A stretch of DNA of 48,582 bases, from contig NZ_WOSX01000026.1 of the NCBI RefSeq assembly GCF_011516735.1, positions 1-48,582 of the forward strand, written 5' to 3'. The position numbers and the translations under genes are program-made. Of the stretch, positions 1 to 48,582 are shown one piece after another. Source of the stretch: Acetobacter fallax. GTDB lineage: Bacteria > Pseudomonadota > Alphaproteobacteria > Acetobacterales > Acetobacteraceae. The notes under the pieces are model-generated. The model saw nothing but the letters and a program-made list of their open reading frames with translations. It was not told the DNA's origin and did not search any database. The first letter of the stretch is position 1. Each line of letters opens with the position of its first letter.

Positions 1-148
1 CACGACCGCTGGCCTGCCACTCAGCAACCCAGCGGATAACGCTCGACGAAGACACACCAAAACGAACCGTCGCCGCACGACGGGTCATGCCAGAGGCAAC
101 AGCCGCAATCGCGCGGCGGCGAAGGTCAGCAGACAGGGCTCGGGTCAT
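1..148 (-). CDS. IS630-family transposase, N-terminal fragment (runs off window)
   Basis: The complement strand reads out of the window from an ATG at 148, giving 49 codons that begin MTRALSADLRRRAIAAV. The pattern of a basic first helix, then GMTRRAATVRFGVS, then a tryptophan-containing recognition region is typical of the helix-turn-helix at the start of IS630-family transposases. A purine-rich stretch, TGGAGG, lies upstream of the ATG. The DDE catalytic part would be outside the window. The element abuts the truncated permease gene, so it is the likely cause of that truncation. The family call is fairly secure; whether the transposase is intact cannot be seen. Confidence 0.75.
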   Translation of the reverse strand, partial: MTRALSADLRRRAIAAVASGMTRRAATVRFGVSSSSVIRWVAEWQASGR

Positions 149-232
149 ACGGGCCGGCCTCCATACCGGCACATAGTATGAATCAGATTTCGGCCAGTAT
201 GGGAATCTTAAAATGATCCTATTAGATCGGAT
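1..232 (-). mobile_element. Right end of an IS630-family insertion sequence (boundary approximate)
   Basis: The stretch holds the transposase start and about 85 bases of non-coding sequence that should contain the terminal repeat. The exact end is not determinable because the other end is outside the window. Permease coding sequence is recognisable from about base 233, where the reading frame gives CALTGR directly before the first methionine, and an in-frame stop lies at 209-211. The junction must therefore fall between roughly 200 and 233. IS630 elements insert at TA, and the TA at 220-221 is one candidate. Confidence 0.5.
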
Positions 233-250
233 TGTGCTCTAACTGGTCGT

Positions 251-1462
251 ATGCCATCAGACGCTGTTACGTCTTTTGAGAACGGTGCTGGTCATGCACT
301 CGGACATATCGCATTTATCATCGCATTCGGAACCATGCTTGGTCGGATTGTCTCGGAAAGCGGTGCGGCTGAACGGATTGCGGAAACACTGATCAACCGA
401 TTTGGACCACAGAATATCCACTGGGCGATGATGGTTATCGGTCTTGTTGTCGGGTTGCCGGTGTTTTTTGATGTGGGCTTTGTACTGCTGGCGCCGCTGG
501 CATTTGTGGCAGCACGGGCTGCCGGGCAACCTCTCCTGCTGGCTGCACTCCCGCTTGCCTCCAGTCTGTCAGTCGCGCATGCTCTCCTGCCACCGCACCC
601 GGCCATCATGATCGCCATTCAGGCCTATCATGCCAGTGTCCCGGTCATGCTGTTACTCGGTGTGGTCGTGATGATCCCGACGGCTGTGCTGGCAGGTCCT
701 GTTTTCGCATGTTTCATCGTGCCACTTCTGAATGTGTCGGGCATCAGTTCGCTGGAAGCACAGTTTCTGGAACATGAGGAGGGACGATCGCTCCCTCCGT
801 TTGGCATCAGTGTTTTGTGCGTCCTTATGCCGGTGTTGCTGATCCTTGCAGGCCAGATTTTTTGGACGGTCTTTCCTGGCCCGGGAGGAGACTGGCTGGG
901 AAACTTTGTCGGATCGACCGATATTGCGCTCGTACTGTCGACGCTCTTTGCCTGCGCTGCGCTTGGGTCAGCCAAGAGCATTGCAGACAGAGGAGTTGCG
1001 CGGCACCTTCATGACTGCCTGGCGCCTGTTGCTTTCGTCGTGCTCCTGGTCGGTGCGGGGGGCGGATTTGGCCGGGCGCTGATTGATGCAGGAGTGTCAA
1101 CTGTGCTGACGGGACTTGCTGTGACCTGGCACATGCCCATACTCCTGCTTGCCTGGGGGCTGGCTGCCCTGGTGCGGCTTGCAACCGGCTCTGCAACAGT
1201 GGCGATGAGTACTGCGGCATCCATTCTGGCACCCGTTGCGCAGCAATCCGGCCTCGTCTCGCCGGAGGCCCTCGTCCTCGCGACTGGTGCCGGTTCCGTC
1301 GCGTTCGGGCCAGTAACTGACCCGGTCTTCTGGCAGATCAAGGAGTATCTGGGGTTGAGCGTTGGCCAGACCTTGCTGACCTGGTCAGTGATTGAAACAG
1401 TAATTGCATTGATGGCACTTGCCGGGGCCATCATTTTTCAGTTCTTTTCATTTTTTTCCTGA
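251..1462 (+). CDS. GntP-family permease, N-terminally truncated
   Basis: A 403-residue, very hydrophobic protein of the GntP (gluconate/organic acid:H+ symporter) family. The first residues, with a VTSFENGAGHALGHIAF motif, align with the part of GntP proteins that follows the first one or two membrane helices, so about 40 residues are missing compared with the usual 440-450. The frame stays open upstream to base 212, and ALTGR at 236-250 still looks like family sequence, so the methionine at 251 is internal and not the native start. The left neighbour is an IS630-type transposase, which explains the loss. The gene ends 24 bp before the PLP enzyme and was probably the transporter of that operon. 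It is likely inactive unless an alternative start gives a working product. The substrate is unknown. Confidence 0.75.
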   Translation: MPSDAVTSFENGAGHALGHIAFIIAFGTMLGRIVSESGAAERIAETLINRFGPQNIHWAMMVIGLVVGLPVFFDVGFVLLAPLAFVAARAAGQPLLLAALPLASSLSVAHALLPPHPAIMIAIQAYHASVPVMLLLGVVVMIPTAVLAGPVFACFIVPLLNVSGISSLEAQFLEHEEGRSLPPFGISVLCVLMPVLLILAGQIFWTVFPGPGGDWLGNFVGSTDIALVLSTLFACAALGSAKSIADRGVARHLHDCLAPVAFVVLLVGAGGGFGRALIDAGVSTVLTGLAVTWHMPILLLAWGLAALVRLATGSATVAMSTAASILAPVAQQSGLVSPEALVLATGAGSVAFGPVTDPVFWQIKEYLGLSVGQTLLTWSVIETVIALMALAGAIIFQFFSFFS

Positions 1463-1486
1463 TGATATCGTTGTGGAGTTAAACTG

Positions 1487-2533
1487 ATGAATATCGACGC
1501 ACTCTCCACACCCTGTGTGCTGATTGACGCTGACAAGATGAAGGCGAATATCCAGCGTGCGCAGGACTACGCTGATACTTATGGGTTCACTTTGCGACCG
1601 CATATCAAAACACACAAAATTCCGGCATTCGCTTATTTGCAGATTGAGGCTGGAGCTCGCGGAATCACATGCCAGAAGCTGGGTGAAGCAGAGGTTATGG
1701 CTGATGCCGGGCTTGATGATATTCTGATCAGTTATAATATCATTGGCTTTGATAAGTTGAGTCGACTTGCAGCCCTGGCACGAAAAATAAAGCTTACAGT
1801 TGCAGCGGATAGTCGTTTCACCGTCGACGGTTACAATGCTGTCGCGGAGACAACTGGCGCCACGTTCGACGTGCTGATTGAGTGCGATACGGGGGGAGGG
1901 CGTTGCGGCGTGCAAACACCTGACGAAGCCGTCACTCTCGCAGCCGCCTTGCGGGGGGGAGCACGCTTTGCCGGACTAATGACCTACCCTGCGACCGGGA
2001 AGACAGAAGAGATGTCTGAATGGCTTCGTGCTGCCATAGCGGCATTTGATAAGGCCGGGGTGACTGTCGAAACAGTTTCTGCCGGTGGCACACCGGATAT
2101 GTGGAAAGCACATACTGTAGCATGCCTTACGGAGTATCGTCCGGGAACTTACATTTATATGGACAGGTCGCAGGTCGCAGCGGGTTCCGCAATGATGCAG
2201 GATTGCGCTCTGACTGTCCTGACAACTGTGGTCAGCAAGCCACGACCGGACAGGGCAATCATTGATGCCGGAACCAAGGTCCTGACGAGTGACATCCTCG
2301 GAATGGACGGTTTCGGCCATATTCCTTCCTGCCCACAGGCTCATGTCAGTGGCCTGAGCGAGGAGCATGGCATTCTTCGTGCGGAATCCGGGCTGCCGGA
2401 AATAGGTGATCGCGTGCAAATCGTGCCTAACCATGCCTGTGTAGTCAGCAATATGTTCGATACAGTCTATCTGGTTTCAGGCGGGCATGTTCTGGATGCT
2501 TTGCCCGTGGCTGCTCGCGGTAAAGTTGTCTGA
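1487..2533 (+). CDS. PLP-dependent fold-type III enzyme, D-threonine aldolase / D-serine dehydratase (DSD1) family
   Basis: 348 residues, the usual length for the DSD1/D-threonine aldolase family of alanine-racemase-like enzymes. The N-terminal RPHIKTHK motif (residues 37-44) carries K41, the expected Schiff-base lysine for PLP. The C-terminal PNHACVVSN (314-322) supplies a His-x-Cys pair (H316, C318), the metal site of the D-serine dehydratase type; D-threonine aldolases more often have His-x-Asp. The reaction is probably retro-aldol cleavage or dehydration of a D-beta-hydroxy amino acid. It sits 24 bp after the permease and 29 bp before the RidA gene, so probably one transcript. A GGAG lies upstream of the ATG. 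The family is secure; the substrate is not. Confidence 0.85.
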   Translation: MNIDALSTPCVLIDADKMKANIQRAQDYADTYGFTLRPHIKTHKIPAFAYLQIEAGARGITCQKLGEAEVMADAGLDDILISYNIIGFDKLSRLAALARKIKLTVAADSRFTVDGYNAVAETTGATFDVLIECDTGGGRCGVQTPDEAVTLAAALRGGARFAGLMTYPATGKTEEMSEWLRAAIAAFDKAGVTVETVSAGGTPDMWKAHTVACLTEYRPGTYIYMDRSQVAAGSAMMQDCALTVLTTVVSKPRPDRAIIDAGTKVLTSDILGMDGFGHIPSCPQAHVSGLSEEHGILRAESGLPEIGDRVQIVPNHACVVSNMFDTVYLVSGGHVLDALPVAARGKVV

Positions 2534-2562
2534 GATTTTCATTATTCTGAAAGGGTATTGTT

Positions 2563-2925
2563 GTGGTGAAAACTGTTTTTGGTAGTTCACATGTTCCACT
2601 GTCTCCGGCAGTACGTGCCGGAGATTTCGTTTACATCTCCGGACAGGTTCCGGTAAAGAACGGAAAAGTTGTCGAAGGCGATGTGAGTATTCAAACGAAG
2701 GTTGTGATGGAAAACGTTGCTGCAGCACTGAAGCTGGCGGATTGTGAATTGTCTGATGTCATTAAAACGTTCGTGATTTTGACAGATAAAAATGACTTTT
2801 CAGCTTTCAACGCAGTCTATGCAACATTTTTCCCGAACCAGCCGCCTGCCCGGACAACAGCTGAAGCCGGGTTGATGGTGGATATCACGGTCGAGATTGA
2901 GGCAATTGCCTACAAACCGGTCTGA
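2563..2925 (+). CDS. RidA family enamine/imine deaminase
   Basis: 120 residues, normal for RidA (YjgF/YER057c/UK114). The FVYISGQVP strand, the PPARTTAEAGLMVDITVEIE segment with R97 (the carboxylate-binding arginine) and E111 match the family. RidA proteins hydrolyse reactive enamine/imine intermediates released by PLP enzymes, which fits the position directly after a PLP-dependent dehydratase/aldolase-type enzyme. Two adjacent GTG codons (2563 and 2566) can serve as start; AAGGG lies about 10 bases upstream of the first. It acts in the cytosol as a trimer in known members. Confidence 0.88.
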   Translation: MVKTVFGSSHVPLSPAVRAGDFVYISGQVPVKNGKVVEGDVSIQTKVVMENVAAALKLADCELSDVIKTFVILTDKNDFSAFNAVYATFFPNQPPARTTAEAGLMVDITVEIEAIAYKPV

Positions 2926-2995
2926 AACTATCTTTGCCTTTCTGACCGGCGCATGTCATCCGGTCGTGATATCCCCCAGACACAGAGGTTCAGTC

Positions 2996-4474
2996 ATGAA
3001 GGTGTTCGTCGCGTCTCTGGCGACAGAGACCAACACATTCTCCCCGGTTCCTACGGATCGGGCGAGTTTCCTGGCAGCCTTCTATGCACCGCCAGGGGCG
3101 CATCCCGTAACACCAACGTTATGTTCAGCAATATTTACTGTGCTGCGTGACCGGGCAAGGCTGGAAGAGTTCGAACTTATCGAAGGTACAGCAGCCTGGG
3201 CCGAACCGGGGGGATTGGTCCAGCGCCAGACATACGAGGTGTTGCGCGACGAAATCCTGGATCAGTTGCGGGAAGTTTTGCCAGTGCATGCCGTCGTTCT
3301 GGGTCTGCATGGCGCCATGGTTGCTCAGGGATATGATGACTGCGAAGGAGATCTTGTCGCAAGGGTGCGGACGCTCGTTGGACCGGATGTGGTAATTGGC
3401 GCGACATTTGATCCACATAGCCATCTGACCCCGAAGCGCGTGAAGAATCTGAATGTCCTCAATGCATTTCTTGAATTTCCACATACGGATTTTGTTGCGC
3501 GTGCGGAGCAGGTTGTGGATATTGTAATGCGCGCGGCACGCGGCGAAATTAGTCCCGTAATTTCAGTTTTTGACTGTCGGATGATTGACGTATTGCCGAC
3601 AAGTCAGCAGCCGATGCGTGGTTTCGTGGATGATTTACGGGCACTGGAAGGTCATGACGGTGTTCTGAGCGCCTCACTGATCCATGGTTTCCTCGCCGGA
3701 GATGTTCCCGAACTGGGTGCCAGACTGGTGATTGTTACCGACGATAATCCTGCGCTGGGCGAGCGACTGGCCCGTGAGAAAGGCATGGCGCTATTTGCTC
3801 TGCGCGGCACGACGCGCATGACGCAGCATAGTATTGGTGAAGCCCTTGAACTGGCAGGCGCATGTGTGCGGGCCGGTGCGACAAAGCCGATCGTGCTGGC
3901 TGATACATGGGACAATCCTGGAGGGGGTGTCGCGGGCGACGGGACGCTGATCCTGCAGGCGATGCTCGCGGCAGGCATAGATGACACAGCCGTTGCTACA
4001 ATATGGGACCCAATTGCGGTAACCTTTTGTCTGGCTGCAGGGGAGGGAGCGCGTATCCATCTCCGGTTCGGGGGTAAGAGCGGGCCTGGTGCCGGAGATC
4101 CTGTTGATGCTGAGGTGATCGTTCTGAAAGCTGTTGAAGAAGCCTGGGAAAGTTTCGGAGCAAGTAAGGTTCCGCTCGGCCCGGTAGCTGTCATACGTAT
4201 TATCGATACCCGAACAGATGTAATTCTGAATACGAACAGAACACAGACTTTTGATCCTGATATCTTCTCTGGCCTGGGAATTGATATTACCACGAAAAAA
4301 TACCTCGTAGTAAAATCAACCAACCACTTCTACGCGGCATTTAAACCGGTTGCCGCGGAAATTCTGTATGTTGATGCCGGAACGCATTACCCGTCTGATG
4401 CACGGCGGACGCGATATACAAAACTTACCCGACCACTCTGGCCGATTGTTGAAGATCCTCATGGGTTAAAATAG
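2996..4474 (+). CDS. M81 family metallopeptidase-like hydrolase (MlrC / microcystinase C type)
   Basis: 492 residues from the ATG at 2996, with the classic start MKVFVASLATETNTFSP; a longer upstream reading frame exists but lacks family sequence. The expected metal-ligand pattern of the MlrC-like enzymes is complete: E11 in ATETNTF, H105 in LHGAMVA, D139-x-H141 in FDPHSHLT and H163 in PHTD. An AGAGG motif precedes the ATG. MlrC opens the final steps of microcystin breakdown, but most M81 homologues occur in bacteria without that pathway and have unknown amide or ring substrates. The gene follows ridA by 70 bp and probably belongs to the same catabolic operon. The fold and active site are well supported; the substrate is not known. 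Confidence 0.85.
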   Translation: MKVFVASLATETNTFSPVPTDRASFLAAFYAPPGAHPVTPTLCSAIFTVLRDRARLEEFELIEGTAAWAEPGGLVQRQTYEVLRDEILDQLREVLPVHAVVLGLHGAMVAQGYDDCEGDLVARVRTLVGPDVVIGATFDPHSHLTPKRVKNLNVLNAFLEFPHTDFVARAEQVVDIVMRAARGEISPVISVFDCRMIDVLPTSQQPMRGFVDDLRALEGHDGVLSASLIHGFLAGDVPELGARLVIVTDDNPALGERLAREKGMALFALRGTTRMTQHSIGEALELAGACVRAGATKPIVLADTWDNPGGGVAGDGTLILQAMLAAGIDDTAVATIWDPIAVTFCLAAGEGARIHLRFGGKSGPGAGDPVDAEVIVLKAVEEAWESFGASKVPLGPVAVIRIIDTRTDVILNTNRTQTFDPDIFSGLGIDITTKKYLVVKSTNHFYAAFKPVAAEILYVDAGTHYPSDARRTRYTKLTRPLWPIVEDPHGLK

Positions 4475-4878
4475 CCGGAATACTCCACGCTGTTATGCTT
4501 CTGGCAAATCTCATCATCCTGATCTGATTTATAAAGGCTTTCTGTTTATTGATGATTTGTGTGTAGCTGCAAAAATTATTTAGGTTTAATGCTGTCACTA
4601 CACTGAAAACAACACAATATGACGATAGTTTCCTTCATATAAACGCCTTTCTCCAATCGCGGATGATTGTTCGTGACTGGAAAGATGATTGTGCTCGACT
4701 TAGCCTGGCGATTATTCCGGTCTTGTCGTTGTTATTTCATAAAATTCTGCTCACTGGACGTATGGCCGCCAGCGTCGCTCTGTGTTCTCAGCGATTTTTG
4801 TGCACAACGAGGGCAGAGACACATTTAATCAGGCCTGATCCGCTCCTGTGTGACGGCGTTCCTGATGGATAATGATTG
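4475..4878. other. AT-rich intergenic region without a convincing gene
   Basis: About 400 bases between the metallohydrolase and the HTH gene. Composition is visibly more AT-rich than either flank, with several T/A runs. The only open frame over 60 codons (4663-4872) has no ribosome site or family features and is not believed. The region probably holds the promoter of the HTH/tail-fibre pair and marks the edge of acquired DNA. No tRNA, terminator hairpin or repeat is obvious. Confidence 0.5.
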
Positions 4879-5088
4879 ATGGCTGTAAAGAAAAAAAGAA
4901 ACTCTAAATACCTGATGATTAAAGATGTATGTGATGATTATGGTGTTGGTCGGACATACTGTTACAAACTTCTTTCGGAGGGATGTATATCTGCCGTAAA
5001 ACTTGGTGGTAAAACGCTGATCTTGGCAGAATCTATTGATAAATATTTCTCGGCTCTGCCTGCTTATCAGCCCGGCACAAGGGCATAA
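4879..5088 (+). CDS. Excisionase-type helix-turn-helix DNA-binding protein
   Basis: 69 residues from the ATG at 4879; a TTG one codon earlier is less likely. Residues 9-50 form the small winged HTH seen in excisionase (Xis)/AlpA/MerR-like proteins: LMIKDVCDDYGVGRTYCYKLL, then ISAVKLGGKTLILAESIDKYF. Such proteins usually control excision or a nearby operon. It ends 9 bp before the tail-fibre gene and is almost certainly co-transcribed with it, although no integrase is present nearby. Base composition is AT-rich compared with the flanks. It is probably a remnant of another mobile element or a dedicated regulator of the fibre gene. Confidence 0.75.
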   Translation: MAVKKKRNSKYLMIKDVCDDYGVGRTYCYKLLSEGCISAVKLGGKTLILAESIDKYFSALPAYQPGTRA

Positions 5089-5097
5089 GGAGCAGAT

Positions 5098-6516
5098 ATG
5101 GATCGAGTCATCGTTTATCCGGGACAAATCGTCGCGGACACGGATACGCTGATCGCGGAACGCAATACCGAGCAGGCTGTCGGGCAGGTCCTGGGTCTGA
5201 CAATGGGAGAAACCGGGCCTTATGCGAGCGGCCTGGCGGCAACGTGTTCCGGCACTGACATGGTGGTCAGTGTTGCTGCAGGACAAATCGTCGCAGTAGC
5301 AACAACTGATCCCACAGCTTACGGAACACTTGGCACAAGCTCAGAGTCTGTCATGAGACAGTATGTTGCACCAGCAACATCTTTCACAATTGCTGCTGCG
5401 GCTTCCGCTCAGACGCTCTACATCTCCGCGACATTGTCCGTTACGGACACCGGAGCGACTCTGCTTCGTTATGCGGATGTTACAGATGAAACCAGAACCT
5501 TGTCAGGTGTTTCAAATGACGGAGTGAGCCAGCCTACCCTGCGTGCGGCAGTTGCCACTCTGACTATCTCTGCGACGGCATCGGACACTGATATCGTGCC
5601 CGTGTGGCGTGTGGACGTGCCAGCTGGTGCAGCCGCGATCACGCAGGATATGATTTCGCTGAACAATTCCAATCTGTTCTATCCAACAATTCCGGAACTG
5701 GCACCAACAAACTCTCCTGTTTTTACTGGTATTCCCCAAGCTCCGACGCCGCCTTCGACCGACAGTAGTACGCGCCTGGCAACCACGGCATTCGTCACTG
5801 GCTGGGCTGCCGGGAATCTTCTTTCACAACAGCATTACACAGGGCCGGCAGCCACAGATGGTGGGAGCACGTCCATGACGCTCGCACTCTCCTCCAGATG
5901 TCGAATCGCTATCATTGAACTTTGTGCCGGCGGTGGCGGGGGTGGTGGTGCGGCTACGGCTGCTGCGGCCACGGCAGGGCTCGGAGGCGGAGGCGGAGGC
6001 GGAGGATATGCGCGCGTTATTATTAATATGTCTGTGTTCGGTACGACCGTGCCGATCGTGCTTGGTTGCGGAGGACGTGGCGGACAGGCTTCATCGGGTG
6101 CTATGAGCGGTAATAATGGTGGCAATTCGTCAATGGGAAGTTTCCTGACACTTAATGGTGGCGTGGGAGGAACCTCCATTCTCGCCGGCGGTCCCGCCAT
6201 TCTCGCAGGAGCAGGTAGAGGCGGAACATTTCAGTTTACATCAACCTCCGGTGTTGATGCGCCTGTCCTGTCCAACGGGGACGGTGGAAGCAGTGGGCAT
6301 GCGACGGGTATGTCATCAGACTATTTCTTTGGCTTTGGCGGTAAGGGCGGAAATGCTCCTGGGTTTGCCGGTGGCGATGAAGCGGGCTCGTTGGGTGCGG
6401 GGAACGGAGGTAGCCCGGGATGTGGTGGCTCGGGGGCGTGTGCGGGACCGAATCAGTCTTACCAGAATGGTGGTGACGGGGGGGCAGGCTGGATGATCGT
6501 AACTCAATATGGATAG
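5098..6516 (+). CDS. Phage tail-fibre-like protein with glycine-rich C-terminal domain
   Basis: 472 residues. The N-terminal part (1-190) is beta-rich and low in charge. Around residues 203-235 it has the tail-fibre signature SPVFTGIPQAPTPP followed by STRLATTAFVTGW, as found before the receptor-binding tips of many phage fibres. From about residue 276 to the end it is a glycine-rich domain with runs of seven and eight Gly, the type seen in phage tail tip proteins. A good ribosome site (AAGGAG) precedes the ATG. No other tail gene is nearby and it lies outside the Mu-like prophage, separated from it by the IS5 remnant. It may be an orphan fibre from a decayed prophage or a fibre cassette. Confidence 0.75.
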   Translation: MDRVIVYPGQIVADTDTLIAERNTEQAVGQVLGLTMGETGPYASGLAATCSGTDMVVSVAAGQIVAVATTDPTAYGTLGTSSESVMRQYVAPATSFTIAAAASAQTLYISATLSVTDTGATLLRYADVTDETRTLSGVSNDGVSQPTLRAAVATLTISATASDTDIVPVWRVDVPAGAAAITQDMISLNNSNLFYPTIPELAPTNSPVFTGIPQAPTPPSTDSSTRLATTAFVTGWAAGNLLSQQHYTGPAATDGGSTSMTLALSSRCRIAIIELCAGGGGGGGAATAAAATAGLGGGGGGGGYARVIINMSVFGTTVPIVLGCGGRGGQASSGAMSGNNGGNSSMGSFLTLNGGVGGTSILAGGPAILAGAGRGGTFQFTSTSGVDAPVLSNGDGGSSGHATGMSSDYFFGFGGKGGNAPGFAGGDEAGSLGAGNGGSPGCGGSGACAGPNQSYQNGGDGGAGWMIVTQYG

Positions 6517-6648
6517 TATCTGAAACGCGCTGTTAGCGTTAGAGTGTCTCCACTGCACTCTGAAACGTTGTGGTGATACTGAAGGTGCATCGTGATTCAC
6601 CGTTTTCATTGATTGAGACGGTGATGGTGCGAGCATTAGGCTCAGGAC
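6517..6648. other. Intergenic stretch with hairpins and the outer end of the IS5-family element
   Basis: Just after the fibre gene there is AACGC-N7-GCGTT and then AGAGTG-N9-CACTCT, plausible transcription-stop hairpins without a clear T run. Further right, TCACCGT and ACGGTGA (about 6597-6623) form another inverted repeat and may lie at the IS terminus. The outer IS end must be between here and the transposase stop codon at 6649, but its terminal repeat partner lies outside the window and the boundary cannot be fixed. Confidence 0.4.
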
Positions 6649-6684
6649 TCATTCTTTGAGCCAGAAGATGACGCTTGCTGCGAT
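6649..6684 (-). pseudogene. IS5-family transposase, last 12 codons (cut off by the prophage)
   Basis: On the complement strand this reads the C-terminal IAASVIFWLKE and a stop (TGA at 6649-6651), the very conserved tail of IS5-family (IS1031/IS427-like) transposases. The rest of the gene lies at the other side of the prophage, from 48254 rightward. Joining the two across the prophage, with the duplicated GCGAT counted once, gives an uninterrupted HTFMSAIHIAASVIFWL. The transposase was therefore split by the Mu-like element. Confidence 0.9.
6680..6684. repeat. 5-bp target-site duplication (left copy), GCGAT
   Basis: GCGAT here and again at 48254-48258 flank the prophage directly. A 5-bp duplication is the hallmark of Mu-type transposition. 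Counting it once restores the IS5 transposase frame. Confidence 0.92.
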
Positions 6685-6893
6685 TGAAGGAAGACACATA
6701 GTATTGGACTAGGTGAGGACCGGGATCATGTTGGATTGGCTGGGATATGGCGGGATAAAAAGTGGCGGCCGGCGGCGGTTAAATTGCGCGGAAAAGTTAC
6801 CCACAGGCCTGAGCGCGCCGAGATCCAATGTCCTGGACTAAATCGGTTTTCGTTCGGTTTAGACATATGGTTCTGGATTTCGGTAGCTTCGGT
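6685..6893 (+). promoter_or_regulatory. Prophage left end with candidate transposase-binding sites
   Basis: Left terminus of the Mu-like element, non-coding. TTGGACTA at 6704-6711 sits at the same distance from the terminus as its partner at the right end. A second copy, TGGACTAAA, lies at 6834-6842. These resemble the L1/L2 arrangement of MuA-binding sites. Short overlapping reading frames on both strands here have no coding features. Binding is inferred from position and repetition only. Confidence 0.65.
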
Positions 6894-6925
6894 AAAATGG
6901 TCGCTGAGAGATCTCTCAGCGACCA
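6894..6925 (-). terminator. Rho-independent terminator of the leftward repressor transcript (28-bp perfect palindrome)
   Basis: TGGTCGCTGAGAGA at 6898-6911 is followed at once by its exact reverse complement to 6925. On the complement strand the hairpin is followed by TTTT (6894-6897). It lies 9 bp after the end of the DUF6232-like gene, so it should stop the repressor operon before it runs into the prophage end and transposase-binding sites. Confidence 0.75.
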
Positions 6926-6934
6926 CTTAGAAAA

Positions 6935-7333
6935 TTATGCGACGGCGCCAGGTGGGCGATGGGAGATCATGGCCTCTTCAACGGCAGCCTTAATCGCGGT
7001 TGCCACCTTTCGATCGCGGGTGGTAAAAACTGGCTGATCTCCGGACGAGTTCTTTATCAGAACCTCATACTGCTTTCCGAAGCAGGCTACTGTAAAAATA
7101 ATACATATAAAAATAGAAAAAATTCCAGCACCTTCATTTTTGGGAGTATCGGAAAAGCAACCGACACCTATGAACAGTGCTATCAAGGCGACAACTGATG
7201 CCCAATAAAATTTGGTCACCTTCAAAGACACGCTTCCTATTGAAGGAACAGAATAACTATTGTTGCCGACCTTAATAAAGTTCCTGTCAATGTTGATTTT
7301 CCCAGACGAATAAATTGCGGTCTCATTCATCAT
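6935..7333 (-). CDS. Small two-helix membrane protein, DUF6232-like, co-transcribed with the repressor
   Basis: 132 residues. An N-terminal soluble strand-rich segment (NIDRNFIKVGNNSYSVPSIGSV) is followed by two membrane helices (about 42-60 and 69-86) and a C-terminal segment, VLIKNSSGDQPVFTTRDRKV, ending in an amphipathic helix. This layout matches the DUF6232 family, whose function is not established. The start codon overlaps the repressor stop as TAATG, so the two are translationally coupled and this gene should be expressed in the lysogen. A terminator follows directly. In a transposable phage, a lysogen-expressed membrane protein is a candidate superinfection-exclusion factor, but that is inference from position. 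Confidence 0.7.
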   Translation of the reverse strand: MMNETAIYSSGKINIDRNFIKVGNNSYSVPSIGSVSLKVTKFYWASVVALIALFIGVGCFSDTPKNEGAGIFSIFICIIFTVACFGKQYEVLIKNSSGDQPVFTTRDRKVATAIKAAVEEAMISHRPPGAVA

Positions 7334-8052
7334 TATCTTGCTCCTACTTCTCCCATGCGCCAGATGACGCGGCCTAATATTCTGGCGGGGTGGCCGCCGT
7401 CGGAGATCATCTGGCGGATGCTGGCGGCGTCCAGCTCTTCCGGGGTATAGGCGGGGTTGTCGCTTACGACCGAGACGTTTCCGTTTGTTTTAAGATGCAG
7501 CCGCTTGATCAAGAGGCTGTTATCTATGCGGATGGCATAGATCGAGCCGCTGCGGATATCAGACACGTCTGTTCGCAATAAAACACGGTCTCCGCTGTCT
7601 ATTGTTGGCATCATACTGTCGCCTCTGACGGTAACGTAGGCGAGGTTTCTTGTGTTCTGTGCGGCTAAAGGTGGGAGCATGACTTTCGGTATTGCGACCA
7701 TTCGGCGCTTATCATGTGCCGGTGCTTCTGATCCCGATCCGGCGGACAGAATTACATCGTAATCAGGGATATCGACGGTTTCCCACTGCTCTGCGGGAAC
7801 CGACGGGACGGGCGTTGATGGAGAATCGCCGAAAATAAGCCACTGCGGACTGACGTTGCAGGCGTGAGCAAGCTTTAATGCTGTGTCGATCCGCAGCACC
7901 CGGCCCTTAAGATAATCGTTAAGCGAGCTGCCTGAGATGCCGGAACGACGAACTACCGCTGAATAGCCTCCCCCATTTTCAACAGCAATTCGGACCCGCT
8001 CGGGTCCACGCAACGTTTTCCAGTTGTTGTCGCTTTCTGGGAAATCACTCAC
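7333..8052 (-). CDS. Prophage repressor, HTH plus S24 LexA/CI-like autoprotease
   Basis: 239 residues. The N-terminal third (about 12-75) is a helix-turn-helix with YSAVVRRSGISGSSLNDYLKG as the likely DNA-reading part. The C-terminal domain is a Peptidase_S24: S146 in VRGDSMMPT and K183 in SLLIKRLH form the Ser-Lys dyad, and A104-G105 in ILSAGSG is the expected self-cleavage bond. Induction is therefore expected through RecA and the SOS response, unlike the short Mu repressor. It starts with GTG at 8052 with a weak ribosome site, and is divergent from the Ner-like gene across a 226 bp control region. It is the best candidate to hold the lysogenic state. Confidence 0.88.
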   Translation of the reverse strand: MSDFPESDNNWKTLRGPERVRIAVENGGGYSAVVRRSGISGSSLNDYLKGRVLRIDTALKLAHACNVSPQWLIFGDSPSTPVPSVPAEQWETVDIPDYDVILSAGSGSEAPAHDKRRMVAIPKVMLPPLAAQNTRNLAYVTVRGDSMMPTIDSGDRVLLRTDVSDIRSGSIYAIRIDNSLLIKRLHLKTNGNVSVVSDNPAYTPEELDAASIRQMISDGGHPARILGRVIWRMGEVGAR

Positions 8053-8278
8053 AACGAATATTCGCTATAATTAAGCTACTGAAATATAACGATAAAGCGT
8101 TGTTATCAACAGAATATTCACAGAAAAGAACTGGGAAGGAGTGTTTTATCGTTGTCACAGCGATTTTTCGGCGTATCTTCACGGAACAACTCGGGACGAA
8201 AGCACGCGGCGAAATGTTCCGCGCAACGGGTTGAAGAAAAGGGCGGCTGGCACCGCCCCGGATTGAGGAGATGAGACT
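8053..8278. promoter_or_regulatory. Early/repressor control region with candidate operators
   Basis: Non-coding region between the divergent repressor and the Ner-like gene. Two GAATATTC palindromes occur at 8056-8063 and 8112-8119. Between them GATAAAGCGTTGTTATC (8091-8107) is an inverted repeat with GATAA and TTATC arms. A related element, GATAAAACACT, reads on the complement strand at 8150-8140. ACAACG motifs precede or follow several of these. Repressor and Ner operators and the early promoters should be here, but no clean -35/-10 pair stands out. Downstream, GAGGAGATGAG at about 8265 gives the ribosome site of the Ner-like gene. Confidence 0.6.
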
Positions 8279-8584
8279 ATGGCACAAAAGCCGCAGGGAA
8301 TGCACCCGGAGGACATCAAGGCCGCGCTGCGCAAGCGTTTCGGCTCTATGGCTGCCTTCTCCGTTCTGATCGGCCGTGATGAGCGGGCGGTCAGCAAGAC
8401 GATCAGCGCGTCGGGATATTCGGCGCCGGTCGAGAAAGAGATCGCAAAGGTTCTGTGTAAGGAGCCGAGGCTGATCTGGCCGGATCGGTATCATGCAAAT
8501 GGCACTCCCGTTTCTCAGTCACTGGGACGGATCGTAACCGTCCGCCGTGATGACGGTCTGCGTGCAAACGGAGTGGCGGCATGA
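8279..8584 (+). CDS. Ner-like (Nlp/SfsB-type) winged helix-turn-helix regulator
   Basis: 101 residues. MHPEDIKAALRKRFGSMAAFS starts the Ner-type HTH, which continues to the very typical end KVLCKEPRLIWPDRYHANGTP (about residues 56-77). In Mu, Ner represses early transcription and the repressor promoter after infection, helping the lytic switch. It is the first gene of the rightward operon, with a GGAG ribosome site, and its TGA overlaps the next ATG (ATGA at 8581-8584). It is longer than Mu Ner by about 25 C-terminal residues. Confidence 0.85.
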   Translation: MAQKPQGMHPEDIKAALRKRFGSMAAFSVLIGRDERAVSKTISASGYSAPVEKEIAKVLCKEPRLIWPDRYHANGTPVSQSLGRIVTVRRDDGLRANGVAA

Positions 8585-9462
8585 ACGTCGATATCATTCC
8601 ACTCAGCGAGATCGACGTGGGAAGTCGTCTGCGCGCGATTGACGAAGACAACGCATGTGTGATCGCGGCAAGCATGCAGGAGCATGGGCAGCGGACGCCG
8701 ATCGAGGTGCGAAAGGTTGGCAAGCGATATCGTCTGATCGCTGGCGCGCACAGGCTGCGTGCGTTGGAGATCGCCGGGATCGACGCGGCGTTCGCTGTCG
8801 TGATGAAGGCAACCGATATCGAAGCGGAGCTTCTGGAGATTGATGAAAATCTCTGCCGGCATGAACTGAACCCACTGGATCGGGCGACATTCCTGGCACG
8901 ACGAAAGGCCGTTTATGAGGAGTTGCATCCGGAGACGAAACACGGCGGCGACCGGAAGTCGGATCAAGTGGACAACCTTGTCCACTTGATCCCGTCCTTT
9001 ACCGAGGCAACTGCCCTGAAGCTCGGTTTGGATAGCAGAACGATCAGACGCTCTATCACCCGCTATACCAGCATCACACCTGATGTTCGAACGGAAATCT
9101 CGGGAACGTGGCTGGCATCGAGTGGTGTGCAGCTGGACGCGCTGGCGAAAGAGACGCCGGAGATGCAGCGGCAGATTGCTGATTATGTTCTCCAGTGGCC
9201 TGGCGTCCGGAATGTCGTCGAAATTGTCAGGCAGATACAGAATAAGCCGAAGGCCGCGCCTGCCAGTGCGTTCGAGAAGTTTCTCTCCATGTGGAGAAAA
9301 ATGGACAGCCGGACGCGACTTCAGGCTCTGGTGCATGTCCGCTCTGAAATCGCGGGGGCATGGGATCAGCTCTGGCTCTCGTTTTCGGAGGATGAGCGGG
9401 CAAATATCATAGAAGATATCGCCCCCTCTCTTCCTGGTGCGGTCAGCAGGGAGGCGGCATGA
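8581..9462 (+). CDS. ParB-like N-terminal nuclease domain protein
   Basis: 293 residues. Residues 1-95 form a ParB/Srx-type domain, with the signature GAHRLRALE (55-63) and then LLEIDENLCRHELNPLDRA. The middle (about 125-190) contains an HTH-like helical segment with SRTIRRSITRY; the C-terminal third is helical. ParB-like proteins of this size occur early in several alphaproteobacterial Mu-like phages, where their role is not settled: DNA binding, transcription control or plasmid-like partition. Start and stop overlap neighbours by 4 bp, so it is in the early operon. No parA partner is in the window. Confidence 0.8.
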   Translation: MNVDIIPLSEIDVGSRLRAIDEDNACVIAASMQEHGQRTPIEVRKVGKRYRLIAGAHRLRALEIAGIDAAFAVVMKATDIEAELLEIDENLCRHELNPLDRATFLARRKAVYEELHPETKHGGDRKSDQVDNLVHLIPSFTEATALKLGLDSRTIRRSITRYTSITPDVRTEISGTWLASSGVQLDALAKETPEMQRQIADYVLQWPGVRNVVEIVRQIQNKPKAAPASAFEKFLSMWRKMDSRTRLQALVHVRSEIAGAWDQLWLSFSEDERANIIEDIAPSLPGAVSREAA

Positions 9463-9806
9463 TGCGTGTCTCAGATTCTGTTCTTTATAGCGTGACGATT
9501 CCTGTAAAGCCGGTTCGGAAAGCGGATGGCGCGAGGTTCAACGGACGATCCTTCGCTGGTGACGATGACCTGAAAACACTCGTCGGAGAATTCATGAAGC
9601 GCGCTCGTGCTCAGGCAGGTCTCTCGCAGACATCTCTTGCTGAGAAAGTGGGGATTAGTGTCGCGTCACTGAATAAGGCTGAGCAGGGAGTGCAGCCTCT
9701 CTCGATGATGCGATTTCTCGATTACATTTACGTTTGCGACGTGAGTGCGGATGATGTTCTGAAATTCCTTGTCGCAGACGGTGAACGTCGCAGAGGTATG
9801 CGATGA
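9459..9806 (+). CDS. XRE-family helix-turn-helix regulator
   Basis: 115 residues. The HTH is at 45-78: FMKRARAQAGLSQTSLAEKV followed by GISVASLNKAEQG, a Cro/CI-type fold. The first 40 residues are an extra arm without recognised motif. It overlaps both neighbours by 4 bp (ATGA). It lies in the early operon after the ParB-like gene and probably regulates early or middle phage transcription; its operator is not known. Confidence 0.8.
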   Translation: MMRVSDSVLYSVTIPVKPVRKADGARFNGRSFAGDDDLKTLVGEFMKRARAQAGLSQTSLAEKVGISVASLNKAEQGVQPLSMMRFLDYIYVCDVSADDVLKFLVADGERRRGMR

Positions 9807-10273
9807 CCGGCCGCAGGATCAACGCGGCGACCCAGCTTTCTCTGCTGGACTGGGAGCCGCCTTCGCCCATCCGCGAATTCGATGAGCGGATGGTGCGTGG
9901 GAACACGTTCGAGGCACGGTTATCGCGGGCGATTTCAGTTTCGCTTGAAGGGTGTGGGCGTTCTCGCGATGTGATTGCGGAGATGATGTCGGTCCGGATC
10001 GGTCGTCCGATCAGTGTCAACATTCTGAACGCCTATGCCTCTCCCATGCGCGACACGCACACGATCAGCGTGCCGCGCTTCGATGCTTTGGTTTTCGCAA
10101 CAGGCGATCAGCGGCTTCTGGAGTTTCTCGCGGCGCCGCATGACATGGCTGTCGTTTCACGGCGGATGCTGCCGATGATTCAGCTTGCGGAAACGCAGGC
10201 GAAAAAGCGGGAGCTTTCACGGATGGAGCGGTCACTGCAGCGGGCCGCGTGGAAGGGATCACCATGCACATGA
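9803..10273 (+). CDS. Early phage protein of unknown function
   Basis: 156 residues, mostly helical, charged, with no membrane segment. The N-terminus has QLSLLDWEPP, a short motif that recalls beta-clamp or adaptor-binding peptides but is not proof. The middle part (SVSLEGCGRSRDVIAEMMSV) could be an HTH. The C-terminus is rich in Arg/Lys. It sits between the XRE regulator and a small membrane protein in the early operon. I do not recognise the family. Confidence 0.6.
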   Translation: MTGRRINAATQLSLLDWEPPSPIREFDERMVRGNTFEARLSRAISVSLEGCGRSRDVIAEMMSVRIGRPISVNILNAYASPMRDTHTISVPRFDALVFATGDQRLLEFLAAPHDMAVVSRRMLPMIQLAETQAKKRELSRMERSLQRAAWKGSPCT

Positions 10274-10467
10274 GCTGGTTTGTGATGGCTTTTGGACTGC
10301 CCTGCCTGGTGGCCGTGTTTCTGGCTTTCTGGTCCGAACGTCGGCGGAAGTCAGGATATTACGGATCTGTGCCGGTGCTGCATGGCAAATGGCGACAGGT
10401 GACGGCGGAGGAGATTTTCGCAGATCGTCCGGTAACGGCCGGTGTAACACGGCGGGAGGCAGCGTGA
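10264..10467 (+). CDS. Small single-pass membrane protein
   Basis: 67 residues from the ATG at 10264, preceded by GGAAGGG. One membrane helix (about 4-24, WFVMAFGLPCLVAVFLAFW) is followed by a positively charged tail. It overlaps the preceding gene by 10 bp and the next by one base. Early-operon position; function unknown. Confidence 0.55.
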   Translation: MHMSWFVMAFGLPCLVAVFLAFWSERRRKSGYYGSVPVLHGKWRQVTAEEIFADRPVTAGVTRREAA

Positions 10468-10706
10468 TGAGGTTCGATCCGGCGATGAATGGCGCGCTGA
10501 TTGTCGCGTCCGATCTGATCCGTGAGATTGCGAAGCGGCTTCCGAAGGGTAGTCTTTCGCCGTCACAGAAGGCGCAGGTCGAGGCGGCGTCCCACAGTTT
10601 TACGTGGTTTGTCGATGAGGCGGAGCGGCAGCGCGGGAAGCGATTGAGAGAATACTTCGCGCTGGTGCAGTCACTGGAGCAGGCTGGTCATGCAGACCGC
10701 CGCTGA
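10467..10706 (+). CDS. Small early protein of unknown function
   Basis: 79 residues from the ATG at 10467, which overlaps the previous stop as TGATG. A longer upstream frame is a shadow of the neighbours. The protein is helical and amphipathic (SLSPSQKAQVEAASHSFTWF, then many Arg/Glu). It overlaps the start of the transposase gene by 17 bp, which suggests translational coupling. No family recognised. Confidence 0.6.
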   Translation: MRFDPAMNGALIVASDLIREIAKRLPKGSLSPSQKAQVEAASHSFTWFVDEAERQRGKRLREYFALVQSLEQAGHADRR

Positions 10707-12672
10707 ACAGGTTCCGTGGCTGTCTGCTGCGGAACTGGCGGAAATGGCGCTCCCTGGAATGCCAGGAACAAAACAGGGCGTGCAGGCGCGCATCGAAACG
10801 GAGAACTGGATGGTGCCAGAGCGTGAAGGACAGACGTGGCGGCGACGTGAAGGTCGTGGGGGTGGTTACGAATTTACGGTCTATGCGCTGCCGTTGCAGG
10901 CGCAGGCTGCTCTGATGCTACGGCAGAGCAGCGAAAAGGAGGTGTCAGAGAAAGATGTTTATCGCGAGCGGCGTGAGCGGGAGGATCTGTGGCGGCGTTA
11001 TGACGCTCTGCCGGAGCGCCTGAAGGATCGCGCGAAGAAGGCTCTGCGGATTATTGATGCAATCGAGATGCTGGTGTTATCCGGTGCGAGAAAGACGATG
11101 GCGATCATGCAGATTTCCAGAATGGAAGGCGTTGGGCGGGCGACGATCTGGACCTGGTATGAGCAGATCCGGGGGCTGAACCGATGCGACTGGCTGGCGG
11201 GGCTTGCGCCGCACTATTGCGGGAAGGCAGCCGTGACGGAGTTTCCGGAAGAAGCATGGCAGATGCTGAAAGCCGATTATCTGCGTCTGGAAAAGCCAAA
11301 GTTTGCGGCCTGCTTTCGCCGGCTGCAGAAGGTTGCGTCAGAGCGCGGGTGGGTTCTTCCGACATCGAAGACCCTTGAACGGGAAATGAAGAAGCTTCCG
11401 CCGCAGCTCCTGGCACTGTGTCGTGAAGGTGACGAGGCGCTGAAGCGCATGTTTCCTGCACAGAAGCGTGATCATTCTGTGTTTCACGCTCTCGAAGCAG
11501 TCAACGCAGACGGGCACAAGTTTGATGTGTTCGTCCGCTGGGTCGAGAACGGGGTCGAGAAGATCGTGCGTCCGGTCATGGTCGGATTTCAGGACATCTA
11601 CAGTGGAAAAATCCTGTCATGGCGTCTTGATGTCTCGGAAAACAAAGAGTGCGTTCGGCTCGCCTTCGGCGACCTGGTCGATCGGTATGGCATCCCGTCG
11701 TACTGTCTGCTCGATAACGGGCGGAACTTCGCGTCAAAATGGCTGACGGGCGGCATTCCAAACCGATATCGGTTCAAGGTTCGGGATGAGGAACCGATGG
11801 GTATTCTGCCGCTTCTCGGCGTCGAGGTTCACTGGGCAACGCCCTATTCCGGCCGGTCAAAGCCGGTGGAACGGGCGTGGCGGGATCTGGCTGGCGATCT
11901 TTCAAAGCATCCGCGCTTCGCCGGCGCCTATACAGGCAACCATCCGATGGCGAAGCCGGAAAATTACGGATCGTCTGCGGTGCCGCTCGATGTTTTCATT
12001 GAAGTGGTTGCCGAGGGCATCCGTGAGCACAATTCCCGTTTGGGGCGGCGCTCAGACATCTGTAAGGGGCGGCTTAGCTTCGACCAGGTGTTCGAGGAAT
12101 CCTATGCGCGCTCGACGATCGTTCGCGCGACGGATGAGCAGCGCCGGCTCTGGCTGATGGCGGCGGAAGGAATCACCGTCAATCGTGTGGATGGCACGAT
12201 TTCTCTGGAAGGCAATCGTTTCTGGGACGAGTTCCTCCACGCGCATCGCGGCGAGAAGGTTGTGGTGCGCTTCGATCCGCAGGCCATGCACGGTGATGCT
12301 CATGTCTACCGGCTCGATGGCACGTTTCTCGGCACGGCACCATGCGTCGAAAAGGTCGGCTTCAACGACAAGACGGCGGCACAGGCTCAGTCACGCGCAT
12401 TTAAGGCGTTTCGCAAGGCGACGAAGGAAGCGCGGAAGCTGGAGGTGCAGATGAGTGTGGATGAGCTTGCGGCCATTCACGTCGCTTTGCCTGTCACGGA
12501 AGAAACTGAAATCGAAGCGAAGGTGGTGCGGCCGTTCCGGCCAGCGGTTCAGGGCAATGCTGCTCTGGCGCTGGAGGAGGATGAGGACGCGCTGATCGCC
12601 CGTGAGGAGGAGGAAGAGGAGCGGACGCGCAGATTGCGCAATGTAATCCGGCCCGAACGCTGGGCGGGCTGA
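10690..12672 (+). CDS. Mu-type DDE transposase (MuA homologue)
   Basis: 660 residues, about the length of MuA (663). Residues 8-80 form the Mu-type winged HTH (WLSAAELAEMALPGMPGTKQG). A second HTH region lies at 115-160. The catalytic core carries D274 in NADGHKFDV, D342 in LLDNGRNFASKW and E394 in GRSKPVERAWRDL, spaced as in MuA (269/336/392). The C-terminal part ends in an acidic, arginine-rich tail (EEEEERTRR) that probably contacts MuB and ClpX, as in Mu. It does strand transfer at the TG/CA ends seen at 6685 and 48253. It is followed by a strong hairpin and the ATPase gene. Confidence 0.93.
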   Translation: MQTAAEQVPWLSAAELAEMALPGMPGTKQGVQARIETENWMVPEREGQTWRRREGRGGGYEFTVYALPLQAQAALMLRQSSEKEVSEKDVYRERREREDLWRRYDALPERLKDRAKKALRIIDAIEMLVLSGARKTMAIMQISRMEGVGRATIWTWYEQIRGLNRCDWLAGLAPHYCGKAAVTEFPEEAWQMLKADYLRLEKPKFAACFRRLQKVASERGWVLPTSKTLEREMKKLPPQLLALCREGDEALKRMFPAQKRDHSVFHALEAVNADGHKFDVFVRWVENGVEKIVRPVMVGFQDIYSGKILSWRLDVSENKECVRLAFGDLVDRYGIPSYCLLDNGRNFASKWLTGGIPNRYRFKVRDEEPMGILPLLGVEVHWATPYSGRSKPVERAWRDLAGDLSKHPRFAGAYTGNHPMAKPENYGSSAVPLDVFIEVVAEGIREHNSRLGRRSDICKGRLSFDQVFEESYARSTIVRATDEQRRLWLMAAEGITVNRVDGTISLEGNRFWDEFLHAHRGEKVVVRFDPQAMHGDAHVYRLDGTFLGTAPCVEKVGFNDKTAAQAQSRAFKAFRKATKEARKLEVQMSVDELAAIHVALPVTEETEIEAKVVRPFRPAVQGNAALALEEDEDALIAREEEEEERTRRLRNVIRPERWAG

Positions 12673-12674
12673 TG

Positions 12675-12698
12675 GGGCGACTGGAAGAGCAGTCGCCC
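12675..12698 (+). terminator. Hairpin between transposase and target ATPase genes
   Basis: GGGCGACTG, a 6-base loop GAAGAG, then the exact complement CAGTCGCCC. It begins 2 bp after the transposase stop. There is no T run, so it may be an attenuator or mRNA-stability element that lowers B expression relative to A, not a full terminator. Confidence 0.55.
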
Positions 12699-12729
12699 GG
12701 TTCAAGGCAATACTGAAAGACATCAAGTA

Positions 12730-13725
12730 ATGAGTGAAGTAATGGATTTGGTGCCTGATGCGCAAGCATCAGATGAGGAAACGCGCGCCCGTGTCCTGCG
12801 GGTTGACCTGCAGGCAGCGATTGATCGGGACGGCCTTTCGGTCCGGACGGTCGCGGAGCAGGCGGCGGTTGGATATTCGACCCTCAATGCATGGATGAAG
12901 GATGCTTACGCAGGGCGGGTTGATTCAATCAATGTGAAGGTCGAGGCGTGGCTCAACGCGCAGCGATCACGGGACAAGGTGCGAACCTCGTCCGCAAAAA
13001 CACCCGGCTTTCTGGATATCCCTACCGCGGGAACGCTGCTGAGTGTCCTGGAGTATGCCCAGTTCACGCCTGACATGGGGTTGATCACCGGCGGCGCGGG
13101 TGTGGGAAAAACGGAGGCGGCGCTTGAACATCAGCGGCGCAATCCGAATGTGTGGATCCTGACCGCTGACCCGGACATGAAAACCCCAAACGCGGTTCTC
13201 CGCGAACTGTGCGACGTGATTGGTGTGGAAAACGTCAATTCCCGCCGCATGATGTCGTCGATCATCCGCCGTGTGACGGACACTCAGGGGTTGGTCGTGA
13301 TCGATGAGGCGCAGCACCTGAAAACGGATGCGATCGATCAGCTGCGATCGGTTCACGACCGCGCGCGGATTGGCGTCGTGTTCATGGGCAATGAGCCGCT
13401 GCGCAAGCGCATTGAGGGCATGGGCCGTGAAGCCTCCCACGCTATGATCTTTTCCCGGATCGGCATGCGGAAGAAGCGTGATCGCCCGCAGGTCAAGGAC
13501 GTTGCGATGCTGCTCGATGCCTGGGGGATTTCTGAAAAGACGATCCGGGATCTCTGCCGCTTCATTGCGATGCAGCCCGGTGGGCTGCGGCAGATGAACA
13601 AGACGATCAGCTACGCACGGATGCTCGCGACCTCTGCGGGACGGGCGGAGATGTCTGTCAGCGACGTAAAGGCCGCGTGGCGGGAACTGACGAATGGCGA
13701 GTTGCCGGTTTCGGCGGGAGAGTGA
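12730..13725 (+). CDS. MuB-like AAA+ ATPase, transposition target-DNA activator
   Basis: 331 residues, as in MuB (312) and related TniB-type ATPases. The N-terminal 20-80 region is an XRE-like HTH (LSVRTVAEQAAVGYSTLNAWM). Walker A is GGAGVGKT (121-128) and Walker B is LVVIDEAQ (188-195), followed by sensor-type FMGNEPLRKRI. MuB binds target DNA as ATP-dependent filaments, stimulates MuA and gives target immunity. It lies 57 bp after the transposase stop, separated from it by the hairpin. Confidence 0.92.
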   Translation: MSEVMDLVPDAQASDEETRARVLRVDLQAAIDRDGLSVRTVAEQAAVGYSTLNAWMKDAYAGRVDSINVKVEAWLNAQRSRDKVRTSSAKTPGFLDIPTAGTLLSVLEYAQFTPDMGLITGGAGVGKTEAALEHQRRNPNVWILTADPDMKTPNAVLRELCDVIGVENVNSRRMMSSIIRRVTDTQGLVVIDEAQHLKTDAIDQLRSVHDRARIGVVFMGNEPLRKRIEGMGREASHAMIFSRIGMRKKRDRPQVKDVAMLLDAWGISEKTIRDLCRFIAMQPGGLRQMNKTISYARMLATSAGRAEMSVSDVKAAWRELTNGELPVSAGE

Positions 13726-13731
13726 TGGCAC

Positions 13732-13899
13732 ATGAAAGACGATGACATTCTCGAAGCATTTTATGAGAGCACGGATGGCAGAACGGTGGATGCCGATGTT
13801 TCGTCAGCCGTGAGATCAGGAATCAGGGAATTCCTGCAGGCTTTGCCAGAGTCAAAGACAGTCCGTGAGGTGATTTCCGCGCTGGAAGCGAAGTGGTGA
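13732..13899 (+). CDS. Small early protein of unknown function (55 aa)
   Basis: An ATG at 13732 opens a 55-residue frame, MKDDDILEAFYESTDGRTV to ISALEAKW. It fits snugly between the B ATPase and the next gene, overlapping the latter's ATG as TGATG. It is acidic and helical. The tight tiling supports it; no function can be given. Confidence 0.55.
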   Translation: MKDDDILEAFYESTDGRTVDADVSSAVRSGIREFLQALPESKTVREVISALEAKW

Positions 13900-14171
13900 T
13901 GAGTATGATCGGACGACTGAACGGCACGGAAGCGCCGATGGCAGAGCAGCTTTTTGCAGTGGGCATGCTCCTGAAGCAGGCCAGTGAGGATCGTGTCCTG
14001 AAGGCAGACGAACTGCGGTCGCTGGGAGAAACGCTGACGGACGCCGGCAGGCAGCTTCGGGCCAGCCAGGCGACCGTGCGGGCGCTGACGGAGGAATTGC
14101 TGGAGGAGCAGGCGCTGCCTGCTCGCGACGGCACGGCACAGATTGTGCCAATCATTCGGGAGGGATTGTGA
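13899..14171 (+). CDS. Small early protein, predicted coiled coil
   Basis: 90 residues from the ATG at 13899. It is helical with heptad-like leucines (LKADELRSLGETLTDAGRQL, ALTEELLEEQAL). Stop and next start overlap as TGATG. In Mu this interval holds early genes for host takeover and replication helpers; no family recognised here. Confidence 0.6.
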   Translation: MSMIGRLNGTEAPMAEQLFAVGMLLKQASEDRVLKADELRSLGETLTDAGRQLRASQATVRALTEELLEEQALPARDGTAQIVPIIREGL

Positions 14172-14464
14172 TGCAGAGGAATCAGAAACAGAAAGATGAT
14201 CTGCGCGTGTTTTTCGATGCGCTGTGCGAGGATTATCTGCGGTTTGAGGAGACGGCATCTGAGCCGTTTTCGATGAATGAAACGCTTTCCAATCTGGCTG
14301 AGCGACTGGGATTTATCGGTAAACGACGCATCGCGCATCTTGCGATTTCAGATGAGGAGATGCGGGCTTCGGGAATGATGGTCCTGGAGGCCGTCTGTCT
14401 CTGCCTGCTGCTCAGATCGGCACAGACGATGCAGGCTCGTGATGTCGGAGGGAGGATTCACTGA
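14171..14464 (+). CDS. Small early protein of unknown function
   Basis: 97 residues from the ATG at 14171, overlapping the preceding stop. It is helical, with an acidic N-half and a hydrophobic, cysteine-containing C-half (VLEAVCLCLLLRSA) that could be a buried helix or membrane contact. One base overlaps the next gene. No family recognised. Confidence 0.6.
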   Translation: MQRNQKQKDDLRVFFDALCEDYLRFEETASEPFSMNETLSNLAERLGFIGKRRIAHLAISDEEMRASGMMVLEAVCLCLLLRSAQTMQARDVGGRIH

Positions 14465-14760
14465 TGTCGGGACAGATCGAATTCAGCGAGTTTCAGAACG
14501 TGCTTTCTGTTTCGGCTGCTGCGGCCTTTCGCCGGCTGCATGACCGGGCTGCCGGCGAAATTCCGGGTTTGAAACGGCTTTCTTACGCGGTTGCGGATAG
14601 CGCGCGCATTGTTGCGGTGCAGTCGGAATGCGTTCGCCTCAATGAGGGGCGACACAGGAATCTGCATGCTCTGTCGGGCAGTTCAGCGGATCTGGCCGTC
14701 ATGGCGCTCCTTCTGAATATGGAAGTGAAGCGGATATTGAGTGCGGGAGCTGATTTCTGA
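14464..14760 (+). CDS. Small early protein of unknown function
   Basis: 98 residues, mostly helical (FQNVLSVSAAAAFRRLHDRA, then LKRLSYAVADSARIVAVQ). Start and stop overlap the neighbours by one base each. It is part of the early block between B and the DUF3164 gene. No family recognised. Confidence 0.6.
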   Translation: MSGQIEFSEFQNVLSVSAAAAFRRLHDRAAGEIPGLKRLSYAVADSARIVAVQSECVRLNEGRHRNLHALSGSSADLAVMALLLNMEVKRILSAGADF

Positions 14761-15086
14761 TGGCCCGCGTCAGGAGTGATCTTTCGACCGCGTGGGTCAG
14801 CCGCGATGGACGGATCGATTTTCAGGCCGGTGTCGGTTTTCCGGATGGAAAGCTGCCGCTGTGCTGTGGTGATCGGGATGTGATCAAGACCGCGCTCAAA
14901 GCGCGTGCATGGACCGGATCTGCGTATGCGGTTCCCGGTGTCTCCGCAGACGTTTCAGATCAGGTGGCATTTGAAGCGGTTGAGAAGCTTCGGGTCAGCA
15001 TGGTCGGAATCAATGACGGAATTATTTCTTATTTTTCGGGAATGAACCGGAGGGATGTCGGATGTCGGGCGGAGAAAGCAGCGTGA
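14760..15086 (+). CDS. Small early protein of unknown function
   Basis: 108 residues. It has a strand-rich first half (TAWVSRDGRIDFQAGVGFPDG) with a CC pair, and a helical second half. It overlaps the DUF3164 gene by 25 bp in another frame. Such small early genes often act on host defences or metabolism, but nothing in the sequence shows it. Confidence 0.6.
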   Translation: MARVRSDLSTAWVSRDGRIDFQAGVGFPDGKLPLCCGDRDVIKTALKARAWTGSAYAVPGVSADVSDQVAFEAVEKLRVSMVGINDGIISYFSGMNRRDVGCRAEKAA

Positions 15087-15721
15087 ATGAATGGGGCTTC
15101 GAGATGATCGACGGCGTGGAGATGGTCCGCAACCGGTTCGGGCGACCGCAGACTGTGAGCCGCATTCGTCCGCAGGTTGTTCTGACGCATCAGACTGCGC
15201 TGGTGATCAGGCGTAAGCTGGCGGCGCTCGCCGAATATAATGCGCGGGTCAAACAGGAGATTTTCAGCGACATCGCCGCTTTCGAGCAGCTGATATTTGA
15301 CCAGTATAACGCGCGCATCGGTGGCAGGCGTGGTGGATTCTCGTTCGAGAGTTTTGATGGCTGCACCAAAGTCACCGTCGCGACGTCTGATTATATGAGA
15401 ACGACCGAGGCTCTTCCGGCGGCTCAGGCTCTGGTGAACGAGATCCTGGATGATCTGATCAGTGAAGGCGGCGTCAGTGCGGATCTGCGCACGCTGGTAA
15501 CGGCAGCGTTTGAGCGGGATGAACGGACCGGTCGGGTGAATGTGCAGCGTCTGATCGGCCTGCGGCAGCTGAATCTTCAGCACCCGCGCTGGGAGGATGC
15601 GCGGGCAGCGATTTCCGACGCAGTGACGGTCGGAGGTTCGAAAACGGGTATCCGTGTGCATGTTCGACCTGAGAGCACTGCTCCATGGGAACAGATCGTT
15701 CCTGACTTCTCGAAGGTATGA
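15062..15721 (+). CDS. DUF3164 family protein
   Basis: 219 residues, matching the size and layout of the DUF3164 family found after the B gene in many Mu-like phages. A strand-rich N-terminus (FEMIDGVEMVRNRFGRPQTV) is followed by a long central helix (RKLAALAEYNARVKQEIFSD) and a beta segment with FESFDGCTKVTVA. The C-terminal part ends with WEQIVPDF. The biochemical role is not established. It is in the early operon. Confidence 0.8.
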   Translation: MSGGESSVNEWGFEMIDGVEMVRNRFGRPQTVSRIRPQVVLTHQTALVIRRKLAALAEYNARVKQEIFSDIAAFEQLIFDQYNARIGGRRGGFSFESFDGCTKVTVATSDYMRTTEALPAAQALVNEILDDLISEGGVSADLRTLVTAAFERDERTGRVNVQRLIGLRQLNLQHPRWEDARAAISDAVTVGGSKTGIRVHVRPESTAPWEQIVPDFSKV

Positions 15722-15855
15722 CGGTGATGAACATTGTTTTTCATGCGATGTGGGTGCTGGCCATTGCGATGGCTGTGGGCGCCGGAGCCATCTTCGGGTG
15801 GTGTGGCCTGGTGCTGCTCGTTTGGCAGCGGGATGCGGTCAGGAGGGCTGTGTGA
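15718..15855 (+). CDS. Small single-pass membrane protein (45 aa)
   Basis: ATG at 15718 (overlapping the DUF3164 stop) or ATG at 15727. The product is one long hydrophobic helix, VLAIAMAVGAGAIFGWCGLV, with a basic C-terminal tail, QRDAVRRAV. Its stop overlaps the next ATG as TGATG. Function unknown; it could be an early membrane-active protein. Confidence 0.55.
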   Translation: MTVMNIVFHAMWVLAIAMAVGAGAIFGWCGLVLLVWQRDAVRRAV

Positions 15856-16088
15856 TGGCCTGCGACTGTCTGGAAGACATGAATACTAAAATTGAAGAAA
15901 GACAGGGTGGACGCATTGCGACAGCGATGCGTGTGGTAAACGGCGCACTGGCTGAATTCCCCGTCATGAACATCATCCGGAAAGACAAGCTGATCCCCGA
16001 AAAACGGCGTGGTCGCGCTTGCTACGCCATACCGACGTTCTGTCCGTTTTGTGGTTCGCGATATGAGACAGGGGCGTGTGATGATTGA
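15855..16088 (+). CDS. Small protein with C-terminal zinc-ribbon-like Cys pairs
   Basis: 77 residues from the ATG at 15855. The cysteine pattern CDC near the start and CPFCGSRYETGAC near the end suggests metal binding. The middle carries IIRKDKLIPEKRRGRACY. It overlaps the next gene by 8 bp. Similar small Cys-containing proteins occur in the early regions of Mu-like phages without known role. Confidence 0.6.
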   Translation: MACDCLEDMNTKIEERQGGRIATAMRVVNGALAEFPVMNIIRKDKLIPEKRRGRACYAIPTFCPFCGSRYETGACDD

Positions 16089-16407
16089 TGTTCCGATGCG
16101 TGTTCGCTTCAGTTGTTGTCCCGAAGAGCGAGAATTAGCCAGGAAGATTGCCGAACGGATAATCGATCTCAAGCCTGCATGCTTGCTGTCGCAAGACGTG
16201 GACGACATTGACCTTGAAATCGAGATGGATCTTATCGCCACGCATTCAAATGGGTGTCCGCTGGACCTGGAGAGGCTATATGAAGCGGACGATTTTAATC
16301 TTTTGCATGATGTGATCGGCATTCGTCGGCACCTTGACCGCTCGACTGGAAAATTGACGGACCATTTTCTTCCCAGATTTTCTCAGCGCCCGTCGTGGCG
16401 GTCGTGA
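16081..16407 (+). CDS. Small early protein of unknown function
   Basis: 108 residues from the ATG at 16081; a longer upstream frame shadows the preceding gene. Acidic, with CCPEERELARKIAERII as a likely helix and a histidine/arginine-rich C-terminus. It overlaps the GemA gene by 13 bp. No family recognised. Confidence 0.55.
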   Translation: MIDVPMRVRFSCCPEERELARKIAERIIDLKPACLLSQDVDDIDLEIEMDLIATHSNGCPLDLERLYEADDFNLLHDVIGIRRHLDRSTGKLTDHFLPRFSQRPSWRS

Positions 16408-16886
16408 CCGAACATCCTCACATGCAGCCCGGTGTGAAGAAAAACGCTGGGCGGCAGTCTCTGATCACGAAAATCCATGTTGCCAGAAAGGATCTGGCGC
16501 TGGAGGTTGAAACGTATCGGGATATCCTGGGGCGTGTGACGGGCCATACATCGTGCGCGGCCTGTTCGATCGGGCAGCTTGAGGATGTGCTGAAGGAAAT
16601 GAAGCGTCTCGGTTTTCGCGTGAAGGCAGGGCGGCGCCGCGTCGAGACGAGCGCCGCCGTGAGGAAGGTCTGGGCGATCTGGCGAGAGATGGCGCCAGCG
16701 CTTCGCTCAGAAGGCTCTGAGGCGGCTCTGAGGGCCTTTGTGAAACGGACTGCGGGAGTGGATGCGCCGGAGTTTCTTGATGATGAGGGAGCGCAGAAAG
16801 TGATTGAGGCACTGAAAGCGTGGCGGGTGCGGCTTGCGGCCGGGGTCTCATCTGCGCGGCGGAAAATTAACACGGAGAGTGTGTGA
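16395..16886 (+). CDS. GemA-like regulatory protein (Mu gp16 / DUF1018)
   Basis: 163 residues, matching the gp16/GemA family. ITKIHVARKDLALEVETYRDIL with GRVTGHTSCA and a QLEDVLKEMKRLGF helix are diagnostic of the family. In Mu, GemA affects host gyrase activity and gene expression late in the early phase. GTG at 16395 or GTG at 16404 can start it. It is followed without a gap by a transposase-type DNA-binding domain gene and then mor, so it lies at the end of the early/middle operon. Confidence 0.85.
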   Translation: MAVVTEHPHMQPGVKKNAGRQSLITKIHVARKDLALEVETYRDILGRVTGHTSCAACSIGQLEDVLKEMKRLGFRVKAGRRRVETSAAVRKVWAIWREMAPALRSEGSEAALRAFVKRTAGVDAPEFLDDEGAQKVIEALKAWRVRLAAGVSSARRKINTESV

Positions 16887-17278
16887 TGTGCTGCCGGTAT
16901 GAAACGGTCGCGACGAACGAATATTTGTGGTGGGCAACCGACGAACAGATGGATGCTGTCAGTGTGATGTTTCCAAAGTCGCACGGTGTTTCTCGCATCG
17001 ATGATCGCGCGGTGCTGAGTGCGATTGTCCAGGTTCTCCGCAGCGGAGTTCTGTGGCGCGACGTGCCTGCTGACTACAGGATAAAATGGAAAACGGTTTA
17101 TAACCGTTTTGTCCGCTGGTCTCAGGATGGCGTGATGGACGCGACGCTGTGCGCGCTGACAGAGCCTGCTCAGGATGAAGTCCGTCTGGTTGTCAGTGCG
17201 GACGATCTGCTGCGGCATCGCAGTGGTGAACTCTGGGCAGACCGTGGATTTTTCCCGGGCGTGATGAGCCTGGCCTGA
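16886..17278 (+). CDS. Stand-alone IS5-transposase-type N-terminal domain (DUF4096-like)
   Basis: 130 residues from the ATG at 16886 (TGATG overlap). Residues about 13-85 match the helical N-terminal domain of IS5/IS4-type transposases: WWATDEQMDAVSVMFP, DDRAVLSAIVQVLRSGVLWRD and KTVYNRFVRWSQDGVMD. The following DDE domain is absent; the C-terminal 45 residues are unrelated. It is in frame, tightly tiled between gemA and mor, so it looks like a captured and kept DNA-binding module, probably a regulator of middle or late transcription, and not an IS fragment. Its own stop overlaps the Mor start. Confidence 0.75.
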   Translation: MCCRYETVATNEYLWWATDEQMDAVSVMFPKSHGVSRIDDRAVLSAIVQVLRSGVLWRDVPADYRIKWKTVYNRFVRWSQDGVMDATLCALTEPAQDEVRLVVSADDLLRHRSGELWADRGFFPGVMSLA

Positions 17279-17649
17279 TGATTAAGCCGCCGGCACATAT
17301 TGCGTGGATGGTCGATGCTGTCGGCGAAGATTCTGCTCTCCGGTTTATCGAGAGCGCCGCCGGGCAGCGGCTGACAATTCCTCGTAAGGCAGCCGGATCA
17401 AGACTTGCCGAGGTTTATGGCGACGACGTCGCATCGGTGATCTGTGACCGGTATGGCGGAGATTTTTATATCGTCCCGATGTGCAAGACGTGGCGTATAA
17501 AACTTTATGCGCGCATGGGACTGACCGTAAATGAGATGGCTGCGCGAGCTGGTATTTCATTCGTCGCAGTCCATCAGAAGCTCGCGTCCGGAGACGGACG
17601 CCCGGAGCGGATCCGGCCGAAAGATGAGCGGCAGACCTCGCTGTTCTGA
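17278..17649 (+). CDS. mor: Mor-family transcription activator of late/middle genes
   Basis: 123 residues, typical for Mor/C. The family signature RLTIPRKAAGSRLAEVYG (31-48), the beta segment DRYGGDFYIVP and the C-terminal HTH (MGLTVNEMAARAGISFVAVH, 80-99) are all present. In Mu, Mor activates the middle promoter and C the late promoters; here only one such gene is seen, so this protein may do both jobs. The next gap carries a GATAAAGCGCT element, a possible target. Confidence 0.88.
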   Translation: MIKPPAHIAWMVDAVGEDSALRFIESAAGQRLTIPRKAAGSRLAEVYGDDVASVICDRYGGDFYIVPMCKTWRIKLYARMGLTVNEMAARAGISFVAVHQKLASGDGRPERIRPKDERQTSLF

Positions 17650-17666
17650 TAGCTGGCGACCGACCT

Positions 17667-17684
17667 GATAAAGCGCTTGATCGT
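17667..17684 (+). promoter_or_regulatory. Recurring GATAAAGCGCT element before the lysis gene
   Basis: GATAAAGCGCTTGATCGT in the gap between mor and the lysozyme gene. The first 16 bases are nearly palindromic (14 of 16 match their reverse complement). Close copies stand before the protease gene (26079), the gp46 gene (37797), in the gap before gpG (25312) and in the early control region (8091). It could be a late promoter or activator site, as at Mu Plys, or a repressor site. Confidence 0.6.
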
Positions 17685-17692
17685 TTCGGACC

Positions 17693-18427
17693 ATGGCGCG
17701 CGCGCGTAATTCTTCGCGCATGAAACAGAACGCCGATCTCAGCTTCGATTTCACTGAAAAACATGAAGGCCGCTACAGTGGCCGTCGCGATGACGGTGGA
17801 AACTGGACTGGCGGACGTATGGGGCACGGCACCTTCGCAGGCTCCATGCGCGGCATTTCGGCGCCGCTGCTGGCGGAGTGGCTGGGTGATGCTGCGCTGG
17901 TTGATGCCGCGCGCATGAAGGCGGTTACGGCCGCTGAGTTTCGTGTGATCGCGCGAGCAAAATTCTGGAACACTCTGTGGTGTGACCGACTACCTTCGGG
18001 TGTCGATCTGATGATGTTCGATTTCGGCTTTAACGCCGGCGTTCATGGTGCGCTGACTGAACTTTCTGGGCTGTTCGGCGCGCACGACAGAACGGACATC
18101 ATGAGCGAGGATCTGCTGCGCCGGCTCACTGTCGCGACGAACCGGATGCTGATTTTTCATATTTCGCGCCGATGGGCTGAAGATCTTCAGGAGCATGTCC
18201 GGGTCAACGTGGATGGCCGTATCGGCCCCGTGACTTTGGAGGCCGTGGGCAGATCGGGCGGCCGTGACCTGTTGCTGATCGCGGCCCTCGCGACGGCACA
18301 GGAGGCGGCTTATCGTCGTGATCGCGGATTTACGGGAAGCGGCGATGGCTGGCTGGCGCGTCTCAGCGACCGGGTCGATCTCGCGTTTCAGTGGTCCGGT
18401 CGGGATGCTGCCAGCGCCGCCGCATGA
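17693..18427 (+). CDS. Endolysin, glycosyl hydrolase 108 / N-acetylmuramidase type
   Basis: 244 residues. The N-terminal GH108 domain contains the catalytic glutamate E25 in KHEGRYSGRRDDGGNWTGG, the family's EGG...D.GG motif. A C-terminal peptidoglycan-binding-3-like segment holds VNVDGRIGPVTLEAV and YRRDRGFTGSGDGWLARL. It cuts the glycan strands of peptidoglycan at lysis. No signal peptide is seen, so it needs a holin or other export. It starts at ATG 17693, possibly at ATG 17720; the ribosome site is weak for both. It follows the candidate late promoter, as lys follows Plys in Mu. Confidence 0.85.
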   Translation: MARARNSSRMKQNADLSFDFTEKHEGRYSGRRDDGGNWTGGRMGHGTFAGSMRGISAPLLAEWLGDAALVDAARMKAVTAAEFRVIARAKFWNTLWCDRLPSGVDLMMFDFGFNAGVHGALTELSGLFGAHDRTDIMSEDLLRRLTVATNRMLIFHISRRWAEDLQEHVRVNVDGRIGPVTLEAVGRSGGRDLLLIAALATAQEAAYRRDRGFTGSGDGWLARLSDRVDLAFQWSGRDAASAAA

Positions 18428-18499
18428 ATTCTCCGTTTCCGGCGGGGGACGGCGACATAAAGGAACGGCGCGGACGCGGCGCAGGAAAGCGAGTTGAAC

Positions 18500-18880
18500 A
18501 TGACTGTAAGTGTTTCGGGTATTCTGTCGTCGATTTTCCCGGTGCTGAATGCGATTATTCCTGGTGTTGCGGGCGGAAAACTGTCGACTTATTCAACGAT
18601 CGCGCAGACCGCAATCAAATCGGCCGTGACGACGATCGACGGCGGCATCAGCAATCTTCAGGCTGCCTACGACAAGTTTGAGACATCGAACCCGCTGGTG
18701 CAGATGTCGGTCTCCGAGTTTGTCACTCTGGCAAAATCTCTTGGGGTTGCGCTTCCGACTGAGGACGCGGTGATCACTCATCTGAAGGCGGCTGTCGCGG
18801 ATCTGGCCGGCATCCTTGTGCCTGTGTCGGATGCGACGAGCGCCACGGCGACTGCCACGACTGCCACGACCGCGTCCTGA
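18500..18880 (+). CDS. Phage protein of unknown function after the endolysin
   Basis: 126 residues from the ATG at 18500. The start is moderately hydrophobic (VSVSGILSSIFPVLNAIIPG), then helical, ending in a low-complexity Ala/Thr tail. Position directly after the endolysin would suit a holin, but no clear set of membrane helices is visible, so the role stays open. The 72 bp gap before it holds no recognised signal apart from ACATAAAGG. Confidence 0.6.
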   Translation: MTVSVSGILSSIFPVLNAIIPGVAGGKLSTYSTIAQTAIKSAVTTIDGGISNLQAAYDKFETSNPLVQMSVSEFVTLAKSLGVALPTEDAVITHLKAAVADLAGILVPVSDATSATATATTATTAS

Positions 18881-18894
18881 TCTGAACCAGGACA

Positions 18895-19206
18895 ATGACG
18901 ACTGGCTCAATGGAATTGGTGTTTGGCCTGGGCCTTGGGCTGGTTGTGGTGCTGGTGGTGATTCTGGCCGTGATCGAGAAGCTTCGGCATCTCGAAATCA
19001 GCCAGAAGCACGCGGAGTTGCGTGAGCGCGTCGACCGGATCGAGATGTCGGTCGACGACGGCATTCACAGCATGCAGGCAACGATCAGCGAGACGCAGGG
19101 TGTGATGCGTGAAGTGCAGATCATGCTCAGCGGGATAGAGAAATCCGGGAACGATACGCGCGAGATGGTTCACACGATCGTCCGTGGTCACATAGCGAAA
19201 GGTTGA
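18895..19206 (+). CDS. Membrane-anchored coiled-coil protein, DUF2730-like (Mu gp25 position)
   Basis: 103 residues: one N-terminal membrane helix (about 8-27, LVFGLGLGLVVVLVVILAV), then a long charged coiled coil (LRERVDRIEMSVDDGIHSMQ and onward). This matches the DUF2730 family, which sits before gp26/gp27 in Mu. Function is not established; membrane tethering with a coiled coil also fits an inner spanin. Start ATG at 18895. Confidence 0.7.
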   Translation: MTTGSMELVFGLGLGLVVVLVVILAVIEKLRHLEISQKHAELRERVDRIEMSVDDGIHSMQATISETQGVMREVQIMLSGIEKSGNDTREMVHTIVRGHIAKG

Positions 19207-19210
19207 GACA

Positions 19211-19516
19211 GTGGGTGTGCTTGAGTCGATCATTGAGGACAGGCGGCTACGGATTCTGGGTTGCATCGCAGAGATGAGCAATCACATGCTCAATGAGGAT
19301 GTGTTGCTGCGGGCCGTGATTGCGACGGGTCGGGATACAGACCATGACCTGATGCGCGACGATCTGACGTTTCTGGAAAAGCGCAGCTGTGTGCGCGTTG
19401 AAAAGCTTCCCTGTGCGGATGGCCAGCTCTGGAAGGTTGTTCTGACACCGACCGGGCAGCGCGCGGTTCAGGGCGAGCAGACGATTTCGGGTGTCGGCCG
19501 GCGGCTGACGTCCTGA
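19211..19516 (+). CDS. Winged-helix-like small protein (Mu gp26 position)
   Basis: 101 residues with GTG start at 19211. The pattern of helix (RRLRILGCIAEMSNHML), then DHDLMRDDLTFLEKRSCVRVEKL and a beta wing with LWKVVLTPTGQRAV is that of a winged-helix domain of ArsR/MarR-like shape. It occurs just before the small terminase gene, as gp26 in Mu. It may act in packaging or regulation; not known. Confidence 0.7.
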   Translation: MGVLESIIEDRRLRILGCIAEMSNHMLNEDVLLRAVIATGRDTDHDLMRDDLTFLEKRSCVRVEKLPCADGQLWKVVLTPTGQRAVQGEQTISGVGRRLTS

Positions 19517-19519
19517 GTC

Positions 19520-20074
19520 ATGGCGAACCGCCCGTCATCCATCGATCGGCTGGAGCCCGAGATCCGCGAGGAGATCGGGAGACTGCGCGGCAACGGGCAT
19601 ACGCTCGACGAGATCCTTGCTGCGCTCCGCGAACTGGACGTGACCGAGATCAGCCGGTCAGCGCTGGGCCGGCATGTGAAATCCATGGAACAGGTCGGGC
19701 AGACATTGCGTCACGCGCAGAACATCACCGAGGCGGTGACGCGTCAGTTCGGTGATGCGCCAGCGTCGCGCACCGCGCAGCTGAATATCGAGCTGCTGAA
19801 TACTGCCGTGCTGAATCTGCTGTTTGATGCAACCGGATCCGCGTCAGAAGGGGAAGGAATAACTGCTGACACGGTCGTTAAACTGGCGCGGACGATTGAT
19901 CATCTGACGAAATCATCCCGGGCGGACATCGAGAATCAGAAACAGACGGAAGATCGGATCGAGAAGCGGATCAAGAAGGAAACTGACGAGCGTCTGAACG
20001 AGGCGATGAAGGAACGCGGGCTCAGTCCGGATACGGCCGAGAAGATCCGCAAAAAGGTCCTCGGGCTCAAATGA
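19520..20074 (+). CDS. DUF3486 family protein (Mu gp27), probable small terminase subunit
   Basis: 184 residues. RPSSIDRLEPEIREEIGRL and the HTH GHTLDEILAALRELDVTEIS with SRSALGRHVKSME are diagnostic of DUF3486. The C-terminal half is a long charged helix ending in a Lys-rich tail. The protein recognises phage DNA for packaging and works with the large terminase, whose ATG overlaps its stop by 4 bp. Confidence 0.88.
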   Translation: MANRPSSIDRLEPEIREEIGRLRGNGHTLDEILAALRELDVTEISRSALGRHVKSMEQVGQTLRHAQNITEAVTRQFGDAPASRTAQLNIELLNTAVLNLLFDATGSASEGEGITADTVVKLARTIDHLTKSSRADIENQKQTEDRIEKRIKKETDERLNEAMKERGLSPDTAEKIRKKVLGLK

Positions 20075-21645
20075 CGAACAGTCCGCAGGAATGGCCGCTG
20101 CTTCCCTATCAGCGAAAGGCGAATGACCTGATCCTGTCTCATGAAGTGACAGTGATCGAGAAATCACGGCGGGTCGGTTTGTCATGGGGGGTCAGCTGGC
20201 TCGCCGCTCTCGTCGCGTCATCGAGCCGGGAAGCCGGCGGGATGGACGTGTTTTATATGGGATTTGAAAAGGACATGACGCGCCAGTTCGTGTCCGATGC
20301 TGCGGATCATGCGAAGCTACTTGAGATCCCTGCATCTGAAGTCGGCGAGAGCCTTTTCATCGATCCGGAAAATCCGGACAGGGATCTGAAGATTTTCCGG
20401 CTTGATTTCGGATCGGGCTACGAGGTGCTCGGCCTGCCGTCCGTCGCGCGCGCCTTCCGGTCGAAGCAGGGGCTGGTCATCATTGACGAGGCCGCCTTCA
20501 TTGACGATCTGCAGGCGGTTCTGGACGCGGCCTTCGCGCTGCTGATCTGGGGCGGACGGATTGTTATCATCTCATCGCATAATGGCGATCAGAGCCCGTT
20601 TAATACACTCGTGAACGACATCAGAGCGGGCCGTCATCCTGATTATGCGCTGATGCGCATTACGTTTGACGATGCGCTTGCCCAGGGCCTCTACCGAACG
20701 ATCTGTCTGCGCCAGGGACAGGACTGGTCGGCGGAGGGAGAGGCCGGGTGGCGCGACAAGATCATCCGGATGTACGGTGACGGAGCGGAGCAGGAGCTGT
20801 TCTGCATTCCGCAGCCTTCGACCGGGGCGTACATCCCGCTCGCCGTAATCGAGGCGCGTTCAGTGCCTTCCGCACATGTGATCCGGTGGTCCTGCGATCC
20901 GGCCTTTACGCTGTTGCCGGAGAAGATCCGCGAGGCCGAGGCGCGGCGCTTCTGTGAAGAGCAGCTTCTGCCTGTCGTTGAGCAGCTTGATCAGAAAACG
21001 CCACACTGTTTCGGCGAGGATTTCGGCCGGACCGGCGATCTGACCGTGCTGTGGTTCCTCGCTATTGAGCGGAGCCTGTTGCGGCACACGCCTTTCGTTC
21101 TCGAACTGCGCAACGTTCCTTTTGAGCAGCAAAAACAGATACTGTTCTGGATTGTCGACCGGCTGCCGCGCTTCCGGGCGGGCAAGATGGATTCTCGCGG
21201 TAACGGTCAGTATCTGGCCGAAGTTGCCGTGCAGCGCTACGGCGAGCGCATCGAGGCAGTGATGCTGAGTGAGGGCTGGTATCGCGACAACATGCCTCCA
21301 TTCAAAGCTGCGATGGAGGACGGGACGATCACGATCCCCGCCGATCGGGACATTCACGACGATATCCGCTCTTTGAAAATCGTGCGCGGTATCGCGAGGG
21401 TTCCGGACAGCCGCTCCGCCGATCAGACCGGGACGCGGCATGGGGACGCGGCGATCGCGGTTGCCATGGCGTGGGCGGCCTCACGGGCTGATCCCGAGGA
21501 ATATGGCTACCAGGCCGCGCCGAATCCTTATGGGATGAACAGCGGATCGGGTGGCAGGCACGAGTGGGCTGTCGAGGATGAAATCGCAAGAGAGCGTTCA
21601 GGGCGGCGCGATTTTTACGGATTACGGGGGAGTGTGCGGCTGTGA
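20071..21645 (+). CDS. Large terminase subunit (Mu gp28-like)
   Basis: 524 residues. The ATPase half has a Walker A-like EKSRRVGLSW (30-39) and Walker B LVIIDEAAF (135-143), with a coupling motif IVIISSH. The C-terminal RNase H-type nuclease starts near residue 312, with acidic D317 and D323 in GEDFGRTGDLTVLWF and more acidic residues further on. It packages DNA by a headful mechanism, cutting flanking host DNA with the Mu-type genome. It overlaps DUF3486 and the next small gene by 4 bp. Confidence 0.9.
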   Translation: MTNSPQEWPLLPYQRKANDLILSHEVTVIEKSRRVGLSWGVSWLAALVASSSREAGGMDVFYMGFEKDMTRQFVSDAADHAKLLEIPASEVGESLFIDPENPDRDLKIFRLDFGSGYEVLGLPSVARAFRSKQGLVIIDEAAFIDDLQAVLDAAFALLIWGGRIVIISSHNGDQSPFNTLVNDIRAGRHPDYALMRITFDDALAQGLYRTICLRQGQDWSAEGEAGWRDKIIRMYGDGAEQELFCIPQPSTGAYIPLAVIEARSVPSAHVIRWSCDPAFTLLPEKIREAEARRFCEEQLLPVVEQLDQKTPHCFGEDFGRTGDLTVLWFLAIERSLLRHTPFVLELRNVPFEQQKQILFWIVDRLPRFRAGKMDSRGNGQYLAEVAVQRYGERIEAVMLSEGWYRDNMPPFKAAMEDGTITIPADRDIHDDIRSLKIVRGIARVPDSRSADQTGTRHGDAAIAVAMAWAASRADPEEYGYQAAPNPYGMNSGSGGRHEWAVEDEIARERSGRRDFYGLRGSVRL

Positions 21646-21872
21646 CTGATATCGGATGGATCTGTCTTGCGGTGGTTATTGGAATCATAGGCCTGTTCGG
21701 CGTGTGCCTGATCGTGTTGTCCGGGCGATCCGAGCAGTCATCCGAGGCGCAGCGCGCTGCAACGGAAGCAGATGACGTGGCCACGGTTTCGGCAAAGATG
21801 ACGGCGGCGCAGACAAACGCGGCGCCGGATGACACGACGCTGGACACGCGCCTGAAAGCAGGAACGTTCTGA
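21642..21872 (+). CDS. Small membrane protein, possible inner spanin
   Basis: 76 residues with GTG start at 21642 overlapping the terminase stop. One N-terminal membrane helix (5-27, GWICLAVVIGIIGLFGVCLI) is followed by a charged Ala/Thr-rich tail. The next gene encodes a lipoprotein-like protein with an outer-spanin layout, so the two may form a spanin pair linking inner and outer membrane at lysis. Evidence is positional. Confidence 0.55.
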   Translation: MTDIGWICLAVVIGIIGLFGVCLIVLSGRSEQSSEAQRAATEADDVATVSAKMTAAQTNAAPDDTTLDTRLKAGTF

Positions 21873-22153
21873 TGTGGAGTGAAACCGATACCGATATCGC
21901 CAGGCTGCGAAAAATCGGACGTGGATCATTGCGCGCAGGTGCTCTGATCGTCGCGATCGCGCTTGTGTCCCTGATGTGTGGATGCACGCGGCCGGTGAAG
22001 CTGATCTGTCCGTCTCTCATGACGTATTCAGCGAGTGATGAGAGCACGCTGAGGCAGGAACTCGCGAGTGCCGCGCTGCCTGAAACGCATCGGTTCGTGC
22101 GTGATTATGGCGGACTGCGCGACCAGGTGCGGGCCTGTCAGGCGGCGCAGTGA
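21872..22153 (+). CDS. Small lipoprotein, Rz1/outer-spanin-like
   Basis: 93 residues. A basic N-terminus is followed by a hydrophobic stretch (ALIVAIALVSLMCGC) ending in a cysteine, C38, that could be lipidated, although the lipobox (MCG-C) is degenerate. After it come RPVKLICPSLMTYSA and the conserved end RDYGGLRDQVRACQ, a layout common in phage outer spanins. It overlaps the preceding gene (TGATG). A likely role is outer-membrane disruption at the last step of lysis. Confidence 0.6.
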   Translation: MWSETDTDIARLRKIGRGSLRAGALIVAIALVSLMCGCTRPVKLICPSLMTYSASDESTLRQELASAALPETHRFVRDYGGLRDQVRACQAAQ

Positions 22154-22344
22154 ACATGAATCCGGACTCTGATCCTGAATTGAAAAAACTCGTCGAGATG
22201 GAGGCCTGCGAACGTCTGTCATCCCTCTCAGGCAGACCTTTTGATGTGTGTAACTGCCGTTGCCGGCTGATTCCCGTGGAGAAGCCAGTCGGCTGCGAGA
22301 CGGCTGCCCGTCTGATGCGGCAACAGCAGCAGGGGCGTTACTGA
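22150..22344 (+). CDS. Small cysteine-containing protein of unknown function
   Basis: 64 residues from GTG 22150 (62 from ATG 22156). A CNCRC cluster (about 34-38) suggests metal binding. It overlaps both neighbours by a few bases, between the lipoprotein and the portal gene. No family recognised. Confidence 0.55.
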   Translation: MNMNPDSDPELKKLVEMEACERLSSLSGRPFDVCNCRCRLIPVEKPVGCETAARLMRQQQQGRY

Positions 22345-24071
22345 TGGCTCTGATTGATCCTGTGACGAACAGACCTTTTCCTCCCGCAATGCTGCGCCGG
22401 GTAGCCGGCGGCCCAACGCTGGTCGGGTCACGGCCGGCGATTCACACGACGCCGATCGGTAACATTGATCCCCGGATGCTGGGGTCTCTCCTCACCGATG
22501 CCGCTCAGGGAAATTCTCTGTCATGGCAGACGTTCTGTGAAGAAATCGAGAGCCGGGATCTGCATTATCTGTCCGTGCTGTCGACGCGGAAGCGCACTGT
22601 AGCGCAGGTTCCGATCACCGTGACCGATGCCGGTCCGTCGCGGAAGCAGAAGAAGCAGGCGCAGTTTGTCCGTGACTGGGTCGAACGCGGCGTGCTGCGG
22701 CACGCGATTTTCGATATGCTGGACGCGATCGCGAAGGGCTGGTCAGTTCATGCGATCGAGTGGGGTCTGAAGACGGGCGGCTACGTGCCGGACAAGCTGC
22801 TGTTCAGACCGCAGCGCTGGTTCGATATCTCGTATCAGGATGGCGAAAGTCTCAAGATCCGCGACGATGCATCCGTAACCTTTACGCCGGACATGATCGG
22901 GGCTTTGCCGGAAAGCGGCTTCGCAGGGGTTGATCCGCGCCAGTATGTCGTTCACCGCCATCCGAGCTGGTCGGGACTGACGCTTCAGTCCGGCCTGACG
23001 CGCGCCATTGCCTGGGCAAGCATGTTCAAGTTTTTCACCGTGCGGGACTGGGGTATTTTCGTTCAGAACTTTGGACTGCCGGGCCGGATCGGGCGGTATG
23101 GCCCGGGAGCGTCCGAAGAGGACCGCGAGGTTCTGTGGCGGGCAGTCACGGATTATGGTGGCATGTTCGGCGCGATCATGCCGAAGGACATGGATTTTGA
23201 GCTTGTCGAGCCGAAACACGGCGCCGGCTCAAACGACATTCATGAGCGACGGGCAAAGTGGCTGGACGAGCAGATCAGCAAGGCTGTTCTGGGACAGACC
23301 GGAACGACGGATGCGCGGAGCGGCACGCACGCATCCGGTGCGATCCATCGGCAGGTGCAGGAGGACATCGAGCGCGCGGACGGCCTGCTGCTGAGCTGGA
23401 CAGTCAACGAGCAGATCGTGCGGCCGATGATCGACATGACTTTCGGTGGTGCCGATGGCGATTATCCGCTGGTGATGATCGGCCGGCCGGATGAGATCCC
23501 GCTCTCCGAACTTGTGCAGGCGGTTCAGTGGCTTGGACCGCAGGGCCTGAAAGTGAAGGCGCAGGAGGTTCTCGACCGCATGTCGCTGTCGCCACCGGAG
23601 GACGGGGACGAGACGATCGGGATTGCCGCGCAGCCGCAGCCCGTGCAGCCGTCGCACGATCTGCCTGGCGAACAGCGGACGCCGCAGTCCCTGCCCGCGC
23701 GGGCATCTGCGCCGACAGTGCAGAGCGAGCCGGCGCAGGGGCAGGAATTGCGGGAGCAGAAATCCGGCGGAAAGCTGGCACTGCATGCACAGATCGGGCA
23801 GTTGCTTGAAAAGCACGTTCAGGCTGAAGGGCCGCACGTCATCGACCTGATGACGCAACGACTGGCCCGGACGGCGGCATCAGCCGTGAACGGGATGACA
23901 GGCGCTGTGCGTGAGCAGCTGACGCTGGCGACCAGCATGGAGGATCTGCGCGACCGTCTGGAGCGGCTGAATCTTGATGACGATGCTTTCGGCGTGGCGA
24001 TGCAGGCCGGTGTTCTCGTGGCGGAACTGGCGGGTGAGGCATCCGCTCTGGATGCCATGAAGCGTGGCTGA
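22344..24071 (+). CDS. Portal protein, DUF935 family (Mu gp29)
   Basis: 575 residues from the ATG at 22344 (TGATG overlap). DUF935 features are clear: IESRDLHYLSVLSTRKRTVA, the central GYVPDKLLFRPQRWFDIS, and the stretch LPGRIGRYGPGASEEDRE followed by the ISKAVLGQTGTTD motif. The C-terminus (from about 400) is Pro/Gln-rich, then helical. It forms the dodecameric channel for DNA entry and the head-tail joint. Its stop overlaps the GTG of the MuF gene by 8 bp. Confidence 0.92.
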   Translation: MALIDPVTNRPFPPAMLRRVAGGPTLVGSRPAIHTTPIGNIDPRMLGSLLTDAAQGNSLSWQTFCEEIESRDLHYLSVLSTRKRTVAQVPITVTDAGPSRKQKKQAQFVRDWVERGVLRHAIFDMLDAIAKGWSVHAIEWGLKTGGYVPDKLLFRPQRWFDISYQDGESLKIRDDASVTFTPDMIGALPESGFAGVDPRQYVVHRHPSWSGLTLQSGLTRAIAWASMFKFFTVRDWGIFVQNFGLPGRIGRYGPGASEEDREVLWRAVTDYGGMFGAIMPKDMDFELVEPKHGAGSNDIHERRAKWLDEQISKAVLGQTGTTDARSGTHASGAIHRQVQEDIERADGLLLSWTVNEQIVRPMIDMTFGGADGDYPLVMIGRPDEIPLSELVQAVQWLGPQGLKVKAQEVLDRMSLSPPEDGDETIGIAAQPQPVQPSHDLPGEQRTPQSLPARASAPTVQSEPAQGQELREQKSGGKLALHAQIGQLLEKHVQAEGPHVIDLMTQRLARTAASAVNGMTGAVREQLTLATSMEDLRDRLERLNLDDDAFGVAMQAGVLVAELAGEASALDAMKRG

Positions 24072-25278
24072 CGATGTTGCTTATGGCGCGACGCTGCCGC
24101 CGTCAGACGCGATAAAATTCTTTCGCGACAAGGTGAATGTCCCGACGGAGCGCTGGGGCGAGATCGAGGCGCACGCGCATGCGACGGGATTTGCTGTTGC
24201 CGGCGCGACCTCTCAGGCTTTGCTGGATGATTTCCGCAAGGCCGTTGGCAAGGCGTTGACGGATGGCACGACGCTGGCGGAGTTCCGGACGGATTTCGAC
24301 AGCATCGTGACGCGGCGTGGCTGGGAATTCACCGGGACGGCGGGATGGCGGGCGGATCTGATCTACTCGCAGAACCTGTCGAATGCCTATTCCGCCGGGA
24401 ATTACCGACAGCTTACCACACCCGAAGCACTCGATATTTTCCCTTACTGGCAATATCAGCACCACGTCTGCCAGCATCCGCGACATGATCATGAGGCGTG
24501 GGGAGGGATGATCCTGCGCGCGGATGATCCGTGGTGGAATACGCACTGGCCGCCGAATGGCTGGAGGTGTCACTGCACGGTCGAACCTGTGTCGCGCGCG
24601 GATCTGCGCCGGAACAGGTGGGAAGTTGGCGAGGCTCCGCCGCTTGATCTGCGGTCGTGGAAAAATCCTGTGAGCGGGAAGACCGAAATGATTCCGAAAG
24701 GCATTGATCCCGGCTTCCAGACTAATCCGGGGAAGCTGTGGCTTGAGGCGGAAAAAACGCGGGCGGAGACAGCGCTGAAGCCGGTGCAGAATATCGATGG
24801 GAAGCTGCCATCCCGCGTGACGCCGGAACGACGGCAGGAAGTCCAGCAGGAGCAGATCGGCCGGCTGGTGACGATGGACATGCCGGCCGGCACTGTGGAG
24901 GCCGGAACGGCACCAGAGCCGGTGACTGAAGCTCTGAAGGTGAAGACAGACAGTGTAAAGCTTTCTGATGATACTCTGCAGAAAAACCGCGTGCATCACC
25001 GCGAGATTACGGATGAAGAATACGGGGCTCTGCCGAAGATGATCGCGCATCCGGAAGCAATTGTGGCGGACAGAAAGCCGACATCGGTCGTGATGATCTC
25101 GCGCCGGGAAAAGCGGCTTTACCGCATTGCAATTAAACGCACGCAGGACGGTCACGAGCTTTTTCTGGCGTCGTTTAACGGGTTGTCAGTCAGTGACGCG
25201 CAGCGGCTGGCTCGCAACAGGACGATGTTGTGGGGCTCTGTGCCGGATGAACTGGAGAGCAACGCTGACGACGAGTGA
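24064..25278 (+). CDS. MuF head morphogenesis protein (gp30) with extra C-terminal nuclease-like domain
   Basis: 404 residues, GTG start. The Phage_Mu_F domain is at about 50-175, ending in the signature THWPPNGWRCHCTVEP. After a linker (240-295) there is a separate C-terminal domain (297-392) with VKLSDDTLQKNRVHH, EEYGALPKMIAHPEAI and LYRIAIKRTQDGHELFLASF. This resembles the phage barnase/EndoU/colicin-E5/D/RelE-like (PBECR) class of RNase-type domains known as MuF fusions. Such domains are thought to be packaged and injected with the phage, acting as a toxin or effector. The MuF call is certain; the C-terminal domain type is from memory of the family. Confidence 0.85.
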   Translation: MADDVAYGATLPPSDAIKFFRDKVNVPTERWGEIEAHAHATGFAVAGATSQALLDDFRKAVGKALTDGTTLAEFRTDFDSIVTRRGWEFTGTAGWRADLIYSQNLSNAYSAGNYRQLTTPEALDIFPYWQYQHHVCQHPRHDHEAWGGMILRADDPWWNTHWPPNGWRCHCTVEPVSRADLRRNRWEVGEAPPLDLRSWKNPVSGKTEMIPKGIDPGFQTNPGKLWLEAEKTRAETALKPVQNIDGKLPSRVTPERRQEVQQEQIGRLVTMDMPAGTVEAGTAPEPVTEALKVKTDSVKLSDDTLQKNRVHHREITDEEYGALPKMIAHPEAIVADRKPTSVVMISRREKRLYRIAIKRTQDGHELFLASFNGLSVSDAQRLARNRTMLWGSVPDELESNADDE

Positions 25279-25387
25279 TGTGGCGCACGGATGGGGCCTG
25301 CTGGCCAACCCCATAAAGCGCTCCGCTGCAGACAGCGTGCTACGGCAAGCAGATTCATCACCGTGTCGCCATGCGCCACGACATCAC
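25275..25387 (+). other. Structured intergenic element before gpG (possible RNA structure)
   Basis: GTGATGTGGCGCA at 25275-25287 pairs with TGCGCCACGACATCAC at 25372-25387, with a bulge of three bases. Inside are ATGGGG-N12-CCCCAT (25291-25314) and CGCTG-CAGA-CAGCG (25324-25337), and a copy of the ATAAAGCGCT motif (25313-25322). The gap is not coding. It may be a small RNA, an mRNA processing element or a late control site. Confidence 0.5.
25312..25322 (+). promoter_or_regulatory. Recurring ATAAAGCGCT element before gpG
   Basis: CATAAAGCGCT shares ten bases with the elements at 17667 and 37797 but lacks the following GATC. It lies about 100 bp before the gpG start, in the structured gap. Confidence 0.45.
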
Positions 25388-25419
25388 AGTAGCACCATTG
25401 AGAATGTGAGGCGACAGGA

Positions 25420-25938
25420 ATGGCCGGGATCTCGATAACAGGATCGACACAGCCAGTTCAGGACGCGCTGGGGCGCATCGCGTCGATCGGCCGTGATCCG
25501 TCACGGGTGCTGCTGGCGCTGGGAAGAGGTGTCGTCAGAAACACGCGAAGCAGAATGAAGGACGGCGTCGATCCGCGTGGTGTGAAGTGGGACTCTTATG
25601 CGCCGCTCAATCCACTCTACGCGTCCGGCAAGGAGGGGCCGGGAATCCTTCGTGGAAAGGATTTTTCGTCGTCCGGCCTGTATGCGAGCCTGACGGCTCG
25701 GGTGCGTGGAAACGTGCTCGAATGGGGTTCCGGCAAGGTCTATGCGCGCATCCATCAGATGGGTGGCTGGATATTTCCGAAAAACAAACCCTATCTGAGC
25801 TTTGAGATGGGCGGGATTCCTTTCAGCGTAAAATCGGTTTTCATCCCTGAGCGGCCTTATCTCGGCTTTACGGCGGATGACCGTGCAATGATGATGACCG
25901 AACTGGAAGAATTTCTGGAGCGGGCGATGAAGTCATGA
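25420..25938 (+). CDS. Virion morphogenesis protein, Mu gpG-like
   Basis: 172 residues. The gpG/phage virion morphogenesis family is shown by VLLALGRGVVRNTRSRMKDG, DPRGVKWDSYAPLNP, the ILRGKDFSSSGLYASLT segment and the final IPERPYLGFTADD. In Mu, gpG is needed for tail or head-tail joining. ATG at 25420 is preceded by CAGGA. It is followed by a 190 bp gap with hairpins and then the protease gene. Confidence 0.88.
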   Translation: MAGISITGSTQPVQDALGRIASIGRDPSRVLLALGRGVVRNTRSRMKDGVDPRGVKWDSYAPLNPLYASGKEGPGILRGKDFSSSGLYASLTARVRGNVLEWGSGKVYARIHQMGGWIFPKNKPYLSFEMGGIPFSVKSVFIPERPYLGFTADDRAMMMTELEEFLERAMKS

Positions 25939-26130
25939 TCGCCTTTCACGCTCAGGTGGTCTTTAAGCGGCGCTAAGCGGGGGTCAGGCGGCTTTTTAGC
26001 GTGGCTTTGGGTGATTGCCTGTCCGGAGCCTGCATCACGGCTCTGCGGCGCTCTGCGCGCGCGATCGGGTTACCACGCGATAAAACGCTGGATCATGGCT
26101 GGATGCCTGCCCGTCTGGCATCACGATGCA
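25939..26130 (+). promoter_or_regulatory. Gap before the protease gene with hairpins and a recurring element
   Basis: GCGCTAA (25972-25978) and TTAGCG (25995-26000) can pair around a G-rich loop. GTGAT (26010-26014) and ATCAC (26035-26039) can form a second hairpin. The recurring element GATAAAACGCTGGATCAT lies at 26079-26096. Mu has a C-dependent late promoter, PI, at the matching place. Confidence 0.5.
26079..26096 (+). promoter_or_regulatory. Recurring GATAAAACGCT element before the protease/scaffold gene
   Basis: GATAAAACGCTGGATCAT differs from the copy at 37797-37814 by one base (A for G at the seventh position). If it acts as a -10-like promoter element, transcription would begin near 26091. 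Confidence 0.6.
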
Positions 26131-27102
26131 ATGAACGCTCTGCTTCACTTTCACACGATGCTGCCGGACAGCGAAACACCGCCTGAGTGGATTCATCTGC
26201 TTCCGGCCGGGGTGTTTCGCGGAGCCGACGGCCGTGGTCCCTATCGTCTGGAGAACCCTGATGCGCTGATCCGTCATTCGATGGAAATCGAGCACGGCAA
26301 GATCCTTCTCGATGAAAACCACATCACCGACCATGCGGCGAAACACGGCGGTTCAGCACCGGCCATGGCGTGGATCGTCGAGCTTCAGTCCCGCGCAGAC
26401 GGGATCTGGGGCCGCGCCGACTGGACGAAGGCTGGCGATGACGTCTGGGAAAAAAAATCATACCGGGGTCTGTCTCCGGCGTTCGCGACAAACACAGACG
26501 GCGTGGTCACGCGTATCGCGCGGGCATCCCTGACGAATCTGCCGAATTTGACGCTGACACATCTTCACACACAATCGGAGAACGCGGGGATGAACCCTGA
26601 TGATATCGCGCGGCTTCTGGGGCTTCCTCAGGGGTCGACAGAGTCTGATATTCGCGCGGCGCTTGGTCGCGCCGGTTCAGCCCTGACGTTGCATAGCCAG
26701 GTGACTGAACTGACCGGCCTGCCTGCGTCCACGTCGACGGATGCGCTGGTGACCGGGCTGCGGGCGAAGCAGGAAACGGTCAGTACGCATGCGCAGCAGC
26801 AGATCGACGGGTTGAAAAAGCAGCTCGGCGAAGTGCGCGAGCGTGCGTCGCAGGCATGGCTGGAGACGGCAGGAAAGCGGAAGGTGATTTCGGAAGATCT
26901 TGGAAAAGAGCTTCTGACGCTGCACTCGCAGAATCCGGACACTGCCGAGATGATCGTCAATGGTCTGGTCGATGTTCCGAAGAACGTCACCATGCATTCC
27001 CGGGGCGCGTCAAAGATTCAGCCGACCGCCGGTTCAGGTGGTGTGGCTTCAGATCTGTCATCGGCGATGGATGACGCACTCGGCCTGACGGAGAAAAAGT
27101 GA
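26131..27102 (+). CDS. Head protease / scaffold protein, Mu gpI-gpZ (gp32) type
   Basis: 323 residues from the ATG at 26131. An earlier in-frame ATG at 26095 lies inside the recurring control element and is less likely. WIHLLPAGVFRGADGRGPYR, then ILLDENHITDHAAKHGGSAP and the AWIVELQSRADGIWGRADWT stretch are diagnostic of the Mu protease I family. The helical C-terminal half (about 190-300) is the scaffold Z part. It processes and guides prohead assembly, cleaving itself and the portal or head proteins. It heads the structural operon with the decoration and major head genes. Confidence 0.88.
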   Translation: MNALLHFHTMLPDSETPPEWIHLLPAGVFRGADGRGPYRLENPDALIRHSMEIEHGKILLDENHITDHAAKHGGSAPAMAWIVELQSRADGIWGRADWTKAGDDVWEKKSYRGLSPAFATNTDGVVTRIARASLTNLPNLTLTHLHTQSENAGMNPDDIARLLGLPQGSTESDIRAALGRAGSALTLHSQVTELTGLPASTSTDALVTGLRAKQETVSTHAQQQIDGLKKQLGEVRERASQAWLETAGKRKVISEDLGKELLTLHSQNPDTAEMIVNGLVDVPKNVTMHSRGASKIQPTAGSGGVASDLSSAMDDALGLTEKK

Positions 27103-27103
27103 G

Positions 27104-27553
27104 ATGCCGCTGACATCTGATTCCTCATATCTGGAAAAGAGGGTTCCGCACGGTCCTGAATTTCCGCACGTCGTGGCGGCCGGTGTGAAAACGTTTCGCG
27201 GGTCGATCTGCCTCGTCTGCCAGGACGGCACGATTGTTCTGCCGCAGACGGAAAATCCACCTTCTCCGGTTGTTGCTGTTGTCGGCCTTGCTGACCGGCA
27301 GCTTGATGCGACCGCCACGGCGGGGCTTGCGCCGGCAGTCGGAGGCGAGCCGCCACTCTGGCCGAAGAAAGGCTGCTGGGCTCTCCCGTTCGATACAGCT
27401 CCGACATGGGCGGATTACGGGAAGCCGGCCTATGCGGTCGATGACGCTCAGGTCTCACTCACTGAAACACCGTCGGGCGGATCGGCCCGGCTTCCCGTCG
27501 GCACGATTGCCGGCTTCGACGAGGCTGGAAACGCCTTCGTTCTGATCGCGTGA
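27104..27553 (+). CDS. Probable capsid decoration/cement protein
   Basis: 149 residues, beta-rich, with VVAAGVKTFRGSICLVCQDG near the N-terminus, a Pro/Ala-rich middle and VGTIAGFDEAGNAFVLIA at the end. The layout fits small head-decoration proteins (DUF2190-like). It lies 1 bp after the protease and 12 bp before the major head gene, the usual place for such proteins in Mu-like phages. Confidence 0.7.
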   Translation: MPLTSDSSYLEKRVPHGPEFPHVVAAGVKTFRGSICLVCQDGTIVLPQTENPPSPVVAVVGLADRQLDATATAGLAPAVGGEPPLWPKKGCWALPFDTAPTWADYGKPAYAVDDAQVSLTETPSGGSARLPVGTIAGFDEAGNAFVLIA

Positions 27554-27565
27554 GGCTGAGATAAG

Positions 27566-28510
27566 ATGGAAATCAATGCAGGAAACATGAATGCGCTCAC
27601 CACGAAGGTGAACACAGCATTCAATAAATATCTGACCGTCGCGCCATCGCTCTACCAGCGGTTCTCCATGACCGTGCCCTCGTCGTCAGGGGAGAACTTC
27701 TATCCGCGCATCGCCGAAATCGGCGGTCTGCGCGAGTGGGTTGGTGAGAGGCAGATCGAGCAGCTCAGGGTTGGTTCTTTCCGGATTCCGAACCGGACAT
27801 TCGAGCAGACACTCGGTATTCGCCGCGAAGATCTGGAGGATGATCAGTTCGGGGTTCTGACGCCTGCGATCGAGCAGCTCGGTTACAACGCATCCGTCCT
27901 GCCTGACGAGCTGGTTTTTGATGCTCTGATGGCCGGAACAACAACCGTCTGCATGGATGGTCAGAACTTCTTCGATCCGGACCATCAGACTTACGATCAA
28001 AACGGCAGGGTCATTGCGTATTCCAATGTCGGAGTGCCGCAGTCCGGTGAGACTGCCGGGCCAGCCTGGTATCTTTTCGATACGACGCGCCCTCTGAAAC
28101 CGATGATCTTTCAGCCGCGCCGGCCTTTCACCGTGACAGCGAAAACGCAGGTGAGTGAAGGGAATGTCTTCAACGAGAACCGGTTTCTCTGGGGCGTCGA
28201 CGGCCGGTGTGCGGCAGGCGTCGGCATGTATCAGGTGGCGTATCGCTCGACCCGCCCGATTTCCGGAGCCTCGTTTCAGGATGCTCTGACGGCGATGGCC
28301 AGTCAGCGTCGGAAGGACGGGACGCCGTATGGCATCCGGCCGAACCTGATGGTGGTGCCGACAAATCTGGAAGGTTCCGGGCGACTGCTGCTGAACGCGG
28401 AGTTCGTGCCCTCCACGGGAGGAACGAATGCGGTTTCTGTCAGCAACCCCTGGAAAGGTGCTGCTGAACTGCTCATCGCGCCCCGCCTGTCTCTGACGAA
28501 CGGAGGCTGA
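27566..28510 (+). CDS. Major head subunit, Mu gpT-like
   Basis: 314 residues, close to Mu gpT (305). INAGNMNALTTKVNTAFNKY at the start, FYPRIAEIGGLREWVGERQI, the RIPNRTFEQTLGIRREDLED motif and the C-terminal MVVPTNLEGSGRLLLNAEF are all typical of gpT. It forms the icosahedral shell (HK97 fold). A ribosome site precedes the ATG at 27566. Confidence 0.93.
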   Translation: MEINAGNMNALTTKVNTAFNKYLTVAPSLYQRFSMTVPSSSGENFYPRIAEIGGLREWVGERQIEQLRVGSFRIPNRTFEQTLGIRREDLEDDQFGVLTPAIEQLGYNASVLPDELVFDALMAGTTTVCMDGQNFFDPDHQTYDQNGRVIAYSNVGVPQSGETAGPAWYLFDTTRPLKPMIFQPRRPFTVTAKTQVSEGNVFNENRFLWGVDGRCAAGVGMYQVAYRSTRPISGASFQDALTAMASQRRKDGTPYGIRPNLMVVPTNLEGSGRLLLNAEFVPSTGGTNAVSVSNPWKGAAELLIAPRLSLTNGG

Positions 28511-28800
28511 TGATGGGACGGGCACCACAAACAAAACAGAGCGGTGACATGAGTGAAGAGACGAAGAAGGCTGTCGATGCGGCTGTGGCTTTTGCTGGCG
28601 GCGCTGACATTCTCTCGCGCGGCGACGGCACGATCGCCGTTCCGGGTGGTTCTGTCATCGTGGTGTGCCGGCGTCCGGGGTTCCGGCGCGCGGGCATCGA
28701 GCACAAGGGGCTGGAGATTTACGCCGACGGTGATCTCTCTGAAGAGACGGTCGCGGCGATCGCGGCGGACCCGCAGTTTGAAGTCATCAGGGTCCGCTGA
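28510..28800 (+). CDS. Mu gp35-like (HI1506-related) head protein
   Basis: 96 residues; ATG at 28510 overlaps the gpT stop, and another ATG follows at 28513. IVVCRRPGFRRAGIEHKGLE and a C-terminal VAAIAADPQFEVIRV match the small HI1506/gp35-type proteins between gpT and gp36. The role in the head or neck is not defined. Confidence 0.75.
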   Translation: MMGRAPQTKQSGDMSEETKKAVDAAVAFAGGADILSRGDGTIAVPGGSVIVVCRRPGFRRAGIEHKGLEIYADGDLSEETVAAIAADPQFEVIRVR

Positions 28801-29222
28801 TGGCTTATGCCACGCTTGCCGATCTGATTGAGCGTTACGGGCTGGATGAGCTGCAGACGCTCACCGCATCCCGTGATGAGCTGATTGGCGAAGTCAACGA
28901 AGCACGGGTCGGGCGGGCTCTGGATGAGGCGTCCAGCCTGATCGACAGCTATCTGATCCGTCGTTACGTGGTGCCCGTCATTCCGCCGACACCGGCTCTC
29001 GTCCATGCCTGCTGCAAGCTGGCGCGATACGATCTGGCGGTCAGTTCAACGACTGTGCCGACGGACCAGATGCGGGCGGACCGTAAGGATGCCCAGGGCT
29101 GGCTGAACGACATCGGCGCGGGAAAAGCGACGCTTGAGAAAGCGGTGACGTCCGACACGAGTAATCAGTGGTCGCGGTTTCAGGCGCGTCGGCCCGGACT
29201 TTCGTCGAGCAGGTGCTTCTGA
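28800..29222 (+). CDS. DUF1320 family neck protein (Mu gp36)
   Basis: 140 residues. MAYATLADLIERYGLDELQT, the helix ALDEASSLIDSYLIRRY and PTPALVHACCKLARYDL are diagnostic of DUF1320. It forms part of the head-completion/neck connector. Start and stop overlap neighbours by one base. Confidence 0.88.
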   Translation: MAYATLADLIERYGLDELQTLTASRDELIGEVNEARVGRALDEASSLIDSYLIRRYVVPVIPPTPALVHACCKLARYDLAVSSTTVPTDQMRADRKDAQGWLNDIGAGKATLEKAVTSDTSNQWSRFQARRPGLSSSRCF

Positions 29223-29827
29223 TGACCGAAAAAGACGAACTCTATCCAGGGCTTCTGAAGGATGGGAACGTTGTCACGGCGGCCTGGAACGGGCTTCGGT
29301 CCCGGCTGCGAAAGGGACTTCCCGAGACAAAATTCAAACATTTCGTCGTGCCGCCCCATGCAAGTAAAGCGACGTGGACCCGCATTCTGTCTCCGGATCA
29401 GTCGATCGCGGTCGGTTTCTCAGGCTGGAAGCCGTCGTCGGACACAGGGAAAACCTTTCGGGGTGACCTGATTTTTCCGGTGTTCGGCCTGGTGAGGATG
29501 AAAAACGTCGAGCAGCTCTATCTCGGGTCGGAACAGGTGCGCGGAATCGGAACATTCGGACTGGTCGCGACGCTGACAGCGATGCTGCACGGTTTCTCTG
29601 TCACGGATGTCGGCAGGTGCGTCGTGCGTGATGTGGAGCTTCCGCCCGCCGCTGAGTGGATCGACGAGGCCCAGGCGATCGTGGGCGTTACGGCCGTCTT
29701 CGAGAATGTCTCACTGGATGATGCTGCGCTTTACGCGCAGGCGGATGATTTTCTGCGTCTCGGCGAGAGCTGGGATGTCAACGACACGACATATCCGGAC
29801 GCGGTTCTGGAAGTGAGGGGCGAATGA
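29222..29827 (+). CDS. DUF1834/gp37-type tail completion protein
   Basis: 201 residues from the ATG at 29222, overlapping the gp36 stop (TGATG); a longer upstream frame is a shadow. It has a beta-rich core with FGLVRMKNVEQLYLGSEQVR and a C-terminal part with VTAVFENVSLDDAALY. Position between gp36 and gp38 and length fit Mu gp37, thought to join head and tail. Confidence 0.75.
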   Translation: MTEKDELYPGLLKDGNVVTAAWNGLRSRLRKGLPETKFKHFVVPPHASKATWTRILSPDQSIAVGFSGWKPSSDTGKTFRGDLIFPVFGLVRMKNVEQLYLGSEQVRGIGTFGLVATLTAMLHGFSVTDVGRCVVRDVELPPAAEWIDEAQAIVGVTAVFENVSLDDAALYAQADDFLRLGESWDVNDTTYPDAVLEVRGE

Positions 29828-29997
29828 CACCGGTGAAAGTGGCGGACGGACGGCGTGTTCTGGATCAGACGGGGCGCGTCGTGCCGTCAGGACAGACGGT
29901 TGAGGTGGACGAAAAATGTCTTTTCTGGGCCGCGCTGATCCGTTGCGGTGATCTGGTCGCTGTGCCTGTAAAGCCCGGCAAAGGGAAGAATTCATGA
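29824..29997 (+). CDS. DUF2635 family protein (Mu gp38), 57 aa
   Basis: A 57-residue frame from the ATG at 29824 to TGA at 29997, overlapping both neighbours by 4 bp. MTPVKVADGRRVLDQTGRVV, then VEVDEKCLFWAALIRCGDLV is the DUF2635 pattern. In Mu-like phages it sits directly before the sheath gene. Function unknown, probably tail assembly. Confidence 0.82.
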   Translation: MTPVKVADGRRVLDQTGRVVPSGQTVEVDEKCLFWAALIRCGDLVAVPVKPGKGKNS

Positions 29998-31577
29998 GCG
30001 GCTCGATTACGTTCGGAGAAATCCCGGATCAGTGGGAGGTTCCCGGTGCTTACGCGGAAGTTACGCAGATCAATTCCGGCACGACGATGGCCGGGATGCC
30101 GCTGCGTGTGCTGCTGATCGGCGCTCTCAGCGCTTCCGGAACAGGTCAGGCCGGCACGATTTATCCTAACGTGACCGCATCCTCCGCGCAGTCGCTGGCC
30201 GGCCCGGGTTCATTGATGGCTCAGGCTGTGAAGGCATTTGTCACGGATGCGCCTTACACGGTTCTGGATATGGTTCTGGTCAGCCCGCAGCCCGGAGCGG
30301 CGAAACAGGCGTGGACGGTGACACCTCAGGTCTCGGGTTCGTCTTCCTCCTCCGGAACAACGGCTGCTTCCGCGTCCGGCACCTCGACGACTGCCACCGG
30401 CGTCGCGCCGGTCGTGGTTGCCGCAGCGTCTGCGTCCGGACAGACTGCACTGCAGGTGAACGGTGTGCGCGTGCCTGTCGCGGTGAGCGGCGGAATGACG
30501 GCGGCTCAGCTCGGAGCTGCGGTCGCGGCGGCGTGGACGTCCGACATTCAGTTAACGACCGGGGTGGCCTGTGTCGCCGATGCCTCTGGCGTGCTGACAC
30601 TGACGGCTGTTGAGGCTGGTGGGTGGACAGCGGATATCGACGTGCGGCAGTCGGCGCTGGCGATCGACACGGTGCCTGGCGTTTCATTTGCGATTTCGAC
30701 GCTCACGGCCGGAACAGGCTGGCCGGATATGACACCGGCCCTGAGTGTCACCAGCCACACGTGGTACACTGATATCGTCACGTGCCTGTATGACGCTGCC
30801 AATCTGGTGACTTTCGCGACGGAACTGAAGCGTCGTTTCAATGCGATGGTGAAGCTGGACGCGCATGGATATTTCGGAGCGCGAGCGACGTACGGGCAGG
30901 CTCTGGCGCAGGCTGAGACGCTGAACTGTCAGCAGATGACGTGTCTGCCGGCCGGGGGCGCGCGGTGGCATCCTGCGGTCGCGGCTGCTTCTCTGGCGGC
31001 GGTGGCGTCGGCGGCGCTGAATACGGATCCGTCGCGACAGCTGCGCGGACTTGCGCTGACCGCGCTGGCGGGGCTCGGCCCGGATGATGCGGATCGCTTT
31101 GATGAATCGATGCGCAACATTCTGCTTCAGAACGGCATGAGCACGTTTCTGGTCGGGCAGGACGGCAGCGTGACGATCGAGCGGGCGATGACGACATATC
31201 AGGCCGATTCCAACGGGAACGCGGCTGAGATGGACGCGCGCGACATCATGGTTCCGAAAACAGCCACACGGATCCGGTATGAGTGGAATCTGTATATTTC
31301 GACCACGTATCCGCGCGCGAAGCTGGCCGATGACGGATCGCCGCTGGCGAACGTGACATCCGCACAGGTCGTAACGCCGACAGTCGTGCGTAACGCGTGG
31401 GCCGGGCAGTCCCGTCTGTATGAAAATCAGGGCTGGATTGAGAACACGTCCGATCTGGCGAAAAAGGCGATCTTTACGCGGCACGCGACTGACAGGAACA
31501 GGCTGGATTCCTATCTGCCGATTCAGGTGATCGGTGCGCTGATCGTCGTCGCCAGCTCGATTCAGTTGCAGGAGTAA
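29994..31577 (+). CDS. Contractile tail sheath protein, Mu gpL
   Basis: 527 residues (Mu gpL 495). ITFGEIPDQWEVPGAYAEVT at the start, then a stretch with VSPQPGAAKQAWTV, and the C-terminal RIRYEWNLYISTTYPRAKLADDG region are typical. A Ser/Thr/Ala-rich low-complexity insertion (about residues 113-137, GSSSSSGTTAASASGT) is not usual and may be a surface loop. The sheath contracts to drive the tube through the cell envelope. Confidence 0.92.
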   Translation: MSGSITFGEIPDQWEVPGAYAEVTQINSGTTMAGMPLRVLLIGALSASGTGQAGTIYPNVTASSAQSLAGPGSLMAQAVKAFVTDAPYTVLDMVLVSPQPGAAKQAWTVTPQVSGSSSSSGTTAASASGTSTTATGVAPVVVAAASASGQTALQVNGVRVPVAVSGGMTAAQLGAAVAAAWTSDIQLTTGVACVADASGVLTLTAVEAGGWTADIDVRQSALAIDTVPGVSFAISTLTAGTGWPDMTPALSVTSHTWYTDIVTCLYDAANLVTFATELKRRFNAMVKLDAHGYFGARATYGQALAQAETLNCQQMTCLPAGGARWHPAVAAASLAAVASAALNTDPSRQLRGLALTALAGLGPDDADRFDESMRNILLQNGMSTFLVGQDGSVTIERAMTTYQADSNGNAAEMDARDIMVPKTATRIRYEWNLYISTTYPRAKLADDGSPLANVTSAQVVTPTVVRNAWAGQSRLYENQGWIENTSDLAKKAIFTRHATDRNRLDSYLPIQVIGALIVVASSIQLQE

Positions 31578-31580
31578 GAC

Positions 31581-31940
31581 ATGGCGGAATCAGTTGGCGT
31601 TCTCAGCATCTGGTGGCTCGGAACGCAGTATGATTGTCAGAAAGGCAGCTCGATCCGGCTGCCGGCGATGCGCAACGTGACGCAGGTGGCAGGTTATACC
31701 GCGCATCGGTCGAGAGAGTTTCAGCAGGGCCAGGTGAAGGCGACTCCACTCCTCCTTGTCGGGCAGAGTCTGGAGACATTCAATCCGGGGGATGAGGGCG
31801 AGCTGCAGGTTCTGGCGGACACCGGTCAGAGCTGGGTTTTTCCTGATGCGTATATCACGGATGCACCGACACTGACCGATGACGGCGGCAAGATGCCGAT
31901 CACCTGGGAAATGAGCACTTATTCGGAGACGACATCATGA
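31581..31940 (+). CDS. Tail tube protein, Mu gpM
   Basis: 119 residues, the usual size. GTQYDCQKGSSIRLPAMRNV, then FQQGQVKATPLLLVGQSLET and TGQSWVFPDAYITDAPTLTD are diagnostic of the FluMu/Mu tail tube. It forms the inner tube under the sheath. It follows the sheath by 3 bp and overlaps the chaperone gene by 4 bp. Confidence 0.9.
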   Translation: MAESVGVLSIWWLGTQYDCQKGSSIRLPAMRNVTQVAGYTAHRSREFQQGQVKATPLLLVGQSLETFNPGDEGELQVLADTGQSWVFPDAYITDAPTLTDDGGKMPITWEMSTYSETTS

Positions 31941-32287
31941 GCGATGATCTGAACGCTGGCGGGACGTTGCCGGCAGGATGCGTGCGTAACGACGACGGAA
32001 CCGTGACTGTGCCGCTCGGTTTTCCGGTTCAGGGTTCGCCCGATTCAGTTGTGATGGCGCGGCTGAACGGTCGCGCGATGGTCGATGTGATGAACGCGAA
32101 AGGAGACGGCGATCGTGCGGAGCGCATGGTGCTGGGCTCTCTCGGCTTTGTCGGGCCAAAGGGCGCGAAGTTCATCTCGGATCTCGACGGACAGGATTTC
32201 ATCACGTTGTCTGAGGTCGCGGGCGGTTTTTTGGAGAATGGCCGGAGGGCTGGCCCGTCATCCTCGCAGGACTTGCCCGCGAGCTGA
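31937..32287 (+). CDS. Tail assembly chaperone, short form (Mu gp41)
   Basis: 116 residues in the zero frame. TVTVPLGFPVQGSPDSVVMA, RAMVDVMNAKGDGDRAERM and the acidic C-half (DLDGQDFITLSEVAGGF) match Mu gp41. The last 20 residues after the slippery site are the zero-frame ending. It helps the tape measure fold and assemble. A longer form is made by -1 frameshifting; see the next entry. Confidence 0.85.
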   Translation: MSDDLNAGGTLPAGCVRNDDGTVTVPLGFPVQGSPDSVVMARLNGRAMVDVMNAKGDGDRAERMVLGSLGFVGPKGAKFISDLDGQDFITLSEVAGGFLENGRRAGPSSSQDLPAS

Positions 32288-32415
32288 GGTTCTCGGGGAC
32301 TGAAATTCTCGCCATGTCTTACGAGGACGTCGCGTTCTGGTGTGCGGCTGCCTCCGGGCTGGCCGAACAGCGGCGGGATGCGATTGAGGAGGCCATGAGA
32401 AACCGTAATGGCTGA
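31937..32415 (+). CDS. Tail assembly chaperone, -1 frameshift form (gp41-gp42)
   Basis: In the zero frame, codons GGT TTT TTG at 32225-32233 contain the slippery heptamer T TTT TTG (32227-32233). Slipping back one base gives GFFGEWPEGWPVILAGLARE and onward to RDAIEEAMRNRNG with stop TGA at 32413-32415, a 159-residue product. The zero frame would stop at 32285-32287. The -1 frame is the conserved gp42-like part and its end overlaps the tape measure ATG (32408), as in many Mu-like and lambda-type phages. Efficiency of slipping cannot be seen from sequence. Confidence 0.8.
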
Positions 32416-34489
32416 TGATCTTCGCGCAAAGTTTCAGCTCGATTTCAACGTCGGTTCGACCGAGGCGATCAGTCGTGTCGAGCAGATCCTTCAGAGAATT
32501 GACGGGGCGCTGGACAAGCTGCGCCGGGCTGTCGATCCGTTCGCAGAAATGACCGCGCCTGTCGCGCGCGCCACCGCCGCGACTCAGGCTCTGAATGAAA
32601 CGCTGGCGCGCACGACACAGGCGACCGGGAGCGCCAGTGAAGCGACGACGGTTCTGAATGAAGCGCTGAACGTGACCGGATCGGCGGCGGCGGAAGCCGG
32701 CGAGGGGCTGAGTGTTGTGGGCACGCAGGCCGAGAGTGCGGCGGCGCGGGTTTCGGATGCGGCGGCGCGAATGCAGTCGGCGATGCGCGGCGTTTCCGCG
32801 ATGAATGATTTTCACGCAGGTTATGGCGGTAGCGCGGGCAGTGCTGGCGGCGGGATGGGACGGGTCCGGGCTGCCGGAGGGGCGATCAGTGGTTTTGGCG
32901 ATTCGATAAACGCAGGAATCGGTAACGCTTTTGGCGCGGCGGCGACCGGACTTGGGCTTATTGCTCCGATCCACGCGGCGGCGGAATATGACAACGATCT
33001 GACGCATATCGGTATTACGCTGGGACAGACGGGTGCTGCGAACGCGCCTTTCGCGCGCGCGCTGGGCGAGCGGATCGATGCGATCGCGCGGCAGACCGGG
33101 CAGAAAAGTCCGGATCTTGTGGGGGCGGCATCCTTTCTCAGCCAGGAAGGCTATTCGCTGCCGAAGATTGAATCGTTTTTGCCGCAGGTTGCACGGATCT
33201 CGACGGCCTATAATTCAGCGCCGTCCGCCGTGGCGAAAACCGCCTTCGCCCTGAATCAGAATCTCGGCATCAGCGATGCACAGCTGCCAACAGCTCTGGC
33301 GATGATAGCGAGAGTGGGCAAAGAATCCGCGCTTCCTATGGAGCAGCTTGCTCCGCTCTTTCCTCTGGTCGCGTCGGCTGCCGGAGAAATCGGTGTGAGC
33401 GGGCCGCAGGGTGTGGCCGATCTTGCGTCAATGATGGCAATCATCCGTAAAAATGTCGGAACAGAAGGCGAGGCCACGACGGACCTTCGTCGTGTCATCT
33501 CAACATTTACGTCAAATCACGGTCGCACGCGTTTCAAAAAGCTTCTGGGGGTCGACCCGCAGACGATCATGGATCAGGCGAACGACCAGGGGCGAGATCC
33601 GCTTGCCGCCGTCATGGACCGGATACAGGCCGTTCCGACAGCGCGCGGGAGACAGCACGCGGTTGCCGAGCTGTTCGCCAATTTAGAAGACCGGACAGCC
33701 GCAGCAGCGATGACGCGTCAGTTCGATCAGATGATGGCGATCCGCGACAGGATTCAGAACACCTCACCGCAAATGATCAATGCGGATTTCGATACGGGTC
33801 TGCAGTCGACACTAATCCGCCTGCAGGCTTTTGAAGATGCGCTGGGTCAGCTGAACCGACGGATCGGTTCAAGCTTTGTGCCGGTTCTCAACACGTTGAC
33901 TTTCGGTCTGAAAGGTCTGGTCAGCGGGTTTGATGCGGTCAATGAAATCACGAGTGGCTGGGCCTCGACGATCTCAGGCGGTGTCGGTGGTTTTCTGGCT
34001 TTCGCGACGGCTCTTGGCGTGATCCGTGCCGTGTGTGGTCCGCTTCTGGCCGGCCTGTCATTGCTGCGCATCGGCGCACTGGCGCTGATCAGCCCCTGGG
34101 GACTCGTGGGGATGGCGCTCGCTGGCGTCGGTGTGGCCGCTTATGAAATTTACAAGCATTGGGACGGGATAAAGCCTTATTTCACGGCTCTGGGTTCGTG
34201 GATGACGTCATGGGGCAGGTCGATCGGGTCTTTCTTCTCGCATATTTTCGACGGTTTTTCGGCGGCGTTTCACGACATCGAAAACCGGATCGCATCGTCG
34301 TCTCTTGGTCACCTTATGGGGATGTCTGCGGTTCCTCATCTTGTGCCGGCGATCCCTTCGGGTGGTGGCCAGTCTCAGTTCGGGCTGCATGTGTCGCATG
34401 AGCCCGGGCTGCGGATCACGCAGACGGGTGGTCCACGTGGCGCGATGACGATCGGTCCGGATCGCGGCCGGATGGTAGCGCAGCCGTGA
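32408..34489 (+). CDS. Tail tape measure protein
   Basis: 693 residues. The N-terminal 110 residues are coiled coil with Ala-rich heptads (VEQILQRIDGALDKLRRAVD). A glycine-rich stretch (about 138-190) precedes the conserved core with IARQTGQKSPDLVGAASFLS and related repeats. Two or more hydrophobic segments lie at about 520-600 (LLRIGALALISPWGLVGMAL). The length sets tail length; 693 residues implies a short to medium tail of about 100 nm if the usual 1.5 angstrom per residue holds. Start overlaps the chaperone frameshift end. Confidence 0.88.
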   Translation: MADDLRAKFQLDFNVGSTEAISRVEQILQRIDGALDKLRRAVDPFAEMTAPVARATAATQALNETLARTTQATGSASEATTVLNEALNVTGSAAAEAGEGLSVVGTQAESAAARVSDAAARMQSAMRGVSAMNDFHAGYGGSAGSAGGGMGRVRAAGGAISGFGDSINAGIGNAFGAAATGLGLIAPIHAAAEYDNDLTHIGITLGQTGAANAPFARALGERIDAIARQTGQKSPDLVGAASFLSQEGYSLPKIESFLPQVARISTAYNSAPSAVAKTAFALNQNLGISDAQLPTALAMIARVGKESALPMEQLAPLFPLVASAAGEIGVSGPQGVADLASMMAIIRKNVGTEGEATTDLRRVISTFTSNHGRTRFKKLLGVDPQTIMDQANDQGRDPLAAVMDRIQAVPTARGRQHAVAELFANLEDRTAAAAMTRQFDQMMAIRDRIQNTSPQMINADFDTGLQSTLIRLQAFEDALGQLNRRIGSSFVPVLNTLTFGLKGLVSGFDAVNEITSGWASTISGGVGGFLAFATALGVIRAVCGPLLAGLSLLRIGALALISPWGLVGMALAGVGVAAYEIYKHWDGIKPYFTALGSWMTSWGRSIGSFFSHIFDGFSAAFHDIENRIASSSLGHLMGMSAVPHLVPAIPSGGGQSQFGLHVSHEPGLRITQTGGPRGAMTIGPDRGRMVAQP

Positions 34490-35904
34490 GTGGATTTCTG
34501 GGTGCGCTGAGCAGTATCGGGTCGCTTGCCCAGGGCGAGGGCGCCGCCGTTCTGAGTTCGGCCGGCGGTGTCTCCGGTCTGCTGGCATCGCCGTTCGGTT
34601 CGATCCTGAGCACGGCGAGCTGGCGTGGCGTGACGTTTTTCATGCCGTCTTCACAGAGTTCCGCCGGCCGTCGTCTCGTCCAGCTGCTGTTTCCGGGGTC
34701 GGACACCTGGCGGGTCCAGGATTTCGGCAAGGCACCGCAGACGATCCGGATTCGCGGGCTGATCATCGGTGACGACTATGTCATTCGTGCGAAGAGGATG
34801 GCGGCGGCGCTGGAGAAATCCGGCCCGGCGACGCTGATTCATCCATGGTTCGGGACGGTGCAGGCACGGCTGCTGGAGCCGGCGTCGATCAGTTTCTCGG
34901 ACGGCGAGATCCGTCTCGCACGCTTCGAGGCAACGTTTCTGCGTGAGCAGGCCGCCAGCACTTCGGGAGGTCTGTTTTCACAGATCGCCAGCACGATCGA
35001 TTCAGTTCTGACATCGGCGGACGATCTGGTCGATCAGGCCACGATGGTGGTCCAGAGTGTGCTCTCGCCGCTTAATGTGGGGCTCGCGCTGGCGGGCGCG
35101 GCGCAGGGAGTGGTCAGTCAGGTCAGCGGTGTCTGGGACGCGCTCGTGGGCTCCTCGCCTGTCGCGGTGCAGGCAGCGGCGCTGAGCGGGCAGACGGCGC
35201 TGGCTGCGGGTGTGACCGCGCCGACGACGAACGCGGATACGAGCTGGGCGGATTCAGTGACGGAAGTCCTTTCGGACGTGCCGTCATCGATCGCGAACGC
35301 GGCCATCCCGACCGATACGTCTGCGGTGGCGGCTTCGGTCGCGGTCGTCGGTGATGTGTCGGATGATGTCGATGTGACGACGGCCGTCACGCTGCTGCTG
35401 ACAGCGGCGGTTCAGATCGGTGCGGCGGGCACGGCGGCGGCGGCATCTTCCGTGGTGCCTGGCAATGTTCTGGCGCTGTCTCTGGCTGCCCGGGTTCTGA
35501 CGGTTTCTCAGGCGATGGCGGCACAGACCGCGCAGGTTTATGCGAGCCAGCCTGATGCACTGACGGCCCGGGATACGATGCTGGCCGCGCTGGCTGGTGT
35601 CGAGGCAGATCTCGATGCGGCGATGTCAGTGGCGACCGTGCCGCTTATGGCTCTGGGATTTTCAGTTCAGAACGCACGGACTCAGGTGACGGCCGACATC
35701 AGCGCACAGCTTGGCCGTCTGCCTGCTCTGGTGACTGTCACGACGGGCTGTCCGGTAAACGCCTGGGCGGTCGCTTATGCGGTGGCAGGTGACACGCCAT
35801 CGGATGTTGCGTCCATATGGGATGATCTCGTCACCCGTAACGACCTGATTCATCCGGCTCTGGCCGGTCCGGGCGATGTGATGGTGCTGGAGCCTTCATC
35901 GTGA
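34486..35904 (+). CDS. DNA circularization N-terminal domain tail protein, Mu gpN (gp43)
   Basis: 472 residues, GTG start overlapping the tape measure stop. WRGVTFFMPSSQSSAGRRLV, LFPGSDTWRVQDFGKAPQTI and the following IRIRGLIIGDDYVIRAKRM are characteristic of the DNA_circ_N family. The C-terminal part is Ala/Val/Thr-rich helical. It belongs to the baseplate hub and tail tip of Mu-like phages. Confidence 0.88.
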   Translation: MSGFLGALSSIGSLAQGEGAAVLSSAGGVSGLLASPFGSILSTASWRGVTFFMPSSQSSAGRRLVQLLFPGSDTWRVQDFGKAPQTIRIRGLIIGDDYVIRAKRMAAALEKSGPATLIHPWFGTVQARLLEPASISFSDGEIRLARFEATFLREQAASTSGGLFSQIASTIDSVLTSADDLVDQATMVVQSVLSPLNVGLALAGAAQGVVSQVSGVWDALVGSSPVAVQAAALSGQTALAAGVTAPTTNADTSWADSVTEVLSDVPSSIANAAIPTDTSAVAASVAVVGDVSDDVDVTTAVTLLLTAAVQIGAAGTAAAASSVVPGNVLALSLAARVLTVSQAMAAQTAQVYASQPDALTARDTMLAALAGVEADLDAAMSVATVPLMALGFSVQNARTQVTADISAQLGRLPALVTVTTGCPVNAWAVAYAVAGDTPSDVASIWDDLVTRNDLIHPALAGPGDVMVLEPSS

Positions 35905-37232
35905 GCGCGACGGCCGCGACGGTCACGGCTTCAAGGCGCCCGGTGCGCGTCCTGGTCGCTGGCCGTGAACTGCTGACATGGACGACGGTCGAGGCCGGCC
36001 GCGATCTCGCTGACATCGCCGGGGCTTTCCGCATTGAATATACCGATGTTCTCAGAGACTCTGATGCAGGTTTCCAGTCTGCGTCGTCCGATGCGATTCC
36101 GGTTCATGAGCACATGGCCGTGCAGATTTACATTCACGGCGCGCTGGTTCTGAACGGTTACATCGATGATCTCGACCTGGTGTGCCAGGACGGCCAGGCA
36201 CGTTGCACGGCATCGGGTCGCGACCGCGCTGGCGACCTGGTGGACTGTGCGGCCAATCCGGTCGGCCCGGGTGAGTATCGACAGGTGCAGCTGCTCGATG
36301 TCGTCGGCTCGCTGGTGAAACCCTACGGTCTGTCAATCGACAGTGATACGGACACCGGTGCGCCGTTTACGCTGGTGGCGGTTGACGAGGGAGAGCCGGT
36401 GATGTCGGCCATCGAGAAACTGAGCCGTCAGCGCGGGGTTCTGATCGTGTCCGATGGTGTGGGTGGTCTCAGGCTGACGAAGGCCGGGCAGCAGCGCGCT
36501 GCCGGCGACATTATCTTTCCGACACGAGGCACGTCTCTGGAGACGAGGGTCTCCGTGCGCGAGCATTATTCGGACGTCTGGGTCAAGGGGCAGTTTCCCA
36601 GCCAGCTCCGGCCCGCTCAGGCCACGCTCAGTGCTTCCTCAGCGCCGGCTGATCGGCCGGTCAGCGCGTCCGGAGCGCAGTCGTTCACGCAACAGGAAAT
36701 GAATGCGTCGGCGCGGTATGGCCATGCGGTCGATCCGTCGGTCGGCCGGTGGCGTCCGCGTTTGTGGCTGGCGAAAACGCAGAGTGGTGGCTCGAAAGCA
36801 ACGCAGAACGCGGGCAATCCGCCGCTGGACGCTGATGCAGCCGGATTCCTGCGAAGTCAGGGCCTGAATCCGGCAGCCTATCATGCGGCGCCTGCGGCGA
36901 CGGGTCGCAGCAAAAAGCGGGCTGCTTCGAAGCCACGGTCCGATACAGACCCGTGGACGCTCCAGGATCAGGCCGAGTGGCGGATGCGCAGCACGAAAGC
37001 TCATGGCACCGCGCGGGTTTATACGGTCGCTGGCTACGCGGTGAATGACGAATTATGGCGACCGAACACGGTTGTGCGCGTCCGCGACAGTTATTCAGGG
37101 ATTGACGGCGACAGGCTGATCGGGGCTGTGACGTATGTCGCGGATGCCAGTGGATACCGCACACGAATTTCGGTGGTCAGCCTGGATGCCTACAACATCG
37201 AGGGCGAGCCTTCGACGGCGGCGAGACGATGA
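35901..37232 (+). CDS. Baseplate hub protein, Mu gpP (gp44)
   Basis: 443 residues. The start VRVLVAGRELLTWTTVEAGR, then IPVHEHMAVQIYIHGALVLN, GYIDDLDLVCQDGQARCTAS and SAIEKLSRQRGVLIVSDGVG are typical of gp44 (gpD-like tail hub fold). The region 225-330 is a disordered linker rich in Ser/Ala/Lys. Start and stop overlap neighbours by 4 bp. Confidence 0.9.
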   Translation: MSATAATVTASRRPVRVLVAGRELLTWTTVEAGRDLADIAGAFRIEYTDVLRDSDAGFQSASSDAIPVHEHMAVQIYIHGALVLNGYIDDLDLVCQDGQARCTASGRDRAGDLVDCAANPVGPGEYRQVQLLDVVGSLVKPYGLSIDSDTDTGAPFTLVAVDEGEPVMSAIEKLSRQRGVLIVSDGVGGLRLTKAGQQRAAGDIIFPTRGTSLETRVSVREHYSDVWVKGQFPSQLRPAQATLSASSAPADRPVSASGAQSFTQQEMNASARYGHAVDPSVGRWRPRLWLAKTQSGGSKATQNAGNPPLDADAAGFLRSQGLNPAAYHAAPAATGRSKKRAASKPRSDTDPWTLQDQAEWRMRSTKAHGTARVYTVAGYAVNDELWRPNTVVRVRDSYSGIDGDRLIGAVTYVADASGYRTRISVVSLDAYNIEGEPSTAARR

Positions 37233-37798
37233 GCGATCATCTGTGGATGGCTCTTCGCGCGCATACGGTCCGCGCGGTGATTCATGCGATCGATGACACG
37301 GGTGCCGAGCAGGCTGTGGATCTGACTGCGCATTATGGCTCTCCGCGCACGAAAGTTCCTGTTCATTATCCGTTCGGGTTCGCGTCGAGCGTTCCTCTGG
37401 ACGGGGCCGTCACGCATGTTGTGGCGACGGGTGGCGATCAGGCTGATCTGGTTGCGCTGCCGCCAGCTAATCCGTCGGTCGCGCGGGTGGGTCCGCTGGC
37501 CGAAGGTGAAGCGGTTCTCTACGATTCAGTCGGGCAGAAAGTGTATCTGTCCGGCGGAAGGATTGTCCGGGTTGACGCGCACACGTCGATGGACGTGCGG
37601 ATCGGTGGCAAGATGGTGTTTCAGGTCACGGCGGGCGGCGCGGCGGTAACGGGCAGTCTGAGCGTCTCCGGTGATGTCGCGGTTCAGGGCAATGTCACGT
37701 CGCAGAAAGACGTTGTGGCCAGTGGGATCTCACTCACGAAGCATGTGCATGGCGGTGTTCAGGGCGGCTCATCGACGACGGGCGCGCCGCAGGACTGA
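37229..37798 (+). CDS. Baseplate spike protein, Mu gp45-like
   Basis: 189 residues. It has the OB-fold part with VPVHYPFGFASSVPLDGAVT, a beta-helical needle region (IVRVDAHTSMDVRIGGKMVF and GSLSVSGDVAVQGNVTSQ), and a C-terminal tip KHVHGGVQGGSSTTGAP with the His-x-His that binds an iron ion in P2/Mu spikes. It pierces the outer membrane. Its stop TGA overlaps the recurring GATAAAGCGCT element. Confidence 0.9.
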   Translation: MSDHLWMALRAHTVRAVIHAIDDTGAEQAVDLTAHYGSPRTKVPVHYPFGFASSVPLDGAVTHVVATGGDQADLVALPPANPSVARVGPLAEGEAVLYDSVGQKVYLSGGRIVRVDAHTSMDVRIGGKMVFQVTAGGAAVTGSLSVSGDVAVQGNVTSQKDVVASGISLTKHVHGGVQGGSSTTGAPQD

Positions 37799-37814
37799 TA
37801 AAGCGCTGGATCAT
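37797..37814 (+). promoter_or_regulatory. Recurring GATAAAGCGCT element before gp46
   Basis: GATAAAGCGCTGGATCAT begins inside the gp45 stop codon and lies in one of the few gaps of the tail region. It is one base different from the element at 26079. It precedes the gp46 start (37849) by 34 bp. Confidence 0.6.
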
Positions 37815-37848
37815 AGTATGAGCCCTCCGCGCGCGCGATGGTTCGCGC

Positions 37849-38328
37849 ATGGTTCAGACAGCCGGAATGATGATGCGGTTTCGTGCGGAGCTGGGTGCGT
37901 GCGACCTGATGGTCGCGGCGTCCGGCAACGGTCGCGGCCGGATCATGGTCGATGCCACCCCGGAAACGATGCTTTTATCTCAGATAGGAAGCGACCGGCG
38001 CGCTGATCCGTCTGATACTCTGCCGCAGGAAGTGGCGCTGCTGCCCGCGCAGAGCGGCGGTGCCTTTGGTCGCCGTGGCTGGCCTGGCGACACACTGCTG
38101 CCGCTCGCGACGAGGCAGGGCTCGCGTCTGTGGCTTCTCTCCCGAGGCAAAGCCGACGAGGACGACCGGGTCGCGGCGATCGGCTACGCGGCAGAGGCCG
38201 TCGGTCCTGTTGCGGATTATACCGGAGTGGACGCGCAGGTGACAGCCGGCTGGCTTCGGGCTGGTGTTCTGCAGATTTCAGTGACAGTGGCCAGCACGAC
38301 GGTCCGCGCGCGGGCAGGCCGCGCATGA
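37849..38328 (+). CDS. Baseplate protein, GP46 family (Mu gp46)
   Basis: 159 residues. LLSQIGSDRRADPSDTLPQE, then the FGRRGWPGDTLLPLATRQGS loop with SRLWLLSRGKAD match GP46 (gpW/gp25-like). It forms the inner baseplate ring with gp47. ATG at 37849 is chosen; ATG at 37867 is also possible. Its stop overlaps gp47. Confidence 0.88.
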   Translation: MVQTAGMMMRFRAELGACDLMVAASGNGRGRIMVDATPETMLLSQIGSDRRADPSDTLPQEVALLPAQSGGAFGRRGWPGDTLLPLATRQGSRLWLLSRGKADEDDRVAAIGYAAEAVGPVADYTGVDAQVTAGWLRAGVLQISVTVASTTVRARAGRA

Positions 38329-39407
38329 CGCTGGAAATTCCGACGCCATCGACCATCGCGCGCCGCTTTGCTGCGGCACTGCTGGCGAACCCGGTGACTG
38401 CGTCTGACGGATCTCAGGTGGTTCTTGACGCTAACGCTCCGGGCTCGGTCGAGCAGGTTCTTGGCGGTGCGTTCTCGATGGAGATGACCGGCGTCTATCG
38501 CTATGCGCGCGACTGGTGTCTTGAGCTGATGGTCACGACAGCGACCCCGAACGGGTTACTGCCGCAGCATGCGGTGCAGTGGGGGGTGCCGCGCATCGCC
38601 GCGCAGTCCGCGATCGGCAACGTTCTGGTGGCAGGCACATTGCCGACTGTTGTGCCGATCGGACAGGCCGTGACGATCGACGGATCTGTGAACTGGACGG
38701 TCACGGCGGAAACAACACTGGTGGCCGGCACAACAGTCAGCATGCCGGTGATGGCCGCGACGTCCGGATCGGTCGGTAATCTGGCTGCGGGAACAGCTCT
38801 GACAGCGGTGACACCGATCGCAGGCGTGACGTCCGTTGTGGTGGACGGATCAGGGCTCGCTGGCGGGGCTGCGATTGAAGCGGCCGACAGCTGGCGGGCG
38901 CGGATCATCGACGAAATCCGCAATCCGCCGGGTGGCGGCACGCCGGACGATTACGTCAAATGGGCGAAGGCTGCCGGCGCTGCCTATGTGAACGTGGTGG
39001 GCGGCTGGCTCGGCGTCGGCACCGTTGGCGTGATTGTCGCTATGGCTGGTCGCGTCGCTCCGACCGCTGCGCAGATATCGGCCATTCAGGCCTATATCGA
39101 CGATCCGTCCAGAAAAATCGTCCGCGCCAATGCGACGGTTATTCCGGCGACCATCGTGTCGAAAACCATCGTGTTGTCGATTGATCCTGACACTCTGACA
39201 GCACGGGCAGCAGTGGAGCAGGCTGTCAGTTCATTTTACGGCGGCACTGGTCTCGGGGCTGAACTTTATCTCTCTCAGCTGTCCGACGCGATTTCGTCCG
39301 TGGCTGGCGAAACCAGTCATCTGATCATCTCTCCGACCGACAACGAGCAACTCGCGCCAAATCAGCTGACCGTTCTCGGTGGCGTGGCGTGGCAGGCAGC
39401 GTCATGA
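38325..39407 (+). CDS. Baseplate wedge protein J-like, Mu gp47
   Basis: 360 residues from the ATG at 38325; the longer upstream frame overlaps gp46 and is not used. IPTPSTIARRFAAALLANPV, then FSMEMTGVYRYARDWCLELM and RIIDEIRNPPGGGTPDDYVK with KWAKAAG and YVNVVGGWLGVGTVGVIVAM are diagnostic of the gp47/JayE baseplate J family. Together with gp46 and gp48 it makes the wedge. Confidence 0.92.
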   Translation: MTLEIPTPSTIARRFAAALLANPVTASDGSQVVLDANAPGSVEQVLGGAFSMEMTGVYRYARDWCLELMVTTATPNGLLPQHAVQWGVPRIAAQSAIGNVLVAGTLPTVVPIGQAVTIDGSVNWTVTAETTLVAGTTVSMPVMAATSGSVGNLAAGTALTAVTPIAGVTSVVVDGSGLAGGAAIEAADSWRARIIDEIRNPPGGGTPDDYVKWAKAAGAAYVNVVGGWLGVGTVGVIVAMAGRVAPTAAQISAIQAYIDDPSRKIVRANATVIPATIVSKTIVLSIDPDTLTARAAVEQAVSSFYGGTGLGAELYLSQLSDAISSVAGETSHLIISPTDNEQLAPNQLTVLGGVAWQAAS

Positions 39408-40651
39408 GAATTCCTGACTACGACCTTCTTGCGTCTCTGACTGGCGATGAAACGTTTTACGTCGTGGACGAAAACGGCCGGTCCAGGCGGGCGAAAACCG
39501 GATCGATTTCAGGCGCGGCGGCGCAGTTTGCAAGCACGGGTAAGTTTTATTCGGATCAGGGCGCGACTGTGGCCCGCTATGGAGACCGGCTGTTTGTCGG
39601 GTCAGCCACCGCGAACGACGGTGCGGCGGACCGTGATAACCGACCGACGGACTGGCTGACCTCAGAGATGGCTGCGACATCGATCGGTGGCTGGGCGATC
39701 TGGCGTTCAACACTGGCTGCACTGTCGACGATCGGTGCGAGCGCGGTCGCGGCAGGATCGCGCACGTCCGACGCGGTGAGCAATGCGGCCGCGCTGGGCT
39801 CGATGCCCAGCAGCATCGGTGTGTCATCGTGGGGCATTGCGGACAGCACACAGAACCCGACGGACGCAACGGCTTATGCCTTTTACGGCGAGGCGTGGCG
39901 GATGGCGGGCGTGAATTATCAGCCGACCTTCGGGATGGAGCTTGAGGCGGTCAATCTGGGTGGCGACGCGTCAGGCATGACCACGCCCTACCACGTGAAC
40001 TGCGGTGGTGGTGTTTACGGCATTCAGCTCGGGTCTGGCGGCGGTCAGACGAGTGGAACGAGTGACGCGGAGGCGGCGCTGACATTCGTGTCGAACCCGT
40101 CGCGCTGGAAATATGGTCTGATGTTCGCGGCTGGCTCGCTGACCGGAACGGACGGCACGGACAGCGGCTACGGGTCTGCGATCGTGATGGCGGCCCGGCA
40201 GGGTTTGTCGTGGTCGACGCCCGAGACAGTCGAAAATGTTCAGGGCGCGAGCACTGGCGCGATGGTCTGGTCATCGGTGGCGGCAGCCGCGAACGGCCAG
40301 CGGATCGAGTTCAGTGACAACGGACTGCTGTTCGAAAACAGCACCGGCCATCTGCTTTTTTCCGTCCTGCCGATGGCGGATCCGAACGCGACGCTGCAGG
40401 TGCAGGCCGGAACTGAACAGCAGGCTGCCGGCCTTTACGTCAATGAGGGAAATAATGGATCGCCAAACATGCTCCTCTCCTGCGCCACCGGAGGTAATTT
40501 CATGCTCCAGGGCGAAATGGTGGCAGCGAATACTGCGACGCCTTTTACAGCCGCTCCTGCGTATGGGTGGTTGCAGGCTGGTGTCCTGGTCGGAGGAAGC
40601 TGGGTCCAGGGACGCATCCCCGTCTTCTCCGCCGACCAGGCCGGAGGCTGA
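39404..40651 (+). CDS. Tail fibre/adhesin-like protein with N-terminal anchor module
   Basis: 415 residues from the ATG at 39404 (ATGA overlap with gp47). The first 45 residues, DYDLLASLTGDETFYVVDEN with SRRAKTGSISGAAA, resemble the short anchor module at the start of many tail-fibre-type proteins, related to the start of the GH30 protein here. The rest is Gly/Ser/Thr-rich and beta-rich (GVYGIQLGSGGGQTSG). It is inserted between gp47 and gp48, where Mu has no gene. It could be a tail spike or fibre; receptor unknown. Confidence 0.7.
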   Translation: MRIPDYDLLASLTGDETFYVVDENGRSRRAKTGSISGAAAQFASTGKFYSDQGATVARYGDRLFVGSATANDGAADRDNRPTDWLTSEMAATSIGGWAIWRSTLAALSTIGASAVAAGSRTSDAVSNAAALGSMPSSIGVSSWGIADSTQNPTDATAYAFYGEAWRMAGVNYQPTFGMELEAVNLGGDASGMTTPYHVNCGGGVYGIQLGSGGGQTSGTSDAEAALTFVSNPSRWKYGLMFAAGSLTGTDGTDSGYGSAIVMAARQGLSWSTPETVENVQGASTGAMVWSSVAAAANGQRIEFSDNGLLFENSTGHLLFSVLPMADPNATLQVQAGTEQQAAGLYVNEGNNGSPNMLLSCATGGNFMLQGEMVAANTATPFTAAPAYGWLQAGVLVGGSWVQGRIPVFSADQAGG

Positions 40652-40652
40652 G

Positions 40653-40772
40653 GTGACGCTACGGCTTCAGCGCAGGGACGTTGATCTTGTCACGTCTCTG
40701 CTCGTCGAGGTGCCATTTAAAGTCAGCGCACCGGTCATTTCGCGTATTTCAGCGCAGATGACCGGCAGATGA
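40653..40772 (+). CDS. Small protein of unknown function (39 aa)
   Basis: A GTG at 40653, preceded by GGAGG at good distance, opens a 39-residue frame MTLRLQRRDVDLVTSLLVEV to SAQMTGR. It fills the gap before gp48 and overlaps its ATG by 4 bp (ATGA). Tight packing and the ribosome site support it; function unknown. Confidence 0.55.
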   Translation: MTLRLQRRDVDLVTSLLVEVPFKVSAPVISRISAQMTGR

Positions 40773-41392
40773 GCGTTCTTCTGGACAGCGCTGATACGGT
40801 CATACTGGATCAGAATGGCGATCCTCTGCTCGACCAGGGTCCGCGGCCGCCGCGCACGCTCGACGAAATCCGGACTGGCATTCTGCGCGATCTGCTGCCG
40901 CCCGGATGGGCGTGGCCACATGTCGCGGGCAGTAATCTCGGATCAATGGTGTCGGGCCTGGGGGTGCCGATCGAGGCTCTGGACGCGGATATCGCGGCGC
41001 TCGCTCTTGAGATCAGCCCGGCGCAGTCAACGCTGCTGCTGTCTGATTATGAGGTGGTTCTCGGCGCGGATCCCTGCGGAACTGATCCGGCGGGTATGGC
41101 CCTGTCAGCGCGCCAGGCGTTCGACAATGCACGCTGGATCGGCTCATCCGGTGTCAGCGACGCGTTTTTCAGGCGACTGTCCGATGCGGCTGGCGTGACG
41201 ATTTCGATTGAGGAGCCTGAGCCGCCAGTCTGTGGTGAGGTGGTTTGCGGCGAGACGGTCTGTGGTGACATCGATTTGCGTTTCATCTGGATCGTGACGC
41301 TTCCGAATCACGAAACGGGACTCGAATGTCCGTTCCGCCGCAACTCGCCGCCCGATCTCACGCTGGTCTTTGATTATGCGGGTAACAGCTGA
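40769..41392 (+). CDS. DUF2313 family baseplate/tail protein (Mu gp48)
   Basis: 207 residues. RTGILRDLLPPGWAWPHVAG, then SPAQSTLLLSDYEVVLGADP and MALSARQAFDNARWIGSSGV fit DUF2313 (YmfQ-like). An insertion with the repeated PVCGEVVCGETVCGDI (three VCG units, about 151-166) lies before the last beta part and is common in the alphaproteobacterial members. It connects the baseplate to the fibres. Confidence 0.88.
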   Translation: MSVLLDSADTVILDQNGDPLLDQGPRPPRTLDEIRTGILRDLLPPGWAWPHVAGSNLGSMVSGLGVPIEALDADIAALALEISPAQSTLLLSDYEVVLGADPCGTDPAGMALSARQAFDNARWIGSSGVSDAFFRRLSDAAGVTISIEEPEPPVCGEVVCGETVCGDIDLRFIWIVTLPNHETGLECPFRRNSPPDLTLVFDYAGNS

Positions 41393-42198
41393 TGGATTAC
41401 ACGACTGCGCCCGGTTATGTGACGGTGGACGGTGTCCGTCAGTATGCCGATCGCGATCCGGCGAACGGTGTGCCAGGCACCGCATTGATCGCGGCAGACC
41501 GAACCGCGACCATGGTCGAGATCATGACCGTTATCGCCAAGGCCGGCCTGGCGCCGTCAGCGACGGATCTGACCCAGCTATGGCAGGCCATCGTCTCGAT
41601 CGCGAAGGGTGTCGAGGTTGAAGGCGAGGTCGGGTTTACGCCCGTGCAGCAGGGAGGCCGGCCGGACCAGGGTGCCAATAAGATCAATATTGGTCTGGCT
41701 GCGGATCTCGCCGGCATTCTTCGGTTCGCGGTCGACGGCAATGATCTCGGGTTTCTGGTTCCATCTTCTCCGGCGGCGGCTGATCGCCCTGTCCGGAACC
41801 TGATTGATTCCACAGGATCTGGCGGTCCGTGGCTGTCCAGCGATGGCTGGAACGGCCGTCTGGTCGGTCTGCCGGACTATTCATCGGCCTGGAGCGCCCC
41901 GTCCACCTGGGTTTCGGACACGGGAGCCGCTTCGGGTTACCGTCGTTCTCCGGACGGACTGATCATGCAGTCCGGTGTGGTCTGGCACGATGCGCCGACG
42001 GGTGCGCTCGATCCGACTGTCTATGAGCCGTATTTCGCGATTCCGTTTCCGAACGGCGTGCGGCGGTGGGGCGTCAATATCCTTGATTCAGCAAATCCGT
42101 CGGGCGTGTCGATCTGCGTCGATGTTCCCGAACTCGATCACATGATGATCAACTGCACGCACGCGCTCTCCTGTGTCTGGTTCGCCGATGGCTACTGA
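41392..42198 (+). CDS. Tail fibre protein
   Basis: 268 residues. MDYTTAPGYVTVDGVRQYAD and TMVEIMTVIAKAGLAPSATD with LTQLWQAI form the conserved N-terminal part of many Mu-like fibres. The C-terminal part has SGYRRSPDGLIMQSGVVW and FAIPFPNGVRRWGVNI, like the gp53-like tip domain. It binds the host surface. The next gene looks like a fibre assembly partner. Confidence 0.82.
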   Translation: MDYTTAPGYVTVDGVRQYADRDPANGVPGTALIAADRTATMVEIMTVIAKAGLAPSATDLTQLWQAIVSIAKGVEVEGEVGFTPVQQGGRPDQGANKINIGLAADLAGILRFAVDGNDLGFLVPSSPAAADRPVRNLIDSTGSGGPWLSSDGWNGRLVGLPDYSSAWSAPSTWVSDTGAASGYRRSPDGLIMQSGVVWHDAPTGALDPTVYEPYFAIPFPNGVRRWGVNILDSANPSGVSICVDVPELDHMMINCTHALSCVWFADGY

Positions 42199-42199
42199 T

Positions 42200-42412
42200 A
42201 TGAAAGGCCGCGTGTTTTTCTGGAGCGCGTCACGCTCGACGTTTTATCCGGCTGAACTGCGCGAAATTTACAAGACCAGCGTTCACGGCTGGCCGTCCGA
42301 CGCGGTCGAGGTCGATACGGCGCTGTTCGTTGAGTATGGGCTTGGCTCGGCGCGGCCCGGAAAACGTCGCGGCACGGGGCCTGATGGCCTGCCGGCATGG
42401 GTGACGGCATGA
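42200..42412 (+). CDS. Small tail-fibre assembly (Tfa)-like protein
   Basis: 70 residues from the ATG at 42200 (ATG 42188 is also in frame). FFWSASRSTFYPAELREIYK, then GWPSDAVEVDTALFVEYGLG and the PDGLPAWV end match the first part of Tfa-type fibre chaperones (WPEDAVEV, G.GLP). It is shorter than usual Tfa proteins (about 180). It follows the fibre gene, as expected, and overlaps the next gene by 4 bp. Confidence 0.7.
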   Translation: MKGRVFFWSASRSTFYPAELREIYKTSVHGWPSDAVEVDTALFVEYGLGSARPGKRRGTGPDGLPAWVTA

Positions 42413-42723
42413 CGACGCTGGGATTCCGGCTCGGTCTGCCTCTGGCAATGCTGGTCGCTATTGATGCGCCGAATGGTGGTGTGGCGGATCTGACGGGCTG
42501 TGCCTTCGCCTCTCAGGTCCGCGATGCGCTCGGCACGCTGGTTGCGACGATGACCGTGACGGCGGTGGCCTCGCAGCCCGGCTCTGTTCAGATCGCGGTA
42601 TCGGACACGACACAGTGGCCGCCCGGGCAGCTCTGGTGTGATCTCAACGTGACCTGGCCGAACGGTCTGACGACACCGACGCGGCCATGGATGCTCACGA
42701 TGCTGCGCGGCGTGACGCGATGA
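42409..42723 (+). CDS. Small tail-region protein of unknown function
   Basis: 104 residues from the ATG at 42409. It is beta-rich: TLGFRLGLPLAMLVAIDAPN, then CAFASQVRDALGTLVATMTV and WPPGQLWCDLNVTWPNGLT. A single small Ig-like beta domain is possible. Found between the fibre chaperone and the GH30 protein; may decorate the fibre or attach the enzyme. Confidence 0.6.
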   Translation: MTTLGFRLGLPLAMLVAIDAPNGGVADLTGCAFASQVRDALGTLVATMTVTAVASQPGSVQIAVSDTTQWPPGQLWCDLNVTWPNGLTTPTRPWMLTMLRGVTR

Positions 42724-42986
42724 GCGGGCCTCTGATGACCGCGATGATGAGCGTGCGGGTTTACCCGTCGCAGCCGGTGTCTGTGACGCCTCAGGTGGTG
42801 TCGGCGACGACGGCTGCGGACGGGTTTCTGGTTCTGACGCTTTCAGATGGTTCGACTGTGGTTGCGATTGACCCGGCTTCGGCCGTGGGGCTCGCGATCG
42901 CGGCGGCTCTGGGCGGTGAAGTGAGTGTGGCGGAGGCTGTCCCGTCGGCGGGTGGTGTGGTGCCGATGGTTCTGGCGAAGGGTTGA
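42720..42986 (+). CDS. Small tail-region protein of unknown function
   Basis: 88 residues from the ATG at 42720, overlapping the preceding stop by 4 bp. Short beta-rich protein (VYPSQPVSVTPQVVSATTAA, then FLVLTLSDGSTVVAIDP) with an Ala/Val-rich end. It lies 10 bp before the GH30 tail gene and probably belongs to the same adhesin module. Confidence 0.6.
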   Translation: MSGPLMTAMMSVRVYPSQPVSVTPQVVSATTAADGFLVLTLSDGSTVVAIDPASAVGLAIAAALGGEVSVAEAVPSAGGVVPMVLAKG

Positions 42987-42996
42987 GGAGAACAAA

Positions 42997-45900
42997 ATGA
43001 GCGATACAGCGGCAATGCCGACATTTCAGGATGTGGCGTCTTTTGAAGAGGTCACTGAAATTCAGGCAGGCGATGCTATTCTGCTTGTCAGGGCGGGCAA
43101 CTGGAAGCGCGTTAGCAGCAGCCTGCTCGCGGGCGGTCAGCCTGTCACCGAAGTCATCGGGCCGGGCGCGACGTATAATCTTGCGTTCGGAGCCGCTGGA
43201 AACAACGGATTTTCCATTGTGCCTAATGCACCGCTGACCTTGTCGGCGTCGGGCGGAACGCAGGGACAGGTGCAGTTCATGGCTGTGCATCTGACCCAGC
43301 CTGCGACGGGTGGTTTTGCCGTGACATGGGGTTCCGGCATTATCTGGCGATCCGGCAGCGCTCCTGTTTTCAGCACGGCGGCTGGCGCGGAGCTGCTTGT
43401 GCTGCTTTCGACGGATGACGGTGGTGTCACCATTATCGGTGACGCGCCTCTGACAGAGGCTGACGATCTGAGTGTCTCGGTCGGTGGCACGCGGATGTCG
43501 ATCGCCGCGGCACTTGCTCAGATCCAGGCCGGGACAGGAAATGCAGCCGAACTGACACGCGGACTGATTGTTCAGCCAAAGCTCACCGTGACCGACCTCG
43601 CACTGGCAGCACCGGTATCCGATCAGGAAATCGCTGCTTTTGCGCCAGTCGTGAACAATGGCGGCATGAATCAGATTACTGTCGATCCGCGCACCGTCGT
43701 GCAGGAGTGGATGGGCTGCGGTTGTGCGGTCACGGACAGTGTCGCCTATAATCTGCTCACCTATTTTCCGGTGAAAGCCGATCGTCTCAAGCTCTATGAT
43801 ATGATCTGGGGCTCAGGTGGCATGAACACCATCCGCACCGAAATCGGACCGTGCGACTATCGTTTCACGGACTGGCCTCCCTACATTGCGGATGATGTGA
43901 CAGACGACTGGACGTGCAGCACGTTCTCGATGCCGCATGACGAACAATACAAATTGATGATTTTGCGCGAAATCTGCGAGGTGAATCCGGATATCAAGAT
44001 CATCGGCAGCGCGTGGACGCCGCCGCTGATGTTCAAAGAAGCCTACTCCGGTCCGGGCTCGGGCGGCACCGGTCCAAGCTGGAACGCTGGCCAGATCAAT
44101 CCGACCACTCAGGTCTTCAATGCGTATGCGCTCTATCTGATTAAATTCGTTCAGGCTTATGCGGCGCACGGCGTCCCTGTGTGGGCGCTCACAATGGGTA
44201 ACGAGAACAATTTCGGTTCTGGTACGTGGCCCTCGACCTACTGGTCGGCCGACAACCTCACCGCATTTGCGCCGATCCTGAAATCCGCGCTGATGGAAGC
44301 CGGTCTGGATACGCTGGTGATGGGGGGCGACGTTAGCTGGCAGTACGGCGATGATCTGAACAGCAAAAACCGGTTCACGGAAAGCATGGCCGCGAATGGC
44401 GCGTTCGTCCGCGATTATGCGTTTCATAATTACGCCGGCAGCGTGAGCAGCCAGACCTTTCTGATCTCGGGCTATGGCGACATCGCGACACCACTTCGCG
44501 CGCACATGACCGAGTATTGTGCCGACTACCGGTTCACGGCGACTTATCGCGCGCAGATGATGATTCCGGAGATGTTCATCGGGAATATTCGTGCGCAGGG
44601 CTGTTCCCTGACACTCTGGAATATGATTCTGGATGACATCGGTGGCCCGTGGCAGGCATCCCTGACCGAAGGAAACAGTTTTCACGGCGTTCTGGATTTC
44701 AATCGCAGCACGCTGGCTGTGACAAAAACCGCCGAATATTACTACCTCGCGCATATCGCGCAGATGTTTCCGCCGGGCACGAAAATCATCCGCAGCACAA
44801 ATCCGGGCTTCGGCATCAATTATGCAGGCATTCAGAACGCTGCCGGTCTGCGCCCTGACGGCACGATTGTCGTCGCGCTGTTCAACAATCAGGCTGGGTC
44901 GGACACATGTGTCGTGCGCGATGGTGTGACCGGGACAGCGCGCCAGGTGACGCTCCAGCCTTACGCGTTCTCGACGCTGGAATGGTCGGTGGCTGATGCG
45001 GTCTCTGATGCAGGAACGCTGGCTGTTCCGCCTGCTCTGACGAACGTCGCTGGCGTTTCGAGCGGCGGCAAAGCGGTGTTTTCGTGGGGCCTGCCGTCGA
45101 CAGCGACCTGCGACATTGCTGGCATCCGTGTGGTGGCAGGAACGTCGCCGACGGACACGTCCCTGTCCACCACACTGTCGGGAACGGCGACGAGCTGGAC
45201 GCCAGCGGCTACTGCAGGGCAGACGATCTATGCGACGTTCGCGCCGTTGAGTGTGGGTGGTAGTGGTCCGACGTCGGCTCAGGTTTCTGTTGCGGTGGTT
45301 GCGCCGCCAGCAGGCGCGCCAACCGTATCAGCGACGGCGACCATTAACGGTGCCGACGTTACTGTCGCGCCGGCTACATCCGGGACAGCGGCGGCGTCAT
45401 TCGACATTTACGCGGGCTCGTCCGCAACCACACTGGCGAAGATCGGAAATGTCGCGGCGAATGGCACGAGTCCTGTGACCTATGCAGCGACCGGACTGAC
45501 AGCCGGCTCACTGTATTATGTCGCAGCGACGCCCATCGAGGCCGACGGCACGGCTGGCACCCAGTCTGAAACGACAACGGTGACACCGATTGCAACAGCG
45601 GTTCCGGGTGCTCCGACGATCGCTCTGACGCCTGGTGATGCGAAGGTTACGATCGTCATCACGCCACCCGCCGATAATGGCGGAGCAGCTCTTGCGTCAT
45701 ACTCCATCTATGGCGGCACGAGCGCCGGATCATTGTCGAAAATCGGCACTGTCGCCGCCAACGGCACAGCTCCGGTGACGTATGTCCAGTCACCTGAGCC
45801 GAACGGCACGACGGTTTATATGACCGCCTCTGCGACGAACGCTGTTGGCGAAGGGGAACAGTCAGCCGTAGCCAGCGTAACCCCGGGTGCGGCGGCGACG

Positions 45901-46884
45901 GCGCCTGGTGCTCCGGCCGTCACATTGACTCCAGGCAACGGACAGATCGTCGTCGCGGTCGCGGCTCCTGCCAATAACGGCGGCGCCACGATCACGGGGT
46001 ATCCGATCATCGTGAACGATGCGAGCAGCCCGGTTACGACCCTGACGGCGGCAGGATCCTACGCGGTCACGGGCTTGACGAACGGCACGGCTGTATCCGT
46101 GAAGGTGGGTGCCACGAACAGCGTCGGCACCACGTATTCGGCTGACCAGTCGGCTACGCCTGTCGCTCCTGTCGCGCCAACAGAGCCTGCGCATTATCTG
46201 CAGCTCGGGACGAATGATGGTGGCGCGTGGGTGCAGAAGAGCATCGACCTGACGAACGGCGTCCTTGATTCTGAAATCCTGCTCGATCTGAACGGCTACA
46301 CCTCGGCCACGGTTCCGGCGTTCACGAAAAACACGTTCCTGTTCGGTGACTACGATCCCAACAACACGAACAATACTGCCGCGAACTGCTCCTTTGGGCT
46401 TCTGCTTGGGACAGATGGCACACCCGGGATCAACGTTTACGACAAGAGCGGGACAACGCATGAGCTCTGGGCAGAGACGGGCACTGCCGGCACGCCAGTC
46501 GGGTTCTCCACGGGTAAAGAGGGTGGCATTCGCTGCATTCTGAATGCGTCAGGCGCCGCCTTTACTGCATATGACGGGAAGGTCGTGGCGAACGATACCG
46601 CGCAGTTCTTTCAGTCGCTTGATGGTTCGACATGGGAGGCGCTCGGGTCCGCGCAGGCGTATTCAGGCACAGGTCTGCAAACAGCCGCGTCCGGCGGATC
46701 GTATCCTGTCATTGCCGCTGGAATGATTGGCGGCAAGGTCTTCAGTGCGTTTGCCCGAAACGGCAACGGAGCGCCGGCTTACGGGCCTGATTTCACGACA
46801 GCATCCACCGGGGCTTCCACGGTTACGGATGCCGCAGGCGTGGTCTGGAATGTTGATTCCGGAAATGGCGCGAGTGTCGTCTGA
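42997..46884 (+). CDS. Tail protein with GH30-type glycoside hydrolase and fibronectin III repeats
   Basis: 1295 residues from the ATG at 42997, with GGAG upstream. Residues 1-45 are a tail anchor module (VASFEEVTEIQAGDAILLVR), then a beta-rich region to 220. From about 225 to 665 there is an O-glycosyl hydrolase of GH30 type: QEWMGCGCAVTDSVAYNLL, then MNTIRTEIGPCDYRFTDW, KIIGSAWTPPLMFK, the acid/base E403 in ALTMGNENNFG and the nucleophile E506 in RAHMTEYCADYR, ending with a small beta domain. Residues 675-1060 contain about four fibronectin III-like repeats with recurring IYGGTSAGSLSKIGTVAANG-type units. The last 230 residues form a lectin-like beta-sandwich. It probably degrades host surface polysaccharide. 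The exact glycosidic bond is unknown. Confidence 0.88.
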   Translation: MSDTAAMPTFQDVASFEEVTEIQAGDAILLVRAGNWKRVSSSLLAGGQPVTEVIGPGATYNLAFGAAGNNGFSIVPNAPLTLSASGGTQGQVQFMAVHLTQPATGGFAVTWGSGIIWRSGSAPVFSTAAGAELLVLLSTDDGGVTIIGDAPLTEADDLSVSVGGTRMSIAAALAQIQAGTGNAAELTRGLIVQPKLTVTDLALAAPVSDQEIAAFAPVVNNGGMNQITVDPRTVVQEWMGCGCAVTDSVAYNLLTYFPVKADRLKLYDMIWGSGGMNTIRTEIGPCDYRFTDWPPYIADDVTDDWTCSTFSMPHDEQYKLMILREICEVNPDIKIIGSAWTPPLMFKEAYSGPGSGGTGPSWNAGQINPTTQVFNAYALYLIKFVQAYAAHGVPVWALTMGNENNFGSGTWPSTYWSADNLTAFAPILKSALMEAGLDTLVMGGDVSWQYGDDLNSKNRFTESMAANGAFVRDYAFHNYAGSVSSQTFLISGYGDIATPLRAHMTEYCADYRFTATYRAQMMIPEMFIGNIRAQGCSLTLWNMILDDIGGPWQASLTEGNSFHGVLDFNRSTLAVTKTAEYYYLAHIAQMFPPGTKIIRSTNPGFGINYAGIQNAAGLRPDGTIVVALFNNQAGSDTCVVRDGVTGTARQVTLQPYAFSTLEWSVADAVSDAGTLAVPPALTNVAGVSSGGKAVFSWGLPSTATCDIAGIRVVAGTSPTDTSLSTTLSGTATSWTPAATAGQTIYATFAPLSVGGSGPTSAQVSVAVVAPPAGAPTVSATATINGADVTVAPATSGTAAASFDIYAGSSATTLAKIGNVAANGTSPVTYAATGLTAGSLYYVAATPIEADGTAGTQSETTTVTPIATAVPGAPTIALTPGDAKVTIVITPPADNGGAALASYSIYGGTSAGSLSKIGTVAANGTAPVTYVQSPEPNGTTVYMTASATNAVGEGEQSAVASVTPGAAATAPGAPAVTLTPGNGQIVVAVAAPANNGGATITGYPIIVNDASSPVTTLTAAGSYAVTGLTNGTAVSVKVGATNSVGTTYSADQSATPVAPVAPTEPAHYLQLGTNDGGAWVQKSIDLTNGVLDSEILLDLNGYTSATVPAFTKNTFLFGDYDPNNTNNTAANCSFGLLLGTDGTPGINVYDKSGTTHELWAETGTAGTPVGFSTGKEGGIRCILNASGAAFTAYDGKVVANDTAQFFQSLDGSTWEALGSAQAYSGTGLQTAASGGSYPVIAAGMIGGKVFSAFARNGNGAPAYGPDFTTASTGASTVTDAAGVVWNVDSGNGASVV

Positions 46885-46886
46885 TA

Positions 46887-47357
46887 ATGGTTCACGGCTT
46901 TCTGCCTTTCTGGACGCAGTTTCATGAGCCGATTGAGTTCGCGAGTGGCGTTCTCAGCGGCTGGTGGGGCTATCTTCTCAGGTCGCGGAAGGTCGCCCGC
47001 CAGAAACGCTATGAGACTGGTCAGCTCGCTCTCAGGCTGGTTTCAGCGTCTGAGGAGCAGATCGTCAGGCTGAATGATCTGCTCCTCTCTTACGCCGACG
47101 AGATTGATGGCTTGCGTCAGGGTCGCTGGCTCCTGCTGGATTGTCTGGCGGATATTCAGGCGCAGGCGCTGGCCGCGAGACTTATTGTTCATGAACTGGA
47201 TGATCGTCTGGGGTTACCGCCTCGCCAGTTCACCCCGTTACCTCCGTATCCGCCAGATTTGCGGACGGGGGCTCAGGCTGCTGACACAGCCCAGCCGCGT
47301 GCGGACACACGCCCGATAAATCGACCCGCCACCTCTGCAGAGGCGGAGTCAGTATGA
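46887..47357 (+). CDS. Phage protein of unknown function, helical, proline-rich tail
   Basis: 156 residues. The N-terminus holds an amphipathic or membrane-near segment (FASGVLSGWWGYLLRSRKVA), then a long helix with LALRLVSASEEQIVRLNDLL and LLLDCLADIQAQALAARLIV, then a Pro-rich tail (LPPRQFTPLPPYPPDLRTG). It lies between the GH30 protein and the methyltransferase. Near its end the DNA reads CCCGATAAATCGACCC, a weak form of the recurring element. No family recognised. Confidence 0.6.
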   Translation: MVHGFLPFWTQFHEPIEFASGVLSGWWGYLLRSRKVARQKRYETGQLALRLVSASEEQIVRLNDLLLSYADEIDGLRQGRWLLLDCLADIQAQALAARLIVHELDDRLGLPPRQFTPLPPYPPDLRTGAQAADTAQPRADTRPINRPATSAEAESV

Positions 47358-48182
47358 GTGTCCCTGGTTATGAAAAAGGAAAAATCTGTCAGTGCGTTGC
47401 CTCCGGCACCGTATATTGGTGGAAAAAGGAATCTGGCATCTGTTCTGACGCGGTTGATCAGCCGGATTGAGCACAGAGTTTATATTGAGCCATTTGTTGG
47501 AATGGGAGGCGTGTTTTTCCGGCGAAAAACAGCCGCTCAGGTTGAGGTCATCAACGATTACAACGGTGAGGTCGCCAACCTGTTTCGGGTGCTGCAGCGT
47601 CACCTGATCCCGCTCACGGACATGCTCCGCTGGCAGATCACGTCACGGGCGCATTTTGACCGGCTGAAGGTCACAGATCCGGTGGCACTGACTGATCTGG
47701 AACGTGCCGTGCGGTTTCTCTATCTCCAGAGGATTGCCTATGCGGGGCAGGTCCGTGGTCAGCATTTCTCGCCGGCGACGCGCAGTTCACGGTTCGACGT
47801 CAGGAAACTGGTTCCGATGCTGGAGGACGTCCACCAGCGCCTGGCCGGCGTTACGATCGAGTGTCGGCCTTATTCAGACATCCTGACGCGCTATGACCGG
47901 CCGGACGTCCTGTTCTATCTGGACCCACCCTATTTCGGGACGGAAGATTATTACGACGCACCGTTTACACCCGACGACTTCGGGCGTCTGGCGGATCTGC
48001 TGGCACATCTGAAGGGCGCATTTGTGTTGTCAATTAACGACCAGCCGGAGGTCAGAGACATCTTCAGAGCGTTTGAAGCTGTGCCTGTCGTGACCCGCTG
48101 GTCGTCTGGCACAGGGAGCGGAAAGCTACCGCTCAGAGGTGAATTAGTGATCTCAAACAGGGCTCTCACAGACCCTGTTTGA
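47358..48182 (+). CDS. D12-class N6-adenine DNA methyltransferase (Dam-like)
   Basis: 274 residues from GTG 47358 (270 from ATG 47370). SAM-binding motif I is PYIGGKRNL (18-26) with EPFVGMGGVFF (44-54); the catalytic DPPY is at 188-191 in FYLDPPYFGTEDYY; VINDYNGEVANLF also fits. This is the D12 order of motifs of Dam and phage T4-type enzymes. It methylates adenine in a short target, GATC in the best-known members, but the target is not provable here. It lies at the right end of the prophage, where Mu has mom, so it probably protects phage DNA from restriction. Confidence 0.88.
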   Translation: MSLVMKKEKSVSALPPAPYIGGKRNLASVLTRLISRIEHRVYIEPFVGMGGVFFRRKTAAQVEVINDYNGEVANLFRVLQRHLIPLTDMLRWQITSRAHFDRLKVTDPVALTDLERAVRFLYLQRIAYAGQVRGQHFSPATRSSRFDVRKLVPMLEDVHQRLAGVTIECRPYSDILTRYDRPDVLFYLDPPYFGTEDYYDAPFTPDDFGRLADLLAHLKGAFVLSINDQPEVRDIFRAFEAVPVVTRWSSGTGSGKLPLRGELVISNRALTDPV

Positions 48183-48183
48183 G
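48152..48183 (+). terminator. Hairpin at the end of the methyltransferase gene
   Basis: CTCAAACAGGG at 48152-48162, a 10-base loop, then the exact complement CCCTGTTTGAG at 48173-48183. It overlaps the stop codon and is the last strong structure before the prophage end. There is no T run, so it may stop transcription only partly or protect the 3' end of the late mRNA. Confidence 0.6.
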
Positions 48184-48253
48184 GCGTTACAGGTTCGGGT
48201 TTTGGGGTACAGAACCTTGTGTCTTTTAGTCCAAAACCAATCGGCCGCGCTCA
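48184..48253 (-). promoter_or_regulatory. Prophage right end with candidate transposase-binding site
   Basis: On the complement strand the terminus reads TGAGCG, with TTGGACTA at bases 20-27 from the end (48234-48227), exactly as at the left terminus. The broader site TTTTGGACTAAAAG resembles the second left copy at 6834. No gene lies between the methyltransferase and the end. Confidence 0.7.
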
Positions 48254-48258
48254 GCGAT
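48254..48258. repeat. 5-bp target-site duplication (right copy), GCGAT
   Basis: Second copy of the GCGAT that flanks the prophage; it directly follows the terminal CA. Confidence 0.92.
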
Positions 48259-48371
48259 ATGGATTGCGGACATGAAAGTATGAGCGCACCGGTCATATCT
48301 GGTGGCCACCCGTCGCCAGTCTTTGAGCTTTGCGACCATGTTTTCGAGCAGATGGCGCTTTTTATACAGAT

Positions 48372-48472
48372 GGAGGGTTCTAAAAACCCTCCTTTTTCGA
48401 TCACAGCAGAGTCATAACTCATTGATATTGCGCATTACACAAAAGCTTGGATAGGGGTTTTTCGAACCCTCC
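48372..48472. mobile_element. 101-bp inverted-repeat element (MITE-like) inside the IS5 transposase
   Basis: The element begins GGAGGGTTCTAAAAACCC and ends with the reverse complement of GGAGGGTTCGAAAAACCC, 17 of 18 bases alike. AGAT at 48368-48371 and at 48473-48476 is a perfect 4-bp target duplication. Removing element and one AGAT restores NWHLYKKRH in the transposase. Each terminal repeat is itself a short palindrome. The 60-base centre has no coding capacity, so it must be moved by an enzyme from elsewhere. Confidence 0.8.
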
Positions 48473-48582
48473 AGATGCCAGTTGTAAGGTGGCTTTGATT
48501 TCCGGTTCTTCTTTGGAGGAATGCAGGCGGTGATATTGCGGTCTGCGAGAGACTCTCTGATCCGGTTACTGTCATAGCCCCG

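Follow-up and report, generated by a model that had tools for sequence, protein, structure and literature searches.

The window analysed here, a stretch of 48,582 nucleotides from Acetobacter fallax (contig NZ_WOSX01000026.1), carries a Mu-like prophage in which one gene, at 42997..46884 on the forward strand, encodes a protein of 1295 residues that joins a GH30 glycoside hydrolase domain to tail-type modules. We consider it probable that this protein belongs to the prophage particle, likely as a tail fibre, and that its GH30 domain would cut β-linked glucose in the surface polysaccharide of the host, letting the particle reach the cell. Phage tail enzymes acting on glycans are already known as a kind, and those acting on polysaccharides are mostly β-helical; judged from its sequence, the present protein is an unusual one, a GH30 protein of tail type in which both catalytic glutamates are found. 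A clan GH-A barrel as the head of a tail protein would widen the catalytic repertoire to be sought in phages.

Analysis of the genes in the window reveals the order repressor, MuA, MuB, head and tail genes, Gp48-like wedge, tail fibre, two small ORFs and the GH30 gene; the features given below all lie on the forward strand. The MuA-like transposase (10690..12672) and the MuB-like protein (12730..13725) match phrog_310 (4.2e-160) and phrog_296 (4.6e-73), respectively, and the region 20071..39407 encodes terminase, portal, protease, major head, tail sheath, tape measure, and baseplate hub and wedge proteins, so that MuA/MuB occur together with head and tail genes of Mu type, as in a Mu-like transposable phage. 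The Mu Gp48-like baseplate wedge protein (40769..41392; PF10076, phrog_203) is followed by a separate tail-fibre protein (41392..42198, with PHROG tail-fibre matches), a 108-residue ORF (42397..42723, phrog_1084) and, directly upstream of the GH30 gene, a 99-residue ORF (42687..42986); the latter and the 156-residue ORF directly downstream (46887..47357) have no Pfam or PHROG match, and a D12/Dam-type methyltransferase gene lies 3' of the 156-residue ORF. The GH30 gene is thus placed among tail and baseplate genes, where a depolymerase is expected. A megablast search with 24.9 kb of the prophage DNA matched no phage record, distant relatives of the transposase occur in 169 phage records, and searching the window for Rfam families and for tRNAs gave no match.

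The reading frame is preceded by a ribosome-binding-like gaggag (42985..42990) ahead of the ATG at 42997. Matches to tail-fibre profiles are confined to the N-terminal stretch (residues 67–148, best 87–148; 43195..43440), where PHROGs 7760 (2.1e-6), 9017 (1.6e-4) and 32568 (0.015) are recovered; these are weak profile matches, and this part, the proposed virion anchor, is modelled by AF2 with pLDDT below 50. The GH30 region (residues 190–666; 43564..44994), which has no PHROGs match at E 0.1, is recognized by AF2, VIA-align and Pfam as a (β/α)8 barrel with a linked β-sandwich, the fold expected for GH30; PF02055 matches residues 240–408 with 2.6e-15, and the Pfam matches to the GH30 β-sandwich and to fn3 are both below threshold. 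Behind it come a first, weaker fibronectin III-like repeat (about residues 676–767; 45022..45297), reached only by the four-domain match 6tpw among the 50 matches listed, and three further repeats (about residues 772–1057; 45310..46167), the predicted fold of the repeats being that of FnIII. The C-terminal domain (residues 1060–1295; 46174..46881), put forward as lectin-like in the initial annotation, has a low-confidence model and is shared, at 29% identity, with the GH30 protein of the IMG/VR contig L012. The initial annotation had also proposed a GH30 enzyme that has its two catalytic glutamates and is joined to fibronectin III repeats within a Mu-like tail, and had named structure prediction as the check; the barrel in the predicted fold, the repeats and the position in the tail-fibre region all bear this out. 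Position and order suggest a mode of action in which the N-terminus would anchor the protein to the baseplate, the GH30 domain beside it would cut by the two-step retaining mechanism of the family, the fibronectin III repeats would serve as a spacer, and the C-terminal domain would face the cell and, as a guess, bind the host surface.

A phmmer search against the PDB places BT3312, the GH30_3 endo-β-1,6-glucanase of Bacteroides thetaiotaomicron (5ngk/5ngl), first (5ngk, 3.8e-35); SrfJ of Salmonella and human glucocerebrosidase come next, and xylanases score much worse. By fold, BT3312 and SrfJ are tied as best match of the GH30 domain. BT3312 and the window protein share 27% identity, and the separate GH30 enzymes nearest to residues 205–670 reach at most 32% identity among the 40 matches listed in the protein search. 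The BT3312-type equivalog model NF053856 of NCBIfam scores 156.1 bits, under its cut-off of 700. The residue roles assigned to BT3312 in the part of PMC5481569 available to us were mapped through the profile of the GH30 alignment. Six of the seven catalytic and −1 subsite residues are kept, BT3312 D131, W179, N237, E238, E339 and W377 corresponding to D287, W340, N402, E403, E506 and W541 of the window protein. E403 (codon 44203..44205) follows β4 and is the predicted acid/base, E506 (44512..44514) lies at β7 and is the predicted nucleophile, both as expected for GH30. The same six residues are found in the Acetobacter relatives P0002, P0003 and P0095 described below and in 28 of 28 other GH30 sequences aligned. 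The seventh −1 contact, N244, is replaced by T410, at a position which, according to the same portion of PMC5481569, is not conserved in two other compared GH30 enzymes.

These data bear on an alternative in which the GH30 domain would bind a glycan but be catalytically idle. Some phage tail modules do bind glycans without cutting them, and PF02055 is matched over only part of its length. Nevertheless, the six catalytic and −1 residues are maintained in the window protein and in all three relatives, and both glutamate columns are invariant across an alignment of 11 virus-type GH30 sequences (P0001–P0003 and P0095 included), which makes an idle domain very unlikely in our view.

The surroundings of the active site are different. 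None of the six residues that form the −2/+ subsites of BT3312 is kept, H281, N282, D286, W345, C393 and C396 being replaced by V446, S447, G451, F513, G559 and F562, so that, with N244 included, seven BT3312 residues of these subsites and of the −1 subsite, among them the −2 disulfide pair C393–C396, are absent from the window protein. Among the 28 other GH30 sequences compared, 17 have both cysteines and 21 have H281; P0095 retains the position of N282. Since F513, at the place of W345, is aromatic, a −2 subsite may remain. Taken from the alignment, the catalytic core is thus largely retained and the surrounding residues differ from those of the solved β-1,6-glucanase; with no −2/+ residue kept, the sequence by itself does not fix the substrate. 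The initial annotation had supposed a new substrate, and the loss of these residues fits that idea, with the twist that the nearest enzyme of known activity is a β-1,6-glucanase.

The host offers some hints as to which surface glycan might be cut. In the portion of PMC7961339 at hand, the acetan side chain of K. xylinus is given as Rha-(1,6)-β-Glc-(1,6)-α-Glc-(1,4)-GlcA-(1,2)-Man, acetan-type loci are described in Acetobacter, and aceR is stated to be universally lost in those homologous to the K. xylinus locus. Contig C9 of the host genome contains in a row genes for a sugar transferase, a WecG-like glycosyltransferase, a Wzc-like ATPase, a GT4 glycosyltransferase, a β-barrel porin and a Poly_export protein, a run that resembles the acetan core as far as it is presented in that source. 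The C9 sugar transferase scores 370.9 bits with TIGR03023, under the cut-off of 410.75, and TIGR03023 matches also occur in 9 of 14 control genomes. No gene for GumK, AceQ or AceP was identified in the host genome, nor was a match to PF21374 (which is WsaF_N, not GumK), and the gum-like core cluster could make another polymer. On the basis of the residue changes and of this cluster, the best substrate candidate is, as a guess with some support, the β-D-Glc-(1,6)-α-D-Glc bond in an acetan-like side chain: with its largely retained glucose site and altered −2 region, the cleft would be suited to side chains terminating in β-1,6-glucose or rhamnosylated on it, and cleavage there would trim the side chains and leave the backbone unbroken. 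It is slightly short of an even chance that the domain acts instead on some other surface glycan, such as a lipopolysaccharide O-chain or another heteropolysaccharide; the complete replacement of the −2/+ residues would accommodate such a substrate, whereas the conserved −1 residues, which hold glucose in BT3312 as far as described in PMC5481569, and the β-1,6-linked glucose near the end of the acetan side chain argue for the acetan-like polymer. For the acetic acid bacteria of vinegar, kombucha and cellulose production, this names a specific pair of enzyme and polymer for testing, and structural work on acetan-like gums would profit from an enzyme that acts on them.

Searching residues 1–700 against 5.8 billion proteins yielded five matches including the query, two of them close (7993 candidates scored). 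P0095 (A. sicerae) was missed by this search and caught by that with the C-terminal part only, and the homologue counts are therefore lower bounds. P0002, whose gene lies on contig C3 of the genome that also holds the window, shows 79% identity over 76% of residues 1–700. The gene of P0003, from Acetobacter estunensis, comes after genes for baseplate and tail-fibre proteins and for a Gp77-type adaptor; the coordinates of its two listed loci show a single site given in either orientation. As in the window protein, GH30 is combined with the repeats and the C-terminal part in P0003, P0095 and the protein of L012. P0003 (26.0 bits, cut-off 26.2) and P0095 (28.9) possess a CBM5/12-like N-terminus that is absent from the window protein. 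Similarly, a phrog_4137 protein (for P0003, the Gp77 adaptor according to Pfam) precedes the P0003 and L012 genes, whereas no match of phrog_4137 type was found ahead of the window GH30 gene. P0119 joins GDSL/SGNH hydrolase domains to a related set of fibronectin III repeats (59% identity across 32% of the query stretch), so that the heads look exchangeable; taken together, the sequences read as if both anchors and heads were exchangeable.

The second copy of the GH30 gene lies on contig C3 (L004:9111-12482, reverse strand), flanked by tRNA-Arg(ccg) and a gyrA-like gene; none of the neighbours tested was recognized as a phage gene. An ORF of 313 residues carrying the N-terminal module ends three bases before this copy, in frame, and is 39% identical to the N-terminal part of the window protein over 114 columns. 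The simplest reading is a phage remnant at a tRNA; a tRNA-derived repeat was searched for at the copy and none was found. The copy could also mean a role that serves the host, in line with the proposal that the enzyme is a cargo of the lysogen, for example for digesting the β-1,6-glucan of yeasts or fungi in shared fermentations, and not a tool of infection. Both the location of this copy and the activity of the best PDB sequence match on fungal β-1,6-glucan (SrfJ tying with it by fold) would agree with a cargo enzyme. We hold it to be unlikely all the same, given that the −2/+ residues of BT3312 are lost, that the window gene stands in the tail-fibre region and has a tail-fibre-like N-terminus, that the chromosomal copy adjoins an ORF with the same N-terminal module, and that no signal peptide is visible by eye in the N-terminal sequences. 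BT3312 itself is a surface lipoprotein according to the signal and assays reported in the part of PMC5481569 consulted, whereas the GH30 domain of the window is fused to tail-type modules.

A tail enzyme of the prophage, as favoured here, would not be the only GH30 protein encoded by phages. Applied to 2.9 million viral contigs, the GH30 alignment identified eight loci, one of which is the window prophage; since the contigs were scanned with two short peptide patterns, this is an undercount. PF02055 is above its cut-off in all of the seven other loci, although barely in L016 (24.9 vs. 23), where PF14587 outscores it. Head or tail genes are present on the same contig in six of the seven (L011, L012, L013, L014, L015 and L016); for L010, HNH is the sole match among the two neighbours tested. 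In L012, a relative of 1235 residues follows baseplate, fibre and phrog_4137 genes. The tail of L014 is of a different type, with genes for a tape measure, Dit and a Tal/endopeptidase-type protein, then a protein of 932 residues that starts with phrog_32779 and has GH30 behind it. The GH30 frame of L013 is short (303 residues) and could be an assembly join, and the listed frame of L015 begins inside another ORF. GH30 genes amid phage virion genes thus extend beyond the Mu-like phage of the window.

Further searches returned few relatives. When 50,697 phage records were searched by tblastn with the full-length protein, five matches were obtained at E 1e-3. One is a Salmonella record of 501 kb; the other four, two of them faecal (21.7 and 12.1 kb) and two short (3.8 and 2.7 kb), are devoid of any annotation, and no match carries a tail-enzyme annotation. 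These numbers support the view of the initial annotation that the protein is unusual, but its focus on a Mu-like tail is too narrow. The N-terminal 205 residues recovered only two phage records, both of one Vibrio phage (8e-3), and residues 660–1295 none. On the viral contigs, no relative was found with P0095 or P0119 as query; P0001 and P0003 retrieved the window contig alone, the C-terminal domain retrieved the window contig and L012 only, and a second GH30 scan, based on alignment A5, added no contig. A viral fold library gave six matches at E 1e-3 or better (best TM-score 0.36 by query length), one of which bears the annotation of a phage GH5 (1.5e-9); barrel glycosidases in general are therefore no novelty among phages.

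Within the limited literature searched, we found no description of a phage tail GH30 enzyme, and the term 'gh30' is absent from PMC10194240. The nearest parallels are two. In the accessible part of PMC12474359, the middle domain of the baseplate protein L16(c2)/ORF36(bIL67) of lactococcal Ceduovirus is likened to GH30 by Foldseek; that likeness is by fold alone, and phage type and host differ from ours. The alphaproteobacterial phage-like particle RcGTA carries a spike, TspA, that degrades biofilm, and has a TIM-barrel domain in its baseplate (megatron); in the sections of PMC13420450 at our disposal, TspA has its active site between subunits and is not termed GH30, and the function of the megatron TIM barrel is called unknown. 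A more far-reaching proposal, which we regard as doubtful, is that GH30 barrels form a class of phage tail enzymes that recurs, has been overlooked and is swapped between unrelated phages, and of which the branch of the acetic acid bacteria would keep the glucose-cutting core and use a rebuilt cleft to strip the β-1,6-glucose ends of acetan-like side chains. Finally, GH30-type matches also occur in 25 plasmid records, all at less than 60% identity.

Besides the GH30 gene of the window, the same genome has another member of that family on contig C3, together with an adjoining ORF of 313 residues (locus L004, the pair lying at positions 9111–13427). This ORF shares the N-terminal module of the window's GH30 protein, and it is in register with the GH30 frame, the two being separated by a stop codon. 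The pair is flanked by tRNA-Arg(ccg) and a gyrA-like gene, and no phage genes were recognised among the neighbours tested.

GH30 genes also occur on viral contigs. On L014, tape measure, Dit and Tal-type genes are followed by one encoding a 932-residue protein (positions 4610–7405) in which a phage N-terminal module (phrog_32779) is joined to GH30; this is a separate tail type bearing the same enzyme family as the window's protein. On L016, a GH30_2-like gene (PF14587; 550 residues, positions 5473–7125) has a major head gene on one side and a tail sheath gene on the other. Protein P0119 (910 residues) combines GDSL/SGNH hydrolase domains with fibronectin III repeats related to those of the window's protein, and is a candidate tail esterase built on the same scaffold; no genomic surroundings were recovered for it.

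Concerning acetan-like exopolysaccharide, proposed as a substrate candidate, contig C9 of the same genome carries a gum/acetan-like exopolysaccharide core cluster (locus L023, positions 2593–10428) with genes for a sugar transferase, a WecG-like GT, a Wzc-like protein, a GT4, a BBP2_2 porin and Poly_export.

A tail-fibre-type ORF of 472 residues (phrog_863, window positions 5098–6516) is located past the repressor, far to the left of the remaining tail genes, and possibly originates from another prophage or a remnant. A D12-class adenine DNA methyltransferase gene (window positions 47358–48182) directly follows the tail-fibre region, at the Mu-like prophage's right end.
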